From assembly GCA_961205875.1 (NCBI GenBank), contig OY540822.1:2854501-2918500 (forward strand): a stretch of 64,000 bases of DNA, in the 5' to 3' direction. The DNA is from Sialis fuliginosa (Eukaryota > Arthropoda > Insecta > Megaloptera > Sialidae). The position numbers and the translations under genes are program-made. A model generated the notes under the pieces. The model ran no database searches, had not been told where the DNA came from, and saw only the letters and a list, made by a program, of their open reading frames with translations. Of the stretch, positions 1-64,000 are shown piece after piece (within the stretch, counting starts at the first letter, position 1; each line of letters opens with the position of its first letter).

Positions 1-659
1 TATGTAGAATCTTTAATTCCTGTAATATTTTTTTCTCCGAACAGCGGTTCGGATGAAAAATGAGAAAAACTAGGATAAATATCATTCAGGGGGTAGTTTT
101 TTTACGTGAAAGGGGATGTTCCATCCACGATTTAGTTGGGAACTTTTCGCGCTCTTATTCCGAACCTTACTGAGAGTTCGTGGACAAAGTATCAAAACTT
201 TATAATTTTTTTCTTCTATTTGGCGAATTTTAATCTAAATACCGTGGACTATGAGTATGAATGAAAAAATATATGCATTATACAATATAAATAAACGGAT
301 TTTTATAAATTACAATAAAGAACTTCCAAGAAAGGTAACCTATTTATTTATTTTTGATTTTCATACAAATTCTAAGATAAGACCTGGTGTTTCCTGGGAG
401 AAAATATAATTTTACACGATTTTTTCAATAACTACTGAATGGATTTTATTCCGGTTTTCACTAATGGATAGGTTAAGTTTAGGTGTATAATTTGTGGATA
501 TTTTGGGTAAATTTTATGAAGTCGGAAAAAACAATTCGTGGTGAACTGTGTGTTGTTAGCATGTTGGGTGGGCATGTTGGGTGGGCATGTCGGGTGGGCA
601 TAATTACTTTATGTTTAATTAAATTAATATCCCCGGGTAACACCGGGCCAATGCGCTAG
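1..659 (+). mobile_element. 3' part of an older non-autonomous Helitron
   Basis: The right part (about 250-659) is nearly identical to 990-1392 and ends in a Helitron-type 3' terminus: a 5-bp stem CCCGG/CCGGG (632-636 with 643-647), an 8-base spacer, then CTAG at 656-659 followed by T. Helitrons are known to end in a short hairpin followed by CTRR and to insert between A and T. No start is visible inside the window, so the element is cut by the window edge or truncated. No coding region was recognised in 1-240. Confidence 0.6.
559..600. repeat. 13-bp minisatellite inside the Helitron tail
   Basis: Three 13-bp units of GCATGTTGGGTGG run from 559 to 597, the third with one T to C change. The sister element has only two units, at 1305-1330. 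The array is therefore a copy-number difference between two otherwise very similar Helitron 3' ends. Confidence 0.85.
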
Positions 660-1392
660 TCTATATATGTATATAAAAATGAATGTTCGTTTGTGTGTGG
701 CTTATAGACTCGGGAATTACTGAACCGATTTCAATACGGTTTTCACCAATAGTTAGATCATTTTTACGAGCAGTATCGTGGCTAATAACATTTTATGAAA
801 ATCTAAGATTTAACATCAAAAGATTAAAGAGATTCTTTTGCATAACGTCTTTTGTTTCCATGATGTCAGAGCATAAAACTGTAATTTATATAAAAACACA
901 GTAGCTATGGAATATAAGACGCTGAAAACAATTACTATATGTAAATGTCAGTTTGAATCATGATACCTACAAATATATTATTATATCTTTCCACCATGAG
1001 TATGAATGAAAAAATATATGCATTATACAATATAAATAAACGGATTTTTATAAATTACAATAAAGAACTTCCAAGAAAGGTAACCTATTTATTTATTTTT
1101 GATTTTCATACAAATTCTAAGATAAGACCTGGTGTTTCCTGGGAGAAAATATAATTTTACACGATTTTTTCAATAACTACTGAATGGATTTTATTCCGGT
1201 TTTCACTAATGGATAGGTTAAGTTTAGGTGCATAATTTGTGAATATTTTGGGTAAATTTTATGAAGTCGGAAAAAAACAATTCGTGGTGAACCGTGTGTT
1301 GTTAGCATGTTGGGTGGGCATGTTGGGTGGGCATAATTACTTTATATTTAATTAAATTAATATCCCCGGGTAACACCGGGCCAATGCGCTAG
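660..1392 (+). mobile_element. Complete non-autonomous Helitron (733 bp)
   Basis: It starts TCTATATATG at 660, immediately after the CTAG of the preceding element, and ends with hairpin stem CCCGG/CCGGG (1365-1369 with 1376-1380), an 8-base spacer and CTAG at 1389-1392. The 5' section carries GAACCGATTTCAATACGG at about 722-739, a motif type echoed near the start of the larger Helitron at about 5240. The open frames inside it (683-904 and 960-1154) look like chance frames with no recognisable product. Mobility would have required an autonomous Helitron in trans. Confidence 0.72.
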
Positions 1393-1441
1393 TATATATA
1401 TATAAATGAAATTTAAATATTGTATATATATATATATATAT

Positions 1442-1516
1442 ATTTAAATATACCTATTTTGTAGGGGTTTTTTTTTGACCTAAAAAAAACCCCTACAAAA
1501 TAGGTATATTTAAATA
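1442..1516. repeat. Perfect 33-bp-arm inverted repeat
   Basis: The arm ATTTAAATATACCTATTTTG and the following bases up to a T run at about 1474 are repeated inverted at about 1483-1515, with only a short spacer around GACC. AT microsatellites lie on both sides. The function is unknown; it could be a tiny foldback element or the product of hairpin-mediated rearrangement beside the Penelope pair. Confidence 0.8.
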
Positions 1517-1605
1517 ATATCAAGATGGTCATATATATGAATACTAATATATATATATATATATATATGTCGTCTTAGATTTCCGGAGTAATCTGCGTCC
1601 TTTAT

Positions 1606-1668
1606 CCATTGCAGGCGTACGACGTTTCGGGCAGTGCTCACTGTCCATCTTCAGGTACTGGTTTACTT
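1606..1668 (-). ncRNA. Hammerhead-like motif, left Penelope copy
   Basis: This is the mirror copy of the right-hand motif: on the reverse strand CTGAAGA is at 1654-1648, GAAAC at 1628-1624 and the GCC triplet at 1616-1614. The same non-canonical triplet is present in both copies, so it is either a feature of this lineage or was inherited by both from one master. Confidence 0.48.
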
Positions 1669-3187
1669 CTGAGATTGTAGCGCTTTATATACGCTATGTC
1701 ACGGTCCGGTGATTTGTGCTGGGTGACCAGCTTGTCATGGTTCGTTGGTTTATGCCTGGCGGTAGGTTTCTTGATAGATCTAATCACAGGTAACCATGCC
1801 GTCGGAAGTCTCTGGCTGTCATCTCGTTTATTCATAGAGTAGTTAGAATGTTTTTCTATTTCTATGGCTTCCATTATAATCCGTGGATATGTTTGGTCAC
1901 TGGTCGTTATTTTTCTCGTGTTTCCAAAATCTATCTTGTGTCCTGTTTCTGCTGCATGTTGGGCCAATGTGTTGGTTTTCTGCTTTTTGTTAACTGCCAG
2001 AATATGTTCTTTTATTCTTGATGATATGCGGCGTCCTGTTTGTCCTATATACACTTGCTCACATTCATTGCAGGGTATTTCATACACCCCATGGTTCTCT
2101 AAAGGGTCTAGATCTTTGGGAGACCGAAGAATATTAGATATTTTGGTGTCCGTTGAGAAGATCGTTCTGATGTTGTGTTTTTTCAGAGTTTTACTGATAC
2201 GATCTGTAGTGCCTTTAATAAAAGGAAGACATACATAGCCCACAAATTCTTTTTCTTCAATTTCAGTTTTCTCTGTCGAAGGTTTGTTTATTGCTTTGGC
2301 AATCCTATGTTGACTGTAGCCATTATTTGTCAAAATTTGTTTCAGTAGATGAAGTTCTTTTTTACTGTTTTCTTTGTCCGAAAGTTGTTTGGAGCGTGTG
2401 ACTAGAGAGTTGACTACTGATGATAGCTGCGCCGGGTGATGGTGTGATTTGGCGTTGAGATATCTGTTCGTATGTGTAGGTTTTCGATATACAGTATGGC
2501 TGAGGGTACCATCTGATTTTTTGGTTACAAGAACGTCCAAGAAAGGAAGTTCAGAGGTGTTAGATTCCATTGTGAACTGAATATGATTATTAGAAGAATT
2601 TAGGTGATTTAAGAATTTGTTGAGTTCTGCTTCACCGTGAGGCCAAACAACAAATGTATCATCAACATAACGAATCCAACATGAGGGTTTTAAAGCTGCT
2701 TTTTTCAAGGCTTCTTCTTCAAAATCTGACATGAATAGGTTAGCGATGACTGGTGACAGTGGTGATCCCATCGGCGTCCCTTTAGTTTGTTTATAGAATC
2801 TGTTGTCGTACGTGAAGTAGGTGGAGTTAAGGCAGAGTTCTAGAAGTTTTAGGCGATCCTCGGCAATGTTGTGTTTATTTTTCAGTATATCTAGAGACTC
2901 TTTTACCGGTATGTTGGTGAAAAGAGAAACCACGTCGAAGGAGACTAATATGTCCGTAGTATTGACTTTGAAGTTTCTAATGATATCCACGAAATGACTC
3001 GAATTTTTAACGTATGAAGAGATTTCCTCACTGATAGGTTGTAATTCTTTGGCCAAGTATTTTGCAAGAGCTTGTGTAGGTGAACCCACGGCACTGACGA
3101 TAGGCCGTTTTAGGATTCTTGCCACGTCTTGTCTTACTTGCTCTGCTTCATCTTCTGGTAGTTTCTTTAAAGTGGATTCTGTGTTGC
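1638..3187 (-). CDS. Penelope-like RT/GIY-YIG protein, left copy with in-frame deletion
   Basis: The frame is open on the reverse strand from the palindrome centre to the stop at 1638. Its longest reported reading (495 aa) begins at a GTG near 3125, so no authentic ATG is visible. It encodes the same reverse transcriptase core (GTPMGSP, YVDD) and C-terminal GIY-YIG nuclease (GVYEIPCNEC, then YIGQTGRR) as the right copy. Compared with that copy, 345 bp (equivalent to 3285-3629) are missing exactly in frame, joining ARILK directly to RPIVSA. This removes much of the conserved PADKG region and the start of the RT fingers, so the protein is very probably inactive. Very few other differences separate the copies, which implies a recent origin. 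Confidence 0.85.
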
Positions 3188-3275
3188 AATGGAGAAAATA
3201 ATCAGCAACACAGAATCCACTTTAAAGAAACTACCAGAAGATGAAGCAGAGCAAGTAAGACAAGATGTGGCAAGA
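3129..3275. repeat. Palindromic junction between the two Penelope copies
   Basis: The ends of both copies meet here: GTGTTGC (3181-3187) and GCAACAC (3205-3211) are the innermost paired bases, with 17 bases between them. The right copy's ATG at 3189 lies inside this spacer, so its first few residues come from junction sequence rather than from the element proper. Confidence 0.85.
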
Positions 3276-5099
3276 ATCCTAAAAACATCAAAACCACCCG
3301 CTAAGAATTTAAGCCAAGATGAAACTAACGCCTTGAAGGGATTGAAGGAAAATCAAGACATCATAATTCTACCAGCCGACAAAGGAAATGCGACAGTAGT
3401 GATGAACACAGCGGATTACAAACAAAAAATTGAAGAAATCCTCAAAGAAGATATCTACAAGGAAAGCAAAAGTGACCCCACTACTTACCTAGAAGTTAAA
3501 ACGAAGAAACTGATTGGACAATCGTCTATACCACTCGATCTTCAGAGAGAGGTAATCCCTAGAGAAAAGGCATCTAGAGTCCCCAAACTATACGGACTCC
3601 CTAAAATCCACAAGAGTGGAGTTCCTTTACGGCCTATCGTCAGTGCCGTGGGTTCACCTACACAAGCTCTTGCAAAATACTTGGCCAAAGAATTACAACC
3701 TATCAGTGAGGAAATCTCTTCATACGTTAAAAATTCGAGTCATTTCGTGGATATCATTAGAAACTTCAAAGTCAATACTACGGACATATTAGTCTCCTTC
3801 GACGTGGTTTCTCTTTTCACCAACATACCGGTAAAAGAGTCTCTAGATATACTGAAAAATAAACACAACATTGCCGAGGATCGCCTAAAACTTATAGAAC
3901 TCTGCCTTAACTCCACCTACTTCACGTACGACAACAGATTCTATAAACAAACTAAAGGGACGCCGATGGGATCACCACTGTCACCAGTCATCGCTAACCT
4001 ATTCATGTCAGATTTTGAAGAAGAAGCCTTGAAAAAAGCAGCTTTAAAACCCTCATGTTGGATTCGTTATGTTGATGATACATTTGTTGTTTGGCCTCAC
4101 GGTGAAGCAGAACTCAACAAATTCTTAAATCACCTAAATTCTTCTAATAATCATATTCAGTTCACAATGGAATCTAACACCTCTGAACTTCCTTTCTTGG
4201 ACGTTCTTGTAACCAAAAAATCAGATGGTACCCTCAGCCATACTGTATATCGAAAACCTACACATACGAACAGATATCTCAACGCCAAATCACACCATCA
4301 CCCGGCGCAGCTATCATCAGTAGTCAACTCTCTAGTCACACGCTCCAAACAACTTTCGGACAAAGAAAACAGTGAAAAAGAACTTCATCTACTGAAACAA
4401 ATTTTGACAAATAATGGCTACAGTCAACATAGGATTGCCAAAGCAATAAACAAACCTTCGACAGAGAAAACTGAAATTGAAGAAAAAGAATTTGTGGGCT
4501 ATGTATGTCTTCCTTTTATTAAAGGCACTACAGATCGTATCAGTAAAACTCTGAAAAAACACAACATCAGAACGATCTTCTCAACGGACACCAAAATATC
4601 TAATATTCTTCGGTCTCCCAAAGATCTAGACCCTTTAGAGAACCATGGGGTGTATGAAATACCCTGCAATGAATGTGAGCAAGTGTATATAGGACAAACA
4701 GGACGCCGCATATCATCAAGAATAAAAGAACATATTCTGGCAGTTAACAAAAAGCAGAAAACCAACACATTGGCCCAACATGCAGCAGAAACAGGACACA
4801 AGATAGATTTTGGAAACACGAGAAAAATAACGACCAGTGACCAAACATATCCACGGATTATAATGGAAGCCATAGAAATAGAAAAACATTCTAACTACTC
4901 TATGAATAAACGAGATGACAGCCAGAGACTTCCGACGGCATGGTTACCTGTGATTAGATCTATCAAGAAACCTACCGCCAGGCATAAACCAACGAACCAT
5001 GACAAGCTGGTCACCCAGCACAAAACACCGGACCGTGACAAAGCGTATATAAAGCGCTACAATCTCAGAAGTAAACCAGTACCTGAAGATGGACAGTGA
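3189..5099 (+). CDS. Penelope-like reverse transcriptase + GIY-YIG endonuclease, right copy
   Basis: This 636-aa frame is uninterrupted. Order of parts: N-terminal region with PADKGNATVV (about residues 62-71); RT palm motifs RPIVSAVGSP (about 148), GTPMGSPLSP (G257 on) and YVDD (294-297); a linker; then a GIY-YIG nuclease with GVY at 487-489, a CNEC pair and YIG at 500-502, followed by GRR and a distal acidic region. Proteins of this family copy their RNA at a nick made by the GIY-YIG domain. Full-length members are usually longer at the N-terminus, so the copy is probably 5'-truncated at the palindrome centre. The ATG at 3189 lies in junction DNA. The intact frame suggests recent insertion; whether it is expressed cannot be told. 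Confidence 0.9.
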   Translation: MEKIISNTESTLKKLPEDEAEQVRQDVARILKTSKPPAKNLSQDETNALKGLKENQDIIILPADKGNATVVMNTADYKQKIEEILKEDIYKESKSDPTTYLEVKTKKLIGQSSIPLDLQREVIPREKASRVPKLYGLPKIHKSGVPLRPIVSAVGSPTQALAKYLAKELQPISEEISSYVKNSSHFVDIIRNFKVNTTDILVSFDVVSLFTNIPVKESLDILKNKHNIAEDRLKLIELCLNSTYFTYDNRFYKQTKGTPMGSPLSPVIANLFMSDFEEEALKKAALKPSCWIRYVDDTFVVWPHGEAELNKFLNHLNSSNNHIQFTMESNTSELPFLDVLVTKKSDGTLSHTVYRKPTHTNRYLNAKSHHHPAQLSSVVNSLVTRSKQLSDKENSEKELHLLKQILTNNGYSQHRIAKAINKPSTEKTEIEEKEFVGYVCLPFIKGTTDRISKTLKKHNIRTIFSTDTKISNILRSPKDLDPLENHGVYEIPCNECEQVYIGQTGRRISSRIKEHILAVNKKQKTNTLAQHAAETGHKIDFGNTRKITTSDQTYPRIIMEAIEIEKHSNYSMNKRDDSQRLPTAWLPVIRSIKKPTARHKPTNHDKLVTQHKTPDRDKAYIKRYNLRSKPVPEDGQ

Positions 5100-5132
5100 G
5101 CACTGCCCGAAACGTCGTACGCCTGCAATGGA
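5070..5132 (+). ncRNA. Hammerhead-ribozyme-like motif at the 3' end of the right Penelope copy
   Basis: The order CTGAAGA (5083-5089), an imperfect stem II (CAGT/ACTG plus GG/CC with one bulged A), GAAAC (5109-5113), then a 3-bp stem III with loop (CGT/ACG), matches the layout of a type I hammerhead, whose core is CUGANGA and GAAA. A weak stem I can be drawn between CCAGTA and TGCAATGG. The expected NUH cleavage triplet reads GCC here, so self-cleavage is doubtful. Hammerheads are established in Penelope-like element terminal repeats. The motif overlaps the end of the coding frame. Confidence 0.5.
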
Positions 5133-5647
5133 TAAAGGACGCAGATTACTCCGGAAATCTAAGACGACATATATATATATATATATATAAATGAATTCCT
5201 ATTTCCCTTGGTCACGACATCACGCGTGAACGGCTGGACCGATTTCAATATATTTTTTTTGTTGTGTTTGTTATTATCAGGAGAAGGTTCTTATGAAAGA
5301 AAAATTAAAATTAAATTAGTTTTGCATTTGCATAATAGATGTCACTAAACGTATAACTGTCATTTTATTGATAAAACACATGTAAAATAATTAATTTATT
5401 ATTTCATACAAAAAGGATGTAAGAAAACTGAATTTCTTAGTGCACATCACGGTTAGTTCAGAGCCATCACATCTAATATTAAAAGTTCAATTTAATATGG
5501 AGTTTTGGTAAGTTTGGATAGACTAACATAAACGTTAGGTAAATAATGCATACAGATAGATAATACAGGTTTCTGTATGAAAGTGATATACTTGGTTATA
5601 AAGAAGAATACAATAGTTTCCTTCAATTTACAGTTGAATTTTCGTTT

Positions 5648-8600
5648 TTGAAAATGTCAGAAATTAGACGTAGAAACTTAAGTCGCAGAACTCGCAATGC
5701 TGCGAGTCAAAGATATACAAGAGCAAGTCAAACTGACGAGCAACGCGAAACGCGAAATGAAGTTGAACGGAATCGATGGAATCGAAATGAACAACATAGA
5801 AATGTTGCGTTTAACCCCTATCGAGCTGCATTCAATTATAACGCAGAAATCGAGTACAGTTCACAGCAAATTGGACCAATGAACGTTGTATGCCAATATT
5901 GCAAGGCATTTAAGTTTAAAAATGAACCTCCTGGATTGTGTTGCGCGAGCGGTCAAGTCAAATTGACGCCATTGATACCGCCACCAGAGCCACTACATTC
6001 ATTGGTTTCCGGAAATGGGCCAGATTCTAAACATTTTTTGACTCATATCCAGCAATACAATAATTGTTTTCAAATGACGTCATTTGGTGCAACAAAAGTT
6101 ATTTTAGAAAATTTTATGCCAACTTTCAAGATTCAGGGTCAAATATATCATTTAACAGGTTCCTTATTGCCAACGCCGAATAGTGACTACAAATTTTTGC
6201 AAATTTATTTTATGGGCGATTCAGCAAGACAAGTCGATCAGCGTTGTGCACACAATAATTCGGTAAATCACACGGTAACATTTCGGTAACATCAAAGGTG
6301 ATAAGACGCCAGCAGGACAACACGCGAGACGTTTTAATGCGCCAACAATTGACGAAGTCACTATTGTCGTCGTGGGTGAAAATTTAGAAAACCGAGATAT
6401 TGTTTTACATCGGCGTAGCAATCAACTGCAGCGTGTGTCCGAAACACATCGATCATATGATGCGTTACAATATCCTATCTTATTTTGGCAAGGTGAAGAT
6501 GGATATCATTTTTCAATGAAGATGATAAATCCAGTTACAGGTTCCAAAACTAACAAAAAAGATACAAACAAAAAATTACAGACTGATGGTTCGGGAACAT
6601 GAGGACAATCATATCTTAAAATGTCGGCGTCTCTTCCACCAATATGCTGTGGATATGTACGTGAAAGTTGAAACCGAGCGATTGACATTTATCAGGTTGA
6701 ACCAGGCAAAACTGCGTTCTGAAGAATACATACATCTACGGGATGCCATCAATGCTGATGGAAATGCACAGAATGTAGGTAGAACAACTATTCTCCCAGC
6801 AACATACGTCGGAAGTCCGCGACATATGCATGAATACGCTCAGGATGCTATGTCGTATGTACGTCATTATGGCACTCCAAATTTGTTTATAACGTTCACA
6901 TGCAATCCACAGTGAACAGAAATTCGACAAGAATTATTTCTTGGCCAATCACCCATTGATCGCCACGACATTACCGCAAGGGTGTTCAAAAGAAAGTTAA
7001 AATCACTCATGGACTTCATTGTTAAGCATCGCGTATTCGGCGAGACGCGCTGTTGGATGTATTCAGTCGAGTGGCAAAAACGTGGATTGCCACATGCACA
7101 CATTCTCATTTGGTTGGTAGAGAGGATACAACCGAATGAAATCGATGATGTGATATCTGCGGAAATTCCCGATAATGAGGAAGATCCATTGTTACAAAAA
7201 ATATGATTCATGGTCCCTGTGGAATATTAAATCCAAATTCTCCGTGTATGGTTGATGGAAAATATTCAAAACGCTTTCCAAAACAATTAATAGTAGAAAC
7301 TATTAGTGGAAATGATGGTTATCCACTTTATCGCCGGCGATCCACTGATGACAACGGAAGATCAACAATAGTCAAAGTGAATCAGCTGGAAATTGAAGTT
7401 GATAATCGTTGGGTTGTTCTGTTTTCTCCGTTACTCTCCAAAACATTTAAAGCACACATAAATGTTGAATATTGCCATTCCGTAAAATCGATAAAATATA
7501 TCTGCAAGTACGTGACATGGCTGTGTTCGGAGTTGCTGCTGAAAATTCAAACGATGAGATCACTCATTTTCAAATGGGACGCTATGTCAGTAGTAACGAA
7601 GCGATGTGGCGTATTTTTTCGTTTCCAATACATGAAAGACACCCCACTGTAGTTCACTTGGCCGTACATCTGGAAAATGGTCAAAGTGTGTACTTTACAA
7701 CGGAAAACGTATTACAACGAGTTGAGAGGCCGCCATCCACGACGTTGACCAGCTTCTTTGAACTGTGCCAGAGTGATGACTTTGCTAGAACACTGCTTTA
7801 TTCCGAAATGCCACGATATTATACCTGGAATCAATCGTTAAAGAAATTTCAACGACGGAAACAAGGACAACCAGTTCCAAGTTACCCTCAAGTATTTTCC
7901 ACCGATGCACTAGGACGTCTTTACACAGTCCATCCCAACCAAGACGAGTGTTTTTATTTGCGTTTACTGTTAGTCAATGTTCGTGGCCCAACATCATTCC
8001 AACATCTGCGAACTGTTGATGGTGTATTGTGCAACACATACAGAGAAGCCTGTCAACGTTTGGGATTGCTAGAGAATGACACTCATTGGGACCACACTCT
8101 CGAAGATGCTGTGATTTCGTCAAATGCTAAACAAATACGAACATTGTTTTCCATAATTTTGTCTACATGCTTCTCATCAACACCGATTGATTTATGGAAC
8201 AAATATAAAGATCACATGGCCGAAGATATATACATCAGAAGCGTCTTAGAACATCAAATGCAAATTTGCAAATTAACGAAGAAATGTACAATGAAACATT
8301 AATTTCAATTGAAGACATGTGCTTGATGCTTACCAACAAAAGATTAATACAATTAGGAATGACAACGCCCAATCGCCCAATGCACGACGCATTTAATCAA
8401 GAGTTGAGACGCGAAACCCAATATGATTCCGAGGCATTAAAAGAAACTGTTCTAAGAAACGTTCCCCTTTTAAATGAGCAACAAAAATATACCTACGATA
8501 CGCTAATGAAAGTAGTGAACGATGGAACTGGCGGATTTTTTTTCTTAGATGCTCCCGGTGGGACTGGGAAAACGTTTTTAATATCATTGATTTTGGCAAC

Positions 8601-9815
8601 GATTCGATCGCACTTGCACTTGCTTGGTCAGGTATTGCAGCTACGTTATTGGAAGGCGGTCGAACAGCTCATTCCGCACTCAAGTTGCCGTTGAACATGC
8701 AAATAAATAAAACACCAACTTGCAACCTTTCGAGAAATTCTGCGATGGCCAAAGTGTTGTAGCAGAGCAAATTAATAGTTTGGGATGAGTGCACGATGGC
8801 ACACAAAAAATCTTTGGAAGCATTAGATCGCACGTTGCAAGATTTACGAAAGAACCAAAACCGGTTTGGTGGTGCAATGATTTTATTGGCAGGTGATTTT
8901 CGCCAAACACTACCAGTAATACCACGATCAACGCCAGCCGACGAACTTAACGCATGTTTAAAGTCATCCATTTTATGAAAAGACGTTAAAACGCTCAAAT
9001 TAAATATGAACATGCGAGTCGAATTGCAGAACGACCAATCTGGAGAAGTTTTTTCCAAACAATTGCTCGATATTGGTAATGGCAAAATACCTGTTGACTC
9101 ATCGTCTGGATACATCATATTTCCTACCAATTTTTGTCACTTTACTGAAACTAAGACCGAACTCATCGAGGTTTTCCCAAACATTGCTCAAAATTACAAA
9201 GACCATATATGGTTGAGCGAAAGAGTTATATTGGCTGCAAAAAACGTTGATGTCTACGAAATAAATTTTCAGATTCAAAATAAGATAGCTGGCGAATTAA
9301 TGACATACAAATCGATTGATTCCGTTACTAATGAAGATGATGTTGTCAACTATCCAACGGAGTTTTTAAATTCGCTGGAATTGCCTGGATTACCACCTCA
9401 TAATCTGCAATTAAAAATCGGATCAGTAATCATTGTGTTGCGGAATATAAACCAGCCACGTCTTTGTAATGGCACCCGACTTGCGGTGAAGAAATTAATG
9501 AACAACGTCATCGAAACCACAATTTTGAAAGGGAAGTACAAAAGCGAAGACGTTTTGATTCCACGGATTCCTTTGATTCCGAACGACATGCCATTCGACT
9601 TCAAACGGTTGCAATTTCCAGTGCGGCTAGCATTTGCAATATCGATAAATAAATCTCAAGGGCAGTCGCTAAGTGTTTGTGACATTAATCTTGAAAATCC
9701 ATGTTTTTCACATGGCCAGTTATATGTCGCCTGTTCCCGGATCGGAATACCAACAGAACTATTTATATACGCGCAAGAAAAAAAACTAAGAATGTTGTAT
9801 ATCATAAAGCATTAG
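5648..9815 (+). pseudogene. Helitron Rep-helicase (RepHel) pseudogene
   Basis: Pieces in several frames together cover most of a RepHel protein. From 5' to 3': an N-terminal basic and zinc-finger-like region (5648-6289, CQYC..CC); Rep region with NLFITFTCNP (about 6880), the HUH-type GLPHAHILIW (about 7086) and the paired-tyrosine YICKY (about 7496); then the helicase with Walker A APGGTGKT (about 8553), Walker B type VWDECT (about 8780), GDFRQTLP (about 8893) and the motif V/VI region NKSQGQS..VACSRIG (about 9648-9750). Disruptions: frame breaks near 6240-6300, 6560-6590, 7203, 7505, 8270-8300 and 8600-8780, and TGA codons at 6913 and 8977 where tryptophan is usual. It cannot make a working protein. 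Rep nicks and rejoins DNA and the helicase unwinds it during rolling-circle transposition. Confidence 0.92.
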
Positions 9816-9883
9816 AATAATAAACACTTTTTTTTAATATTTTTTTTATTAATTATACCAATTCGAATTCAATAGTCATAGTT

Positions 9884-9914
9884 AAGACAGGACAACGTCT
9901 GTCGGGTCAGCTAG
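9884..9914 (+). other. Helitron 3' terminus (hairpin + CTAG)
   Basis: A 7-bp stem with one bulge and a 3-base loop is followed by GGGTCAG and CTAG. The terminus differs in sequence from the two Helitron ends at 656 and 1389, so at least two Helitron families are present. Confidence 0.75.
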
Positions 9915-10595
9915 TTTGTAAATAAAACCTGTATAAAAAGTTCTGTGTTCACCAAGAAACCTGAACCACTCCCACCTCCGCTGAGCTAGAGGCACCCCAG
10001 GCGGAAGGACGTGACATAATAATAATTAAATCTTATATATTTTCAATACATTTGATTAAATACAAACAATTTTATTTGTACCCGGAATCGTTTACTGAAT
10101 ATCACAATCCCAATTTGTTTATTGAAGACCAAAACAATGAAAACACAAAGGTAATACATATTAACCTTCATCTCATCCTCAAAAAAACTTACGTTATCTA
10201 CCCTCGTGTGTAGATTTCTACACAAATGGAATTTCACTGTATTGTCAATGGTTAATTGTTTTTTTGCGATATATATATTAAATATTTCGATTATGTTGCT
10301 TTTAAAAAGGAGCTTTTACACAAAAACAACAAATTATTTCATACACGTTATTTTTGGTGGTAGAATTTTCTTCATAGCAAACATCTTGCTCTGATTTTTA
10401 ATTATGGTGGAACGTTCCTCTATCTAAAATTAATGATTATTGTATTAAAGGTGAACTTTCACATTTAGTCCGTGGCGTAGCTAGGGGGTGTCAGGTCTAG
10501 GGGCGGTAAAATGGGTCAGAATAGCATTATCAGGATCAAAAAGTGACATGTAATGTAAAGAAAAGGTTTTCATAAATTGAAAGACGGCGCAAAAA
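9915..10595. other. Unassigned stretch with a possible hAT-type end
   Basis: No gene was recognised. At about 10473-10492 the sequence CGTGGCGTAGCTAGGGGG resembles the terminal motif of common hAT-type MITEs, but no matching second end or 8-bp duplication was found nearby. The patch at 9960-10010 is GC-richer than its surroundings and may be a retroelement scrap. Confidence 0.25.
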
Positions 10596-11840
10596 TAAGT
10601 TTGAGGGATGGCAAATCGTAATGATACATTTGATCAACCAGGACCTCTAGATGGGATCATTGGAGTGGCGCTATTCCCGATGGTATTAGGTAATAAGAAA
10701 GTTTCCGGATCACCACATTGCCCCCATTACAGTAGAAACGTCCCTCGGTTTTGTTGTAATGGGCCATGCACCCACCAACAGGCACTTAAAAACTTACCAA
10801 TCTTTTTATACTAGTGTAAATTCTTCACTGAACCAGTTAGTTTCAAAATTCAGAAATTCGAACATCCCGACGACCAAAGATGTGAACTAATCTACCAACA
10901 AACTATACAACGTGAACCTTTTGGCAGGTATGTAGTTTTTATGTGATGGCCCTTAAACGATTCATTTCATTAGAAAATAAATTTGAAAAGTTTCCGATGT
11001 TAAAGGCGCAATATTGTTCAGTCATGCAACCCTACATAGAAGAAGGTTATATGTCACAGATAGATCAATGTTGTTTAAAAGTTCCGAACTACTTTACTCC
11101 ACATGTTGGTGTAGTTCAGTCGCGTAGTACTTCACACCGTTGCGTTGCGTGTTTGACACAAGTGCGAAAACCAGCACACTCTACTATCTACTATATACCT
11201 GGGCCTAAATTACATGCCGATGTTTTTAATATTTTTTAAACTTTCGCTTATTCAAGATAGCTTTCACTGCCGATATCCGGCAAATGTATCTGCGCATTAA
11301 TATGTACCAGGAGCATAGAAAATACCAACAAATTCTTTGGCGCTTCCCCAAAACCGACCCAATCACCATTTACCAACTCAATACTGTAACTTTTATAGTA
11401 AAATCGTTACCATTTCTAGCGTTGCATACTCTCCGACAACTAGCACAAGATGAAGCCGAAAACTATCCTGTGGCAATTCATATTGTCCAACACGACTTCT
11501 ATATGGATGATTTAATAACCAGTGTCGACAGTTTACCTGAGGCAAAGACAACCTATGCTCAGTTAAACAGTTTATTCAAAACAGGACAATTCCAGCCCAC
11601 CAAATGGGTAGTCAATTCTTAAATTCTGTTGTAGGATATACCAGAGGACCAGCGATCTCCAAAGGTTATCAATTTTGATTTGAGTAGTTTGAAAGTTTTG
11701 GGTCTTATTTGCATTTAGTAAACCACACCGTCGCACTGTGGAAAATAAAGGTCTGTTTCGGACCAAAAATCGATAACTTTTTTATTACTAAAGATAGACT
11801 GTTGAAATTTTGCAAAAATATAAAGTAGTATATGATGCTT
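10596..11840 (+). pseudogene. BEL/Pao retrotransposon pol remnant (protease end and RT)
   Basis: Frames in several registers read as a BEL/Pao pol protein: LDGIIGVALFPMVLGNKKVS (about 10646) fits the end of the protease region, followed by pieces up to MLKAQYCSVMQPYIEEGYMS (about 10998) that precede the RT. The RT core continues with GPKLHADVFNI (about 11200), RINMYQEHRKYQQILWRFPK (about 11290) and YMDDLITSVDSLPEA (about 11500), where YMDD is the RT catalytic box. The last recognisable residues (FDLSSLKVLGL, then KVCFGPKIDN) reach about 11800. Several frameshifts and stops are present. RNase H and the first part of integrase are missing. Confidence 0.85.
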
Positions 11841-12119
11841 CTAATGAAATAAGTTTTATAAAAAAATTTCGTAATACAAAATAAAAAATAAATAAAATAA
11901 AAATAAAAAATTTCAAAATGGCATTTATTTTATTTTTAACTAAAAATATTACTTTAAAAGTGTATGAAAATACCTTAAAATTATTAGAAACGACGAAAAA
12001 TACATAAAATGCTTACCTACTAATTATAGAAATATTTAGAATAGTTTGTTAATAAAAATTTTAAGCTGTTGTTTTTATGGAATAATGTATACATAGGTAC
12101 ATTACAGACAGATACTATA

Positions 12120-12569
12120 TTATACTTGGGGACCTTCAGATTCTGAAATCAGTTCGTTGACTTTCACAAACTGCAGAGGATCTTCATCAAGTTCCTGCAC
12201 ATTTTTGTTATACGGTTTTCTAATGATAGTGATGTACGGATCGGAAGTGTATAGAAGAGTATGAAATACATTTTCATTTGTAGCTGATCGAGAGCATTTC
12301 CTGGCATGATGAAGGCGAAATTTTTTATAATTCTTATTACTGGATTCTTGCGCATCTTTTGAAAGTTGACCGATAGGAAGTACTGCAAAATGTATTATTA
12401 TATTTTCTCCGTGAATTAAGATTTTGTGTACTGAAGATGGCATATAGTACCATCCATAACTACTAACATAGATTCGGGCGGTTTCTATAGCATAACTATT
12501 AGGGTGCTTTTTTTTTGCGACTATTTTTTTTTTCACTCCCACCTCAAAATTTTCATGGAAATACCTCAA
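12120..12569 (-). CDS. Unassigned 149-aa frame, probably part of a transposon gene
   Basis: This open reverse-strand frame has no recognised catalytic motif. Its central part (LPIGQLSKDAQESSNKNYKK, then an R/K-rich FRLHHARKCSRSATNENVF and a SDPYITIIRKP segment) resembles, from memory only, the C-terminal part of uncharacterised transposon-linked proteins common in arthropods. It lies between the two BEL/Pao pieces on the opposite strand, so it is probably an independent insertion. The acidic C-terminus (ELISESEGPQV) ends at a clean stop. It could be the last exon of a larger decayed element. Confidence 0.4.
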   Translation of the reverse strand: MRYFHENFEVGVKKKIVAKKKHPNSYAIETARIYVSSYGWYYMPSSVHKILIHGENIIIHFAVLPIGQLSKDAQESSNKNYKKFRLHHARKCSRSATNENVFHTLLYTSDPYITIIRKPYNKNVQELDEDPLQFVKVNELISESEGPQV

Positions 12570-12964
12570 AAAAAATTCCCTGAAAATTTGAGCCCTTAAT
12601 ATTAATATTAAGTACTCGCTTTCAGCGTTTAAAGATTTCCCATTGAAAATACACGTAAACTTGAACTTTTTTTTTTACTTTTTATAGCTCAGAGGCATTT
12701 TATCCTATTTGAACGTTTGAAAAACCAAATTACGCAGAATTAAATGTTCTATAAAAGTATTTATTGCAATGAAACTGTAACTTACAAGGGTGAGACAGTA
12801 CAGGTGATTAAAGTCAAATTTTTCATGAATTTCTTGTTTTTTCATTGTTATTTCATAAATGGCTGAAAATACAGAAAAAGTTTAAATAAAAAAGTTGTAG
12901 CAAATTCAATTTTCTTCAAAAAAGATCCTGAGCATCAAATCTCTATTATTGATATTTTTCAAGA

Positions 12965-13150
12965 TAATAAGCTTTTTGTTTTTTATGATTTACGATTTTC
13001 ATGAACATAAAGAACATCTATTTGAGGTTATTTACCTCTTCTTTTCTTCTTGACTTTGAAAAAGTAGATAATAACTTTAAAAAAAAATTGATTTTAATAA
13101 TTAGAGTCGCGAATTCATGAAAATCGTAAATCATAAAAAACAAATATTCA
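12965..13150. repeat. Inverted repeat with about 30-bp arms
   Basis: TTTGTTTTTTATGATTTACG (from about 12976) continues into ATTTTCATGAA and returns inverted at about 13114-13143. The AT-rich loop of about 100 bases shows no gene. It is part of a longer non-coding segment (12600-13690) whose C-rich patches (CCCCCTAAAGGCGCC and similar) recur in degenerate form. Confidence 0.6.
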
Positions 13151-13189
13151 TTACCAAATTTTTTTCAGATTTTTTGAGCCAGTAGTTAC

Positions 13190-13690
13190 AGAGTTAGAGG
13201 GGGGAGGACAAAATAAAATACTGCTTTTATCCCCCTAAAGGCGCCATTTTTGAGTTAGAAAAAAAATAGGGTCATATCTACATTTTGATACCCCACACGT
13301 CTTGGTATACAATTTTTTTTATTTTGGATACGTTTTAAAGCCCCCTGCTGGCACCATTTTTGATTTAGAAAAAAATTAGAAAAACGGTCAAATTTCGCTT
13401 GCTTGGTTATACATTTTAACGTATCACTTCTATAAAAAAATTTTTTTACCTAGATTTAGCTCCTTAGTGCCCCCCTGAAAAATTATTTTTCCAATAAATT
13501 TGTACATCTTTTACTAGAGGGCATCATTTTACATATTCAGTAAACATTTCAAGTTTCTAGCTTATATAGTTTACAATATATTTTGCTTTGAGTAGAAAAG
13601 ACGGGCGGACGGACGGACAGATGGATGGACGGATGGACGACAAAGTGAGATTAATAGGGTTTCTTTGGAACCCTAAAAAACATACACCAA
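13190..13690 (+). mobile_element. Non-coding repeat with a GGAC-type tail
   Basis: The segment ends with degenerate GGAC/GGAT tetranucleotide units (about 13601-13640), followed by GTTTCTTTGGAACCC and an A-rich run. The same arrangement (GGAC run, short spacer, GTTTCC..GGAAACC) ends the inserted repeat at 31085-31155. That similarity suggests two members of one non-autonomous repeat class. Confidence 0.5.
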
Positions 13691-14282
13691 ACTATTGTTA
13701 TAAACAGATAAAATTTGAAACCGTGATAAATAGCGGTTTTCTGTTTTCTGACTTTTATCACTTTTTTCTCGATAACTTTGGAAACTGCACGTATCTGCAG
13801 CAAATTCTTAATACATGTTTTTCATAAACACCTAGGCTACAAATCTACATTTTATATAAAGCGTGGGGAAGCGTGGGTAACTGCCAAAAGTCTCGGTGAA
13901 CTTGAAGAATTTTTTTTCTTTTTCTTATTTTATTGTTCATTTAATTACTCGTAAACTGAACCGTATAATTAAAAATGTAAAATTTTCCTAAAATCTCCAT
14001 AAGATAAGCTTTTCAGAAAGGTATAACACTTTATAACTATTCCTACAAAGTTGTATAGAAAATTAACTTTTAAAGTGATGAAGCGAACAGGCTTGAATTG
14101 AACATGCACAAAAATATTAAACAGTAGGGCTTCAAAAATTTTCTTTTTACATAAAATTATGTGAAATTCCTGCATTAAAGTAAAGATTGACTATTAAACT
14201 ATTAAATAAAATTGAAATATAATGTCAGTAGCGATATTAGTAAAACACATTTATGATATGCTGTTGTTGTACCATTTTCCAC

Positions 14283-14690
14283 AGTGCGTCGCCGGAACCG
14301 GCTACAACCTGCGTCCTGATCTGGTCGTCATCAGCGAGTCCAACAAGACCGCTATTGTCGTGGACGTGGCCGTCCCCTTCGATAACACCCCGGCATCAAT
14401 CGACGAGGCGAGACGTCAAAAAATTATTAAATATACTCCGCTAGTTAATAAATTAAAAGAGAAGGAGTATGACGTCTCGCTAGACGCGATTACTGTCGGA
14501 GCGTTGGGTTCATGGGATCCGGCCAACAAGAGGATACTCCGAGTGTTGGGGGTCAGCCGCCGCTATGCTAAACGCATGCGGTGCCTCATCGTGTCCGGCG
14601 TAATAAGATGGTCACGTGACATCTACATCGAGCATGTATCGTGGCGCCGACAGTACGGGTAGCGGTGACTGCCTCACTGCACCCGTACAA
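14283..14690 (+). pseudogene. R2-type LINE C-terminal endonuclease fragment
   Basis: The frame reads YNLRPDLVVISESNKTAIVV, then DVAVPFDN, an alpha-helical KYTPLVNKLKEKEYDV, DAITVGALGSWDPANKR and a C-terminal RYAKRMRCL..SRDIYIEH. This matches the restriction-like endonuclease end of R2-clade LINEs, with a PD-(D/E)XK-type core (PDLV..VVDV) and a downstream lysine. The stop is at 14660, followed by a short GC-richer 3' UTR and AT-rich DNA. Everything upstream (RT and DNA-binding fingers) is absent, as expected from 5' truncation on insertion. Base composition is clearly more GC-rich than its surroundings, suggesting a fairly recent arrival. Confidence 0.8.
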
Positions 14691-14871
14691 TTATATTTTA
14701 TTATTACTATTATTTTATTTATACATTTATTTTTTACACATCCTCTCGTTGATTAGATCACACAATATCAAGATACTTACGCTGTGATAATAATAAAAAT
14801 GTTCTTAAATGTGAAATGTCCAATATTTATTTATATATGTATATAAGTTTTAATGTAAATTTTAATAATAT

Positions 14872-15625
14872 AACGTTTAAGAGATTCCTTGCACGACGCG
14901 GAACTTGTACGACCGTGTACTCTGATTCTGGCAAGAATTTCCTGGGAGAAAAAAATGCACTTGACACCTTATATGCTTTAGTAAACTCGGAGGAATATAA
15001 GCAGTCGCTTCAGTTAGAATTTACTCCTCAGAGAATCAATTGGAAATTTCACCCACCTTCTAGCCCCCATTTTTCAGGAATATGGGAGGCCAACATTAAG
15101 GCAGTCAAGAGCCACCTCACGAAAGTGATCGGCGCGCAAGTGCTCATGTGAGAAATTTAATACCGTATTAACGCAAATCGAGGCGTTATTAAATTCGCGA
15201 CCCCTCACGTGGTTGAGCACTGATTCATCTGATCCAATGCCATTAACACCGGCGCATTTTTTTACGCTTACACCGTTAAAATCGCTATCTGCGTCAGAAT
15301 TGGGAAATGACCCTACCAAATTGTTGGAACGCAAAGATTTATATGACCATATGGTTCAAACGTTTTGGAAGCGCTGGCACCTTGAGTACCTAAATCAGTT
15401 GCAAATAAGGAAAAAATAGAATCAACCACAAAACACACCAGTGGAGAGACTTTGGTTCTCATAAAACAAGAAAATTCACCACCTTTGCTCTGGCCCCTCG
15501 GCGTCATACAGGAGTTACACCCTAGCACCGATGGGATCTCAAGAGTAGCCACCGTCAAGATCAACGCAGGGCTGTACAAACGACCGTTAGTTAAGCTCTG
15601 CCCCTTACCCTATCAGTTACTTTAC
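14872..15625 (+). pseudogene. BEL/Pao integrase C-terminal remnant
   Basis: The pieces read TCTTVYSDSGKNFLGEKNAL (about 14905), FHPPSSPHFSGIWEANIKAV (about 15050), a broken joint near 15150, then LTWLSTDSSDPMPLTPAHFF (about 15205), KRWHLEYLNQLQ and a C-terminal GVIQELHPSTDGISRVATVK up to KLCPL near 15605. YSDSG holds the second catalytic aspartate and GIWE the glutamate of a DDE integrase; the tail matches the C-terminal domain usual in BEL/Pao. At least two frame breaks are present. Together with 10596-11840 it probably belonged to one element now missing its middle. Confidence 0.83.
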
Positions 15626-16480
15626 TTTTATTTAATTAGATTTAGTTAGATTTCGTTAGTTTAAAGAAATTTTTGGTACCCAGTACCTTTACCTTTGCCT
15701 GACGTTTCATGAGAAAAGAACAAGCTTTCGATTGTTCTTTTCTCATGAAAATGCGTTTTTTATCATCCCCGTACGATTTTTTTTAACTGTGTTATTTACT
15801 GTCAAAGTAAAAATAACACGTTTGGCTTTAAACTCCTGTACATCCTGAAATAATGATCGCACAATAATCGGCTTGATATCATTTTGTAAAAAAATCGATT
15901 TTAGAACATGTAAAACAACGGCATTTTCTCATTTTTTTAGAGTTCTTTTTTAGTTCATAATGTCCCAAAAAGTTACCCAAAATTGCAAGTTTCTACGATT
16001 TTTCATCTTCATGTTCATAGCTGTCAAATGTTTGATTTAATTAAAGGATATTTTTTTCATCTCTTTTAGCGTTGAAAAACAATAAGAAATGGATACCGTA
16101 TCTCTGCGAAAAATTATTCAATTTTAATGATCCAGGACTTTATTTTGAAGCTAATACTTTCTAGTTTTTATCATACCCCACTATTCCATATCAATCGTAT
16201 TGCTAAAATTTGAATGTGCAAAATTGAGTACAATGTTAAACTCGACAATATCCACAAATAAATGATAAGCGGAATTCAGAAACACGAGAACACAACCCTT
16301 CAAAATGTTTTTATCAAAGGACCCCGCACAAAAGCAATGGAAAAACACTCTCGGTGGATTTTGTCCAAACCCACGGAAATAGATACTGCATAAAAGTTGT
16401 CCATAGAACATGGGTCCACAAACTCGATCTTCATGGTCATTTCAAGGTCATATTATCAAAAAAATCATAAAAAAAAATCT
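15626..16480. other. Non-coding stretch with one strong hairpin
   Basis: No gene was seen. A perfect 18-bp stem at 15705-15722 with 15733-15750 (TTTCATGAGAAAAGAACA and its complement) with a 10-base loop is the only clear structure. It may mark the end of a small foldback insertion, but no target duplication was identified. Confidence 0.5.
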
Positions 16481-16489
16481 AAAAAAAAT

Positions 16490-17175
16490 ATATTCAGAGA
16501 TTTTCGGAGTTGCTGAATCCGAATTCGAGGTCTACTTTTCTGTATCGAGTGAAGAGTCAAGGTCGATTCAAGGTCAAATAAACAAAAGGCCATTACAAAA
16601 ATCTGAAAAAATGTGCAGGTAGGTTTTTGGGTCGCCGAATCCGAATCCGAGGTCCGCTTTTCTGTATTGAGTCAAGGTCAAGGTAGTTTTAAGGTCAAAT
16701 TAACAAAAGAATATAAAAAATAAAATAGTTTTAATAATTAGGTTTTCGGTATCACTGAATTCAAATCCGAGGTCCGTTTTTTTGTATCTAGTCACATCCT
16801 TTTGTTAATTTGACGTTAAAACTACCTTGACTTTGACTCGATACAGAAAAGCGGACCTCGGATTCGGGTTCGGCGACCCAAAAACCTACCTGCACATTTT
16901 TTTCAGATTTTTGTAATAGCCTTTTGTTTATTTGACCTTGAAATAACTTTGTCTTTCTCTCGATACAGAACAGCAGATCTCGGATTCGGATTCAGCGACC
17001 CAAAAAACCTACATGTACATTTTTTCAGATTTTTTATGGCCTTTTGTTAATTTGACCTTGAATCGACCTTGACCTTCACTCGATATAGAAAAGCAGACTT
17101 CGGATTCGGGTTCAGCGATCCCGAAAATCTAAATGTACATTTTTGCAGATTTTTGTAATGGCTTTTTGTTTATTG
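16490..17175. repeat. 120-bp satellite-like units in opposed orientation
   Basis: Three units on the forward strand (GAGGTC marker at 16527, 16649 and 16769) are followed by three on the reverse strand (markers at 16854, 16977 and about 17096), giving an inverted tandem array centred near 16810. Each unit contains CCGAATCCGA-type sequence, a TCAAGGTCAA stretch and AACAAAAGGCC. The regular period of 120-122 bases on both sides implies array growth followed by inversion, or insertion of a palindromic element that itself carried the array. Confidence 0.85.
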
Positions 17176-17559
17176 TGTGTAATCAAATAAGAAATCAAAA
17201 TACTTCATCTTTAATGTGCAAAACACATATGAAATCAAAATGCTCTATCTCTAATATGTAAACAATATGAAATCAAAATTCTCTATCTTTTTACGAAGTT
17301 AACAAATATGTTAATCAAATAATAATTCACACGAGGCAGAGAAAGACTGATCACCATCAATAACAAAAACAAACACTCGTCTCACAACAAAATAAGTATA
17401 AAACGTCAACTGCGTAACACACAACCTCAAAATATGAAATGTCAAAACAATACATAAAATCGAAAATGGCTGCTGATATGTGTGAACATAGCAAGCAGTC
17501 CCTCGTAAAATACACTACAACTACTATGCGCGCGCAAACAACGCTTTAAACTCTGTACG

Positions 17560-17593
<34 letters not shown>

Positions 17594-18900
17594 GTCGAAA
17601 ATATGAATTATGGAAATTGTAAAGTAACACAGAATAATAGAAAATAAAATGGATAATTCACTGTTATGAGGCGATCGCTTAAGCACTTCCTGTAAGAACA
17701 AGGGTACGAGGTTTTGAACAATAAGAACTCAGAGGTTCCCAATAAACGGGCATAAAAGCCTGAACACCAAACTACACGACTCAAAATCTAGTAAGTAAGA
17801 CAAGGATGTGGATAAACGATCGACATTCAATAACATTAGAAACAAATACAAAATATCAATATGAAATAAGATTACGCAATTTCCCATATACTACGCACTA
17901 ATCTTTCAATAAGTGTGAACTTGCAAAACATTGTTCGACAAGTTCAGACCTATCAAATGTAACAATAGAAAAAAACAGAACTTTTGGTATCACCCCGTAT
18001 ATAGTTAAAATGTTCAAATAGAAATATTAAAAATGTATATATGGTTAATAAAATAGATTTTAGAATGTTATGCATATATGGATACTTTTAAATGTTATGA
18101 AATATAATAATACTGGCCAGATATATATTACGTATTGATGAAAGCTGGTTGTGGGTCCTTCCAACTAACTCGTCCACTTTTAAAATTGAATGAAAGGAAC
18201 TACCTGGGAATTAGTCCTGCAGGTGTCCAAAAAATAAAAAAACTTCTTCCTCAAAATTCCACTATATCATTATAGATGTATAATTGCTCCATTCGTCGAC
18301 TACCGCAGACGACGTTTCAAAACCGAGAGAGTCTTTCTTTGTTTTATCAAGTTATCGCGCCACCGAATAAATTGTTCGGGCCCCGTCGGCTGCATTCGGT
18401 GATCGTGCTATGAGACAACCATCGATCTCTATTGGTGTTGGATCGATCGTAGATTGACAGGTGCATACTGACGCTGTCTTATGTTGATATAAAAATGTAG
18501 TGTTGTACGGGTAATAATGTACAACGCTACAGTCACCCCGGGCTGTAAATTGGTTTACCCAGCGGGTGAACACCTTCTAACGTTCTCCCCATTTCTCCAG
18601 ATCAGCAGCACTTCGGCCCTGGTTGGTGTGTTTGTTGGGGCTTCTGGTTTTTGGTAGATGTCGTAGTGGTTATTCGTACTTGTAACTCCATATCCAGTTT
18701 ACATCTGGCCTAGATTCTTTATTCGCACTCCGCACAAATAGTCCAGTCTATAACACTTGTATTTACACAGATAGCTTAAATGGGTGGTGATACTCAAAAC
18801 AATATTACAATTTATGGATTTACAATTTTGCAAATATGAACAATTTATGCCTTAACTAACTTAACCTAATTAAAACTTATAATTAGTTAGAAAAAACACG
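17176..18900. other. No recognisable gene; (TC)n microsatellite at about 17563-17590
   Basis: The stretch has low-complexity AT-rich DNA, a near-threefold repeat of AATATGAAATCAAAAT-like sequence at 17200-17285, and a run of about 14 TC dinucleotides. A GC-richer patch at 18270-18660 has only short chance frames. It may be retroelement leader or LTR sequence, but no boundary motif supports that. Confidence 0.4.
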
Positions 18901-19075
18901 CTGTAGGTTTTGGTCAACCTGGAGGAGGGAAAGGCCTCCAAGCTGGCGGAAATCAGCTTTTCAGAAGGAAGAGGGTGAGGCAGTTGCCAGCCCGCTTCGC
19001 TCCCGGTTACGCGACTCCGCTGTAGGGGGCTCCCAACTAGGGTGGTTAGGCCCGCCTACTCAAAAAAAAAAAAAC
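18895..19075 (+). other. GC-rich patch ending in a 12-base A run
   Basis: The segment is clearly richer in G and C than its flanks and terminates in an A tract at 19062-19073. This looks like the 3' end of a retroposed sequence, but no box A/B promoter, open frame or target duplication could be seen. Confidence 0.3.
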
Positions 19076-19404
19076 ATCAAAGAAAGGGGGGACCTCAGAG
19101 AGGTCTCCACAGCGCGCAGAGCTAACTGTCAGAGAGCGCTCTGAGATACAAAGAAAAGGAGGAGAAAACATTGTTTTCACTCCGTAAATTTATAAAGGTA
19201 AATTGAATAATACTAGGTTTCCACCGACTTCGCCTAATAGAATAACAAGAAAAGAAAAATAGGCGCGGCAATACTACTTTAAGAGAAATAGCGTTACAAA
19301 TGAACGTACACAAAATTTAGTTATTTGTGGGAGGGCTCCGAGGGTGTTGCCCGTCGCGAGATACCGCCCACTACAACTGCTCTACTGTTTTGAAAGAAGA
19401 AAAT

Positions 19405-19670
19405 TTAAATGTTAAAAAAGGTGATGAAGGAATTTCGAAAAATTTTAATTGGTGTTCTCTCATAATACGGGCGAAGTTGATCGACATGTGCCCTAAAAAC
19501 TTCTCCCGGCTCGTCTGGATCGACTAGAGTAACGTTTACGGGCGAGGTAAATTCCAGGATGCGTCTAGGTTTCGAGTAACGCATTTTTAATTTGTTTGCC
19601 TCAGATTCGCCTGGGCGGTGTTGGTGATGTAACTTTTGTACAACAAGTTGACCAACCTGGAAAGTTACCG
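19405..19670 (-). pseudogene. Ty3/gypsy integrase C-terminal fragment
   Basis: On the reverse strand the frame reads TFQVGQLVVQKLHHQHRPGE, then a basic KLKMRYSKPRRILEFTSPVN and VTLVDPDEPGEVFRAHVDQL RPYYER. This is the GPY/F-type or chromodomain-like tail found after the integrase core of gypsy elements (FxVGDLV, then a PYxV-like strand and an RAHVxQLKPY ending). It is cut on its N-terminal side by the 45-bp repeat array. About 85 residues remain, so it has no activity of its own. Confidence 0.7.
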
Positions 19671-19675
19671 GCTTA

Positions 19676-19945
19676 CAGCTTTCATCGCAAAGCCCGCCGT
19701 CGTTCAATCGACGCCCAACACAGCTTCCACCGAGAAGCCCGCCGTCATCTTCATGACACCCAACACAGCTTCCACCGCGAAGCCCACCGTCATCCTCATG
19801 ACGCCCAACACAGCTTCCACCGAGAAGCCAGCCGTCATCTTCATGAGGTCAACACAGCTTCCACCGAGAAGCCCGCCGTCATCCCAAATGACGCCCAACC
19901 CAGCTTCCACCGAGAAGCCCACCATCACACGAATGACGTCTGTCC
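19676..19945 (+). repeat. 45-bp coding-like tandem repeat, six units
   Basis: Units begin (CAGCTTYCA) at 19676, 19721, 19766, 19811, 19855 and 19901. One forward frame gives 15-residue units TPNTASTEKPAVIFM. The fourth interval is 44 bp and the fifth 46 bp, so the frame is lost for one unit and then restored. The array is GC-rich in an AT-rich neighbourhood and is followed by a C run of 14 at 20052-20065. The reverse strand and another forward frame are also open through the array, so a protein role is not established. Confidence 0.75.
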
Positions 19946-20178
19946 CATTGACATCTCAAGGATCGCACCGGCCCAACTGATCCCAACATCAGCCCAGCCG
20001 ATTCCAACGACACTGGAATCCCCGTCGATCCCCGTCAAGACAGAAAAGACGCCCCCCCCCCCCCCTTCCATTGTAAATAACTGTATAATTTGTATATAAA
20101 CATTAACGACGAAATAAATATTCCTTCCTAAGCCAACATTGTTTTTATTTTCCCTAACACACAAGCGAGGGTACAACA

Positions 20179-20652
20179 AGAGTTTCATGTTTTCTAGCTC
20201 TGTGATGCTTATCATTTCTATTGGAGAGTACGAGATGTTATTATCTTGTTGTTTCCATTTTTGATACATTTCTAGTTTATCCGATGTTAATTTTCTCTTT
20301 CTTAGAGGTAATTTTTTCTTATTGAGCTGATCCTGCAAACTTATGGATAATGAGGAATTGAAATTGGGCGCAACAGGAGGTTGCCCATTATAAATGCTTT
20401 GAGGTTTTGACGAGAGTTTCATGTTTTCTAGCTCTGCGATGCTTATCATTTCTATTGGAGAGTACGAGATGTTATTATCTTGTTGTTTCCATTTTTGATA
20501 CATTTCTAGTTTATCCGATGTTAATTTTCTCTTTCTTAGAGGTAATTTTTTCTTATTGAGCTGATCCTGAAAACTTATGGATAATGAGGAATTGAAATTG
20601 GGCGCAACAGGAGGTTGCCCATTATAAATGCTTTGAGGTTTTGACAAGAGTT
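20179..20652 (-). CDS. Tandem 234-bp duplication inside an open reverse-strand frame
   Basis: Two near-identical 234-bp units (starts at 20179 and 20413) keep one reverse-strand frame open and encode a 78-residue repeat. Each repeat has SKPQSIYNGQPPVAPNFNSS, a basic KKKLPLRKRKLTSDKLEMYQ and a segment ending EMISIAELENMKL. I do not recognise the family. The basic KKKLPLRKRK stretch could be a nuclear localisation signal. The unit length is divisible by three, so the duplication is in frame. Only a few bases differ between units, so it is recent. It may be one duplicated exon of a decayed transposon gene; the serine-rich reverse-strand frame at 20814-21035 may be an upstream exon. Confidence 0.5.
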
Positions 20653-20813
20653 TATTTGTCAATAATTTTGCAGAATGCTTTGATCCTCCCTGACGTCATT
20701 CCTTCCCTAAACATGTAGGTATCTGATATTTGGTGCACTTACCAATCATTTTAGAGAAATTCTCACTTGAATTTTGTACATGTGAAATCATCGAACGATC
20801 ATACCGATGCGGT

Positions 20814-21035
20814 TTATTTTTTTTTTTTTTCAGTCGGGAGACACGAGCTAGGGTTGCATATATCATACTTATTTAATATAATAGTTGAAGATTCACTCTT
20901 TTGGTTAGGTGACTGTGAACTGTAATAAGAGTGGTGATGAGACCTGCTTGAAAGAAGATTGTTTCCGTATGAAGTACTCGGTTGGGCCGAATGATTACTG
21001 TAGTTTCTTATTGATGACATGTTTATTTTCATCAA
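20814..21035 (-). CDS. Possible serine/asparagine-rich exon
   Basis: This 73-aa reverse-strand frame has a low-complexity composition (NYSNHSAQPSTSYGNN, then SRSHHHSYYSSQSPNQKSES). It sits just upstream, in the reverse direction, of the duplicated 234-bp units and could belong to the same gene, but no exon joint is convincing. Chance is a real alternative. Confidence 0.25.
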   Translation of the reverse strand: MMKINMSSIRNYSNHSAQPSTSYGNNLLSSRSHHHSYYSSQSPNQKSESSTIILNKYDICNPSSCLPTEKKKK

Positions 21036-21366
21036 AAGAGAATATTTACCATTACAGCTTGTTTGTACATCAGGTAAGCCAAATGAAACTCTCTTTTGGT
21101 TTGATTGTGTGCTGCACGGACCATCTAAAATAACAAAATATTCTATGTTAATATTAGCTACAAGACATGTTTTAATTTATTTCACTAATGTAAGCAAAAG
21201 CAATAAAACTCCATATATTTAATTGTAACGTTTTTTTTTCAAACGTACCTATATCTCAGTCTATAACACGATAGTGAACAAATATTTCAATTCATATAAA
21301 TATTAATACTAAACATATTATTTAATATTTTGACAATAATAATAATTACTAATAATGTGTGATAAC

Positions 21367-21845
21367 TAGAGATTGGAAAAATAGTTTTTCAACTATTGCA
21401 ATTTTTATTACATATCTCCATCGATTTCAGAAAACTGGTTTGATTGAACCCAATTTTTTTAAACTATTTGCCTTTTTTTTATTCAACGTTAAAAATTTTG
21501 TAGTTTTATATATTTTTAGAAATACATTTTGTCTATTATACAGATATTTTTAAAGATATTTATGTTGTGTTTTTACATTTTTAATTTTTTTTAGTTTCTA
21601 AAATCTATCTAGAATCTCATAACATGTTTTCCTCGAAAATTTCAGATTTGACACTTTTTACTAATACGTTAATGTCACTAATTATTGATTAAATCGAAAA
21701 AAAAATTATTATTGTAAAAAAATTTGTAACTATTTCACAACTATTTTGATTAAAAAAAAACTATTTGCCAACTATATTACAGGGAAAAAAATCAACTACA
21801 TAGTAACTATTTTATTTAAAATAACAACTATTTTTCCAATCTCTA
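21367..21845. mobile_element. hAT-type MITE, 479 bp
   Basis: The terminal inverted repeat TAGAGATTGGAAAAATAGTT is present at both ends. The flanks GTGATAAC (21359-21366) and GTAATAAC (21846-21853) are an 8-bp duplication with one mismatch, which is the hAT signature. The inside is AT-rich and non-coding. Confidence 0.75.
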
Positions 21846-22384
21846 GTAATAACATTGAAAAGAAATTTATCAACCATACCCAAAAAATGATAAATATGGT
21901 ACAGCACAAATTTGAAGATATTAAATGTTTATATTACGAAAGAACATATTATATTATTTATTAATTATAATTGTTTTTAATTAAGAGGTGAAAAAAGAAG
22001 TTATAAAAGAACAAATATATCTCAAAAGCTCGATTATTCTACAGAAACAGGGAAATTGTTTCCTATAATTGTAAAAAATGAAACGTTTACATCATTTAAT
22101 AATAATATGCTTGAAAATATAAATATAACTGACAATAACTGTGTTAAATTCTACATTTCTTAATTCTTCGCAATCCTGCTTTATCGAAGATAAGATATTA
22201 TAATTCAATTTAATATTGATTATAATAATTATGTTTACTAAATTCTTAAGAGAAAGAAAGTGGGAAAGAATATGATGAAATTGAAGCAAGTTATGAAATC
22301 CCTAGTACAAGTAATCAAAACATCACTACTAAAGGTAAATTTAAATAAAGTTCAATATTAAGAGATAATTATTTGTTAATTATT

Positions 22385-23115
22385 TTTAGACTTCTTCATC
22401 CTAAGTCCTGATCTCAACTCTGATGACAGTGATGCAGATCCTCATTGAATACCAAACTCTTGTTTGGTTCTGAACATATTAAAGATGTTGATGTAAATGA
22501 TTTGAAGGGAAGTAGATCTGCTCTAGCTCCAGACAATAAATGTAAAAATGCCAACTCTAAGAAAGTTAAACGTCAAAGAAAAAAATCAGCTGGTCGAGAA
22601 GCCAACCAAATTGCTTCATGTCTGTATAATCATTAAAGAATCATGTTCCTCCTGAAGCAAAACATTTAATATTTTATTCAGATACATGCGGAGGACAAAA
22701 TACAAACTATCATGTTGCTGCGATGTTTTTATTTTGTGATGAAGAATCATCCAACAATCAAAACTATAGACCACAAATTTCTAGTATCACGTCACAGTTG
22801 TGATTCAGACCATTTCGTAATAGAAAAGAAAAAAAAACACTCAAATGATAATATCGTTGCCAAATTATTGATACCAATTAGTGAGGGATACTGGGAAAAA
22901 ACGCATTTGAAATTGTCGTTATGACACAACATGACTCTTATGATTTTGCTGGATTATTAAAAAAAATATTTTAAAATAAAAAAATTTAACACTGCTGAAG
23001 AAAAATATATTTGGCAAGAAGTGCAGTGGATAAGATATACTTCTCACAATCAGTTTGGTGAAACGTTTTTAGAAATAAATGTTCTACGTCCTGGTATAAA
23101 AAAATACTATTGATT
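22385..23115 (+). pseudogene. DUF7869-like transposon-borne gene remnant
   Basis: Broken frames read FFILSPDLNSDDSDADPH, a basic KKVKRQRKKSAGREANQIAS, then HLILFSDTCGGQNTNYHVAA (about 22670), IDHKFLVSRHSCDSDHFVIE (about 22765) and YIWQEVQWIRYTS (about 23008). The SDxCGGQN and HKFLVSGHS-type motifs are, from memory, those of the arthropod DUF7869 family, which is spread by transposons and may be nuclease-like. Stops and frameshifts lie near 22443, 22636, 22800 and 22970. The assignment needs a profile search; the decay is plain. Confidence 0.6.
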
Positions 23116-23338
23116 TAATGGTTATAGATAAATGTCACGACACAACGCTTCTTATTAGCGAAGAGAAAAAAAAATTATTTCAATTATTACCATAATATAC
23201 TCGTAGATAGGATATGTCATGATTTTTATTTAAATTTAAAAACAGAAGATGAAACATATAATACAGATCCAGATGTAATTGATGAAAATGACTTTTATAA
23301 TAACTCGGAAAATTAAAAAATAATACACCTACACCTAA

Positions 23339-23520
23339 CCATTTTTTACGCGGGGAATAAAGAATTAAAACTTATTTGGCACAAAAATAGCACAATTTTA
23401 ACGTTCTTAAAATACTTATGTTTTACGCGATTTTTTATCATTTGGAATCAATCTACGTATATAAAACACATATACATTAGATTCACATAAAAACGCAGAA
23501 TTTGTCGCATAAAAAATGGA
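23339..23520. mobile_element. Possible small MITE with ACGCG inverted ends
   Basis: CCATTTTTTACGCGGGG at about 23339 and CGCATAAAAAATGG at about 23505 form inverted ends around AT-rich non-coding DNA that itself holds another ACGCG-type motif. No target duplication was made out. Confidence 0.35.
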
Positions 23521-23877
23521 TGAGATGAAGTTTTGTAAAATGCACCTATTGTGTAAAATATATAAATATCACTTGTTTATGTGTATTCAAAAAATCACAT
23601 GTGTACATAAAACTTGAAATAATATAATATACTAACGTTCAAAAAGTAATATATGTATTTATGACTTTTTACCTGTCCAAAAACAAATGTTCAAAAGGTC
23701 ATATGTCATTCAATTTTGTAACTGGGCAAATTTTTAAAATTTAAGTTTAATATAACTAAAGTTATATTATTAATGTTATTTAATCAACAATAAAAACTTA
23801 ACAATATGAAATATATTTTTTATTATTATGTTTCCAACTTTAAATTTGCTGTACTGTAAAATAAGAAATTCGTACAT

Positions 23878-24135
23878 ATGACTGTTTGCCCCCACACCAT
23901 AGATATAATGTTTGATATTGATGATACCGTTTTGGTAAAGGATTATCGGTTTAAACGTCCTACATGGACTAAAGCAAAAATTATACAAATATTAGGCAGT
24001 CATCTGTATATTGTCAAAACTATTGATAATTTTGAATGGAAAAGACAAATTTGTACGTATAATATCGCAGCAGTACCGCCAGCCACCGAAAGTAAAGATT
24101 CTTTAATGGAAGAAGGTGATGATGAGACCAATTGA
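23878..24135 (+). pseudogene. Ty3/gypsy integrase C-terminal tail, second family
   Basis: The frame reads DIDDTVLVKDYRFKRPTWTK, then AKIIQILGSHLYIVKTIDNF EWKRQICTYN and an acidic end up to the stop at 24133. VLVKDYR..PTWTKAKI..GS..Y.V is the typical gypsy integrase C-terminal beta fold. The start chosen here is arbitrary because the catalytic core is missing upstream. A purine-rich tract and a TGTTATG start that look like PPT and 3' LTR follow at 24226-24240, in the expected order. Confidence 0.75.
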
Positions 24136-24225
24136 TCTCATAGACAAGTAAGGTGGCAAACGACACTATTTAGATTTTTAAAGCACTAAAATTAAATGTC
24201 CAGTATCCCTCTGGCTTAAAAATAA

Positions 24226-24450
24226 GAAAGGGAGATTGTTATGTATCTAAATATAAATTATTTGTATATAAAAGTAAGCCATGAAAACAGAGTATTTTGT
24301 ACATGGGTACAAAAACAATTTATAAGAACATTATACTGAAAAATAAAGATAATCAATTTATAAGACTGTTGTACTGATTTTACCAAATATATAATACTCT
24401 TCGTGCGTCCAAAGAATACCGTCGTAGGTATCCTAATAGACAGACACCTT
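24226..24450 (+). repeat. Probable polypurine tract and 3' LTR (start)
   Basis: AAGAAAGGGAGAT (about 24224-24236) is a good polypurine tract and is followed directly by TGTTATGTATC, a usual LTR start. Further on are TATATAAAAG (about 24257) as a TATA-like box and AATAAAG (about 24343) as a poly(A) signal. The 3' end of the LTR could not be fixed, and no second LTR is in the window. Confidence 0.5.
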
Positions 24451-24479
24451 CTCATAGAGTTTTTAGCCGAACATTTCAA

Positions 24480-25320
24480 AGACTACACAGAAAAAAAAAA
24501 CTCGATCTTATTGATAATTTGAGATGGAAAAAAGCTTAACAAATTTATCTTGTTAATATGACAATATTTTCGCAATATGATAGTAAAAAAAATTCTTATT
24601 GACAGTATTTTATTCTTGTGAAAAATATATATTCATGTTTATCTAAAAATGTATTCATTTGTCAAATTAGTAAACATAAATTTATGACACCAACAAATAA
24701 AACTTTCAAATATATTAAACATAATGGTTGTATTAAGAAATATTTATCAATGAGAATATTTTTTAGACTGAAAGTGCAATTTTTAATATGATAAATTCAG
24801 TGATGTCATTTACCATAGATATTATTTATATTACAAAAAGAACATTTTCAAAACGATAACAACTTATAATTTAGAAAATCTTCTTTACTACATATTAAGA
24901 AATAATCAAAATGAAAATGTATTTGATTATTGACAATAAAATATTTGTAACACCGACAGTTTTGTACTCTGAACCAATAGTTTCACGTCGAATTGATGCG
25001 TCATTCTGTTGAACATCTTACAAGTGATAGCGTCGTAAAAGTTGGTGCGTAAACGTACTTATAATTAATATATTTTGTGAGTGAAATACTGAAATATATA
25101 TAATTATTCAATGACTTGTTGGTAAGTTAAGATTTTTTTTAATATATTTATTATGTTCAAGAAATGATATTGATTTAGGCTCAAGAATAAAATTTGAATA
25201 TTTTTTGTCGCAATGGCAGCAGTCTAAAAATACAAATATTAATGATGTACCTGTTTCGTTAGGAAACAAATGCAATGAATCACACCAAGAAGTGAATTTT
25301 AACATTAATAAATATCGAAT
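24480..25320. other. AT-rich DNA without a recognised feature
   Basis: Only short frames with no family resemblance are present. Base composition is strongly AT-rich and low in complexity. Confidence 0.4.
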
Positions 25321-25329
25321 CTATTTTAA

Positions 25330-26200
25330 AAAATACACAACAGGGACGTTTTATATTAGAATATTATCAAATTAAGAAATTTTTTAATGATGGTTGTAAA
25401 AATATTATGTTAGATCTTATAAATAATTATATAATAACAAACAACATCCAAATGACAACAGAGCTAGCAAAACGTATCGCTGAACAAATTATAATTTTAT
25501 TTAGTGAAAAAATGGTGAGCTATAAAAATAACAAAAATTACATTGATAAAATTACCTATATTTATTTATTTTTCAGAGCACATACTATTTTAAATTACCG
25601 GGTCAACCAATTGTATCAAAAATGTATTCAAAATATTATAATAGTATGCGATTACTTAAAAGTAGTGGGCTTAAACAAAAGCGCAAATACAACTCAGACA
25701 ACACAATTTCACCAAATAATTATTTGCCCATAAAAAACTTAGAAAACCATTGGGCAGCTACAATAAATTTTCGTTAATTAGAAATAAACAAATCGACTAG
25801 TACTTCGGAAATATTTTTAAAATGGCCACATTACAAAAGACCTTTAGGATACAAACTTGTAAGTATTTAGGCTTTATTGATTATCATTTTTTATAACAAT
25901 ATCAAAGTCTAATTCAGACAAACCACTGCCCAACTGTTGCAGAGCCACTTTTGGTTATATATTCACAATTGATATAGTTATTTCATGCAACAGAATATAA
26001 ATTATAATATTTAATTAACCATTAATCTTCTTTTAACTTTCTTAATCAGTGTTTGTGCAGTTCGGTATAGGTAACAACATAACCAAACTATTTTTTTTAT
26101 TTTTCAGATTGACATGGATTTTCAACGATTATATCCAAATATTCTTGACATAAATACTACATTTAATACATTTACCATTTTAATGAAAAATTGAGAGAAG
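25330..26200 (+). pseudogene. Intron-containing remnant of an unassigned transposon-like gene
   Basis: A frame from about 25340 (GRFILEYYQIKKFFNDGCKN, then LINNYIITNNIQMTTELAKR IAEQIIILFSEKM) runs to a GT splice donor after AAAATG (25514), with acceptor TTATTTTTCAG at 25567-25577. It resumes STYYFKLPGQPIVSKMYSKY Y, with a stop near 25776, then FLKWPHYKRPLGYKL up to a second donor (GTAAGTA at 25858) and acceptor (TTTTTCAG, about 26107), and ends IDMDFQRLYPNI. The pattern resembles uncharacterised arthropod proteins I recall only loosely. The conserved intron positions argue that this is a decayed genomic gene copy and not a processed copy. Confidence 0.5.
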
Positions 26201-26286
26201 TCAACTGCAAACTTTGAGATGAATTTAATAAATTGGATAATATAAATGAAAGTAAGTCATTTTTCTTCTGTCAGCTTTTGAGGTCG

Positions 26287-26390
26287 TTTCCATATGAACT
26301 AGGTTTCCGGACTGTTGTATTTCCTTTCTGAAATACTTCCGATGAGATTCGAAATGTTAAGACTGGTAACCTACCTAGTTCATATGAAAA
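26287..26390. mobile_element. Small inverted-repeat element, about 104 bp
   Basis: TTTCCATATGAACTAGGT (26287-26304) is mirrored by ACCTAGTTCATATGAAA (26373-26389). The loop of about 70 bases is non-coding. It could be a very small MITE; no target duplication is certain. Confidence 0.5.
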
Positions 26391-26399
26391 TAAGTTCTG

Positions 26400-27820
26400 T
26401 TTTATAAAATACTAAAAATAAGATGAAGCACATTTTATATTTGTAATTTTTTATTTAATTAATCATGGATTTAGTTTTAATCAGGACTGGGAATGTACCA
26501 AAGCAAACCGGATCAGTTTTCTGGTTTGTGAAATTATTGAAACCATCGTTCCAGTTGTATTGGTTGTTGTTTTTTAGTCACAAAATAATTTTCAAGTGAT
26601 ATTTCAGTTTGTAAATTTTTTTATTTCGAGACCTGATTTTAATGTAGATATAGCTTATAAATAATAAATTGATAATTTTATTTTGACAAATTCTAATTTC
26701 AGATGGACGCTGTGCGACATGATTATATCTTCTACATGGATTTTTAATTCCAACTACAAAGGACGTTATTGTTCAAAATCCAAAAAAATATACAAAAAAT
26801 ACTCCATTTGTGACTCACAAAAGTCATTCATAATATGTAAAAGAACCTATTCAACCCCTGTTACTAATAACAGGATCTATTTATAATTCCAAAAATATAA
26901 TAATATATTATGATGAAACAAAATATAAAGTGTATTCTGTACTGATGGTAGTAGATATTTGTTTTAAAATATTCCATCTATTCAATTTAGAATAGGTATC
27001 CAAATAAATGTCAGCTGATTTGGAAATTTATACAGTGCTATTTATACCAATTAAATGACAAACAAAATGTTATACATCCAGCAATCAATTCATTAATTAG
27101 TAATTTGAATCAATGGCAGACTAAGGAAGTTATGGGGCACCCCATAAGTAATATCACATAAAATTTTGAACTTTTTAAAGTCACCCAATTTTTTTCCATA
27201 CTGCATAGGGTTCCCATACTCCGCTACTGAAAATTATTATTGATTTAAAAGCTTGATTATTTTTTTATTCTTAATTAATAAATTATCATTTATGATACTT
27301 TCAATTTTGTTATTTATTTTAAGACTAGCGAGTAATTCCATTTCAAATCAACATAATTTTATAATTTTCATTAGTTCATAAGTATTTGTTTATAATAATA
27401 TTGTTTATAATAATGAATGTAAAGTTTATTCTATTATTTTTTAATGTTAGTATCTTTATTATTAGATTTTCTTTGCTTACTTATTTAAATGATTATCACT
27501 TTAAAATGTTGATTATTTTTTATTTTATTTTCTTAGTGATAAACAAACTCCTATATATATATTTTCAATATTTTAAAAAAGTTAATAAAATATAATTCAT
27601 AAAATGACAAATTTTTGTTTTTGTTTCCTGATATACATTTTCAATTTTTAAAATCTGTATCAGTTTTGTTTGTAAAAATATGTAAAGTATTTTATTTAAA
27701 TTTAATTATAAAATCATAATATGTGTAATGTGTATGCATATAAAAACAAAATGAACTTTCATTAAGGTTGGATGAATAAATAATACATACTGATATAGAT
27801 TTAAAATATATTCTTTATAG
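26400..27820. other. AT-rich DNA without a recognised gene
   Basis: Short frames at 26683-26886 and 27386-27595 are low in complexity and resemble no family I know. A paired GTTACTAATAAC-like motif at about 26869 is the only local symmetry. Confidence 0.35.
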
Positions 27821-28030
27821 TTTTAATATTTACTCTATTGGCTAATTTAAATTAAAAAAAGTAAAAATCTTGCTATTTTCCATTTTTATTCTAGTTCTCT
27901 AATTTTTTGTTCGTGGATATTATAACAAAATTATTTAAGAACAAAAAACTGGAAAATTAGAATAAAAATGGAAAATATCAACATTTTTATTTTTTTAAAT
28001 TTAAATTAACCAATAGAGTAAATATTAAAA
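27821..28030. mobile_element. 210-bp near-perfect palindrome
   Basis: TTTTAATATTTACTCTATTG at 27821 is mirrored by CAATAGAGTAAATATTAAAA ending at 28030. The match continues inward through CCATTTTTATTCTAG/CTGGAAAATTAGAATA to a short centre near 27925. Arms are about 95 bp. It is non-coding and fits a snap-back MITE. Confidence 0.75.
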
Positions 28031-29936
28031 TTAAAAATAATTTATAAATTGATAAATACTAATTGTACTATTGATAGACGAAATTATCAAAATGATAATT
28101 TGGAAACTATAACTATGATAAACGATGTATTAATTAGATAAATTGATATATTTTCATATTGACAATTTATTATCTCATAGAATAAACAAGTAAATCAATG
28201 TAATTATTATTATTCAAATTAATACAAAATAATTATTCATACCAATCATATATGATTATACTGAACGAGTATTTATCTTTTTGATAAATAAATAATTATA
28301 AATGTGATAATCTTTTATATGGTATTGAAAAAATATTATATTATATATATTATATTATATAACATTAAACATTGTTTAAATAAATTTTCAAAATGACAAA
28401 GATATATCATACTAACAAACCACCTCTATCGGCGCCAAATCGATCAAGGATTTTTACCATTAAGCACATTTTTTATCAAATAGACACATTATTTTTTTCT
28501 GTGTACGTGAGACTGGAACAACTGCTGTACATAGTCATGGTGGTAATTATACTAGAGAAGATAATGGCAATAAAGAAGAAAATGTAATCGATGCAGTTCT
28601 GGACAACCCTAAACTTACAAGGGAACCTTTTCAAGTGATAAAATCGTATCGAATTCAAATTTTGTATATAGTTAGAGGGGGTCAAGGGTAGTAAGAAAAA
28701 GATTATTTTAGCTGCGGTAAAACGGTTTAAGGGGATGAAATACCCCTATGAAAATGTGCAAAAAAATCGTATATTTCAAATAACTAATGAAGATTTCAAA
28801 AAATCTATAATACAAAATTTTCATGATTTTTTATACTCTTTCAAATGGCAACAGTCGAAATTCGAAAACCGTTCAGCCCCACCCTATTATTTTTCAAGAT
28901 TGTTTTCTTCTATTTACTAAATTTAACTGTATTATACAATAGTAATTCAAATATATAATACATATTTCACGAAAAAAATATTTAACCCTTTCATCGCCAC
29001 ATTATCATATTTCGAAAAATATATACATAATATTTTATTACATTAGCGATAAAAAAGTGTTTATATGTAGTTGAAAAGTGGAAAATTTAGAAGAATATTT
29101 ACATTTTTAAGACCCCTAGAAACCAGTAAAGAGATTTTTTAGCGCAAATTAGTCTAGAAAATGATCGGATAAAAATTGTCATTTTGTACGTTTGTTTCTG
29201 ATGAAAAACTACTTTATGTTACTGTTATAATATTTATTTTAATCCATCTTCGGTACCTTTTCAAGTGGCAAAATCGTATCGAGTTTAAATTTTGTATATA
29301 ATTAGAGGGGGTCAGAAGTAGTAAGAAAATATATATTTTAGCTGCGGTAAAACGTTTTAAGGGGGTAAAATACCCCTATGAAAATATGTAAAATAATCAT
29401 TTTTTTCAAATATCTTCGAAACCAATAAAAATTTAAAGAACTGTACTGTACAACATTTTATGGATTTATTATACACTTTCGAATGGTTATAATAATAAAG
29501 TCAAAATCGAACAAGTGAAACTGTTTAAATTTTAGTGTATTATAGAAAAGCAATTAAAAACCATGATATTTTCAAATTTTTATTTTAATATTTTAACCCG
29601 TTCGCTGCAATATAAAAAAAATATATTTTTTAATAATTCTCTCATATTTAATAGGAAAAAATTAAGAACTTAAAAAAAATTGCAATGAAAGAGTTAAAAT
29701 ATTTAAATAAAAATTTGAAAATATCATGTTTTTTAATTGATTTTCTATAATACACTAAAATTTATTCAATAGAAATAAAAATCTAAAATAATTAATGGGG
29801 TGGGGGTAAACAGTTTATCTTGTTCGATTTTGACTTTATTATTATAACCATTCGAAAGAGTATAAAAAATCCATAAAATGTTGTACAGTACATTTCTTTA
29901 TATTTTTATTGGTTTCGAAGATATTTGAAAATAAAA

Positions 29937-31158
29937 TGGCCAAGTGCGTGTTGGGCACGCACATGATAGGTTTCCGTAGTCATTACGATTTATAAACAAG
30001 AATTATTTCAACGGACGCTCTGATAACGACATTTAAATGCAAATATATCGTGACTGAAGGGTTAAAATCAAAAGGTCATATAACATTTTTTGTTGAATTT
30101 TAGGAGACCTATCTAAAGATACCCCACTCAATGGATTAAGTGAAAAAAAAATTGAGAACAATTTTCAGTTTATGGGAGGGGGTCCAAAATAATTTTGATA
30201 GTGTTCGTTATAATTTTCAGTGAAAGTACTAACTCAAGGCTACATTCTGAATTTTTTTCAGATTTTTTGAATAGATAGTTTAGAAATTAGGGTGGGGAGG
30301 ACGCTCTGACAACGACATTTAAATGCAAATATATCGTGACTGAAGGGTTAATATCAAAAGATCATTAAACAAGTTTTGTTGCATTTTGGGAGACCTATCT
30401 AATGACATCCCACTCAATGGGTTAAGTGAAAAAAAAATGTGAGTTCATTTTTCAGTCTATGGGAGGGGGGTCCAAAATAATTTTGACAGTGTTCGTTATA
30501 ATTTTCAGTGGAAGTACTAATTAAAAGCTACATTATAAATTTTTTTCAGATTTTTTGAAAAGATAGTTTAGAAATTAAGGGGGGGGGACGCTCTGATAAC
30601 GACATTTAAATGCAAATATATCGTTACTGAAGGGTTAAAATCAAAAGATCATTTAACATTTTTTGTTGCATTTTAGGATACCTATCCAATGACATCACAT
30701 TCAATGGGATATGTGAAAAAAAAATTGTGAGTTCATTTTTCAGTCAATGGGAGTGGGGGCCAAAATAATTTTGACAGTGTTCGTTATAATTTTCAGTGGA
30801 AGTACTAATTAAAGGCTACATTCATGAATTTTTTCAGATTTTTTAAATTGATAGTTTAGAAATTAGGGTGGGGGGACGCTTTTATCACGACTTTGAACGC
30901 AATTATATCGTGACTGAAGGGTTAAAATCAAAATGTCATATTGCATTTTAGGAGACCTATCTAAAGACTCCCCACTTAATGGATTAAGTGAAAATTTTTT
31001 TTTGAAAATACTTTTCAGTCTATGGAAAGGGGGTCCAAGTCTTCGTCTGTATACCAAATTTCATCTTAATCGGCTTAAAATTTTTGAGGACGGACGGACG
31101 GACGGACGGACGGACATGGCGAAACTATAAGGTTTCCTAGTTTTGTACGGAAACCTAA
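29937..31158 (+). mobile_element. Repeat element with 287-bp tandem units and a GGAC tail
   Basis: It lies inside the right arm of the palindrome. Units start GGACGCTCTGATAACGAC at 30013, 30299 and 30586, and a diverged one at 30874, with periods of 286-288 bp. Each unit holds ATATCGTGACTGAAGGGTTA and a G run. It ends with a GGAC run (about 31090-31114) and TACGGAAACCTA, which is the complement of TAGGTTTCCGTA near its left end (about 29968). No coding frame is convincing. The class is non-autonomous; its end structure resembles the sequence ending at 13690. Confidence 0.75.
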
Positions 31159-31532
31159 AAAAAGATTATTTTACATATTTTCATAGGGGTATTTTACCCC
31201 CTTAAACCGTTTTACCGCAGCTAAAATATCTTTTTTCTTACTATCCCTGACCCCCTCTAATTATATACAAAATTTAAACTCGATATGATTTTACCACTTG
31301 AAAAGGTTCCGAAGATGGATTAAATATTATAACAGTAACATAAAGTAGTTTTTCATCAGAAACAAACGTACAAAATGACAATTTTTATCCGGTCATTTTC
31401 TAGACTAACTTGCGCTAAAAAATCTCTTTACTGGTTTCTAGGGATCTTGAAATGTAAATATTCTTCTAAATTTGCCACTTTTCAACTATAAACACTTTTC
31501 TTATCGCTAATGTAATAAAAAAATTATGTATA

Positions 31533-32627
31533 TGAGCATTTCCTGTAGTTTTTTAAAAAACAGGGCGCATGAAAAATATACCACTTAATTCGTTATGAAA
31601 TTCCCTACAAATCTACATATGTTTAATTTTTTTTGATTAATTACAAAACCTACAAATAAATAAAAACTTTGTACATCGATTTCGTATTTATTTAATAACA
31701 ACTTTAAATGTCATGAATAGTGTCTCATAACTTCGTTGTTTAATATGTAGGTACTGATTTTTAAGACTGGCTCGCTTGCGTTCGCTCGGTTTTTATTTTT
31801 TTATAGGTTTTGTAATTAATCTAAAAAAATTAAACTTATGTAGATTTGTAGGGAATTTCATAACGAATTAAGTGGTATATTTTTCATTCGATTATCAGGA
31901 GCCCCGATATTTCAGAAACACTGAAAATTCCTGTAAATTCTTAACTTTAATACACGAGTAATTAGGTGTTTTATAAAAATTATATCTCACTTAGGAGCTC
32001 AATATGAAAAAATGTATTTCGAGGGTTATTTTAAGGATAAAAAAGGGAAACTTTTGCCAAAATTTGATGCAATTTAGAGTATAGAGAAAAAAGTTTTAAT
32101 GGTGTGAATATAGCGTTTTTTGGAAAATAAGACATCTAAAAACAAGTGTAACTTTAAAAGTTTTTGACCAAATTAAAAAATGTATAAATATTTGGAAACT
32201 ACATAAAAAATATAATAAAATGACCTATACCGGAAGTATTTTGGTTGAAACCAAAATATTTGGCGGCAATTTCAAAATCGACTATTTTTACAAAAAATCA
32301 AACTTAATGTTTTGGTACCGCATTCGGCCAAAATTGAATATTCGGGTCTGAAACCGATTTCAAATGAAAGATCAACAAAAAACGAAGAAAATTAGTCCTA
32401 TAACATGCATAATAAGTGGTATTTTGAAAAATAAGGTACTATCGAAAAAAGTCTAATTTCGCTCGATTTCAAAAGTTTAAAAAATCGTAATTCGGCCAAA
32501 AAAGGGGGCGAGGAGAAAAGATTTTGGGAAACGGGTTTTTTTGATATGTACTTTGAGAAAAAAAATTGGGAGCAAAATCGGTGACATACGTGCGCCCTGT
32601 TTTTTTAAAAAATACTGGAAATGCTCA
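31533..32627. mobile_element. TA-flanked MITE, 1095 bp
   Basis: Terminal repeats TGAGCATTTCCTGTAGTTTT and, inverted, AAAATACTGGAAATGCTCA extend for about 40 bp through AACAGGGCGCA. The intact left palindrome arm gives the empty site ATGTATATATTTTTCG, and comparison shows that a TA was duplicated. A second internal inverted repeat (31585-31690 with 31800-31895, arms holding TACAAATCTACATATG-like sequence) lies inside. It has no gene. TA duplication points to Tc1/mariner-type mobilisation. Confidence 0.8.
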
Positions 32628-35005
32628 TATATTTTTCGAAATATGATAATGCGGCGATGAAAGGGTTAAATATTTTTTTCGTGAAATATGTAACATATTA
32701 TATATTTGAATTACTATTGTATAATACAATTAAATTTAGTAAATAGAAGAAAAAAATCTTTAAAAATAATAGGGTGGGTGGGGGGTGGGGCTGAACGGTT
32801 TCACATTTTCGAATTTCGACTGTTGCAATTTAAAAGAGTATAAAAAATCATGAAAATTTTGTATTATAGATTTTTTGAAATCTTCATTAGTTTCAGAATT
32901 ATTTGAAATATACTATTTTTTTGCACATTTTCATAGGGGTATTTCACCCCCTTAAACCGTTTTACCGCAACTAAAATAATTTTTTTCTTACTACCCTTGA
33001 CCCCCTCTAACTATATTCAATACATTTGAATTCGATACGATTTTAGCACTTGAAAAGGTTCCCTTGTTAGTACTAGACGCATCTTAACACAATTACACCG
33101 TCCTCAGAACTTTGTGTGGAGGACATTACATCGCGAAGAACTGCATCCGTATCATATTCAACGAGTACAGGCATTACAACCAGAAGATTTTGGTCGGCGT
33201 GTGGAGTTTTGCACCTAGTTGTTACGTAAAATTGTCTTAGATCCAAATTTTTTAAACAAAATTCTGTGGACTGATGAGGCTCGATTTACGAGAGATGGTA
33301 TTATACCACCCACAACTACCATCTATGGTCTCTCCAGAATCCACTGTCATTGTGCAGTCACGATTTCAATATCGCTGGAGTATTAATACATGGGGTGGCA
33401 TTTTTAACAATCAGATACTTGATATCGAAGTTATACATGATAGACTTAACTCAGAAAGATATGTTAATTTCTTAGATGAAAGGCTTAATGAGATGTTGGA
33501 AGACACTCCACTTCCTATTCGACAACAAATGTGGTAGGTACCAACATGATGGCGCCCCAGCCCGCTATGGAAGACAAGTAACTGAATGGCTAAATAGACA
33601 TTATCCAAACAAATGGGTTGATCGTGGGGGTCCCATCACTTGGCCTCCAAGATCCCCCGATCTAAATCCTTTAGATTTTTTCCTTTGGGGTCACCTGAAG
33701 CAGCTTGTTTACAGTGTTGAAATAAACACTCGTGAACAATTATTCCAAAGAATAATGGATGCTGCCAATCAAATTCGGAACGAATATGTCATAGTTCATG
33801 TTGATTCGAAGATGTCAGGCTTGCATTCAAGCTCGAGGAGCACATTTTGAGCAATTGTTATAAGTGTTTTGTTTTCAAACTATTTATTATTTATTCATTG
33901 ATTGTGTTTTATCTTTTCAATAGTACCTAACTACCTACATCGTAAATGTATGAATTTGCTACACTTGTTGTATTACTAAAACAAATCACCAAAAATGAAG
34001 ATTTGTCAATAAGTGTGCATTTTAGGGGGAATATTTATATTAACATTCGTTCTTTTTTTAATCATAGAACAAACATATTAGTACGTCTGGTACGTAAAAA
34101 AACCTGCACTTTTTGATTGGGGTATGACACTTTCTGTGCTCATAGATAAGGTCAAAAGAATAATTTTCAGATAGGGAGCCACTTTAAAATCCGTGTAGAA
34201 CACCATTATATCGGCCATTAAAGATGGCCCCCACCGTTTTTATTAAATTGGCTGTATCTCAACTCCTAGTCATCTGATTTCAATTTTCTTTTGTTTGTTT
34301 TAAAGTTCTTATTGAGTAGATTATTTTTTGTCATTATTCATTTTTCTCTAAATCTTAAGGATTCCCCACAATTTTCGAAAATCTGAAAATGTTACTTTTT
34401 TTACGAACTTAATTTTTATATAACTTTTTTATTGTGCCCAATATCATTTTTTTAGATCATACAAATAGTCCAGTAACTTTATACATCACCGCATGCGTTA
34501 AATCCGGTAGTTCTGATTTTTTGCAGACTTGTTTATGACGTTGGCCTAATGAATAATCCAAGTTTGTGACCTCGAGCGCCGAACGCAACTTTGTCAAAAA
34601 TCGAAAAAACCGCGAAAAAATCGTTATTTTTTCAAATTTTGGCGATTATAACCCTAAAGGACTAGTTTTTGAAAAAACTTTTTTAGGACGTTTTTAAAGT
34701 AGACTAAATTTGCTACAAAATGATACTAGAACTGTCTCTGTAGACCCAATAGTTTCCGAGATAAAGCCTTTCAAAGTTTATCATTTTTTTCGAACTTCGC
34801 AATTTTTTGCAATTCTGTCGTTCTGAATGAATTTTGACCCTGATTATACTATCGAAGCCCTGTACTTTTATGATGGGATGTTAAAAAAGAAAATGAGAAG
34901 TGTGAACGATGATGGTTAAGCTAAGCTATGAATAATGAAGTAAAAAAGATAAGTACAACAAAAGTTAATAAGTTTATTTGTTAGGCAATTGAGTAATATT
35001 CAAAA

Positions 35006-35609
35006 TCAAAAAATTAAATTAATCTTGGAAGGTCCCGGTTGAGGTTCGTCCGTATCTGGATCGACGTATTGGGATGGCATATCCCCATCAGGGGATGGTG
35101 ATGAATCGTCGACGTCTTGTGCCCACAAGTCATCCTCCATTTCGACATGAGTGTAACTTGGATCTTCGAAGACGCTCAGAGCTCTTTGTGTTTTTCTGTG
35201 CAGCATCTACGGGGTAACCATCGAAAACTACTGCCACGTTTGAGCCATAGTGAGCAGAAATGTACTGTATGTATCTGTCAGCTATCGCACCAAATGATGA
35301 GCTTCGAGGCCACACAACATTGTGAAGTAGATGCCCTCCATCCACTACTACAAACTTCGTTAACCCTTGCTTCTCATTTAAGGTTACAGGTTGAAATACT
35401 GAATACAAGGTGGATTTTGTGCCCTTTCTCATTCCCTCTTCAGAGAACAATAACATTGGGATTGGTGACAGTTCGTAAGTGAAGAACTCTCGCAATTCTT
35501 CATCCGATTGTTTTAAGACACACAACCTGTGAAACAGTGTTAGAGGATCAACAGTTACCTGTTTATTGCCAACAGTAATAGTTCGTACAGCTGAAGAAAG
35601 GGACACCAC
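35006..35609 (-). pseudogene. Unassigned coding remnant in the centre of the TA element
   Basis: The reverse strand reads VSLSSAVRTITVGNKQVTVD, LFHRLCVLKQSDEELREFF TYELSPIPMLLFSEEGMRKG, then KFVVVDGGHLLHNVVWP and GSNVAVVFDGYPVDAAQKNT KSSERLRR, a frameshift near 35190, and an acidic proline-rich tail ending DEPQPGPSK. VVVDGGHLLH and VVFDGY resemble an uncharacterised transposon-linked arthropod family in my memory, with spaced aspartates that could suit a PIN-like or flap-nuclease fold; that is speculation. The N-terminal half is not seen. It lies between the arms of a mobile element. Confidence 0.5.
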
Positions 35610-35947
35610 ATTGTTACCGCTCTTTTAATTAGAAGGATACTAATCGAACTTAGGCATGAAATTTTGGCTTTATAGTTCATCACCATACCATATAATATTT
35701 TATATGTTCTGTTGTATTATAACTATTTAATAATAATAATAATAAATAGTGTATGCCAATAATAGTAAATTAAATTCTAAGTTTATCTAAGAAGACAAAA
35801 ATTAAAACTTTACCAGTTTATTTAATCTTAATCTAATATTACGTGACGACGATGTTGACATATTTTCATTATCAGAGATAATTGTGAACGACTCACTAGA
35901 AGAGATCCTGGAATGATCAACTCTATATTTAATGCTGTCTCTGTAAC

Positions 35948-36905
35948 TAGGGTTTGCAATCCCGCAATGCGGGATCCCGCACGTTTTGGAGATATGCGGA
36001 TCCCGCAAAGAAAGTGCGGGATCCGCGCGGAATTTTTTGAACATTAAATTTGTAGGTCGCGTGCGTTTTGAATACTTGTATAGCGTAAATATGGATAAAA
36101 AAGGTAACTATTTTGAAAAAAAAATTAAGGCAGAGATGACTGAATATGAAACTAGTGGAATTTTTACATATCTCTTGTTCACGATTAGTTAAGTGGTTAC
36201 ATACCTCCAGAATTAAAAAAAAACGTTCGAAAAATGTGACCGCGCAACCGATTAAAATATGCCAGGATTCGCGCGACTCAGGCGACGAAAAAAGCTTGAA
36301 CAGTCCGCAGATTACAACAAAAAGAAAACATAAAAAATACAAAATACAAAAATTTAGAAGAAGAATGACAGATTAAATAAAAGTTAACCACAAAAATTTA
36401 ATATACAAAATTCGTGTTTTCTCACAAACTATCTTTTTCTATACGATCTACACGATATTTTATTAACAGTATTGTCTCTAAAATACAACCGTAAATAATG
36501 ATATTTAGTGGTTTAGTTTTACGTGAAATACCGTATATACCGGTACGGCGTAAAAAGTGACCTACGTATAAAACAAGGGCTAATTTATACGCAACCAAGG
36601 AGTTAAAAAAATTAAAATAGTATAATCGAACAAAAAGACAAAAATAGTACCTAACAGATTAGACAACCTCCTATTTACAGGTGTTTTTTATGGATTTTAC
36701 ATCGGTCTATACGGTACGTGTTACGTTTACGTATCATATGTTATATGTTATCGCTATGGAACTATTTTTTATTAGTTGATTGTCATGTTAACTAAATAAT
36801 AGTAACTTTAAGCATGAATAATAAAAATTTTGGAAAAAGTGCGGGATCCCGCGGGATTGGCGGATTTCCCGCGGGAAAAAAAAGTCTGCGGGATTGCAAA
36901 CCCTA
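35948..36905. mobile_element. hAT-type element, 958 bp
   Basis: The terminal repeats TAGGGTTTGCAATCCCGC (35948) and GCGGGATTGCAAACCCTA (ending 36905) are perfect over 18 bp, and a perfect 8-bp duplication TCTGTAAC lies at 35940-35947 and 36906-36913. Both ends hold clusters of GCGGGATCCCGC palindromes. Inside is a possible scrap of coding sequence (36091-36375) with no recognised domain. Perfect TSD and repeats suggest recent insertion. Confidence 0.9.
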
Positions 36906-37423
36906 TCTGTAACCACTGGTAAGGTAGCAAAATAGACAAGATGACGGAGCACTGGGGACCAGTTGCTAGGTTCCGATTCGTGACTTCACACGAGCAATAC
37001 TAGTACACTTTGTCGGAGGTAATTGGAACTTCATCCCGCTAGAGTTATTCGAGTGACGTCTAAAATATTGCAAAAAATTGCGAAGTTCGAAAAAAATGAT
37101 AAACTTTGAAAGGCTTAATCTCGGAAACTATTGGGTCTACAGAGACAATTCTAGTATCATATTGTAGCAAATTTAGTCTACTTTAAAAACGTCCTAAAAA
37201 AGTTTTTTCAAAAACTAGTCCTTTAGGGTTATAATCGCCAAAATTTGAAAAAATAACGATTTTTTCGCGGTTTTTTCGATTTTTGACAAAGTTGCGTTCG
37301 GCGCTCGAGGTCACAAACTTGGATTATTCATTAGGCCAGCATCATAAACAAGTCTGCAAAAAATCAGAACTACCGGATTTAACGCATACTACCCCATACA
37401 TTCAGGCGACAAAGTTACTGGAC

Positions 37424-38642
37424 TAAAAAAAGAAAGACATTTTTTTCTGCGTTCCATTGATAACAAGATAATACTGTTTTAATTAACAACTTCTTTGGAA
37501 AAAGTGTGTTAAACTAAGAAAAATAGACTATTTTTGGATCATTCCATGTCAAGTTTACCTTTTATCATATGAAATTTTATGTTGGGATCAATTTTCTCAT
37601 ATGGTATAGCTAAAAAATTGAAAAATCTGTCATGGATGTCACTGAACTTTCTTATACAATAAAAAAATGTACGTGTATCTACTAATATAAAACAAATCAT
37701 TTTGGCTTACTGATAACAGATATAAAAAAATTAATAGAACATAAACTATAGATAATAACGTTCTCTACATTTTTTGTTATAAACATTTCATTCTGCCATG
37801 AACTTGTTCAAAAAAATGGAAAAAAATAAAAAATTAAATAAAAAAGATTTTTTTTTAATTGGTAAGAGATACAAAAAAATTAATTGGAACATAAACTATA
37901 AATAATAACGTTCTCTACATTTTTTGTTATAAACATTTCATTTTATCATGAACTTCTTAAAAAAAATGGAAAAAAATAAAAAATTAAATAAAAAAGATTT
38001 TTTTTTAATTGGTAAGAGATACAACAAAATTAATGGAACATAAACCATAGAAAATAACGTACTCTACAACTTTTATTTCAATAATTTATTTCTGCTTTAA
38101 ACCATTTCGAATATAATTGAAAAAAAACGATTATAACCTCAAAAACTTTTTTTGAGAGGAATTGAACATAACATAAATTATAAATAATAATATTATAAGT
38201 AAATTATTATTTAAACATTTTCTTCCAACAGGTACCGTTTCAGAAATATTTCGAATAATTACAAAAATTACATGAGTAAATATCCGTTTCCGGTTTTAAA
38301 AAAATCAGGTTTTCTTTCTTAAAACAAATTAATCCTAAATATAAAATTTTACCCCTCTATGTACTGTCATTTTTGAGTTACAACGTTTACAGACAAACAG
38401 ATACACACACAGACAGACATGGTGATAAAAATAGTCAGAATTGATTCAGGGAAGGTATAAATGGACATTTCCATCAAAATCTCTAATCAGAGAAACCAAT
38501 ACAGGTAAACTTGACATGGAATGATCCAAAAATAATCTATTTTTCTTAGTTTAACACGCTATTTCCAAAGAAGTTGTTAATTAAAACAGTATTATCTTGT
38601 TATCAATGGAACGGAGACAAAAATGTCTTTCTTTTTTATATG
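37424..38642. mobile_element. Foldback element with about 135-bp inverted ends and 148-bp tandem units
   Basis: AAAGAAAGACATTTTT and the next about 120 bp are repeated inverted at the other end, finishing AAAATGTCTTTC near 38633, including CAAGATAATACTG/CAGTATTATCTTG and the TCAAGTTTACCT/AGGTAAACTTGA joint. Inside, three units of about 148-150 bp start at 37714, 37862 and 38012, marked by GAGATACAAAAAAATTAAT. It lies in the right arm of the larger TA element. The part 38395-38510 is also seen in degenerate form at about 40800-40880. Confidence 0.75.
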
Positions 38643-39020
38643 GGGTAAAAAAATGATATTGGGCACAATAAAAAAGTTATAGAACAATTAAGTTTGTAAG
38701 AAAAGTGAAGTCTTCAGATTTCGGAAAATTGTGGGGAACCCTTAAGATTTCGAGAAAAATTAATAATGATAAAAACTATTTTTTTTAATAAGAACTTTAA
38801 AATAAACAAAAGAAAATTGAAATCAGATGATTAGGAGCTGAGATACAGCCAATTTAATAAAAACCGTGAGGGCCATCTTTAATAGCTAGTTCTACACGGA
38901 TTTTAAAGTGGCTCCCTATCTAAAAATGTTTCTTTTGACCTAATTTATGACCACCGAAAGTGGCATACCCCATTCAAAAAGTGCAGCGTTTTGGCTTTAT
39001 TTGCCACGAACCAGACGTAC

Positions 39021-39266
39021 TATATAAGCTTATTTTCTGTAATTTGAAACATCCGTATTAAGTAAAATTCTGCAATACTTTCTATTTTTCGGTATTACTC
39101 GAAAACGGTTGATCCTATCACAAATGAACAAAGTATATTCTTGTGTATTTTGTATCATATAATCTTCTAGAACAGGCCTGCACAACATACGGCCCGCGAA
39201 GACTTTGGTGAAAATTCATAATATTATAAATTAAAAATAATAATCCCTAGCTTATTATGAATGGTA
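39021..39266. other. Short flank with a hAT-like end
   Basis: At about 39172 CAGGCCTGCACAACATACGG, followed by CCCGCG, resembles the end of a common hAT-type MITE class, but the matching second end was not found. Confidence 0.3.
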
Positions 39267-39734
39267 CAGTCACCTGCAGAACTCGTCTGGCACCCTAAAG
39301 GCCATAATCGCTTACAACAGATTTCAAATTTAAAGACAAACATCATCGGTTATCTTTTTCTAGGGCGGAGCTTACACTTACAGTTATAACATTTTAAATA
39401 AAAACAATAAATATACGTCCATTTCAAATAATGATTTATTATTACAAATTTTGCTTTTGTTACCTAATTTCTTATATTTATTATAATTATTTACTTATGT
39501 ATATTTTAAATCTAATATGTTTCTACAATTTATATTGGATTTGGGTATTATTTTATACATTTTAACAATTAAATATTAATATATTATTTTTTGCTATTAC
39601 ATTTTACGTTTTACACACAATATTTTTCGAGATAAGCGGTAAAAGATACAAAAATAATTTTTTTTATGTAGGTAGAGTTTTTTAATTAATTGTATAAACA
39701 ATCAATTTTTATAAAAATTGTGTAGTGTGTAATA

Positions 39735-39805
39735 TAATAAAATAACTCAAAAACTACTAAACCGATTTTAATGCGGCTTTCACCAGTAGATAAATAATTG
39801 TTCGG
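39735..39805 (+). mobile_element. Helitron 5'-region scrap
   Basis: CTAAACCGATTTTAATGCGG, then CTTTCACCAGTAGAT, corresponds to GAACCGATTTCAATACGG, then TTTTCACCAATAGTT, at about 722-755 in the small Helitron. No ends are preserved. Confidence 0.45.
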
Positions 39806-41316
39806 AGCAGGTTTTTGGCTATTATTCTTTTAATGTTGCTGGTTCTATGAAACAACTGTATTTGTTTATAATAAAAAAAATCAACAATAAGATTGTAATG
39901 CCACTATTTGCCATATTGATAAATTTTACTTTTTTATGGCGACAATCGGATATATAAGTCTTTGGAAACATACAAATAGTTTTACAAAAAATTGTATTGT
40001 GAATCATAAACAAGCATGATTCCATTATTAATAATTTAATTAAACAAAAACAATTGAAGATATCAGGTCCTAATTTTCAGTTAATATTCTGTACTACAAA
40101 ATGTTTATTTTCCAGAGATATCAATTTAAAAAACGTTAAACTTTATTAGTTATTACAGCTTAAAAGAGTGTGTTTTCAGCTATTTTAATAATATAATATG
40201 AAGTCTATATAGTTATCTATGAAAATAAAATCATTTATTATTATAACTGTCAATTAAATAGATGTATAGAAATAATAATATCTAAAACGTGCCAAACTGT
40301 TGAAATATTAAATAAATAAGAAGCCATTGACAAAACAACATTTTTTTAAACATAAAAATTATTATACCGATTTATAATAAAAACATTTGAAATAAAATCA
40401 CAGAATAGAATTAAAATATATCTCGAACATTAACAAAAATAACAATTAATGTAATGTAGTTTATATTCAATTTCATAGCAGAAAGTATTAACTAATGTAA
40501 TTTTCATCTGTATCAGGATGTATAAAAAAGTCTTGTGTCGACCAGGGCAGTTTATTTGCAATAATAATTTGCGTTTCTTGAAATATAAATATAAACAATA
40601 AAATCACTACCTTTGCAATAACACATGCGTTAATTTTAAACCACTCGTAGGTATACATATTTAACAAAATATAAAAATTTCAAATTCTTTTTTTATAGTT
40701 ATTAGGCATTATAATGACTAGTTTAAAAATTTTTAATTACATTTAAAAAGGTGCAATGACTATCACTGGACTTTCTTTGCCATTTGTTAACGACAACAGA
40801 TCGGCACATCAAGTCGAAAATAATCAGAATGGATTCAGAGAAGGTTAAAATGGATATTGCCATCAAAATCCGAAATTGAAAAAAATGGTTTAATTAACAA
40901 TACTAACTTCAAATTTGAGAGGGGGGTAGACAAAACAAGTTTTGAAGTTCGAAGCAAAAGAATTGTAGTATATTAAATTAAGAAATTTTTATTTGATTTG
41001 CTATAGTTTTACATATGTTGTTTCTTATGGCGTATGACCTCTATGATCCCACCCCGTTTATTTAAATTGCTTTAAATTTATAAGTTTTTTTAAGGGGAGC
41101 ATAACATTAAACGAATATCCTTCGCCTTTCAGTGGAGAGAGGGGGCTTACATACTCCTACCCCCCTTCAAAATGTTTTAATCTTCACCTTATCCATATTA
41201 ATAAGACATATAATTTTATATCACGTTTAATATATTTAAATAATAAAATTCAGAATATCAAATATTTATTGCCACAAAATTTACTTATACAATTTTCAAT
41301 AGATTAAATAATAATA
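39806..41316. other. AT-rich DNA without a recognised gene
   Basis: Only short low-complexity frames are seen. The 40800-40880 part repeats motifs of 38420-38500 (GGATTCAGAGAAGGT, ATTGCCATCAAAATC). Confidence 0.35.
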
Positions 41317-43065
41317 CACTCATCCAAACAATTAAAGGAACAAGAATTTAAACATTTTTTTTTGGGTGTTTTTTGAAGTGCTGTATCTTTGTGAAAAATG
41401 GTCGTATCGAAATAAAACAAAAAGCATTTTAAAGCGTCAAGTTTCTAGTTTTGAGATTTTTTAGCATAATTTTTTTTAGTTACGGTTATCGCGCAATCAA
41501 AAGAAATAGTGGGCCACAAAAATTTTCCAATTTTTAAAATTTTTTTTTTAGGGTCCTCGGGCTTGGGAAATTTTTTTTCAGTTAAACGAATGCATTGGTC
41601 AGTTAACTTGTTTATTCAGCTTTAATTTGCTTTTTTTTTGGTCTCTCTCAATTTTTTTTCGCCGAGATATCTGCCTTTAAATGAAAAATGATTCTTTTGT
41701 CTTCGATCATCAATATATCAGCAACTAATAATTAAACAGTAAATTTAAGGGCAGTTTTAAAAACTTGAATAAATTTCCTACAAGACCCTTTCATGACTTT
41801 ATTAGAAAAACATTTTTTTTTACCCTCACCATTAGTGTGAAAAAGTACAAAAAAATGACCTTTTATGTTCTTTTAGTAAATCTATCGCTACTTTACAAAT
41901 ATTAATGGGAAGATTAATGTTGCCAGGTGATTTTACAGTTTAATGTACCTCCAACAGCCCTGTAAATTTTTAAATTGATCCATCGAACCGTTTTTCCGAA
42001 CCGACTGATCAAATTTTGCTTGCGTATTTATTCGATTCCAGCATGCGAGACAAAATTATTTTACAATTTCGTACGGTTCCCGCTGCGAAAGAATTAATTA
42101 ATGCAATTAATTCAAGATGAGTAAAATTATGGTACGCAAAAGCCGAATCGAGTCAAAAATGAGTCAGTATTGTTTCTTGAAATGTTTTAAAAATTTTGAA
42201 AAAAAAATTCAAAATTTAAAAAAAAAATTTTTTTTAAATTTTTTGGAATTTTTTTTCTCCATTTCAAATTTAACAAGTAATAATGCAAAACTGTAAATAA
42301 AATCAAAAATCGAAAATCGTTTTCTACATTTTGATGATGATTACACAATGTTATGTTCCAGTCTGTTACACAATACACATGTTCCTTTAATTGTTTTGTA
42401 AAACTTTGATCAATCGGTCCGGAAAAACGGTTCGATCAATTGTTGGAGGTACATTAAGCTGTAAAATCACCTGGCAACATTAATCTTCCCATTAATATTT
42501 GTAAAGTAGCGATAGATTTACTAAAAGAACATAAAAGGTCATTTTTTTGTACTTTTTCACACTAATGGTGAGGGTAAAAAAAAAAGTCATGAAAGGGTCT
42601 TGTAGGAAATTTATTCAAGTTTTTAAAACAGCCCTTAAATTTACTGTTTAATTATTAGTTGCTGATATATTGATGATCGAAGATAAAAGAATCATTTTTC
42701 ATTTAAAAGCAGATATCTCGGCGAAAAAAAATTGAGAGAGACCAAAAAAAAAGCAAATTAAAGCTGAATAAACAAGTTAACTGACCAATGCATTGGTTTA
42801 ACTGAAAAAAAAATTCCCAAGCCCGAGGACCCTTAAAAAAAATTTTAAAAATTGGAAAATTTTTGTGTCCCACTATTTCTTTTGATTGCGCGATAACCGT
42901 AACTCAAAAAAAAATATGCTAAAAAATCTCAAAACTAGAAACTTGACGCTTTAAAATGCTTTTTGTTTTATTTCGATACGACTATTTTTCACAAAGATAC
43001 AGCACTTCAAAAAACACCCCAAAAAAATGTTTAAATTCTTGTTCCTTTAATTGTTTGGATGAGTG
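41317..43065. mobile_element. 1749-bp TA-flanked palindrome
   Basis: It starts CACTCATCCAAACAATTAAA and ends with the complement (GTTTGGATGAGTG at 43053-43065), with TA on both sides (41315-41316 and 43066-43067). Arms of about 690 bp match almost throughout, including a TCGCGCAATCAAAAGAAATA segment. The unpaired centre is about 400 bp (42010-42410) and has an inner copy of the end-like CATGTTCCTTTAATTGTTTT at about 42379. No coding potential is seen. The ends look Tc1/mariner-like. Confidence 0.85.
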
Positions 43066-43289
43066 TATTATAAATTTAATTGCACAAATATATATGAGTA
43101 CTATAAACAAAGAGTAGTTCTTTATCCAGCAAATGAATTTCAAAATATCTGTCTTTGTTTGATACATGGAGAAATGATTTAAATATTATAATAATCAAAT
43201 GGGAGGAGCCTACTAAGTTTGTGATAAATGAAAATGAATACAAAATGCAAGACCATTAATGCAGGTGACTGTACACACTAGGTGTTTTT

Positions 43290-45010
43290 TTAAAGACTTT
43301 CCAGTGGATTATTTCCAAAATAACGAATTTTTAGAAAAAATATATCAGACAAAAGTTTCATGGTTTTGAAGGGGCAAAATATTGACATTATGGGGTGAGC
43401 TTAGAAAGGTCACTTTGATGTGTTTTCAGGTTCAACTTTTCTTTTTCAAATCTTAACCTATATTTTTTGTTGTAGATTAGTAATTTAAGAGATACTTAAA
43501 CTATACAACTTTTGCTTGAAACATTTTTAATGACAATGTAAATTTTTTATTATAAGAAGCAAACCAAAGAAAACTTTCTGAATTTTCCAGTTTTTTACTC
43601 GAAAATTACTAATTTTTATAAATAATCACAAGAGGTAAAAAGTACTTAGATTTGTGTAATGTAAAATTTCAGAATTTTTTTTAATAAAAAAGTTGCATGA
43701 AAATTTTTTTTTTTTTAAACAATTCTCCGAGAATCCTTGCTTAATTCTAAGTAAAAATTATAAAACATCCAGAAATTTCTCTTTGGTTTGCCTCATATCA
43801 TAAAAAATTGACATTTCTTTGGAGGTCCCTCACGAAGAATTTCCGGATATTTGTTCACATGAAGTTTTTTGCTTAAAATCTCATCCTCGATCTACGGTAA
43901 TTTTTTTTACACTAGTTGTAATGATAATTTTTTTATTACAAAACTCTATCTTCAATAGTTTGGGCGTAAAACATAGTGGACGGGTAGTGTGGAACACCCT
44001 AACTCTATTGAAGAAAATTAAATTCATTCTCTACAAAATTTATATTACTATTTTTCTCATATCTCAAATAGTTTATGAGTTATTGAGAATTTTCAAAAAT
44101 ACGAAAAACAAATTATTTACTATAAACATCGCTAAAATTAATAATATGTTTTAATTATAGTTTATATGCTTATAAATGTTTAAATATATTATTGATCATT
44201 TTTTATTTGTTTTAAATATCACTAAATTATGTTTGCATTAAATTATAATGCTAATAGTTGGTTATCATATTCAATAAATAATAAAGTGTTGAATTAAATA
44301 TTAATTTAATTCTGAGAGTACTTTAATAGTCCTAATATAAAACATATCAAGATTTTCAAGAAAAAGGAAACATTAACATTCCGCGAAATTTTTAAAGCAC
44401 ATACGCTGCTTTACTTTTCCCAATTTCACAATTATACGTTTAAAGCACATTTGCGAAAAAGTTGACTAAATAATGACATAATAGCAGTGTCTTGAAGATC
44501 TCACATTTTTTGTGAGAACCACTGATTTAAGCGTACATACTTTAATTAAAACATATTATTAAAACTATTAACATTATAATTTAATATAAAACTCTTTTAG
44601 CGTTGTTTATACCAAATAATTTGTTTTTTAAGAAAAAGATAATGAAAAATTGTATTTTTGAAAATTCTCAATAACTCGTAAACTATTTGAGGTACGAGAA
44701 AAATAATTTTATAAGTACAGTTTTGTAGAGAATTTAATTTTCTACAAAAGAGTTTGAATTAATTTTTTGTCAAATTAATAGTTTTCGATTTATTTGAAAA
44801 ACAAAAATATAATATTTTTTTTCAAAATGACGCTTACTTTTTAGAATTTTGAAAAAAATATATTTTATAGAATAGTATATAGTTTTTTGAGGGCAGATAC
44901 TAAGGGTTCTGGAAGTTTATATTTTTTTCATAGATCACTCCTGGTTATATCTATAACATATATGTTTTTAAAATGAATCGATAAGACCAATCAAAAGTTA
45001 TGAATTTTTA
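43290..45010. repeat. Degenerate inverted repeat, arms near 44020-44105 and 44650-44740
   Basis: The arms around TTATTGAGAATTTTC (44083) and GAAAATTCTCAATAA (44660) match over about 90 bp with several differences; the outer ends are not clear. The 111-aa frame at 43819-44154 runs through the left arm and has no recognised motif. A 40-bp palindrome-like CAGTG..CACTG at 44484-44523 may be the scar of a hAT element. Confidence 0.5.
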
Positions 45011-45525
45011 TTTAAATTATTAAAAACAAATTTTTTCTCAAAAACCATTACAAAAAAACGGTTGAAATTTTCAGAAAAAAATTACTTTTTTGTAACCAAT
45101 CATAACCTTCAAATTTCGTTAGAAAAGACGCGGGGGCACTTTTTGCACGCTTACCCGGCTATACCCTTTAAATTCAATCCCATTGTTTTGGAACTGCTGT
45201 ATTCTTTCACTTTAACATTTACGCATGCGCGTCATATGTCAAACAAGGCAATGGGTGTGTTCCGTATAGGATATTTTTTTGTCAAATAAGGTTGGTAGAA
45301 GCGCGCGCACGATTTTTTACTTTTGTGTTCCACATCAGCTGTTCCATTCAAACAAGAAAAAGTTAGGGACTGTCTCCGTTGCCGGCGGCGGCAACGTGAA
45401 TATAATGTGAATCGTTGCCGGCACTCGGTCCGATTCGGTAGTACTCGGGATGGTAACGAAAATGTCAAAATACGCCATCTGTTGTATCAAATGCAAACTC
45501 AAACCGCATGCGTCTTAAATTTAAA

Positions 45526-45575
45526 AAAATACAAAAACCGGTTTTCGGTTTTTCATAAAGTGAAAAACCGGTTTT
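45526..45575. repeat. AAACCGGTTTT-rich segment, partner at 48284-48375
   Basis: AAAACCGGTTTTCGGTTTTT here and a cluster of ACCGGTTAACCGGTTTCGG at 48340-48370 are GC-richer than their surroundings and may be the two ends of one element (about 45530-48370) with degenerate ends. No target duplication was resolved. Confidence 0.4.
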
Positions 45576-46420
45576 TAGTCGGGGGGTCTAGGGCTAAGGG
45601 GGATGTGGCCCGGCGAGCAAATATAAAAGTCAGTGAATAGTATATTTACGTATTTAAATTATTAATTGAAAAAAAGCCAGGCCAAGAAAAAATTTCTTAT
45701 GGGGTCCGCCAACAATACCAATCTGGGGGTTCGTGATAGTATGTGGAGGCCATAATTGCAGCTATAGCAAATATATTTTGTATTGTAATACATTATATTA
45801 TATTGAAATAAATTATTTATTTATTTTCATCTCAAATGTGGAATTTACAATTCCCAATTTGAAATTGATTAGTCTAAATTTGAACTTGAAATTGTATAAT
45901 CTCCTTTATTAACATATTATTATACACTTCACGAATGACCCTCAAATTCCATTTACTCCGCTATAATATTTTTATTTACACATTGCGCGTTAGTTTATAG
46001 ATGTCACCCTTTTTTAATTTAAATAAATTCACAACATAAATACTTCATGAATAACAGTAAAAAAATAAAATTATTAGTCACTTAAGAAACAAAAAATATA
46101 TAGGGTAAACTATACAATGATTGGCACTTTAAGCTAAAACTCGATTTTGAAAGACGATATTTTTTTAGATAATCAGTATTACAGGTTAAATTATGGTGGA
46201 TACTGATTTGTAGAGATTAAGGAATATAATAAAACATTTATATTAATTATAAGTATCCAATTATAAAATATAATCCAAAAAGAACAAAAAATGGTAGAAA
46301 AGCACAATTATTGGCACACTTGGCATAGTAATTGACACTATAGGTATCAGTAATTGGCACTTAATATATTTCTATTAAAAATGAAGTTTTAGTAAACAAA
46401 ACATATATTTCATACTTATA

Positions 46421-46995
46421 AAATCACATTAAATGATATTAATTATAAAATACATATTAATAATAAACTTTTACCAAACAAAATGTTTTTTTTCCTTCTA
46501 AAATCACATTAATTAGCATTAATTATCAAAAACAAATTCATAATAAACTTTAAGCAAACAAAATATTTTTTTTACTTCTAAAATCACATTAAATGATATT
46601 AATAATAGTAAAATATATATTAATAATAAACTTTTAGGAAACAAAATATTTTTTTTACATCTAAAATCACATTAAATGATATTAATAAGGGGCCATCCAT
46701 AAATTACGTCACACGTTAAGGTGGGAAGGGGGTCGACGAAGTGTGACAAGGTGGAAGGGGTCCTAAATTTTGTGACATCACATTTCAAAATATAATATAC
46801 TAGCTTTTTGTAGACATTTTAAACATTTGAATAATTTTAAGGTGTAAAATTGCAAAATATGTGACGTTATATTAGGTAGGGGGGGGTCTCACAAATGTGA
46901 CCAGCTGTGACAAGGACGGGGGGAGGGGGTGTAAAAAAAACATGGCCCCTAATATAGTAATATATACATATTTAATAATAATACTTCTAAAATCA
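46421..46995. repeat. 80-bp AT-rich tandem repeat, interrupted by a MITE
   Basis: The marker AAATCACATTAAATGATATT or close variants starts at 46421, 46501, 46581 and 46664; a fifth, diverged copy follows the MITE near 46991. Period is 80-83 bp. Units contain AATAATAAACTTTT and AACAAAATATTTTTTTT. Confidence 0.75.
46689..46949. mobile_element. Harbinger-like MITE, 261 bp
   Basis: Ends GGGGCCATCCATAAATTACG and, inverted, ATGGCCCC; flanked by TAA at 46686-46688 and 46950-46952. A 3-bp TWA duplication with G-rich ends is typical of PIF/Harbinger. Inside are GACGTCA-like and TGTGACAAGG motifs at both ends (46728-46750 and 46897-46915). It sits in the 80-bp tandem array. Confidence 0.75.
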
Positions 46996-48369
46996 CAATA
47001 AATATTAATTATAAAAATATAAATATAATATAATATTGTTTAAATTCCAAAATTTTAACTATTTACATTCTCTTTGTCAGTCTTTCAATACGCAAATATC
47101 TGTCTTTACCCTCTCACATGGCTTTCTCAATTATTCCAATTCTTATAAATATAAAACATAATCGTTATTATAATTTTTGGTTTCTAATAGGGTGACCCTT
47201 TTTTAAGAAGGTAATGCGGGGCGGAATTTTTTGGTGAAGGGGGGGGGAAATAATTTTTTTGGGGGGGGGAGGTAATTTTTTTTTAACAATAATAAGTTTA
47301 TTACAATTAAAATATTTTTTAGTTAAAAAAATTATGAAATTAATTTTATAATGTTCATTAATAATTTTTCACTGGTCTATGCATTATTTGTCAAATAAAG
47401 TTTGAACACCATGTGTGGATGACCAATTTGAGATATTCACAAACATAACAAATATTTGTCACATCTACATCACCAATACGCATAACCATGTGAAGTGCCG
47501 CCTAGACGGTACTTTAGGCATGTTTTAAATTTTCTGAAATAAAGTTAGATTAGTTCTGAAAGTGATTATTAAATAAAAACGTTGAAAAGAAAACACAATA
47601 GAAATTAGACTATTAATTAGCAATTCAGAAACGTATAGTGACTTTATTTAAATTTTGATTATAATGATTGTCACCCTGCTCTGGGTATAGTTATTGTCAC
47701 TGCCAAGAATTAAAAAAAAAAATATTCTTTATAAAATAACTTCAAAATTCTATTTAGTTTCGATTATACAATTTTTTAGGCATTTAAAACAAATAATTAA
47801 TTTGGAAACATTTGTTTAGTGATTGGCATGAGTGCCAATAAATTAGTTTTTAATAAAAACAACAATATCAATTTTGGCATAGTAATATTAACGGTTATAT
47901 TGAATAAAATGCATAAAATACAGTTCAAAATGACATTTTAATTTATATCTAAGTAAATACAAAGCTCATTTTGCAAGTAGCATAAGAAAATAATAATTTA
48001 TAGAATGATAAAGTTTACTTACTTCTTAAGGAAATTTTAACAAATGTCAAGAAACACAGCACCACACTCACTCTCCGACTTTTTATATTTTATACGCCAA
48101 TATTGTCAACTGTAAAAATGTTTCTACTTGTTGATATTTAAACAGTAACTACATGAGTAAACAATGAAATATTTAAAAACGATATATATAGTTTGCAATT
48201 CTTATTATTTGTTAATAAAGTCAAAAGTGCCAATCACTACTGTAGTGCCAAAGTTAGTATAGTTTTATATATAATAGACTTTCGGTTTTTCGGGAAAACC
48301 CCGGTTTTACGGTTTTGGTAAATTTTAACAAAAAACCGGTTAACCGGTTTCGGTTAAAACCGGTTTGTA

Positions 48370-48470
48370 ACAGTAAATTGTTCATACGATAAATTGTTCG
48401 TTCGGTAAATTGTTTTACGATGAACTGTTGTATGATAAACTGCGTTTACGATAAATTGACCGGAACCCAT
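48370..48470. repeat. Degenerate 17-bp repeat, GATAAATTGTTC type
   Basis: TAAATTGTTCATACGATAAA, then about five more copies of a TACGATAAATTG-like unit, run up to 48463. Spacing varies (15-19 bp). Function unknown. Confidence 0.55.
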
Positions 48471-49010
48471 ATATAGTATATAGCAGGACTTGACCTGATA
48501 TGTATATTTTTGCTTCCTCGCAATATCGAAGATACGAGAAGCTATGTGATCGTTTCAGATTGAGACAAAAAAAAAGTTCAAAATTTTAAATTTCTTTATC
48601 CGTTTCACGTCAAGACAAACACTTTTCGTTCCATGTCTGTCTGTCTGTCCGTGTATCCGTCCGTCTGTCCCCTGAATCCTTGTCTCACGCATAACTCATG
48701 AACCACTGAATCGATATTATTGATACTTGGTCGGATGGTTGGGTTTGGTTTGAGGACGGTCCCATTTCAAAATCATCAAAATCGTGTGTAAGGGGGGGAG
48801 GTGACACCCCAAAATATTTATTTTTTTAAGATATCTCAAGAATGACACATGTTACGAGAAAATTTTATAGAATATTTTTTGTAGAGCATTAAATTTCCTA
48901 TAATATGGGTCTACTACGTTTGTTGTAAAATATTCCCTTACAAAGATTTATCTCAATTTATTTTAAAAATTCGCGTTTTGTTTTTCTAAATTGATATTTG
49001 ATTGGATATA

Positions 49011-49095
49011 TTAAATGTCATTTTGACGTTTTAAATGTCATTTTAGCGTTTTAAATGTCACTTTGACGTTTTAAATGTCATTTTGACATTTGCAT
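49011..49095. repeat. 20-bp tandem repeat, four units
   Basis: TTAAATGTCATTTTGACGTT-type units begin at exactly 49011, 49031, 49051 and 49071, with single-base changes. Each holds the imperfect palindrome GTCATTTTGAC. Confidence 0.85.
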
Positions 49096-49802
49096 AAATT
49101 AAGATTTAGATTGAAATTGTCAAAAAATTAAAAATATATGAAAAAATATTTAGGTGCGTTTTAAGAAAAATTTTGAACTAAGATTTTTTAGTAAAATTTG
49201 TATAAAAATTAAATGCCAAGCAATTTATCTGAACACTATCGGTTTTAGTGAATTTAGCACGAGGAAGCACTGTGCATTTACTTGGCAAATGTTTTTTATT
49301 AATTAAGAATAATTTTATTATTTGTGCAAAATAAAACAGTATAAATCAATAAATAATTTACTATCTTTGCGAATTGTGTCATATTTATTATACATTTTTA
49401 TTAAATATTTAACAAAAATAGAGAATCCGTAAAAAAATTCTTTATGTAGGTAAGGTAGGTATCATTTAAAACCTAAATTCAAAAATTTCATAATCTGTAA
49501 AGTCATCTAGCGGCAGAAAATCATACCAACTGCCGGCAACGATTCACGTTGCCGTCGCCGGCAACGGAGTCAGTCCCAAAAAGTTATTGTTGAAATTGTT
49601 TTATCAGCTGTTTCATACACAAGAGAAATGCCACAGAAACATGTAAAAAGTTTTTATTTTAATTGAAGTAAATTTAATGGTTAAATAATTTAAAAAATTA
49701 ATTATAGAAATGAAATGTCTATTTTTATAGACATCTTAGCTTCTTCATAAACAAAATGATATTATGTTCTTTTTCCATTGTGTCCATTAGATCTATAATA
49801 AC

Positions 49803-49943
49803 TAGGGTGACAATATAAAAAAAGACCATCAAAAATAGCAGGGGACGCAAATATGAAGATTAGGTTATTTAGGTGTCGACGAAAATAAAATAAAATATCT
49901 TTTTCATCTCAGAATTTACAAAAACTAAAATCTGGTCATCCTA
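49803..49943. mobile_element. hAT-type MITE, 141 bp (diverged)
   Basis: Ends TAGGGTGACAA and TCTGGTCATCCTA are flanked by ATAATAAC (49795-49802) and ATGATAAC (49944-49951), 7 of 8 matching. It shares its inner CAAAAATAG..ACGCAAA and ACTAAAATCTGGTCA with the element at 52272-52486, so it is an older member of that family. Confidence 0.75.
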
Positions 49944-50567
49944 ATGATAACGTATAACAATATCAACAATAACTTTTTCTTGTTTGAATGTAACAGCTGA
50001 TGTGGAACACAAAAGTAAAAAATCGTGCGCGCGCTTCTACCAACCTTATTTGACAAAAAAAATCCTATACGGAACACACCCAATATGTAGTTATCTAAAC
50101 ATTTAATTTAAACTAAAATTATACACCTTAACCACAATAAAACAATGTCACTCGACACGTGTTTCGACTTCACAAGAAGTTCTCATCAGGAGCCTAACAA
50201 TTCCAGACATTTAACCTTTATTTACTGTAAAATTATTCTAATCACTCATAAATATTGTCTTTCATTACCTGGTGTTCTTGCTTATAATATATTGAAAATT
50301 CGTCATAAATTTCAACATCTTGCAGACGATCGGTTTCATCAATTTCTTCTTTTATGTCTTCTTGTTTCACGTGAAACATTTTTATACACTTAGGTCCAAT
50401 CTTACAATATACATAAATTAAATAACTATTAACTGTAACTCTGGATTACGTCGAGAACTCTTAGAAAGTATTAAACACAATCACTACAACGGGAGTTAGC
50501 TATATTAGTTGTCAAACATCACACGCTAATCGTTTGTACCAACTGCATTATTACATTGATTATATTA

Positions 50568-50628
50568 CCACTGAGCTGTTGGAAAAGGAGCAATCCAGCC
50601 GACCAGAAATGCATCTCATCATCATCAT
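50568..50628 (+). mobile_element. Tiny 5'-truncated retroposon with 13-bp target duplication
   Basis: The 61-bp insert holds GAGCTGTTGGAAAAGG and ends in ATC units. It is flanked by ATTGATTATATTA at 50555-50567 and 50629-50641, a perfect 13-bp direct repeat as made by target-primed reverse transcription. Its core is shared with the larger insertion at 56710-56937. Confidence 0.8.
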
Positions 50629-50914
50629 ATTGATTATATTATACTTTTCGCGCATGCGCATTTTCTCCGTTCAGTGGCTGTATGTATGAACTAGGGCAGT
50701 GATACTCAACATTTTTAATCGTTTTATTTTATTTTATCTTATTGATTTTTTCCTACGCTGATGATTGCAATTCCTTATACAAATATGGTACTTGTCTACT
50801 ATATCCACATGTTTATTTTTGTATATTAATAAGTAGGAATTTTATATAGAAAAACATGTTGATGCTCTAATAATATACATGTTAACTGTTCTTATTTAGG
50901 ATTGATTAGTTTCT

Positions 50915-50940
50915 GTTAGGTTAGGTTAAGTTAGGTTACT
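50915..50940 (+). repeat. TTAGG-type telomere-like run
   Basis: GTTAGGTTAGGTTAAGTTAG followed by GTTA is four TTAGG-like units with one change. (TTAGG)n is the usual insect telomere repeat; here it is only a short interstitial run, and similar runs also occur elsewhere in insect DNA. Confidence 0.55.
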
Positions 50941-51133
50941 CTAATCTAAAATTATATCAATGACTTTTGAATAACTTGTAATCAAAACTAATATAAGTAT
51001 CAGTATTAGTGATGTAACGAATATTCGCATTCGCAAGAAAAAGTGCGAATATTTTTGCGAATATTACTTCTTTTTGTAATAAAAAATATTTTTTTATCTA
51101 TTATATTAAATAATTATTTTTTATTATATTATA

Positions 51134-52021
51134 CAGGGTGGGGCATTTAAAGTGTTACAGATGGTTATCTCAGAACCATCGCATATTTGAAAAAAATGTT
51201 TCAACCAAAAAATGTTTGGTTGTAATCGAATAGTAATATTTATTTGCTATTTTTACGTAGCCTTCAAGGATATTTGAAGGTCAACATTATTTTTTTAAAT
51301 AGGAACCTATAGTTTTTATTTAGTAATCTTATTCTACGTGAAAAAACACGAATCTTTCATTGAAAACTTTTTTTTGAACAACCCAAGTTTTCCAAGGTAT
51401 CTAACAAAATAATTCGAGATTTTGAACTTTCAAGAATTTTTTACTCAGAAACCACAAACTTTAGAAAAAATGTACAGAATACACAAAATATTTATTTTGG
51501 TCTAATAAAGCGTGCAGAATTATTTTAAAAATTTCAAAAACTTTTTAAAATTTTTAAAACATTTTCTATTTATTTTATTTTAGCAAAAACAAAAAAAGTA
51601 CGAAATGTTAAAAAAATTATAAAATAATTCTCTAAGTTTTATTAGATCAAAATAAATATTTTTTGTATCTTGTACTTTTTTTCTAAAGTTTATGGTTTCT
51701 GAGTAAAAAATTCGTGAATATTCAAAATCTCGAATTATTTTGTTAGATACCTTGGAAAACTTGGGTTGTTCAAAAAAAAGTTTTCAATGAAAGATTCGTA
51801 TCTTTTCACGTAAAATAAGATTACTAAATAAAAACTATAGGTTCCTATTTAAAAAAATAATGTTGACCTTCAAATATCCTTGAAGGCTCGGTAAAAATAG
51901 CAAATAAATATTACTATTCGATTACCCCCTTACAACCAAACATTTTTTGGTTGAAACATTTTTTTCAAATATGCGATGGTTCTGAGATAACCATCTGTAA
52001 CACTTTAAATGCCCCACCCTA
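51134..52021. mobile_element. 888-bp TA-flanked palindrome
   Basis: CAGGGTGGGGCATTTAAAGT at 51134 is mirrored by ACTTTAAATGCCCCACCCTA ending at 52021, with TA on both sides. Arms of about 430 bp match closely to a short centre near 51578. Non-coding. Confidence 0.85.
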
Positions 52022-52271
52022 TATATTATTATTATTTTTATTTATTATAAATTATAAGTTGTATAATATTTAATTTGTTTATTAAATATCCCTAAAAACA
52101 TTTATTTCCATAAAAGTAATTATTCCTAGCTGGCTGTATATTGTATAATATGCAACATTAATGCCCGATATTATACAGAAATTGCATGGGTGCAAATTTG
52201 CTCTCAGCTAACGCTATCTGCTGGGTGTTAAATTGTTATGAAATTGTTCGATCTTTTAAAGCAGTGGTAAT

Positions 52272-52486
52272 TAGGGTGACCAGGTCTCAGGTTTTGACCC
52301 GGAGTCTCAGGGTTTGCATACTGAATCTCCGGGCTCAGGGTTTGGGTGCAATTTATCTGGGTTTTTTCAAAAAATGAAGACGACTAAAAAAAAAAGGTAG
52401 TCAAAAATAGAGTAGGAGGCGCAAAAGTGCAGATGAGGTCTTCATTTACATGTCAGGTTTACTAAAACTAAAATCTGGTCACCCTA
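52272..52486. mobile_element. hAT-type MITE, 215 bp
   Basis: Ends TAGGGTGACCAGGT and ATCTGGTCACCCTA with a perfect 8-bp duplication GTGGTAAT (52264-52271 and 52487-52494). The start holds GACCCGGAGTCTCAGGGTTT units in near-tandem. Relatives: 49803-49943 and the partial copy at 55795. Confidence 0.9.
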
Positions 52487-52906
52487 GTGGTAATAAATGT
52501 ATAATAATGTAAACGCTATGCATTTTATGAGGTACACTTGGCAGCACTTATTTTAAGTCGCTGATTTCTACTTAATACGCATGAATTATGTTTTTCGTTG
52601 AGAAAATATCCTTTTTAAAAAAATCTTTATTTGTTATAATTCTATACAATGCTTATAGCTAGATGGTATGCTTGAGAATAAGTCTTATAGAAGAGGATAA
52701 CAGTTTGCATGATTTTACTCCGTCATCATTTTCTATAATTCTCTGAATGTAATATAATACGTTTATACGCCGGATAAGGCGATGATAAAAATGTGTTAAA
52801 TTCCTAAGTGTTATACATATGATTAAATAGTTATTCATAATTAAATTAAGTACAATACAATATAATATCTTAACTATTGGTTATTGAAATAAATATTTAT
52901 CTTATA

Positions 52907-55389
52907 CACTGCTTGTCACAATTAGTGGGACACTTTTTCAGTGTAATACAGTTTTGGTAAAAATTGTCATATTAATATGAAAATTCATAAAAATCATTAA
53001 TGTGGTGTTGTTTCAAAGTCCAAAGAGTGAAAACTTTGTGCGTTCATCGATAGCGGATGAACAACCCTTGGAGGGGTGAAAAATGGAAAGTGGCAATTTC
53101 AAGTAGTGAAAAAAAAGTTTTAAAACTGTTTATTCCAAGATAATGATAAATATCATATTAATTTTTATATGTAGAACTTATTTGAACCCTAAAGATATAA
53201 ATTATTTTTTTAAATCAATATTTAATTCTATTTACCACCTGTTATCATCCCCTAAATTTAGGTTATTAGAAATATAGGAAAATATGAAAGAAATTTTAAA
53301 AATCTTCAAGGGTTGTTAGAAATAATCATAATAAATATAAATTTACAATTTCAATAAAATCCAGTAATTTTCAACCACTTTTCTACCCTTTAATATTCAA
53401 CCCCCTGTGTATTACAATTAATTCGAACAACGTAGGTAAAGATAAATTTTTGAAATTTACAAAATAGGTAGTAAACTGTATATACAACGGTACTGTATGT
53501 TAAAAAACACAAATAAATTATAAGGGTAGGCATCAACCCTTAAATACTAATCCGCCCCAAATAGTACGGTACAATATTAAATTTAAGTGTGATTTTATAA
53601 GAAATCAATTAATGCTCTTATTTGAAGATTTTTGTGAAAATTTTGTGCATCACAATTCACCCCTACGGATGTAACTACCCTAAATTAAAAAAATTTACAC
53701 TTTTTTTAAAACATCGTATTGAAAAATTCAGTGGAATTTTTTTGTCATCCTTTCATAATATAAAAGGCCGACATTTGATCTTTCTACACCGGTAAAATTA
53801 AAACAATACACTATCAGGAACTACCCTTAAATTCTTATTTCTTAAAAATAAAATAAATTTTATTTCAATTAATATTGAAAATATAGGTATCTATGGAAAT
53901 TAATGAACAATTTACAAGTTTTTCGTATGTTTGGCTCAAATTAATTCAATCGTTTTGAGCCGTTTCTGATAATGTATTGGTTTAGTTTTACCGGTGACGA
54001 AAGAACAAATGTCGGACTTTTATATTACGAAAGGATGAAAAAAAAATACCACGGACTGTCTAGATATCATATTTAAAAAAATGTGTATATTTTTTAAATT
54101 GAGGGTACCTATATCCATAGGGGTGAATTGTGGTGCACAAAATTTTCAAAAAAATTGTTAAATAACAGCTTTAATTGATTTTTCATAAAATCGCAATTGA
54201 ATTCAATTTACAACCCTATTATCGGGGGTGATTTAGTTTTTAAGGGTTGATGACTACCCTTATAACTTATTTATGTTTTTTAACATACAATTCTGTTGTA
54301 TACACAGTTTACTACACATTTAGTAAATTTCAACGTCTCAGAATGATTGAATTAATTTTAGCGAAACTTATGAAATACTCGTAAATTGTCCATTAATTTC
54401 CATAGATACCTATATTTTCAATATTAATTGAAATAAAATTTATTTTATTTTTAAGAATTAAGAATTTAAGGATAGTTCCTGATAGTGTATTGTTTTAATT
54501 TTACCGGTGTAGAAAGATCAAATGTCGGCCTTTTATATTACGAAGGGATGACAAAAAAATTCTACTGAATTTTTAGATACGATGTTTTAAAAAAAGTGTA
54601 TATTTTTTAAATTTAGGGTAGCTACATCCGTAGGGGTGAATTGTGGTGCACAAAATTTTCACAAAAATCTTCAAATAAGAGCATTAATTGATTTCTTATA
54701 AAATCACACTTAAATTTAATATTGTACCGTACTATTTGGGGCGGATTAGTATTTAAGGGTTGATGCCTACCCTTATAATTTATTTGTGTTTTTTAACATA
54801 CAGTACCGTTGTATATACAGTTTACTACCTATTTTGTAAATTTCAAAAATTTATCTTTACCTACGTTGTTCGAATTAATTGTAATACACAGGGGGTTGAA
54901 TATTAAAGGGTAGAAAAGTGGTTGAAAATTACTGGATTTTATTGAAATTGTAAATTTATATTTATTATGATTATTTCTAACAACCCTTGAAGATTTTTAA
55001 AATTTCTTTCATATTTTCCTATATTTCTAATAACCTAAATTTAGGGGATGATAACAGGTGGTAAATAGAATTAAATATTGATTTAAAAAAATAATTTATA
55101 CCTTTAGGGTTCAAATAAGTTCTACGTATAAAAATTAATATGAATTTTATCATTATCTTGGAATAAACAGTTTTTAATCTTTTTTTTCAATACTTGAAAT
55201 TGGCACTTTCCATTTTTCACCCCTCCAAGGGTTGTACACCCGCTATCGATGAACGCACAAAGTTTTCACTCTTTGGGCTTTGAAACAACACCACACTAAT
55301 GATTTTTATGAATTTTCATATTAATATGACAATTTTTACCAAAACTGTGTTACACTGAAAAAGTGTCCCACTAATTGTGACAAGCAGTG
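52907..55389. mobile_element. 2483-bp TA-flanked palindrome with an extra internal copy
   Basis: CACTGCTTGTCACAATTAGT at 52907 is mirrored at the right end (ACAAGCAGTG to 55389), with TA on both sides. Arms of about 1 kb pair (52907-53945 with 54345-55389). The loop holds a third, shorter copy of right-arm sequence in direct orientation (about 53950-54335 resembles 54490-54850; GGTGAATTGTGGTGCACAAA at 54121 and 54635). No transposase was seen. The ends look Tc1/mariner-like. Confidence 0.82.
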
Positions 55390-55794
55390 TATAATAGATA
55401 GTTCATTTCATGACTCATGCTTTAAAGTCATTATATGTACGATTTCATTGACTACATCTTGTAAGTGGTTGTCATTAACATTTAATAGTAGATAGCGTTA
55501 GCTGGAAGCAAATTTGCTATCATGCAAATTTGCACCCATGCAATTTCTTTATAATACCGGGCATAAAACTATTAAAAAAAAGTCAATATTCGCATTCGCA
55601 TTCGCGAATGTTAAAAATCATACATTCGTATGTATTAATAGTACATCAGTATTAATAATAAAGTATTTTTACGTACAATTTATATTATACAACAATATTA
55701 ATATCAGTTCTGAAATACGACAATTAATTTTTAATTCGAGTTTCATACCATTTTCTGCTCTTGATGCATAGACATAAAGAATGGACCACGCATC

Positions 55795-55955
55795 TAGGGT
55801 GACCAGGTCTCCGGTTTTGACCCGGAGTCTCAGGGTTTGCACACTGCATCTCCGGGCTCAGGGTTTAGGTGCAATTTCTCCGGGTTTTGCAAAAAATGAT
55901 GACGGCTAAAAAAAAGGTCGTCAAAAATAGAGCAGGGTACATAACAGTGCAGATT
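55795..55955 (+). mobile_element. Partial copy of the 52272-52486 MITE
   Basis: TAGGGTGACCAGGTCTCCGG, then GACCCGGAGTCTCAGGGTTT and the following about 120 bp match the start of the 215-bp MITE; the other end and target duplication are lost. Confidence 0.7.
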
Positions 55956-56695
55956 ATGGTAACAAATTTTATGAAAATAAAAATAAAAAGAATAAAATAA
56001 AATTAAAAAAGATAAGATAAACATAATAACACTAAGAAGGCCCAAATGGGACAGGCAAGGGGACTCACATTAAAAAAGCACCCCAAAATAAACACAACTG
56101 TTCCGTCCACGCCGTTGTTTCTGGGTAATGCTAAATGTAGTTTAAAAAAAAATTTAATAAAAAAAGTTCATAATTTCTCCTTTTTAAAGAAAAATAAAAA
56201 ATAAAATTTAATTAACATTCAACGAAACTAGAGCACTTTTAATAAACACTTTGCACTCCGTTGGCGCCGCGCTGTCATGGCGACATAGGAAACATTCTAA
56301 CAAATCCAATGGCGCCACAGCGGCGACATAAACAATAGGATTACATTTTATTGTTTAATAAATTAAAGGGTCCTTTTATTTAACCTAGTTTTTTGTACCT
56401 ACTGTAAAATTAGAAAAATCTCGCTAACACTACTTTGCCTTGTAGGGGACGATATGTCAATTGCGATATCCAACTTTTATCTTAACCTAAACAATTTTAA
56501 CACTGATTATTCAATAATTATATACCTGTTGTTCTTGTTTATAATTTATTGCAAATTCATCATAAATATCAATATCTTGCAGAAGCTCGATTTCTTCTTT
56601 TATATCTTGTATATTTTCTTGAAACATTATAAATAGTATTTTGATATTCGCATTCAGCAGTTACGGAACTGTAAAATATGTTTCCATTGTTAATT
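55956..56695. other. No recognised gene
   Basis: AT-rich, with a GC-richer patch at 56250-56330 (GTTGGCGCCGCGCTGTCATG) whose partner CCAATGGCGCCACAGCGGCG is inverted about 50 bp away, forming a local imperfect hairpin. Confidence 0.35.
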
Positions 56696-56709
56696 AAACA
56701 AGATAATAA

Positions 56710-56937
56710 CCCCTACCCTGATTGAACCCTCACCCACAATTCCCATTAACACGGCCACCTTGTTCGTCTTCACCCTGCCCATTAGCATCCTCCCACTCCC
56801 TCTTGTGTCCCTGTGATCCTAACAAAAAACAAAACACATACAACTACACAACTCAACACAACACTTACACAACACGAAGAGCTGTCGGAAAAGGCCAAGT
56901 ACCAGTCGACATACATGTATGTTATGAAGAAAAAAAA
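56710..56937 (+). mobile_element. Retroposon (SINE or LINE 3' tail) with A tail and 14-bp target duplication
   Basis: It is flanked by AAACAAGATAATAA (56696-56709 and 56938-56951) and ends in an A run. The body is C-rich at first (CCCTCACCCACAATTCC) and holds GAGCTGTCGGAAAAGG near its 3' end, shared with 50568-50628. This is target-primed insertion by LINE machinery. No tRNA-like promoter boxes are evident, so a truncated LINE 3' UTR is as likely as a SINE. The 80-aa frame across it is probably meaningless. Confidence 0.78.
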
Positions 56938-58129
56938 AAACAAGATAATAATGTGACGATGTAAATATATTTTTGTATGCTTTGCCTTCGTAGAATACTT
57001 ACGTTCGAGATATTGGTTTATTTATCGAAGCACCATGTACAAAATCTGATAAAAATTTTTCTCGCAAGCTTGATGTTTTTTCTCACATAACAAAACTAAT
57101 AGCGTCCATTTAATTCGATTTACCTTAAATGGAAACTCAGTTTAACATATTGTAAATATCGTTAAATGATTTTTAATTAAATACCTGGTTTCTAAACTTA
57201 TAAAACAACTGACAACAATAAGTTTTATAACTTTAAAGCTGATTGGTCATGAATATCTACGCATGCGCATTAATACAATCTGACTTTCAAAGCCTTGCAC
57301 TCAAATCTGTGGCCAAAAGTCGACTTTCGAATTTGTGAAAACGGACTAGACCACTGTAGACGATATTAATGGAAGTAGTTATGATTATGATAACAATTAC
57401 TTGTGAATTATTCAAGTAATTCTTGTTTCATTGATAGTGGCGTAAAAGTCGAAAAATGTATTTAAATTTTTTTTGTTACCGCCGTTCATAAAATGCATTA
57501 TTAATTGTAAAAAAAAATTCCAAACTGTATATTTCATATTTAATATTTTCTATAATGAATAAATAGTGAAAAAAAAATCTTTCGCCCTCTATTTACAAAG
57601 ACATTATAGTAATTTAATAATGTTTTAGATTTCTATAATGTTGTAGTAAACAGAGAGAAAGTTTAAAATTGTTCATATTATATAGAAAATCTTAAATATC
57701 TTGGCTCCTACGCGAGATAGAGGGTAGTTTTTCCCCTAAAATCCATACAACCCCATAGTAAGTTTCTCGCCGGATCGAATGAGACCAGTTATAACCCTTT
57801 ATCTGCGACAAAAGGTGAAATGTGAATTTTTTAATTTAAGATACGGGCTCAAAATATCATTTAATACGCATCTGGGTTATTTTTTTTATTTTATTAAATT
57901 ATATACAAGATTTCTAAATAGTTTATGTGAATATGTTATTTTACAATTGGGGTCTAAAATATTACTTAAAATATAACATAAGCATCTGGGCATTTTTTTA
58001 AATTGATTATATTGTATCTAAGGTTTCTATACAGTTATATGCAATTTTGCATTACTTATTTTTTTAGTAATGGATAATAAATTACTAATGATAATGCATT
58101 ATAAGATATGCTCGGATCGTGCCAATTTC

Positions 58130-58325
58130 AGAATCCTAATATATATGCTTATAAATAATAATTTTTTCTCGGGGTAGAAATAATTCCCACCAAGTTTTGT
58201 CTCAAATATTGTTTTGTAGGTTCAATAATGTATGAGATACAGACAAACTAGCCTATTAACATCCGTATCTCAGAAACTGAGACAAAAGTTTTTGGGAATT
58301 ATCTCTTCTATACCCGGGAAAAAAT
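58130..58325. repeat. Local inverted repeat around GAGACAAAAG
   Basis: GATAGAAATAATTCCCA-like GGGGTAGAAATAATTCCCAC (58173), with TTTTGTCTCAAATATTG, is mirrored by GAGACAAAAGTTTTTGGGAA and TTATCTCTTCTATACCC (58279-58315). The loop is about 65 bp. Confidence 0.55.
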
Positions 58326-58455
58326 TTCAGATCTGAAGTGATCAAATCAGATCTGCATTTTTACAGATCTATTTTAATCTTCATTTTGGAACATATCAAT
58401 GGAGATCAACGCAGATCTACGAAGATCAACGCAGATCTGCGTAGATCGGGGATTT
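58325..58455. repeat. AGATCT-type motif cluster
   Basis: At least eight AGATC or GATCT motifs in 130 bp, including two direct copies of AGATCAACGCAGATCT (58402 and 58423), themselves partly palindromic. Related CGATCTACAACGATCTGC occurs at 61633. A binding-site cluster or an expanding repeat are both possible. Confidence 0.65.
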
Positions 58456-58892
58456 GATTCTCTTTTTATATGCATACACGCTTGACTTACCGCAGTAACT
58501 AGGTTCGAAGAGCAATCCTGGAGAAGAGAACCACCATATATGTATTGTATTAACTTATTACTAACTGATCCGACTTGGCTTATATACGAATGAAAGTGAA
58601 AATACACTGTTGGTGAGAGCTAAATTGTGATATTCATATATTATACATACATAATAATATGTACTTATTCATAAATAAACTTTTGTCTACCTTAAATAAC
58701 AAATACACATATGAGTCAAAATCACCAAGGTGGCAAATTTGGTTCCGACACTATTTTTCCCAATAAAACCTTGGAATAGTTGGATTGCAATTATCTTTAA
58801 CTATTGGATTTGGTTAATGATATCTAAACCCTTCATTGTTTTTTGCAAAATAATGTTAGAACATTTTTTTTTCTCATGAAACTAGTGAAAAA

Positions 58893-60997
58893 GTCATTTC
58901 GGGAACGCGTCCCAATACGTAATTCTGTATAAGAAATGTTCATAAAACAATGAAATACTAATTTAAAAATTAAATTTTCAAACATGTTTGATACACTAGT
59001 ATCATAATATCATAACCACAATTATAAGTAAAAGAAAATGTAAGTTACTTTATTTATTTTTTACGTAAAACTTTGTCCGGCAGTTTGTAGGTCACTTCGT
59101 GAACGCACTCTATTCTGTCAAAAAAGTAGTACTCAGTTACATCGTACGAGGCGCTACTGTGCAGTCACGTGGTGTAATCTGTTAAGTGTAGACAGCGTTC
59201 GATTGTTTTATGGTGGTTTTTAATTAATTTAGTTGGTAAGTTTATTTCAGTTCATTATTTTGGTATCGTACATCAATAGAGCATCATAACGGGAACGCCT
59301 CCAAGTCATTAATATAACTATAAGTGAAGATAGTTAGTCGTAATTTCATAACATAATACTGTTCTATTGTCGCCGGTGTCACATAATAGCGTCCAAAATG
59401 GCCGACGACTATTTTAAACAATACGAAACGTCGAAAAATCATTTCGGGAACAGTCATTTCGAGAGCGTTGTCGAAAATGACGTGCATTCCCGTAATGATG
59501 TTTTTGTTAGTATTTAACCGTTAAGTACCTTTGTTTCGTGAATTTACGTTAATAATAATATAAATTGTTGTAGTTGTGATTGTAATGAGTTTAAATTTAC
59601 CGCTCTAGTTTTTTCAACGTAATGTAATAGAATCTAAGCTGAATTTTCAAAAGATGGAGTTTCTTACTGCTTCTTCTATCTGGAACAACATCTTTTGTTA
59701 AAGTAGCAGTAGAATCTAGAGTATATAACAAGCGACTGTAAATTCCGATTTTAAATAAAGAGTTTAACTTGCTGTAACAGGTATTTACATTTGTTTTAGA
59801 TTTAACATAGAAACATGGAACCTGAAGAACTAAAAAAGAAAAAGACTTCCAAAAAAATTATCAATAAAAATAGCGCCGCTTACATAAAACAACGCCAAAA
59901 AGCTAATGCAAGGCACGTCTTATACAGATGATTTTAAAGAAAATATCCATCCTAACAAAATAATACCTGGAACATTTTTATTGATTAATGTTCCAACGAA
60001 TAAGAATGTGTTCTATAGATATGTTGCTATTGCTGGAACTTGTGTAGACGATGAGGGAGAAATAAAGGTGACATTCTTAAAATCTCTGCGTAATAATGAC
60101 AGGGACTTTAAAGTTGACTATAAAGATATATCCTACGTTACATACGAGCAAGTCTTAAAAATTCTTCCTAAGCCCCATTCAATAAAGGGAGTAAGCCACA
60201 ATGCATGCTATCATTTTGATAATGATTTTATTATTACGTAATTATTTAAATACATGCTATTATTTGGTTAATGTTAGAGTTTGTTTTATTTCTTTATTTT
60301 AATTTGTTGTTAAAATTTATCAGTGACTGTTTATGTACGAGTAGTAATTTCTTCTTGTTTTTGTTTAAAATACTCAAGTAACCCTTAGATCAATGATAAT
60401 ATTATCTAAAGGTTTTAATGTATGGTACTTGCAGTACGTTTTATTACAATAATTCACTGCAAAAGTTGATTTTTAGCATAGTTTATATTTCTTTATAATG
60501 TTTGATGTAAATTTAAGAGTTTAAATTCTCAAAATAAAGTTCCTAATAACCCACGTGATGTTTCTTTTATACAAAAATTTATTACCTATGTCATTTAGGA
60601 AACGCTTTTGTCACTTCGTGAACGCCGTGATCATTCAGTGAATGTTTCGTCATTTATGGGAACGTCATAAAAATATTATTAGTAAATTCCAGATAAAATA
60701 TATCTGCTTCATTTATTATTAAAATTAAATACTATAGCAAACAATTTTCTAGAAAAAAATTAAACGATCAAACTTAAACCAATGATAAATAAACAGAACT
60801 TTTATCTTGGAAATTTTAAGAAGTGCTTCATAAATGTTACATTTTATTAAAATACAATAACATACGACAATGTAGAGTACAGCTTTAAATATATTTTATT
60901 TAATATTTATTGCAATATCGTATTTCCAAAGAGAATTACATCAAATTTGTATTTTTAACAAAAATATCCAAATTTTGATATACGTTCCCTGAATGAT
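58893..60997. promoter_or_regulatory. Eleven copies of a TCATTTCGGGAACGC motif
   Basis: Forward copies begin at 58893, 59091, 59283, 59438, 59453, 60590, 60610, 60630 and 60649; reverse copies lie at 59484-59499 and 60982-60997. The consensus is about GTCAYTTCGKGAACGC. Four copies at 60590-60664 are nearly tandem with 19-20 bp spacing. They lie on both sides of the coding remnant, within the inverted ends. They may be transposase-binding sites or promoter elements; this is inferred from arrangement only. Confidence 0.7.
59815..60241 (+). pseudogene. Coding remnant of the 2.5-kb element (frameshifted)
   Basis: An ATG at 59815 opens a 38-codon basic frame (MEPEELKKKKTSKKIINKNS, then AAYIKQRQKANARHVLYR) ending at 59931. 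The longer frame to 60241 continues from about 59906 in another register: GTSYTDDFKENIHPNKIIPG TFLLINVPTNKN, a YRYVAIAGTCVDDEGEIKVT segment and KDISYVTYEQVLKILPKPHS. The two joined by one shift look like the C-terminal part of a transposon-borne protein with a small beta-barrel-like end, a pattern I associate with uncharacterised arthropod transposon genes. A TTTTAG acceptor-like site lies at about 59795. No catalytic residues are visible. Confidence 0.5.
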
Positions 60998-61499
60998 ATC
61001 ATAATACACCCAGTCTGTTTGGAATCCAGGATAAATAATTAAAATGTGAAAATTTTGCGCGCTTCTTTTACACAGTAATTATTGATGTTACGGTGTACAA
61101 TGTAAGTTATTTTATGGATTTCCATGATGTACTAATTTTTAAAGAATTTTAAATTTCGAAATTCGTCACCTTGGTGATTTTGACCCATATACTATATAGA
61201 AACCTTGTTTATAATTTAATCAATCAAAAAAAACTGTACAGAAGCGTATTGAATGATATTTGAGGCCCGTGTATTAAATTAATAAATAAATTCACAACTC
61301 ACCCCCTGTCACAGATGAAGGGTTGTAATTGGTCTCATTTGATCCAGCGGGAAAAATACTTCGGGATTCTAGGGAGTGTGGGGGGAAAAACAACCCTCTA
61401 TCTAGCACAGGAGTCGAGATATTTACGATTTTCTATAATGAATAACATAAGTAGCAAAACAGAAAAATTCAATATTTACAGTAAATACAGCATAGAAAC

Positions 61500-63248
61500 A
61501 TAAGATATTATTATTAAATTTAATAAAATTAAAAAAAAGTCCAGACACGTATTAAGGCCCGTATTGTTAAAATAACAAATACACATATTTTTTTTAAATT
61601 GATTAAAATAGAAACAATACGTTTCAATCTCACGATCTACAACGATCTGCAAAGATGTACAATAGGGTGTGCCAAAAAAAGACGATATTTTTTTTTTTTC
61701 ACTTTCCGCTCAAAATATCGTAGAAGATGTCGAAACAAAAGACCTGTCCAAAGGAGAGTTCTTAATTTTAATTTTAAGAGGTCCTCCATCGATTTTGAAG
61801 TTTTTCCCATTTAAATAACACGGGAAAAATTTTTTTTTTTTTCATTTTTACTTTCGCAACGTCTGAAGATTTTATTTTTTCGTAAAATAAACTATCAGAC
61901 CTTATTGGGGATTAAATTTTGAACAAAAAATTTCATTGGGTCATATTGCTACCATCGAAGCCTGACTTTTTATAAAGCTTTACAGTATCAATTTTCCCCA
62001 AATTTCGTGTTTTTTGTAATTTTTAGCTAAACTATCCAAGATAGAACAAAAAGTCAAATGAGAATTTTGTAGTCCGTTTGATGCACTACAAAAAACATTT
62101 AGATAAATTTTTTGTATCATTAATATTTTCAAAGTTACAGACCAACAAAATCCTATTTTTCTAATTTTTAGCTTTGTTCAAGTGAACCATCGATAAAAAT
62201 ACAAAAAATGTAATTCTTATTTTTTGGTACATCAAATTTGCTACAAAATTGTATAAGAAAGATTCGTTGTCTCCGCAATAGCGTAGAGTAACAAGCCTGA
62301 TAAGTCATATTTTCATAATTTTTCATCTATATTTTCTAAATTATTGACGATAGATGACAAATTTCAATTAAAAATTTAAAGTATATTTAATTCTCTAAAA
62401 AGTTAGCCTAGAATAATTTTTTACGATATAACTTGCTTAATAAGTCCACAAATATTATTGTTATTTATTTCGTTTTTGGTCTATTGAGGTTATTTAACCA
62501 ATCCTCAAGACAACCCTGATTATGTAAACAAATTGAACATGAATTGACACATTCCACTCCCACATATTATTCAAAACAACAAAATTGAATGATTAACAAG
62601 TATTTAATATAATAAAAGATCTAATCTTTTGTGATGCTTTTTATTTCTTTTTTCGCATAAGAGAGTATTACCGAAAAATTATTTTTTTTTTAAATACCTC
62701 AACATTTTCATGATAGTATTTTTATTTCTATAGTGCGTTTCTATTGTATTTTAAGTTATTATTTTTTTTTCGTATCTATTTATTTATTTATTACCATTGC
62801 TGCAAAAAAACATAATTGTTCAAAAAATTACTTTAGTCACATAGTCATCCAGGATAAAACCTTCCATATCTAACCTTTCACAATTTTACATTGTAAAACT
62901 TATTACATCTTTACTAATTTTTACGACATATTAAACAATAAAATTTTTTTTTATATTCCATATTTACGTGTTCATATTAATATTAACATTTGTATGGACC
63001 TTTTCACTTTCTGTTAAAAAGAGTTATCATTACTGGCTGAGGTTTAAAGTCAAATTCAAATTTTCTGCAGAATTCTCAACTAACGCCCTCTAAGTATTTA
63101 TTGACTTTTTGCGTAATTGATCAATTATCCGCTTGAAATCGGCAATTAGAGGACTCTATTGTCTTTCATTATAATTGGTCCTTAATTGAGGTTGGTTTTT
63201 TAATGAATCATTATCGTATCAACAATTATACCAGTTTAGTGATGAACA
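61500..63248. other. No recognised gene; possible element end at 61663
   Basis: CAATAGGGTGTGCCAAAAAA (61661) followed by a degenerate, T-rich non-coding kilobase looks like the left end of a non-autonomous element, but the opposite end was not found. The rest (62400-63240) is AT-rich with no coding signal. Confidence 0.3.
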
Positions 63249-63812
63249 ATGTCTTGTAAAACAGGTAAAAATTACATTAACTTGGTTGGGTTCGAGTCAA
63301 AAACTTTAAGTGATTTGAAATTACCCACGAATCGTGATGTTTTATGTTTATTTTTCTATAAACATCGAACAGATAAACTATTCATTCGCGAAAGTGCTAG
63401 ATTTGTTCTGTGTGAGGTTATCAAAGTGTGGAATAAATTCACATTACCAGGAAACAATTCACATCGTTCAATTGGAAAAATTGAAAAATTACATAAAAAC
63501 TGGCAAAAAACTCAAGTACATAAAGCTCGCAAAAAATCTCCCGCACAACAATTGGCCGAAAAAACTTTTATCAAGTCTCTCGACAAACTGTTCGATATTG
63601 CACCGCAGAATGTTTTGACAACATTAAGCTCACCACAAAGGAAAGTTTTGGTTGCTAGTCGGGAAATTTGCAAACGTAGTCAGTTGATAAAGATTTCAGC
63701 CAATATTGAAGATGTACAAAATACATCGACCTTTTGTGTGGAAGACAATTCAAATTTTATTTCGATGGAAAGTGCTGGGACAAATGGAAATACTAATGAA
63801 GTTGATGAAGCA
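63249..63812 (+). CDS. First exon of an unassigned arthropod gene family
   Basis: The frame opens at ATG 63249 in AACAATGTC. It reads LKLPTNRDVLCLFFYKHR TDKLFIRESARFV, VWNKFTLPGNNSHRSIGKIE KLHKNWQKTQ, then AEKTFIKSLDKLFDIAPQNV and CKRSQLIKISANIEDVQ, without a break for 188 codons to GAAGCAG|GTAAAA at 63812/63813, a good donor. Reading through the donor stops at 63861. From memory, KLPTNRDVLCLFFYNHR..IRESA and LDxLFDIAHADAL are hallmarks of a multi-copy uncharacterised arthropod protein family; the usual HADAL is APQNV here. The rest lies beyond the window. No stop or shift was seen, so it may still be functional. A second donor-like CAG|GTAAAA lies at 63262. Confidence 0.6.
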
Positions 63813-64000
63813 GGTAAAATCGAATGGTTACTCGTTGCTTTTATTTTTAATAATCCATTTTAAAGAATTCTTCTCACAGCAATAACTTTACAATTAATTT
63901 TTAATTTATTATTCTATGAATGATTTTTACTCAGTAAAAAAATTTTCGTCTATTTTAACACTAATATTTGTTTTATTGACTGTTTTTACACAAACTAATG

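Follow-up and report, generated by a model that had tools for sequence, protein, structure and literature searches.

Probable non-autonomous Tc1/mariner-type palindromes with long, putatively part-converted arms at one locus of Sialis fuliginosa

Tc6 of Caenorhabditis elegans is a Tc1-like, non-autonomous palindrome found at TA. Tc4 of the same nematode duplicates the TNA of a CTNAG target and uses a DDD transposase, and the Tc4 clade also occurs in tardigrades and arthropods (PMC11071193); Yuan et al. (1991) call Tc4 a fold-back element in their title, which appears among the references of PMC11071193. The aphid long-TIR (LTIR) mariner combines a TA duplication with TIRs of ~460 bp and has short derivatives/MITEs (PMC5490172). 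The terminal repeats of Galileo reach up to 1.25 kb and are described as extended by recruiting inner sequence (PMC3573991, PMC4168063). It has been proposed that a broken terminal repeat is repaired from the other one with a longer tract, and that long terminal repeats are a convergent trait of different superfamilies (PMC3573991); slippage and template switching during repair are named in this context (PMC4168063). Additionally, terminal-repeat expansion is mentioned for a nematode Tc1/mariner element (PMC3169594). Fold-back Tc1/mariner elements (Tc4), long-TIR mariners with short derivatives and terminal-repeat extension (Galileo) are thus already in print, and the phenomenon treated here is not new in kind. 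No published report on the locus itself was recognised in a literature search whose scope took in few subscription papers.

The window analysed is a stretch of 64,000 nt from Sialis fuliginosa (assembly GCA_961205875.1, contig OY540822.1, positions 2,854,501 to 2,918,500). A preliminary description of it had placed five long-armed palindromic structures, here elements A to E, within about 27 kb. The palindromes lie where they were described (Table 1) and are not a product of chance; when the window was shuffled 20 times with dinucleotide content kept, no shuffle gave an inverted BLAST match at E<=1e-8. Target duplications enclose the units: A, B, C and E each have TA at either end, and D has TTA. 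Given the local TA frequency of 0.106, the chance of TA at both ends of one element is 0.011. Counting against the transposon reading, the TA flanks are short and lie in an AT-rich region. TA duplications of the kind associated with non-autonomous Tc1/mariner elements are found at A, B, C, E and F; for N, a TA duplication is probable by eye, its position uncertain by one base within an A run. With sizes of 0.9-4.4 kb and arms of ~420-1060 bp, the elements are too large and too long-armed for MITEs in the strict sense, which measure a few hundred bp, carry short terminal repeats and occur as many homogeneous copies.

Table 1. Positions of the inverted-repeat elements, their nested elements and associated features within the window
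Feature	Position	Strand	Description
Element D	28618..33066	.	~1-kb arms, two nested elements; TTA on both sides; target C-TTA-G in a broken transposase gene
Second nested element of D	29935..31156	.	Middle of D; 288-bp tandem repeats; boundaries approximate
Element F	31533..32627	.	Nested in right arm of D; ends TGAGCATTTCC; target duplication TA; inner palindrome 31566-31890
Tc1/mariner transposase gene, downstream part	33067..33850	+	Interrupted by D; own stop and frame change
Element E	34081..39020	.	Long arms and unique core; target duplication TA; outer arms diverged, inner arms alike
Element N	37426..38637 (approx.)	.	Nested in right arm of E; 135-bp arms; boundaries by eye
Element A	41317..43065	.	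Palindrome; arms 41317-41956 / 42441-43065; target duplication TA; ends CACT...
Element B	51134..52021	.	Palindrome; ~420-bp arms; short loop; target duplication TA; ends CAGGG / TAGGG
Element C	52907..55389	.	Palindrome; ~1060-bp arms; target duplication TA; ends CACT...
Difference-free tract of C	53196..53649	.	454 columns, left arm, partner in right arm
Centre of C	53962..54333	.	Inverted copy of 53450-53821, direct copy of 54475-54846

Several described systems resemble these elements in part. Tc6 and other Tc1-like non-autonomous elements are alike in their TA duplications, with an end motif common to A and C in the present case; this likeness is one of description, and no autonomous or coding partner was found in the viral and prokaryote contig collections. 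The aphid LTIR mariner shares the TA duplication, long TIRs and short derivatives, but comprises, as described, transposase genes and internal-deletion derivatives and not full palindromes, and its printed ends differ by eye from those of A-E (PMC5490172). Long extended arms, and internal repeats within the arms as in D, recall published accounts of Galileo and Foldback; these belong, however, to the P superfamily and carry 7-8 bp duplications, whereas only TA or TTA is found here. D has both the C-TNA-G target with TNA duplicated and the fold-back form of Tc4, a likeness of target rule and overall form. A, B, C and E, in contrast, have TA and not TNA, and thus do not follow the Tc4 rule.

A-D are probably non-autonomous DNA transposons of Tc1/mariner type, in the form of full or near-full palindromes whose arms were extended by inverted copying and later partly converted. 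Their matching target duplications lie at the borders of colinear arms, and arm identity ends at these duplications. Each of the four was probably inserted as a whole unit, and a transposase encoded elsewhere would move them by recognising the outer ends. The long arms would stem from the repair of a break within an element, with the opposite arm serving as an inverted template, and tracts of conversion between the arms would since have held them partly alike. C is the clearest case: in addition to its 454-column tract, it appears to retain an older inverted copy at its centre, flanked by two younger arms.

The preliminary description regarded the families as unrelated and their ends as different. 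Several families are indeed involved. The arms of different elements have no mutual match among the self-BLAST matches listed (at least 70 bp, within the window), so that for the arms the term 'unrelated' holds. The ends of A and C, however, are related. They agree at 17/30 ungapped positions (P 2e-4 by shuffling; local score P 0.0016), and out of ten end pairs compared this pair alone survives correction for ten comparisons. B and C agree at 14/30 (P 0.006, ungapped), which is suggestive before correction, and comparison by local score gave 0.042 for B-D and 0.043 for A-B. Self-BLAST found no second copy of any element in the window. The A/C end pattern had 0 matches in the viral and genome contig collections (viral and prokaryote), the C and B end patterns had 0 matches in the viral contig collection, and the transposase piece had no relative among viral contigs. 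Since the collections searched are viral and prokaryote, the absence of relatives says little about animals.

None of A-D has an open frame exceeding the maximum of 50 shuffles. E and F each do (164 vs 120 aa and 83 vs 80, respectively); the 164-aa frame is encoded by the minus strand of the E core (35130-35624) and has no Pfam match above its cut-off. At the default cut-off, Pfam matched 1 of 10 window proteins, a Penelope-type reverse transcriptase, and an Rfam search of the window returned 0 families. The reverse transcriptase belongs to two Penelope-type elements located head to head at 1535-5202 and 99.4% alike over 1574 bp, where a GIY-YIG domain falls just under the cut-off and a further palindrome is found at 3108-3284. 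The window also encodes a helicase domain of Pif1 type, such as Helitrons carry. Together with the Penelope-type reverse transcriptase and the mariner-type transposase, this domain would point to animal, perhaps insect, DNA. An array of ~122-bp units at 16431-17174 has a self-match in inverted orientation as well. Inverted repeats of 114 bp, 98% alike and ~4.6 kb apart, are located at 45252-50082; TA on both sides was not seen for these.

D had been described as long-armed and TA-flanked. It is a near-complete palindrome, but only with its two nested elements set aside, and its flanks are TTA and not just TA. When 29935-31156 and 31534-32614 are left out of the alignment, 961/1004 aligned bases of the arms agree; gaps take up 138 columns, and the largest of them, near the loop, spans ~44 bases. 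A degenerate direct repeat is present within the arms (28622-29086 vs 29252-29722, 67%). F is present in the right arm only, and the left arm of D contains its exact empty site, uninterrupted after removal of one TA. Thus, the two halves of a palindrome serve as each other's empty-site record.

The gene that D interrupts matches the Sleeping Beauty transposase at 33476-33850 (E 1.5e-4), and two Pfam transposase families match weakly downstream of D, under their curated cut-offs. Given the stop and frame change downstream, the gene is decayed with or without D. Short open frames on the left and right of D join in frame with one TTA left out, which supports insertion of D as a whole unit. The frame is also kept with 0 bases left out and is lost with 1, 2, 4 or 5, so that the frame alone does not fix the duplication at three bases; its length is given by the matching TTA. 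The C-TNA-G arrangement was found at random place pairs in 28-56 kb with a frequency of 4e-5. In its target, D fits Tc4, which is itself a fold-back Tc1/mariner element, and D is a candidate for assignment to it. The ends of Tc4/Tc5 presumably resemble the first bases of D. PIF/Harbinger, suggested by the TTA duplication, was considered for D and set aside, as the C-TTA-G context and the fold-back form fit Tc4 better.

A and B differ in how closely they approach a pure palindrome. The arms of B run to both ends of the element, the first base of which differs between the two sides, and show 25 difference events in 417 aligned columns. The longest arm pair (51213-51555 / 51592-51934) leaves 36 bp between its members, in agreement with the near-pure palindrome first described. 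Folded as RNA, B is predicted to form one hairpin of -565 kcal/mol, compared with a mean of -143 for 20 shuffles. The arms of A are likewise similar (15 difference events in 628 columns), and its coordinates were given correctly; 'nearly pure' is nonetheless too strong a term for A, because 484 bp lie between its arms.

The palindrome reported at C is likewise present, with arms at 52902-53964 / 54332-55394 that differ by 34 events in 1058 aligned columns. The 367-bp centre is 82-84% alike to its inverted counterpart in the left arm. Over 372 positions, 64 and 59 differences separate the centre from the two arms, and 9 separate one arm from the other. Of these 9, polarised with the centre as outgroup, 7 are assigned to the left arm and 2 to the right. 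The simplest reading of this arrangement is that C may be an older palindrome in which new inverted copying of one side has since overwritten the other. C also lies within a wider and weaker inverted repeat (52027-52201 / 55524-55703, 65% alike), and may therefore have inserted into another element. The segments 52272-52434 and 55795-55954, also around C, are direct copies that are 88% alike.

Were one arm copied onto the other in tracts, mosaic arms such as those of C and E would be expected. None of 20000 permutations of the 34 events in C reached a difference-free run as long as the one observed (P 5e-5). A significant run was absent in the other 7 of the 8 arm pairs tested, with P values of 0.49 for A, 0.06 for B, 0.78 and 0.31 for the outer and inner arms of D, 0.35 and 0.11 for the outer and inner arms of E, and 0.08 for the Penelope pair. 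In E, which has the long arms and TA flanks described but also a unique core, and so is not a full palindrome, the inner arms (34493-34813 / 37067-37387) are 98% alike. Difference events number 45 in 380 columns of the outer arms vs 5 in 321 of the inner arms (P 2.9e-8, an optimistic value because the division into segments was taken from distinct BLAST hits). The core of E additionally holds, as judged by eye, a hAT-like element at 35948-36905 whose ends are GC-rich and whose duplication, TCTGTAAC, is 8 bp long. As far as sequence comparison goes, the mosaic arm identity in C, and less cleanly in E, points to copying between arms, and the 454-column run of C points to a putative arm-to-arm conversion tract. 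That only C passes the run test would also suit selection or a low local mutation rate as the cause of this tract. Within the tract, however, 34/200 positions (53450-53649) distinguish the centre copy from both arms, which indicates that sequence there tolerates change, and a long reading frame is absent; selection or low mutation is thus an unlikely cause.

Inverted copying of an arm during break repair is the preferred origin of the long arms. A mechanism common to the elements, as the preliminary description proposed, is reasonable because of the precedents for terminal-repeat extension and repair (PMC3573991, PMC4168063, PMC3169594, as far as these describe it), and a hairpin primer is one version of it. 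In that version, the strand loops back at a free 3' end and serves as its own template. The short loop of B, with so little sequence between its longest arms, would suit such priming, which is also compatible with formation of the arms of A, B and D in a single event. The centres of C and A are, however, 367 and 484 bp long, C would require at least two rounds, and no junction signature was found that separates hairpin priming from break repair using the other arm. Symmetry of the flanks, a possible sign of copying past the ends, is weak after AT matching (P 0.045 for A, 0.011 for B, 0.011 for C, 0.82 for D and 0.16 for E), and was discarded as such a sign, as a preference for AT-palindrome targets fits equally well. 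Hairpin priming is therefore regarded as quite improbable.

Palindromes could also be formed by two separate copies that landed side by side in opposite orientation. Inverted pairs of element copies do occur, and the Penelope-type pair in this window may be one. In the palindromes, by contrast, end sequences are found only at the outer borders; the best inner matches to the 26-base ends are mismatched at 12 positions in B and at 10 in both C and E. The single inner motif of A (at 42405, minus strand, 19/26 positions, that is 7 mismatches) is oriented like the right end and does not face it. Four elements would moreover each require a matching outer TA or TTA, and such side-by-side landing in each case is very unlikely. 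Assembly artefacts can practically be dismissed: fold-back reads, from missed adapters or similar, do produce palindromes in assemblies, but the arms differ by ~2-12% with indels and stop at the target duplications, a gene is interrupted by D at C-TTA-G, and F interrupts one arm of D only.

The locus is informative on how long inverted repeats in DNA transposons are formed and maintained, a question that in the literature consulted has been argued mainly from Galileo. The records that can be read here are the older third copy in C, the conversion-like tract and the empty sites in the opposite arm. If transcribed, such elements would fold to long double-stranded RNA, which may be a source of siRNA as the preliminary description proposed. 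A further-reaching proposal, and a doubtful one at present, is that several independent Tc1/mariner-type families in this genome became full palindromes whose arms are kept alike by ongoing conversion, with C recording two successive rounds of inverted duplication. If this were general, a non-autonomous element would enter a self-repairing state by becoming palindromic, and such elements would have done so repeatedly.
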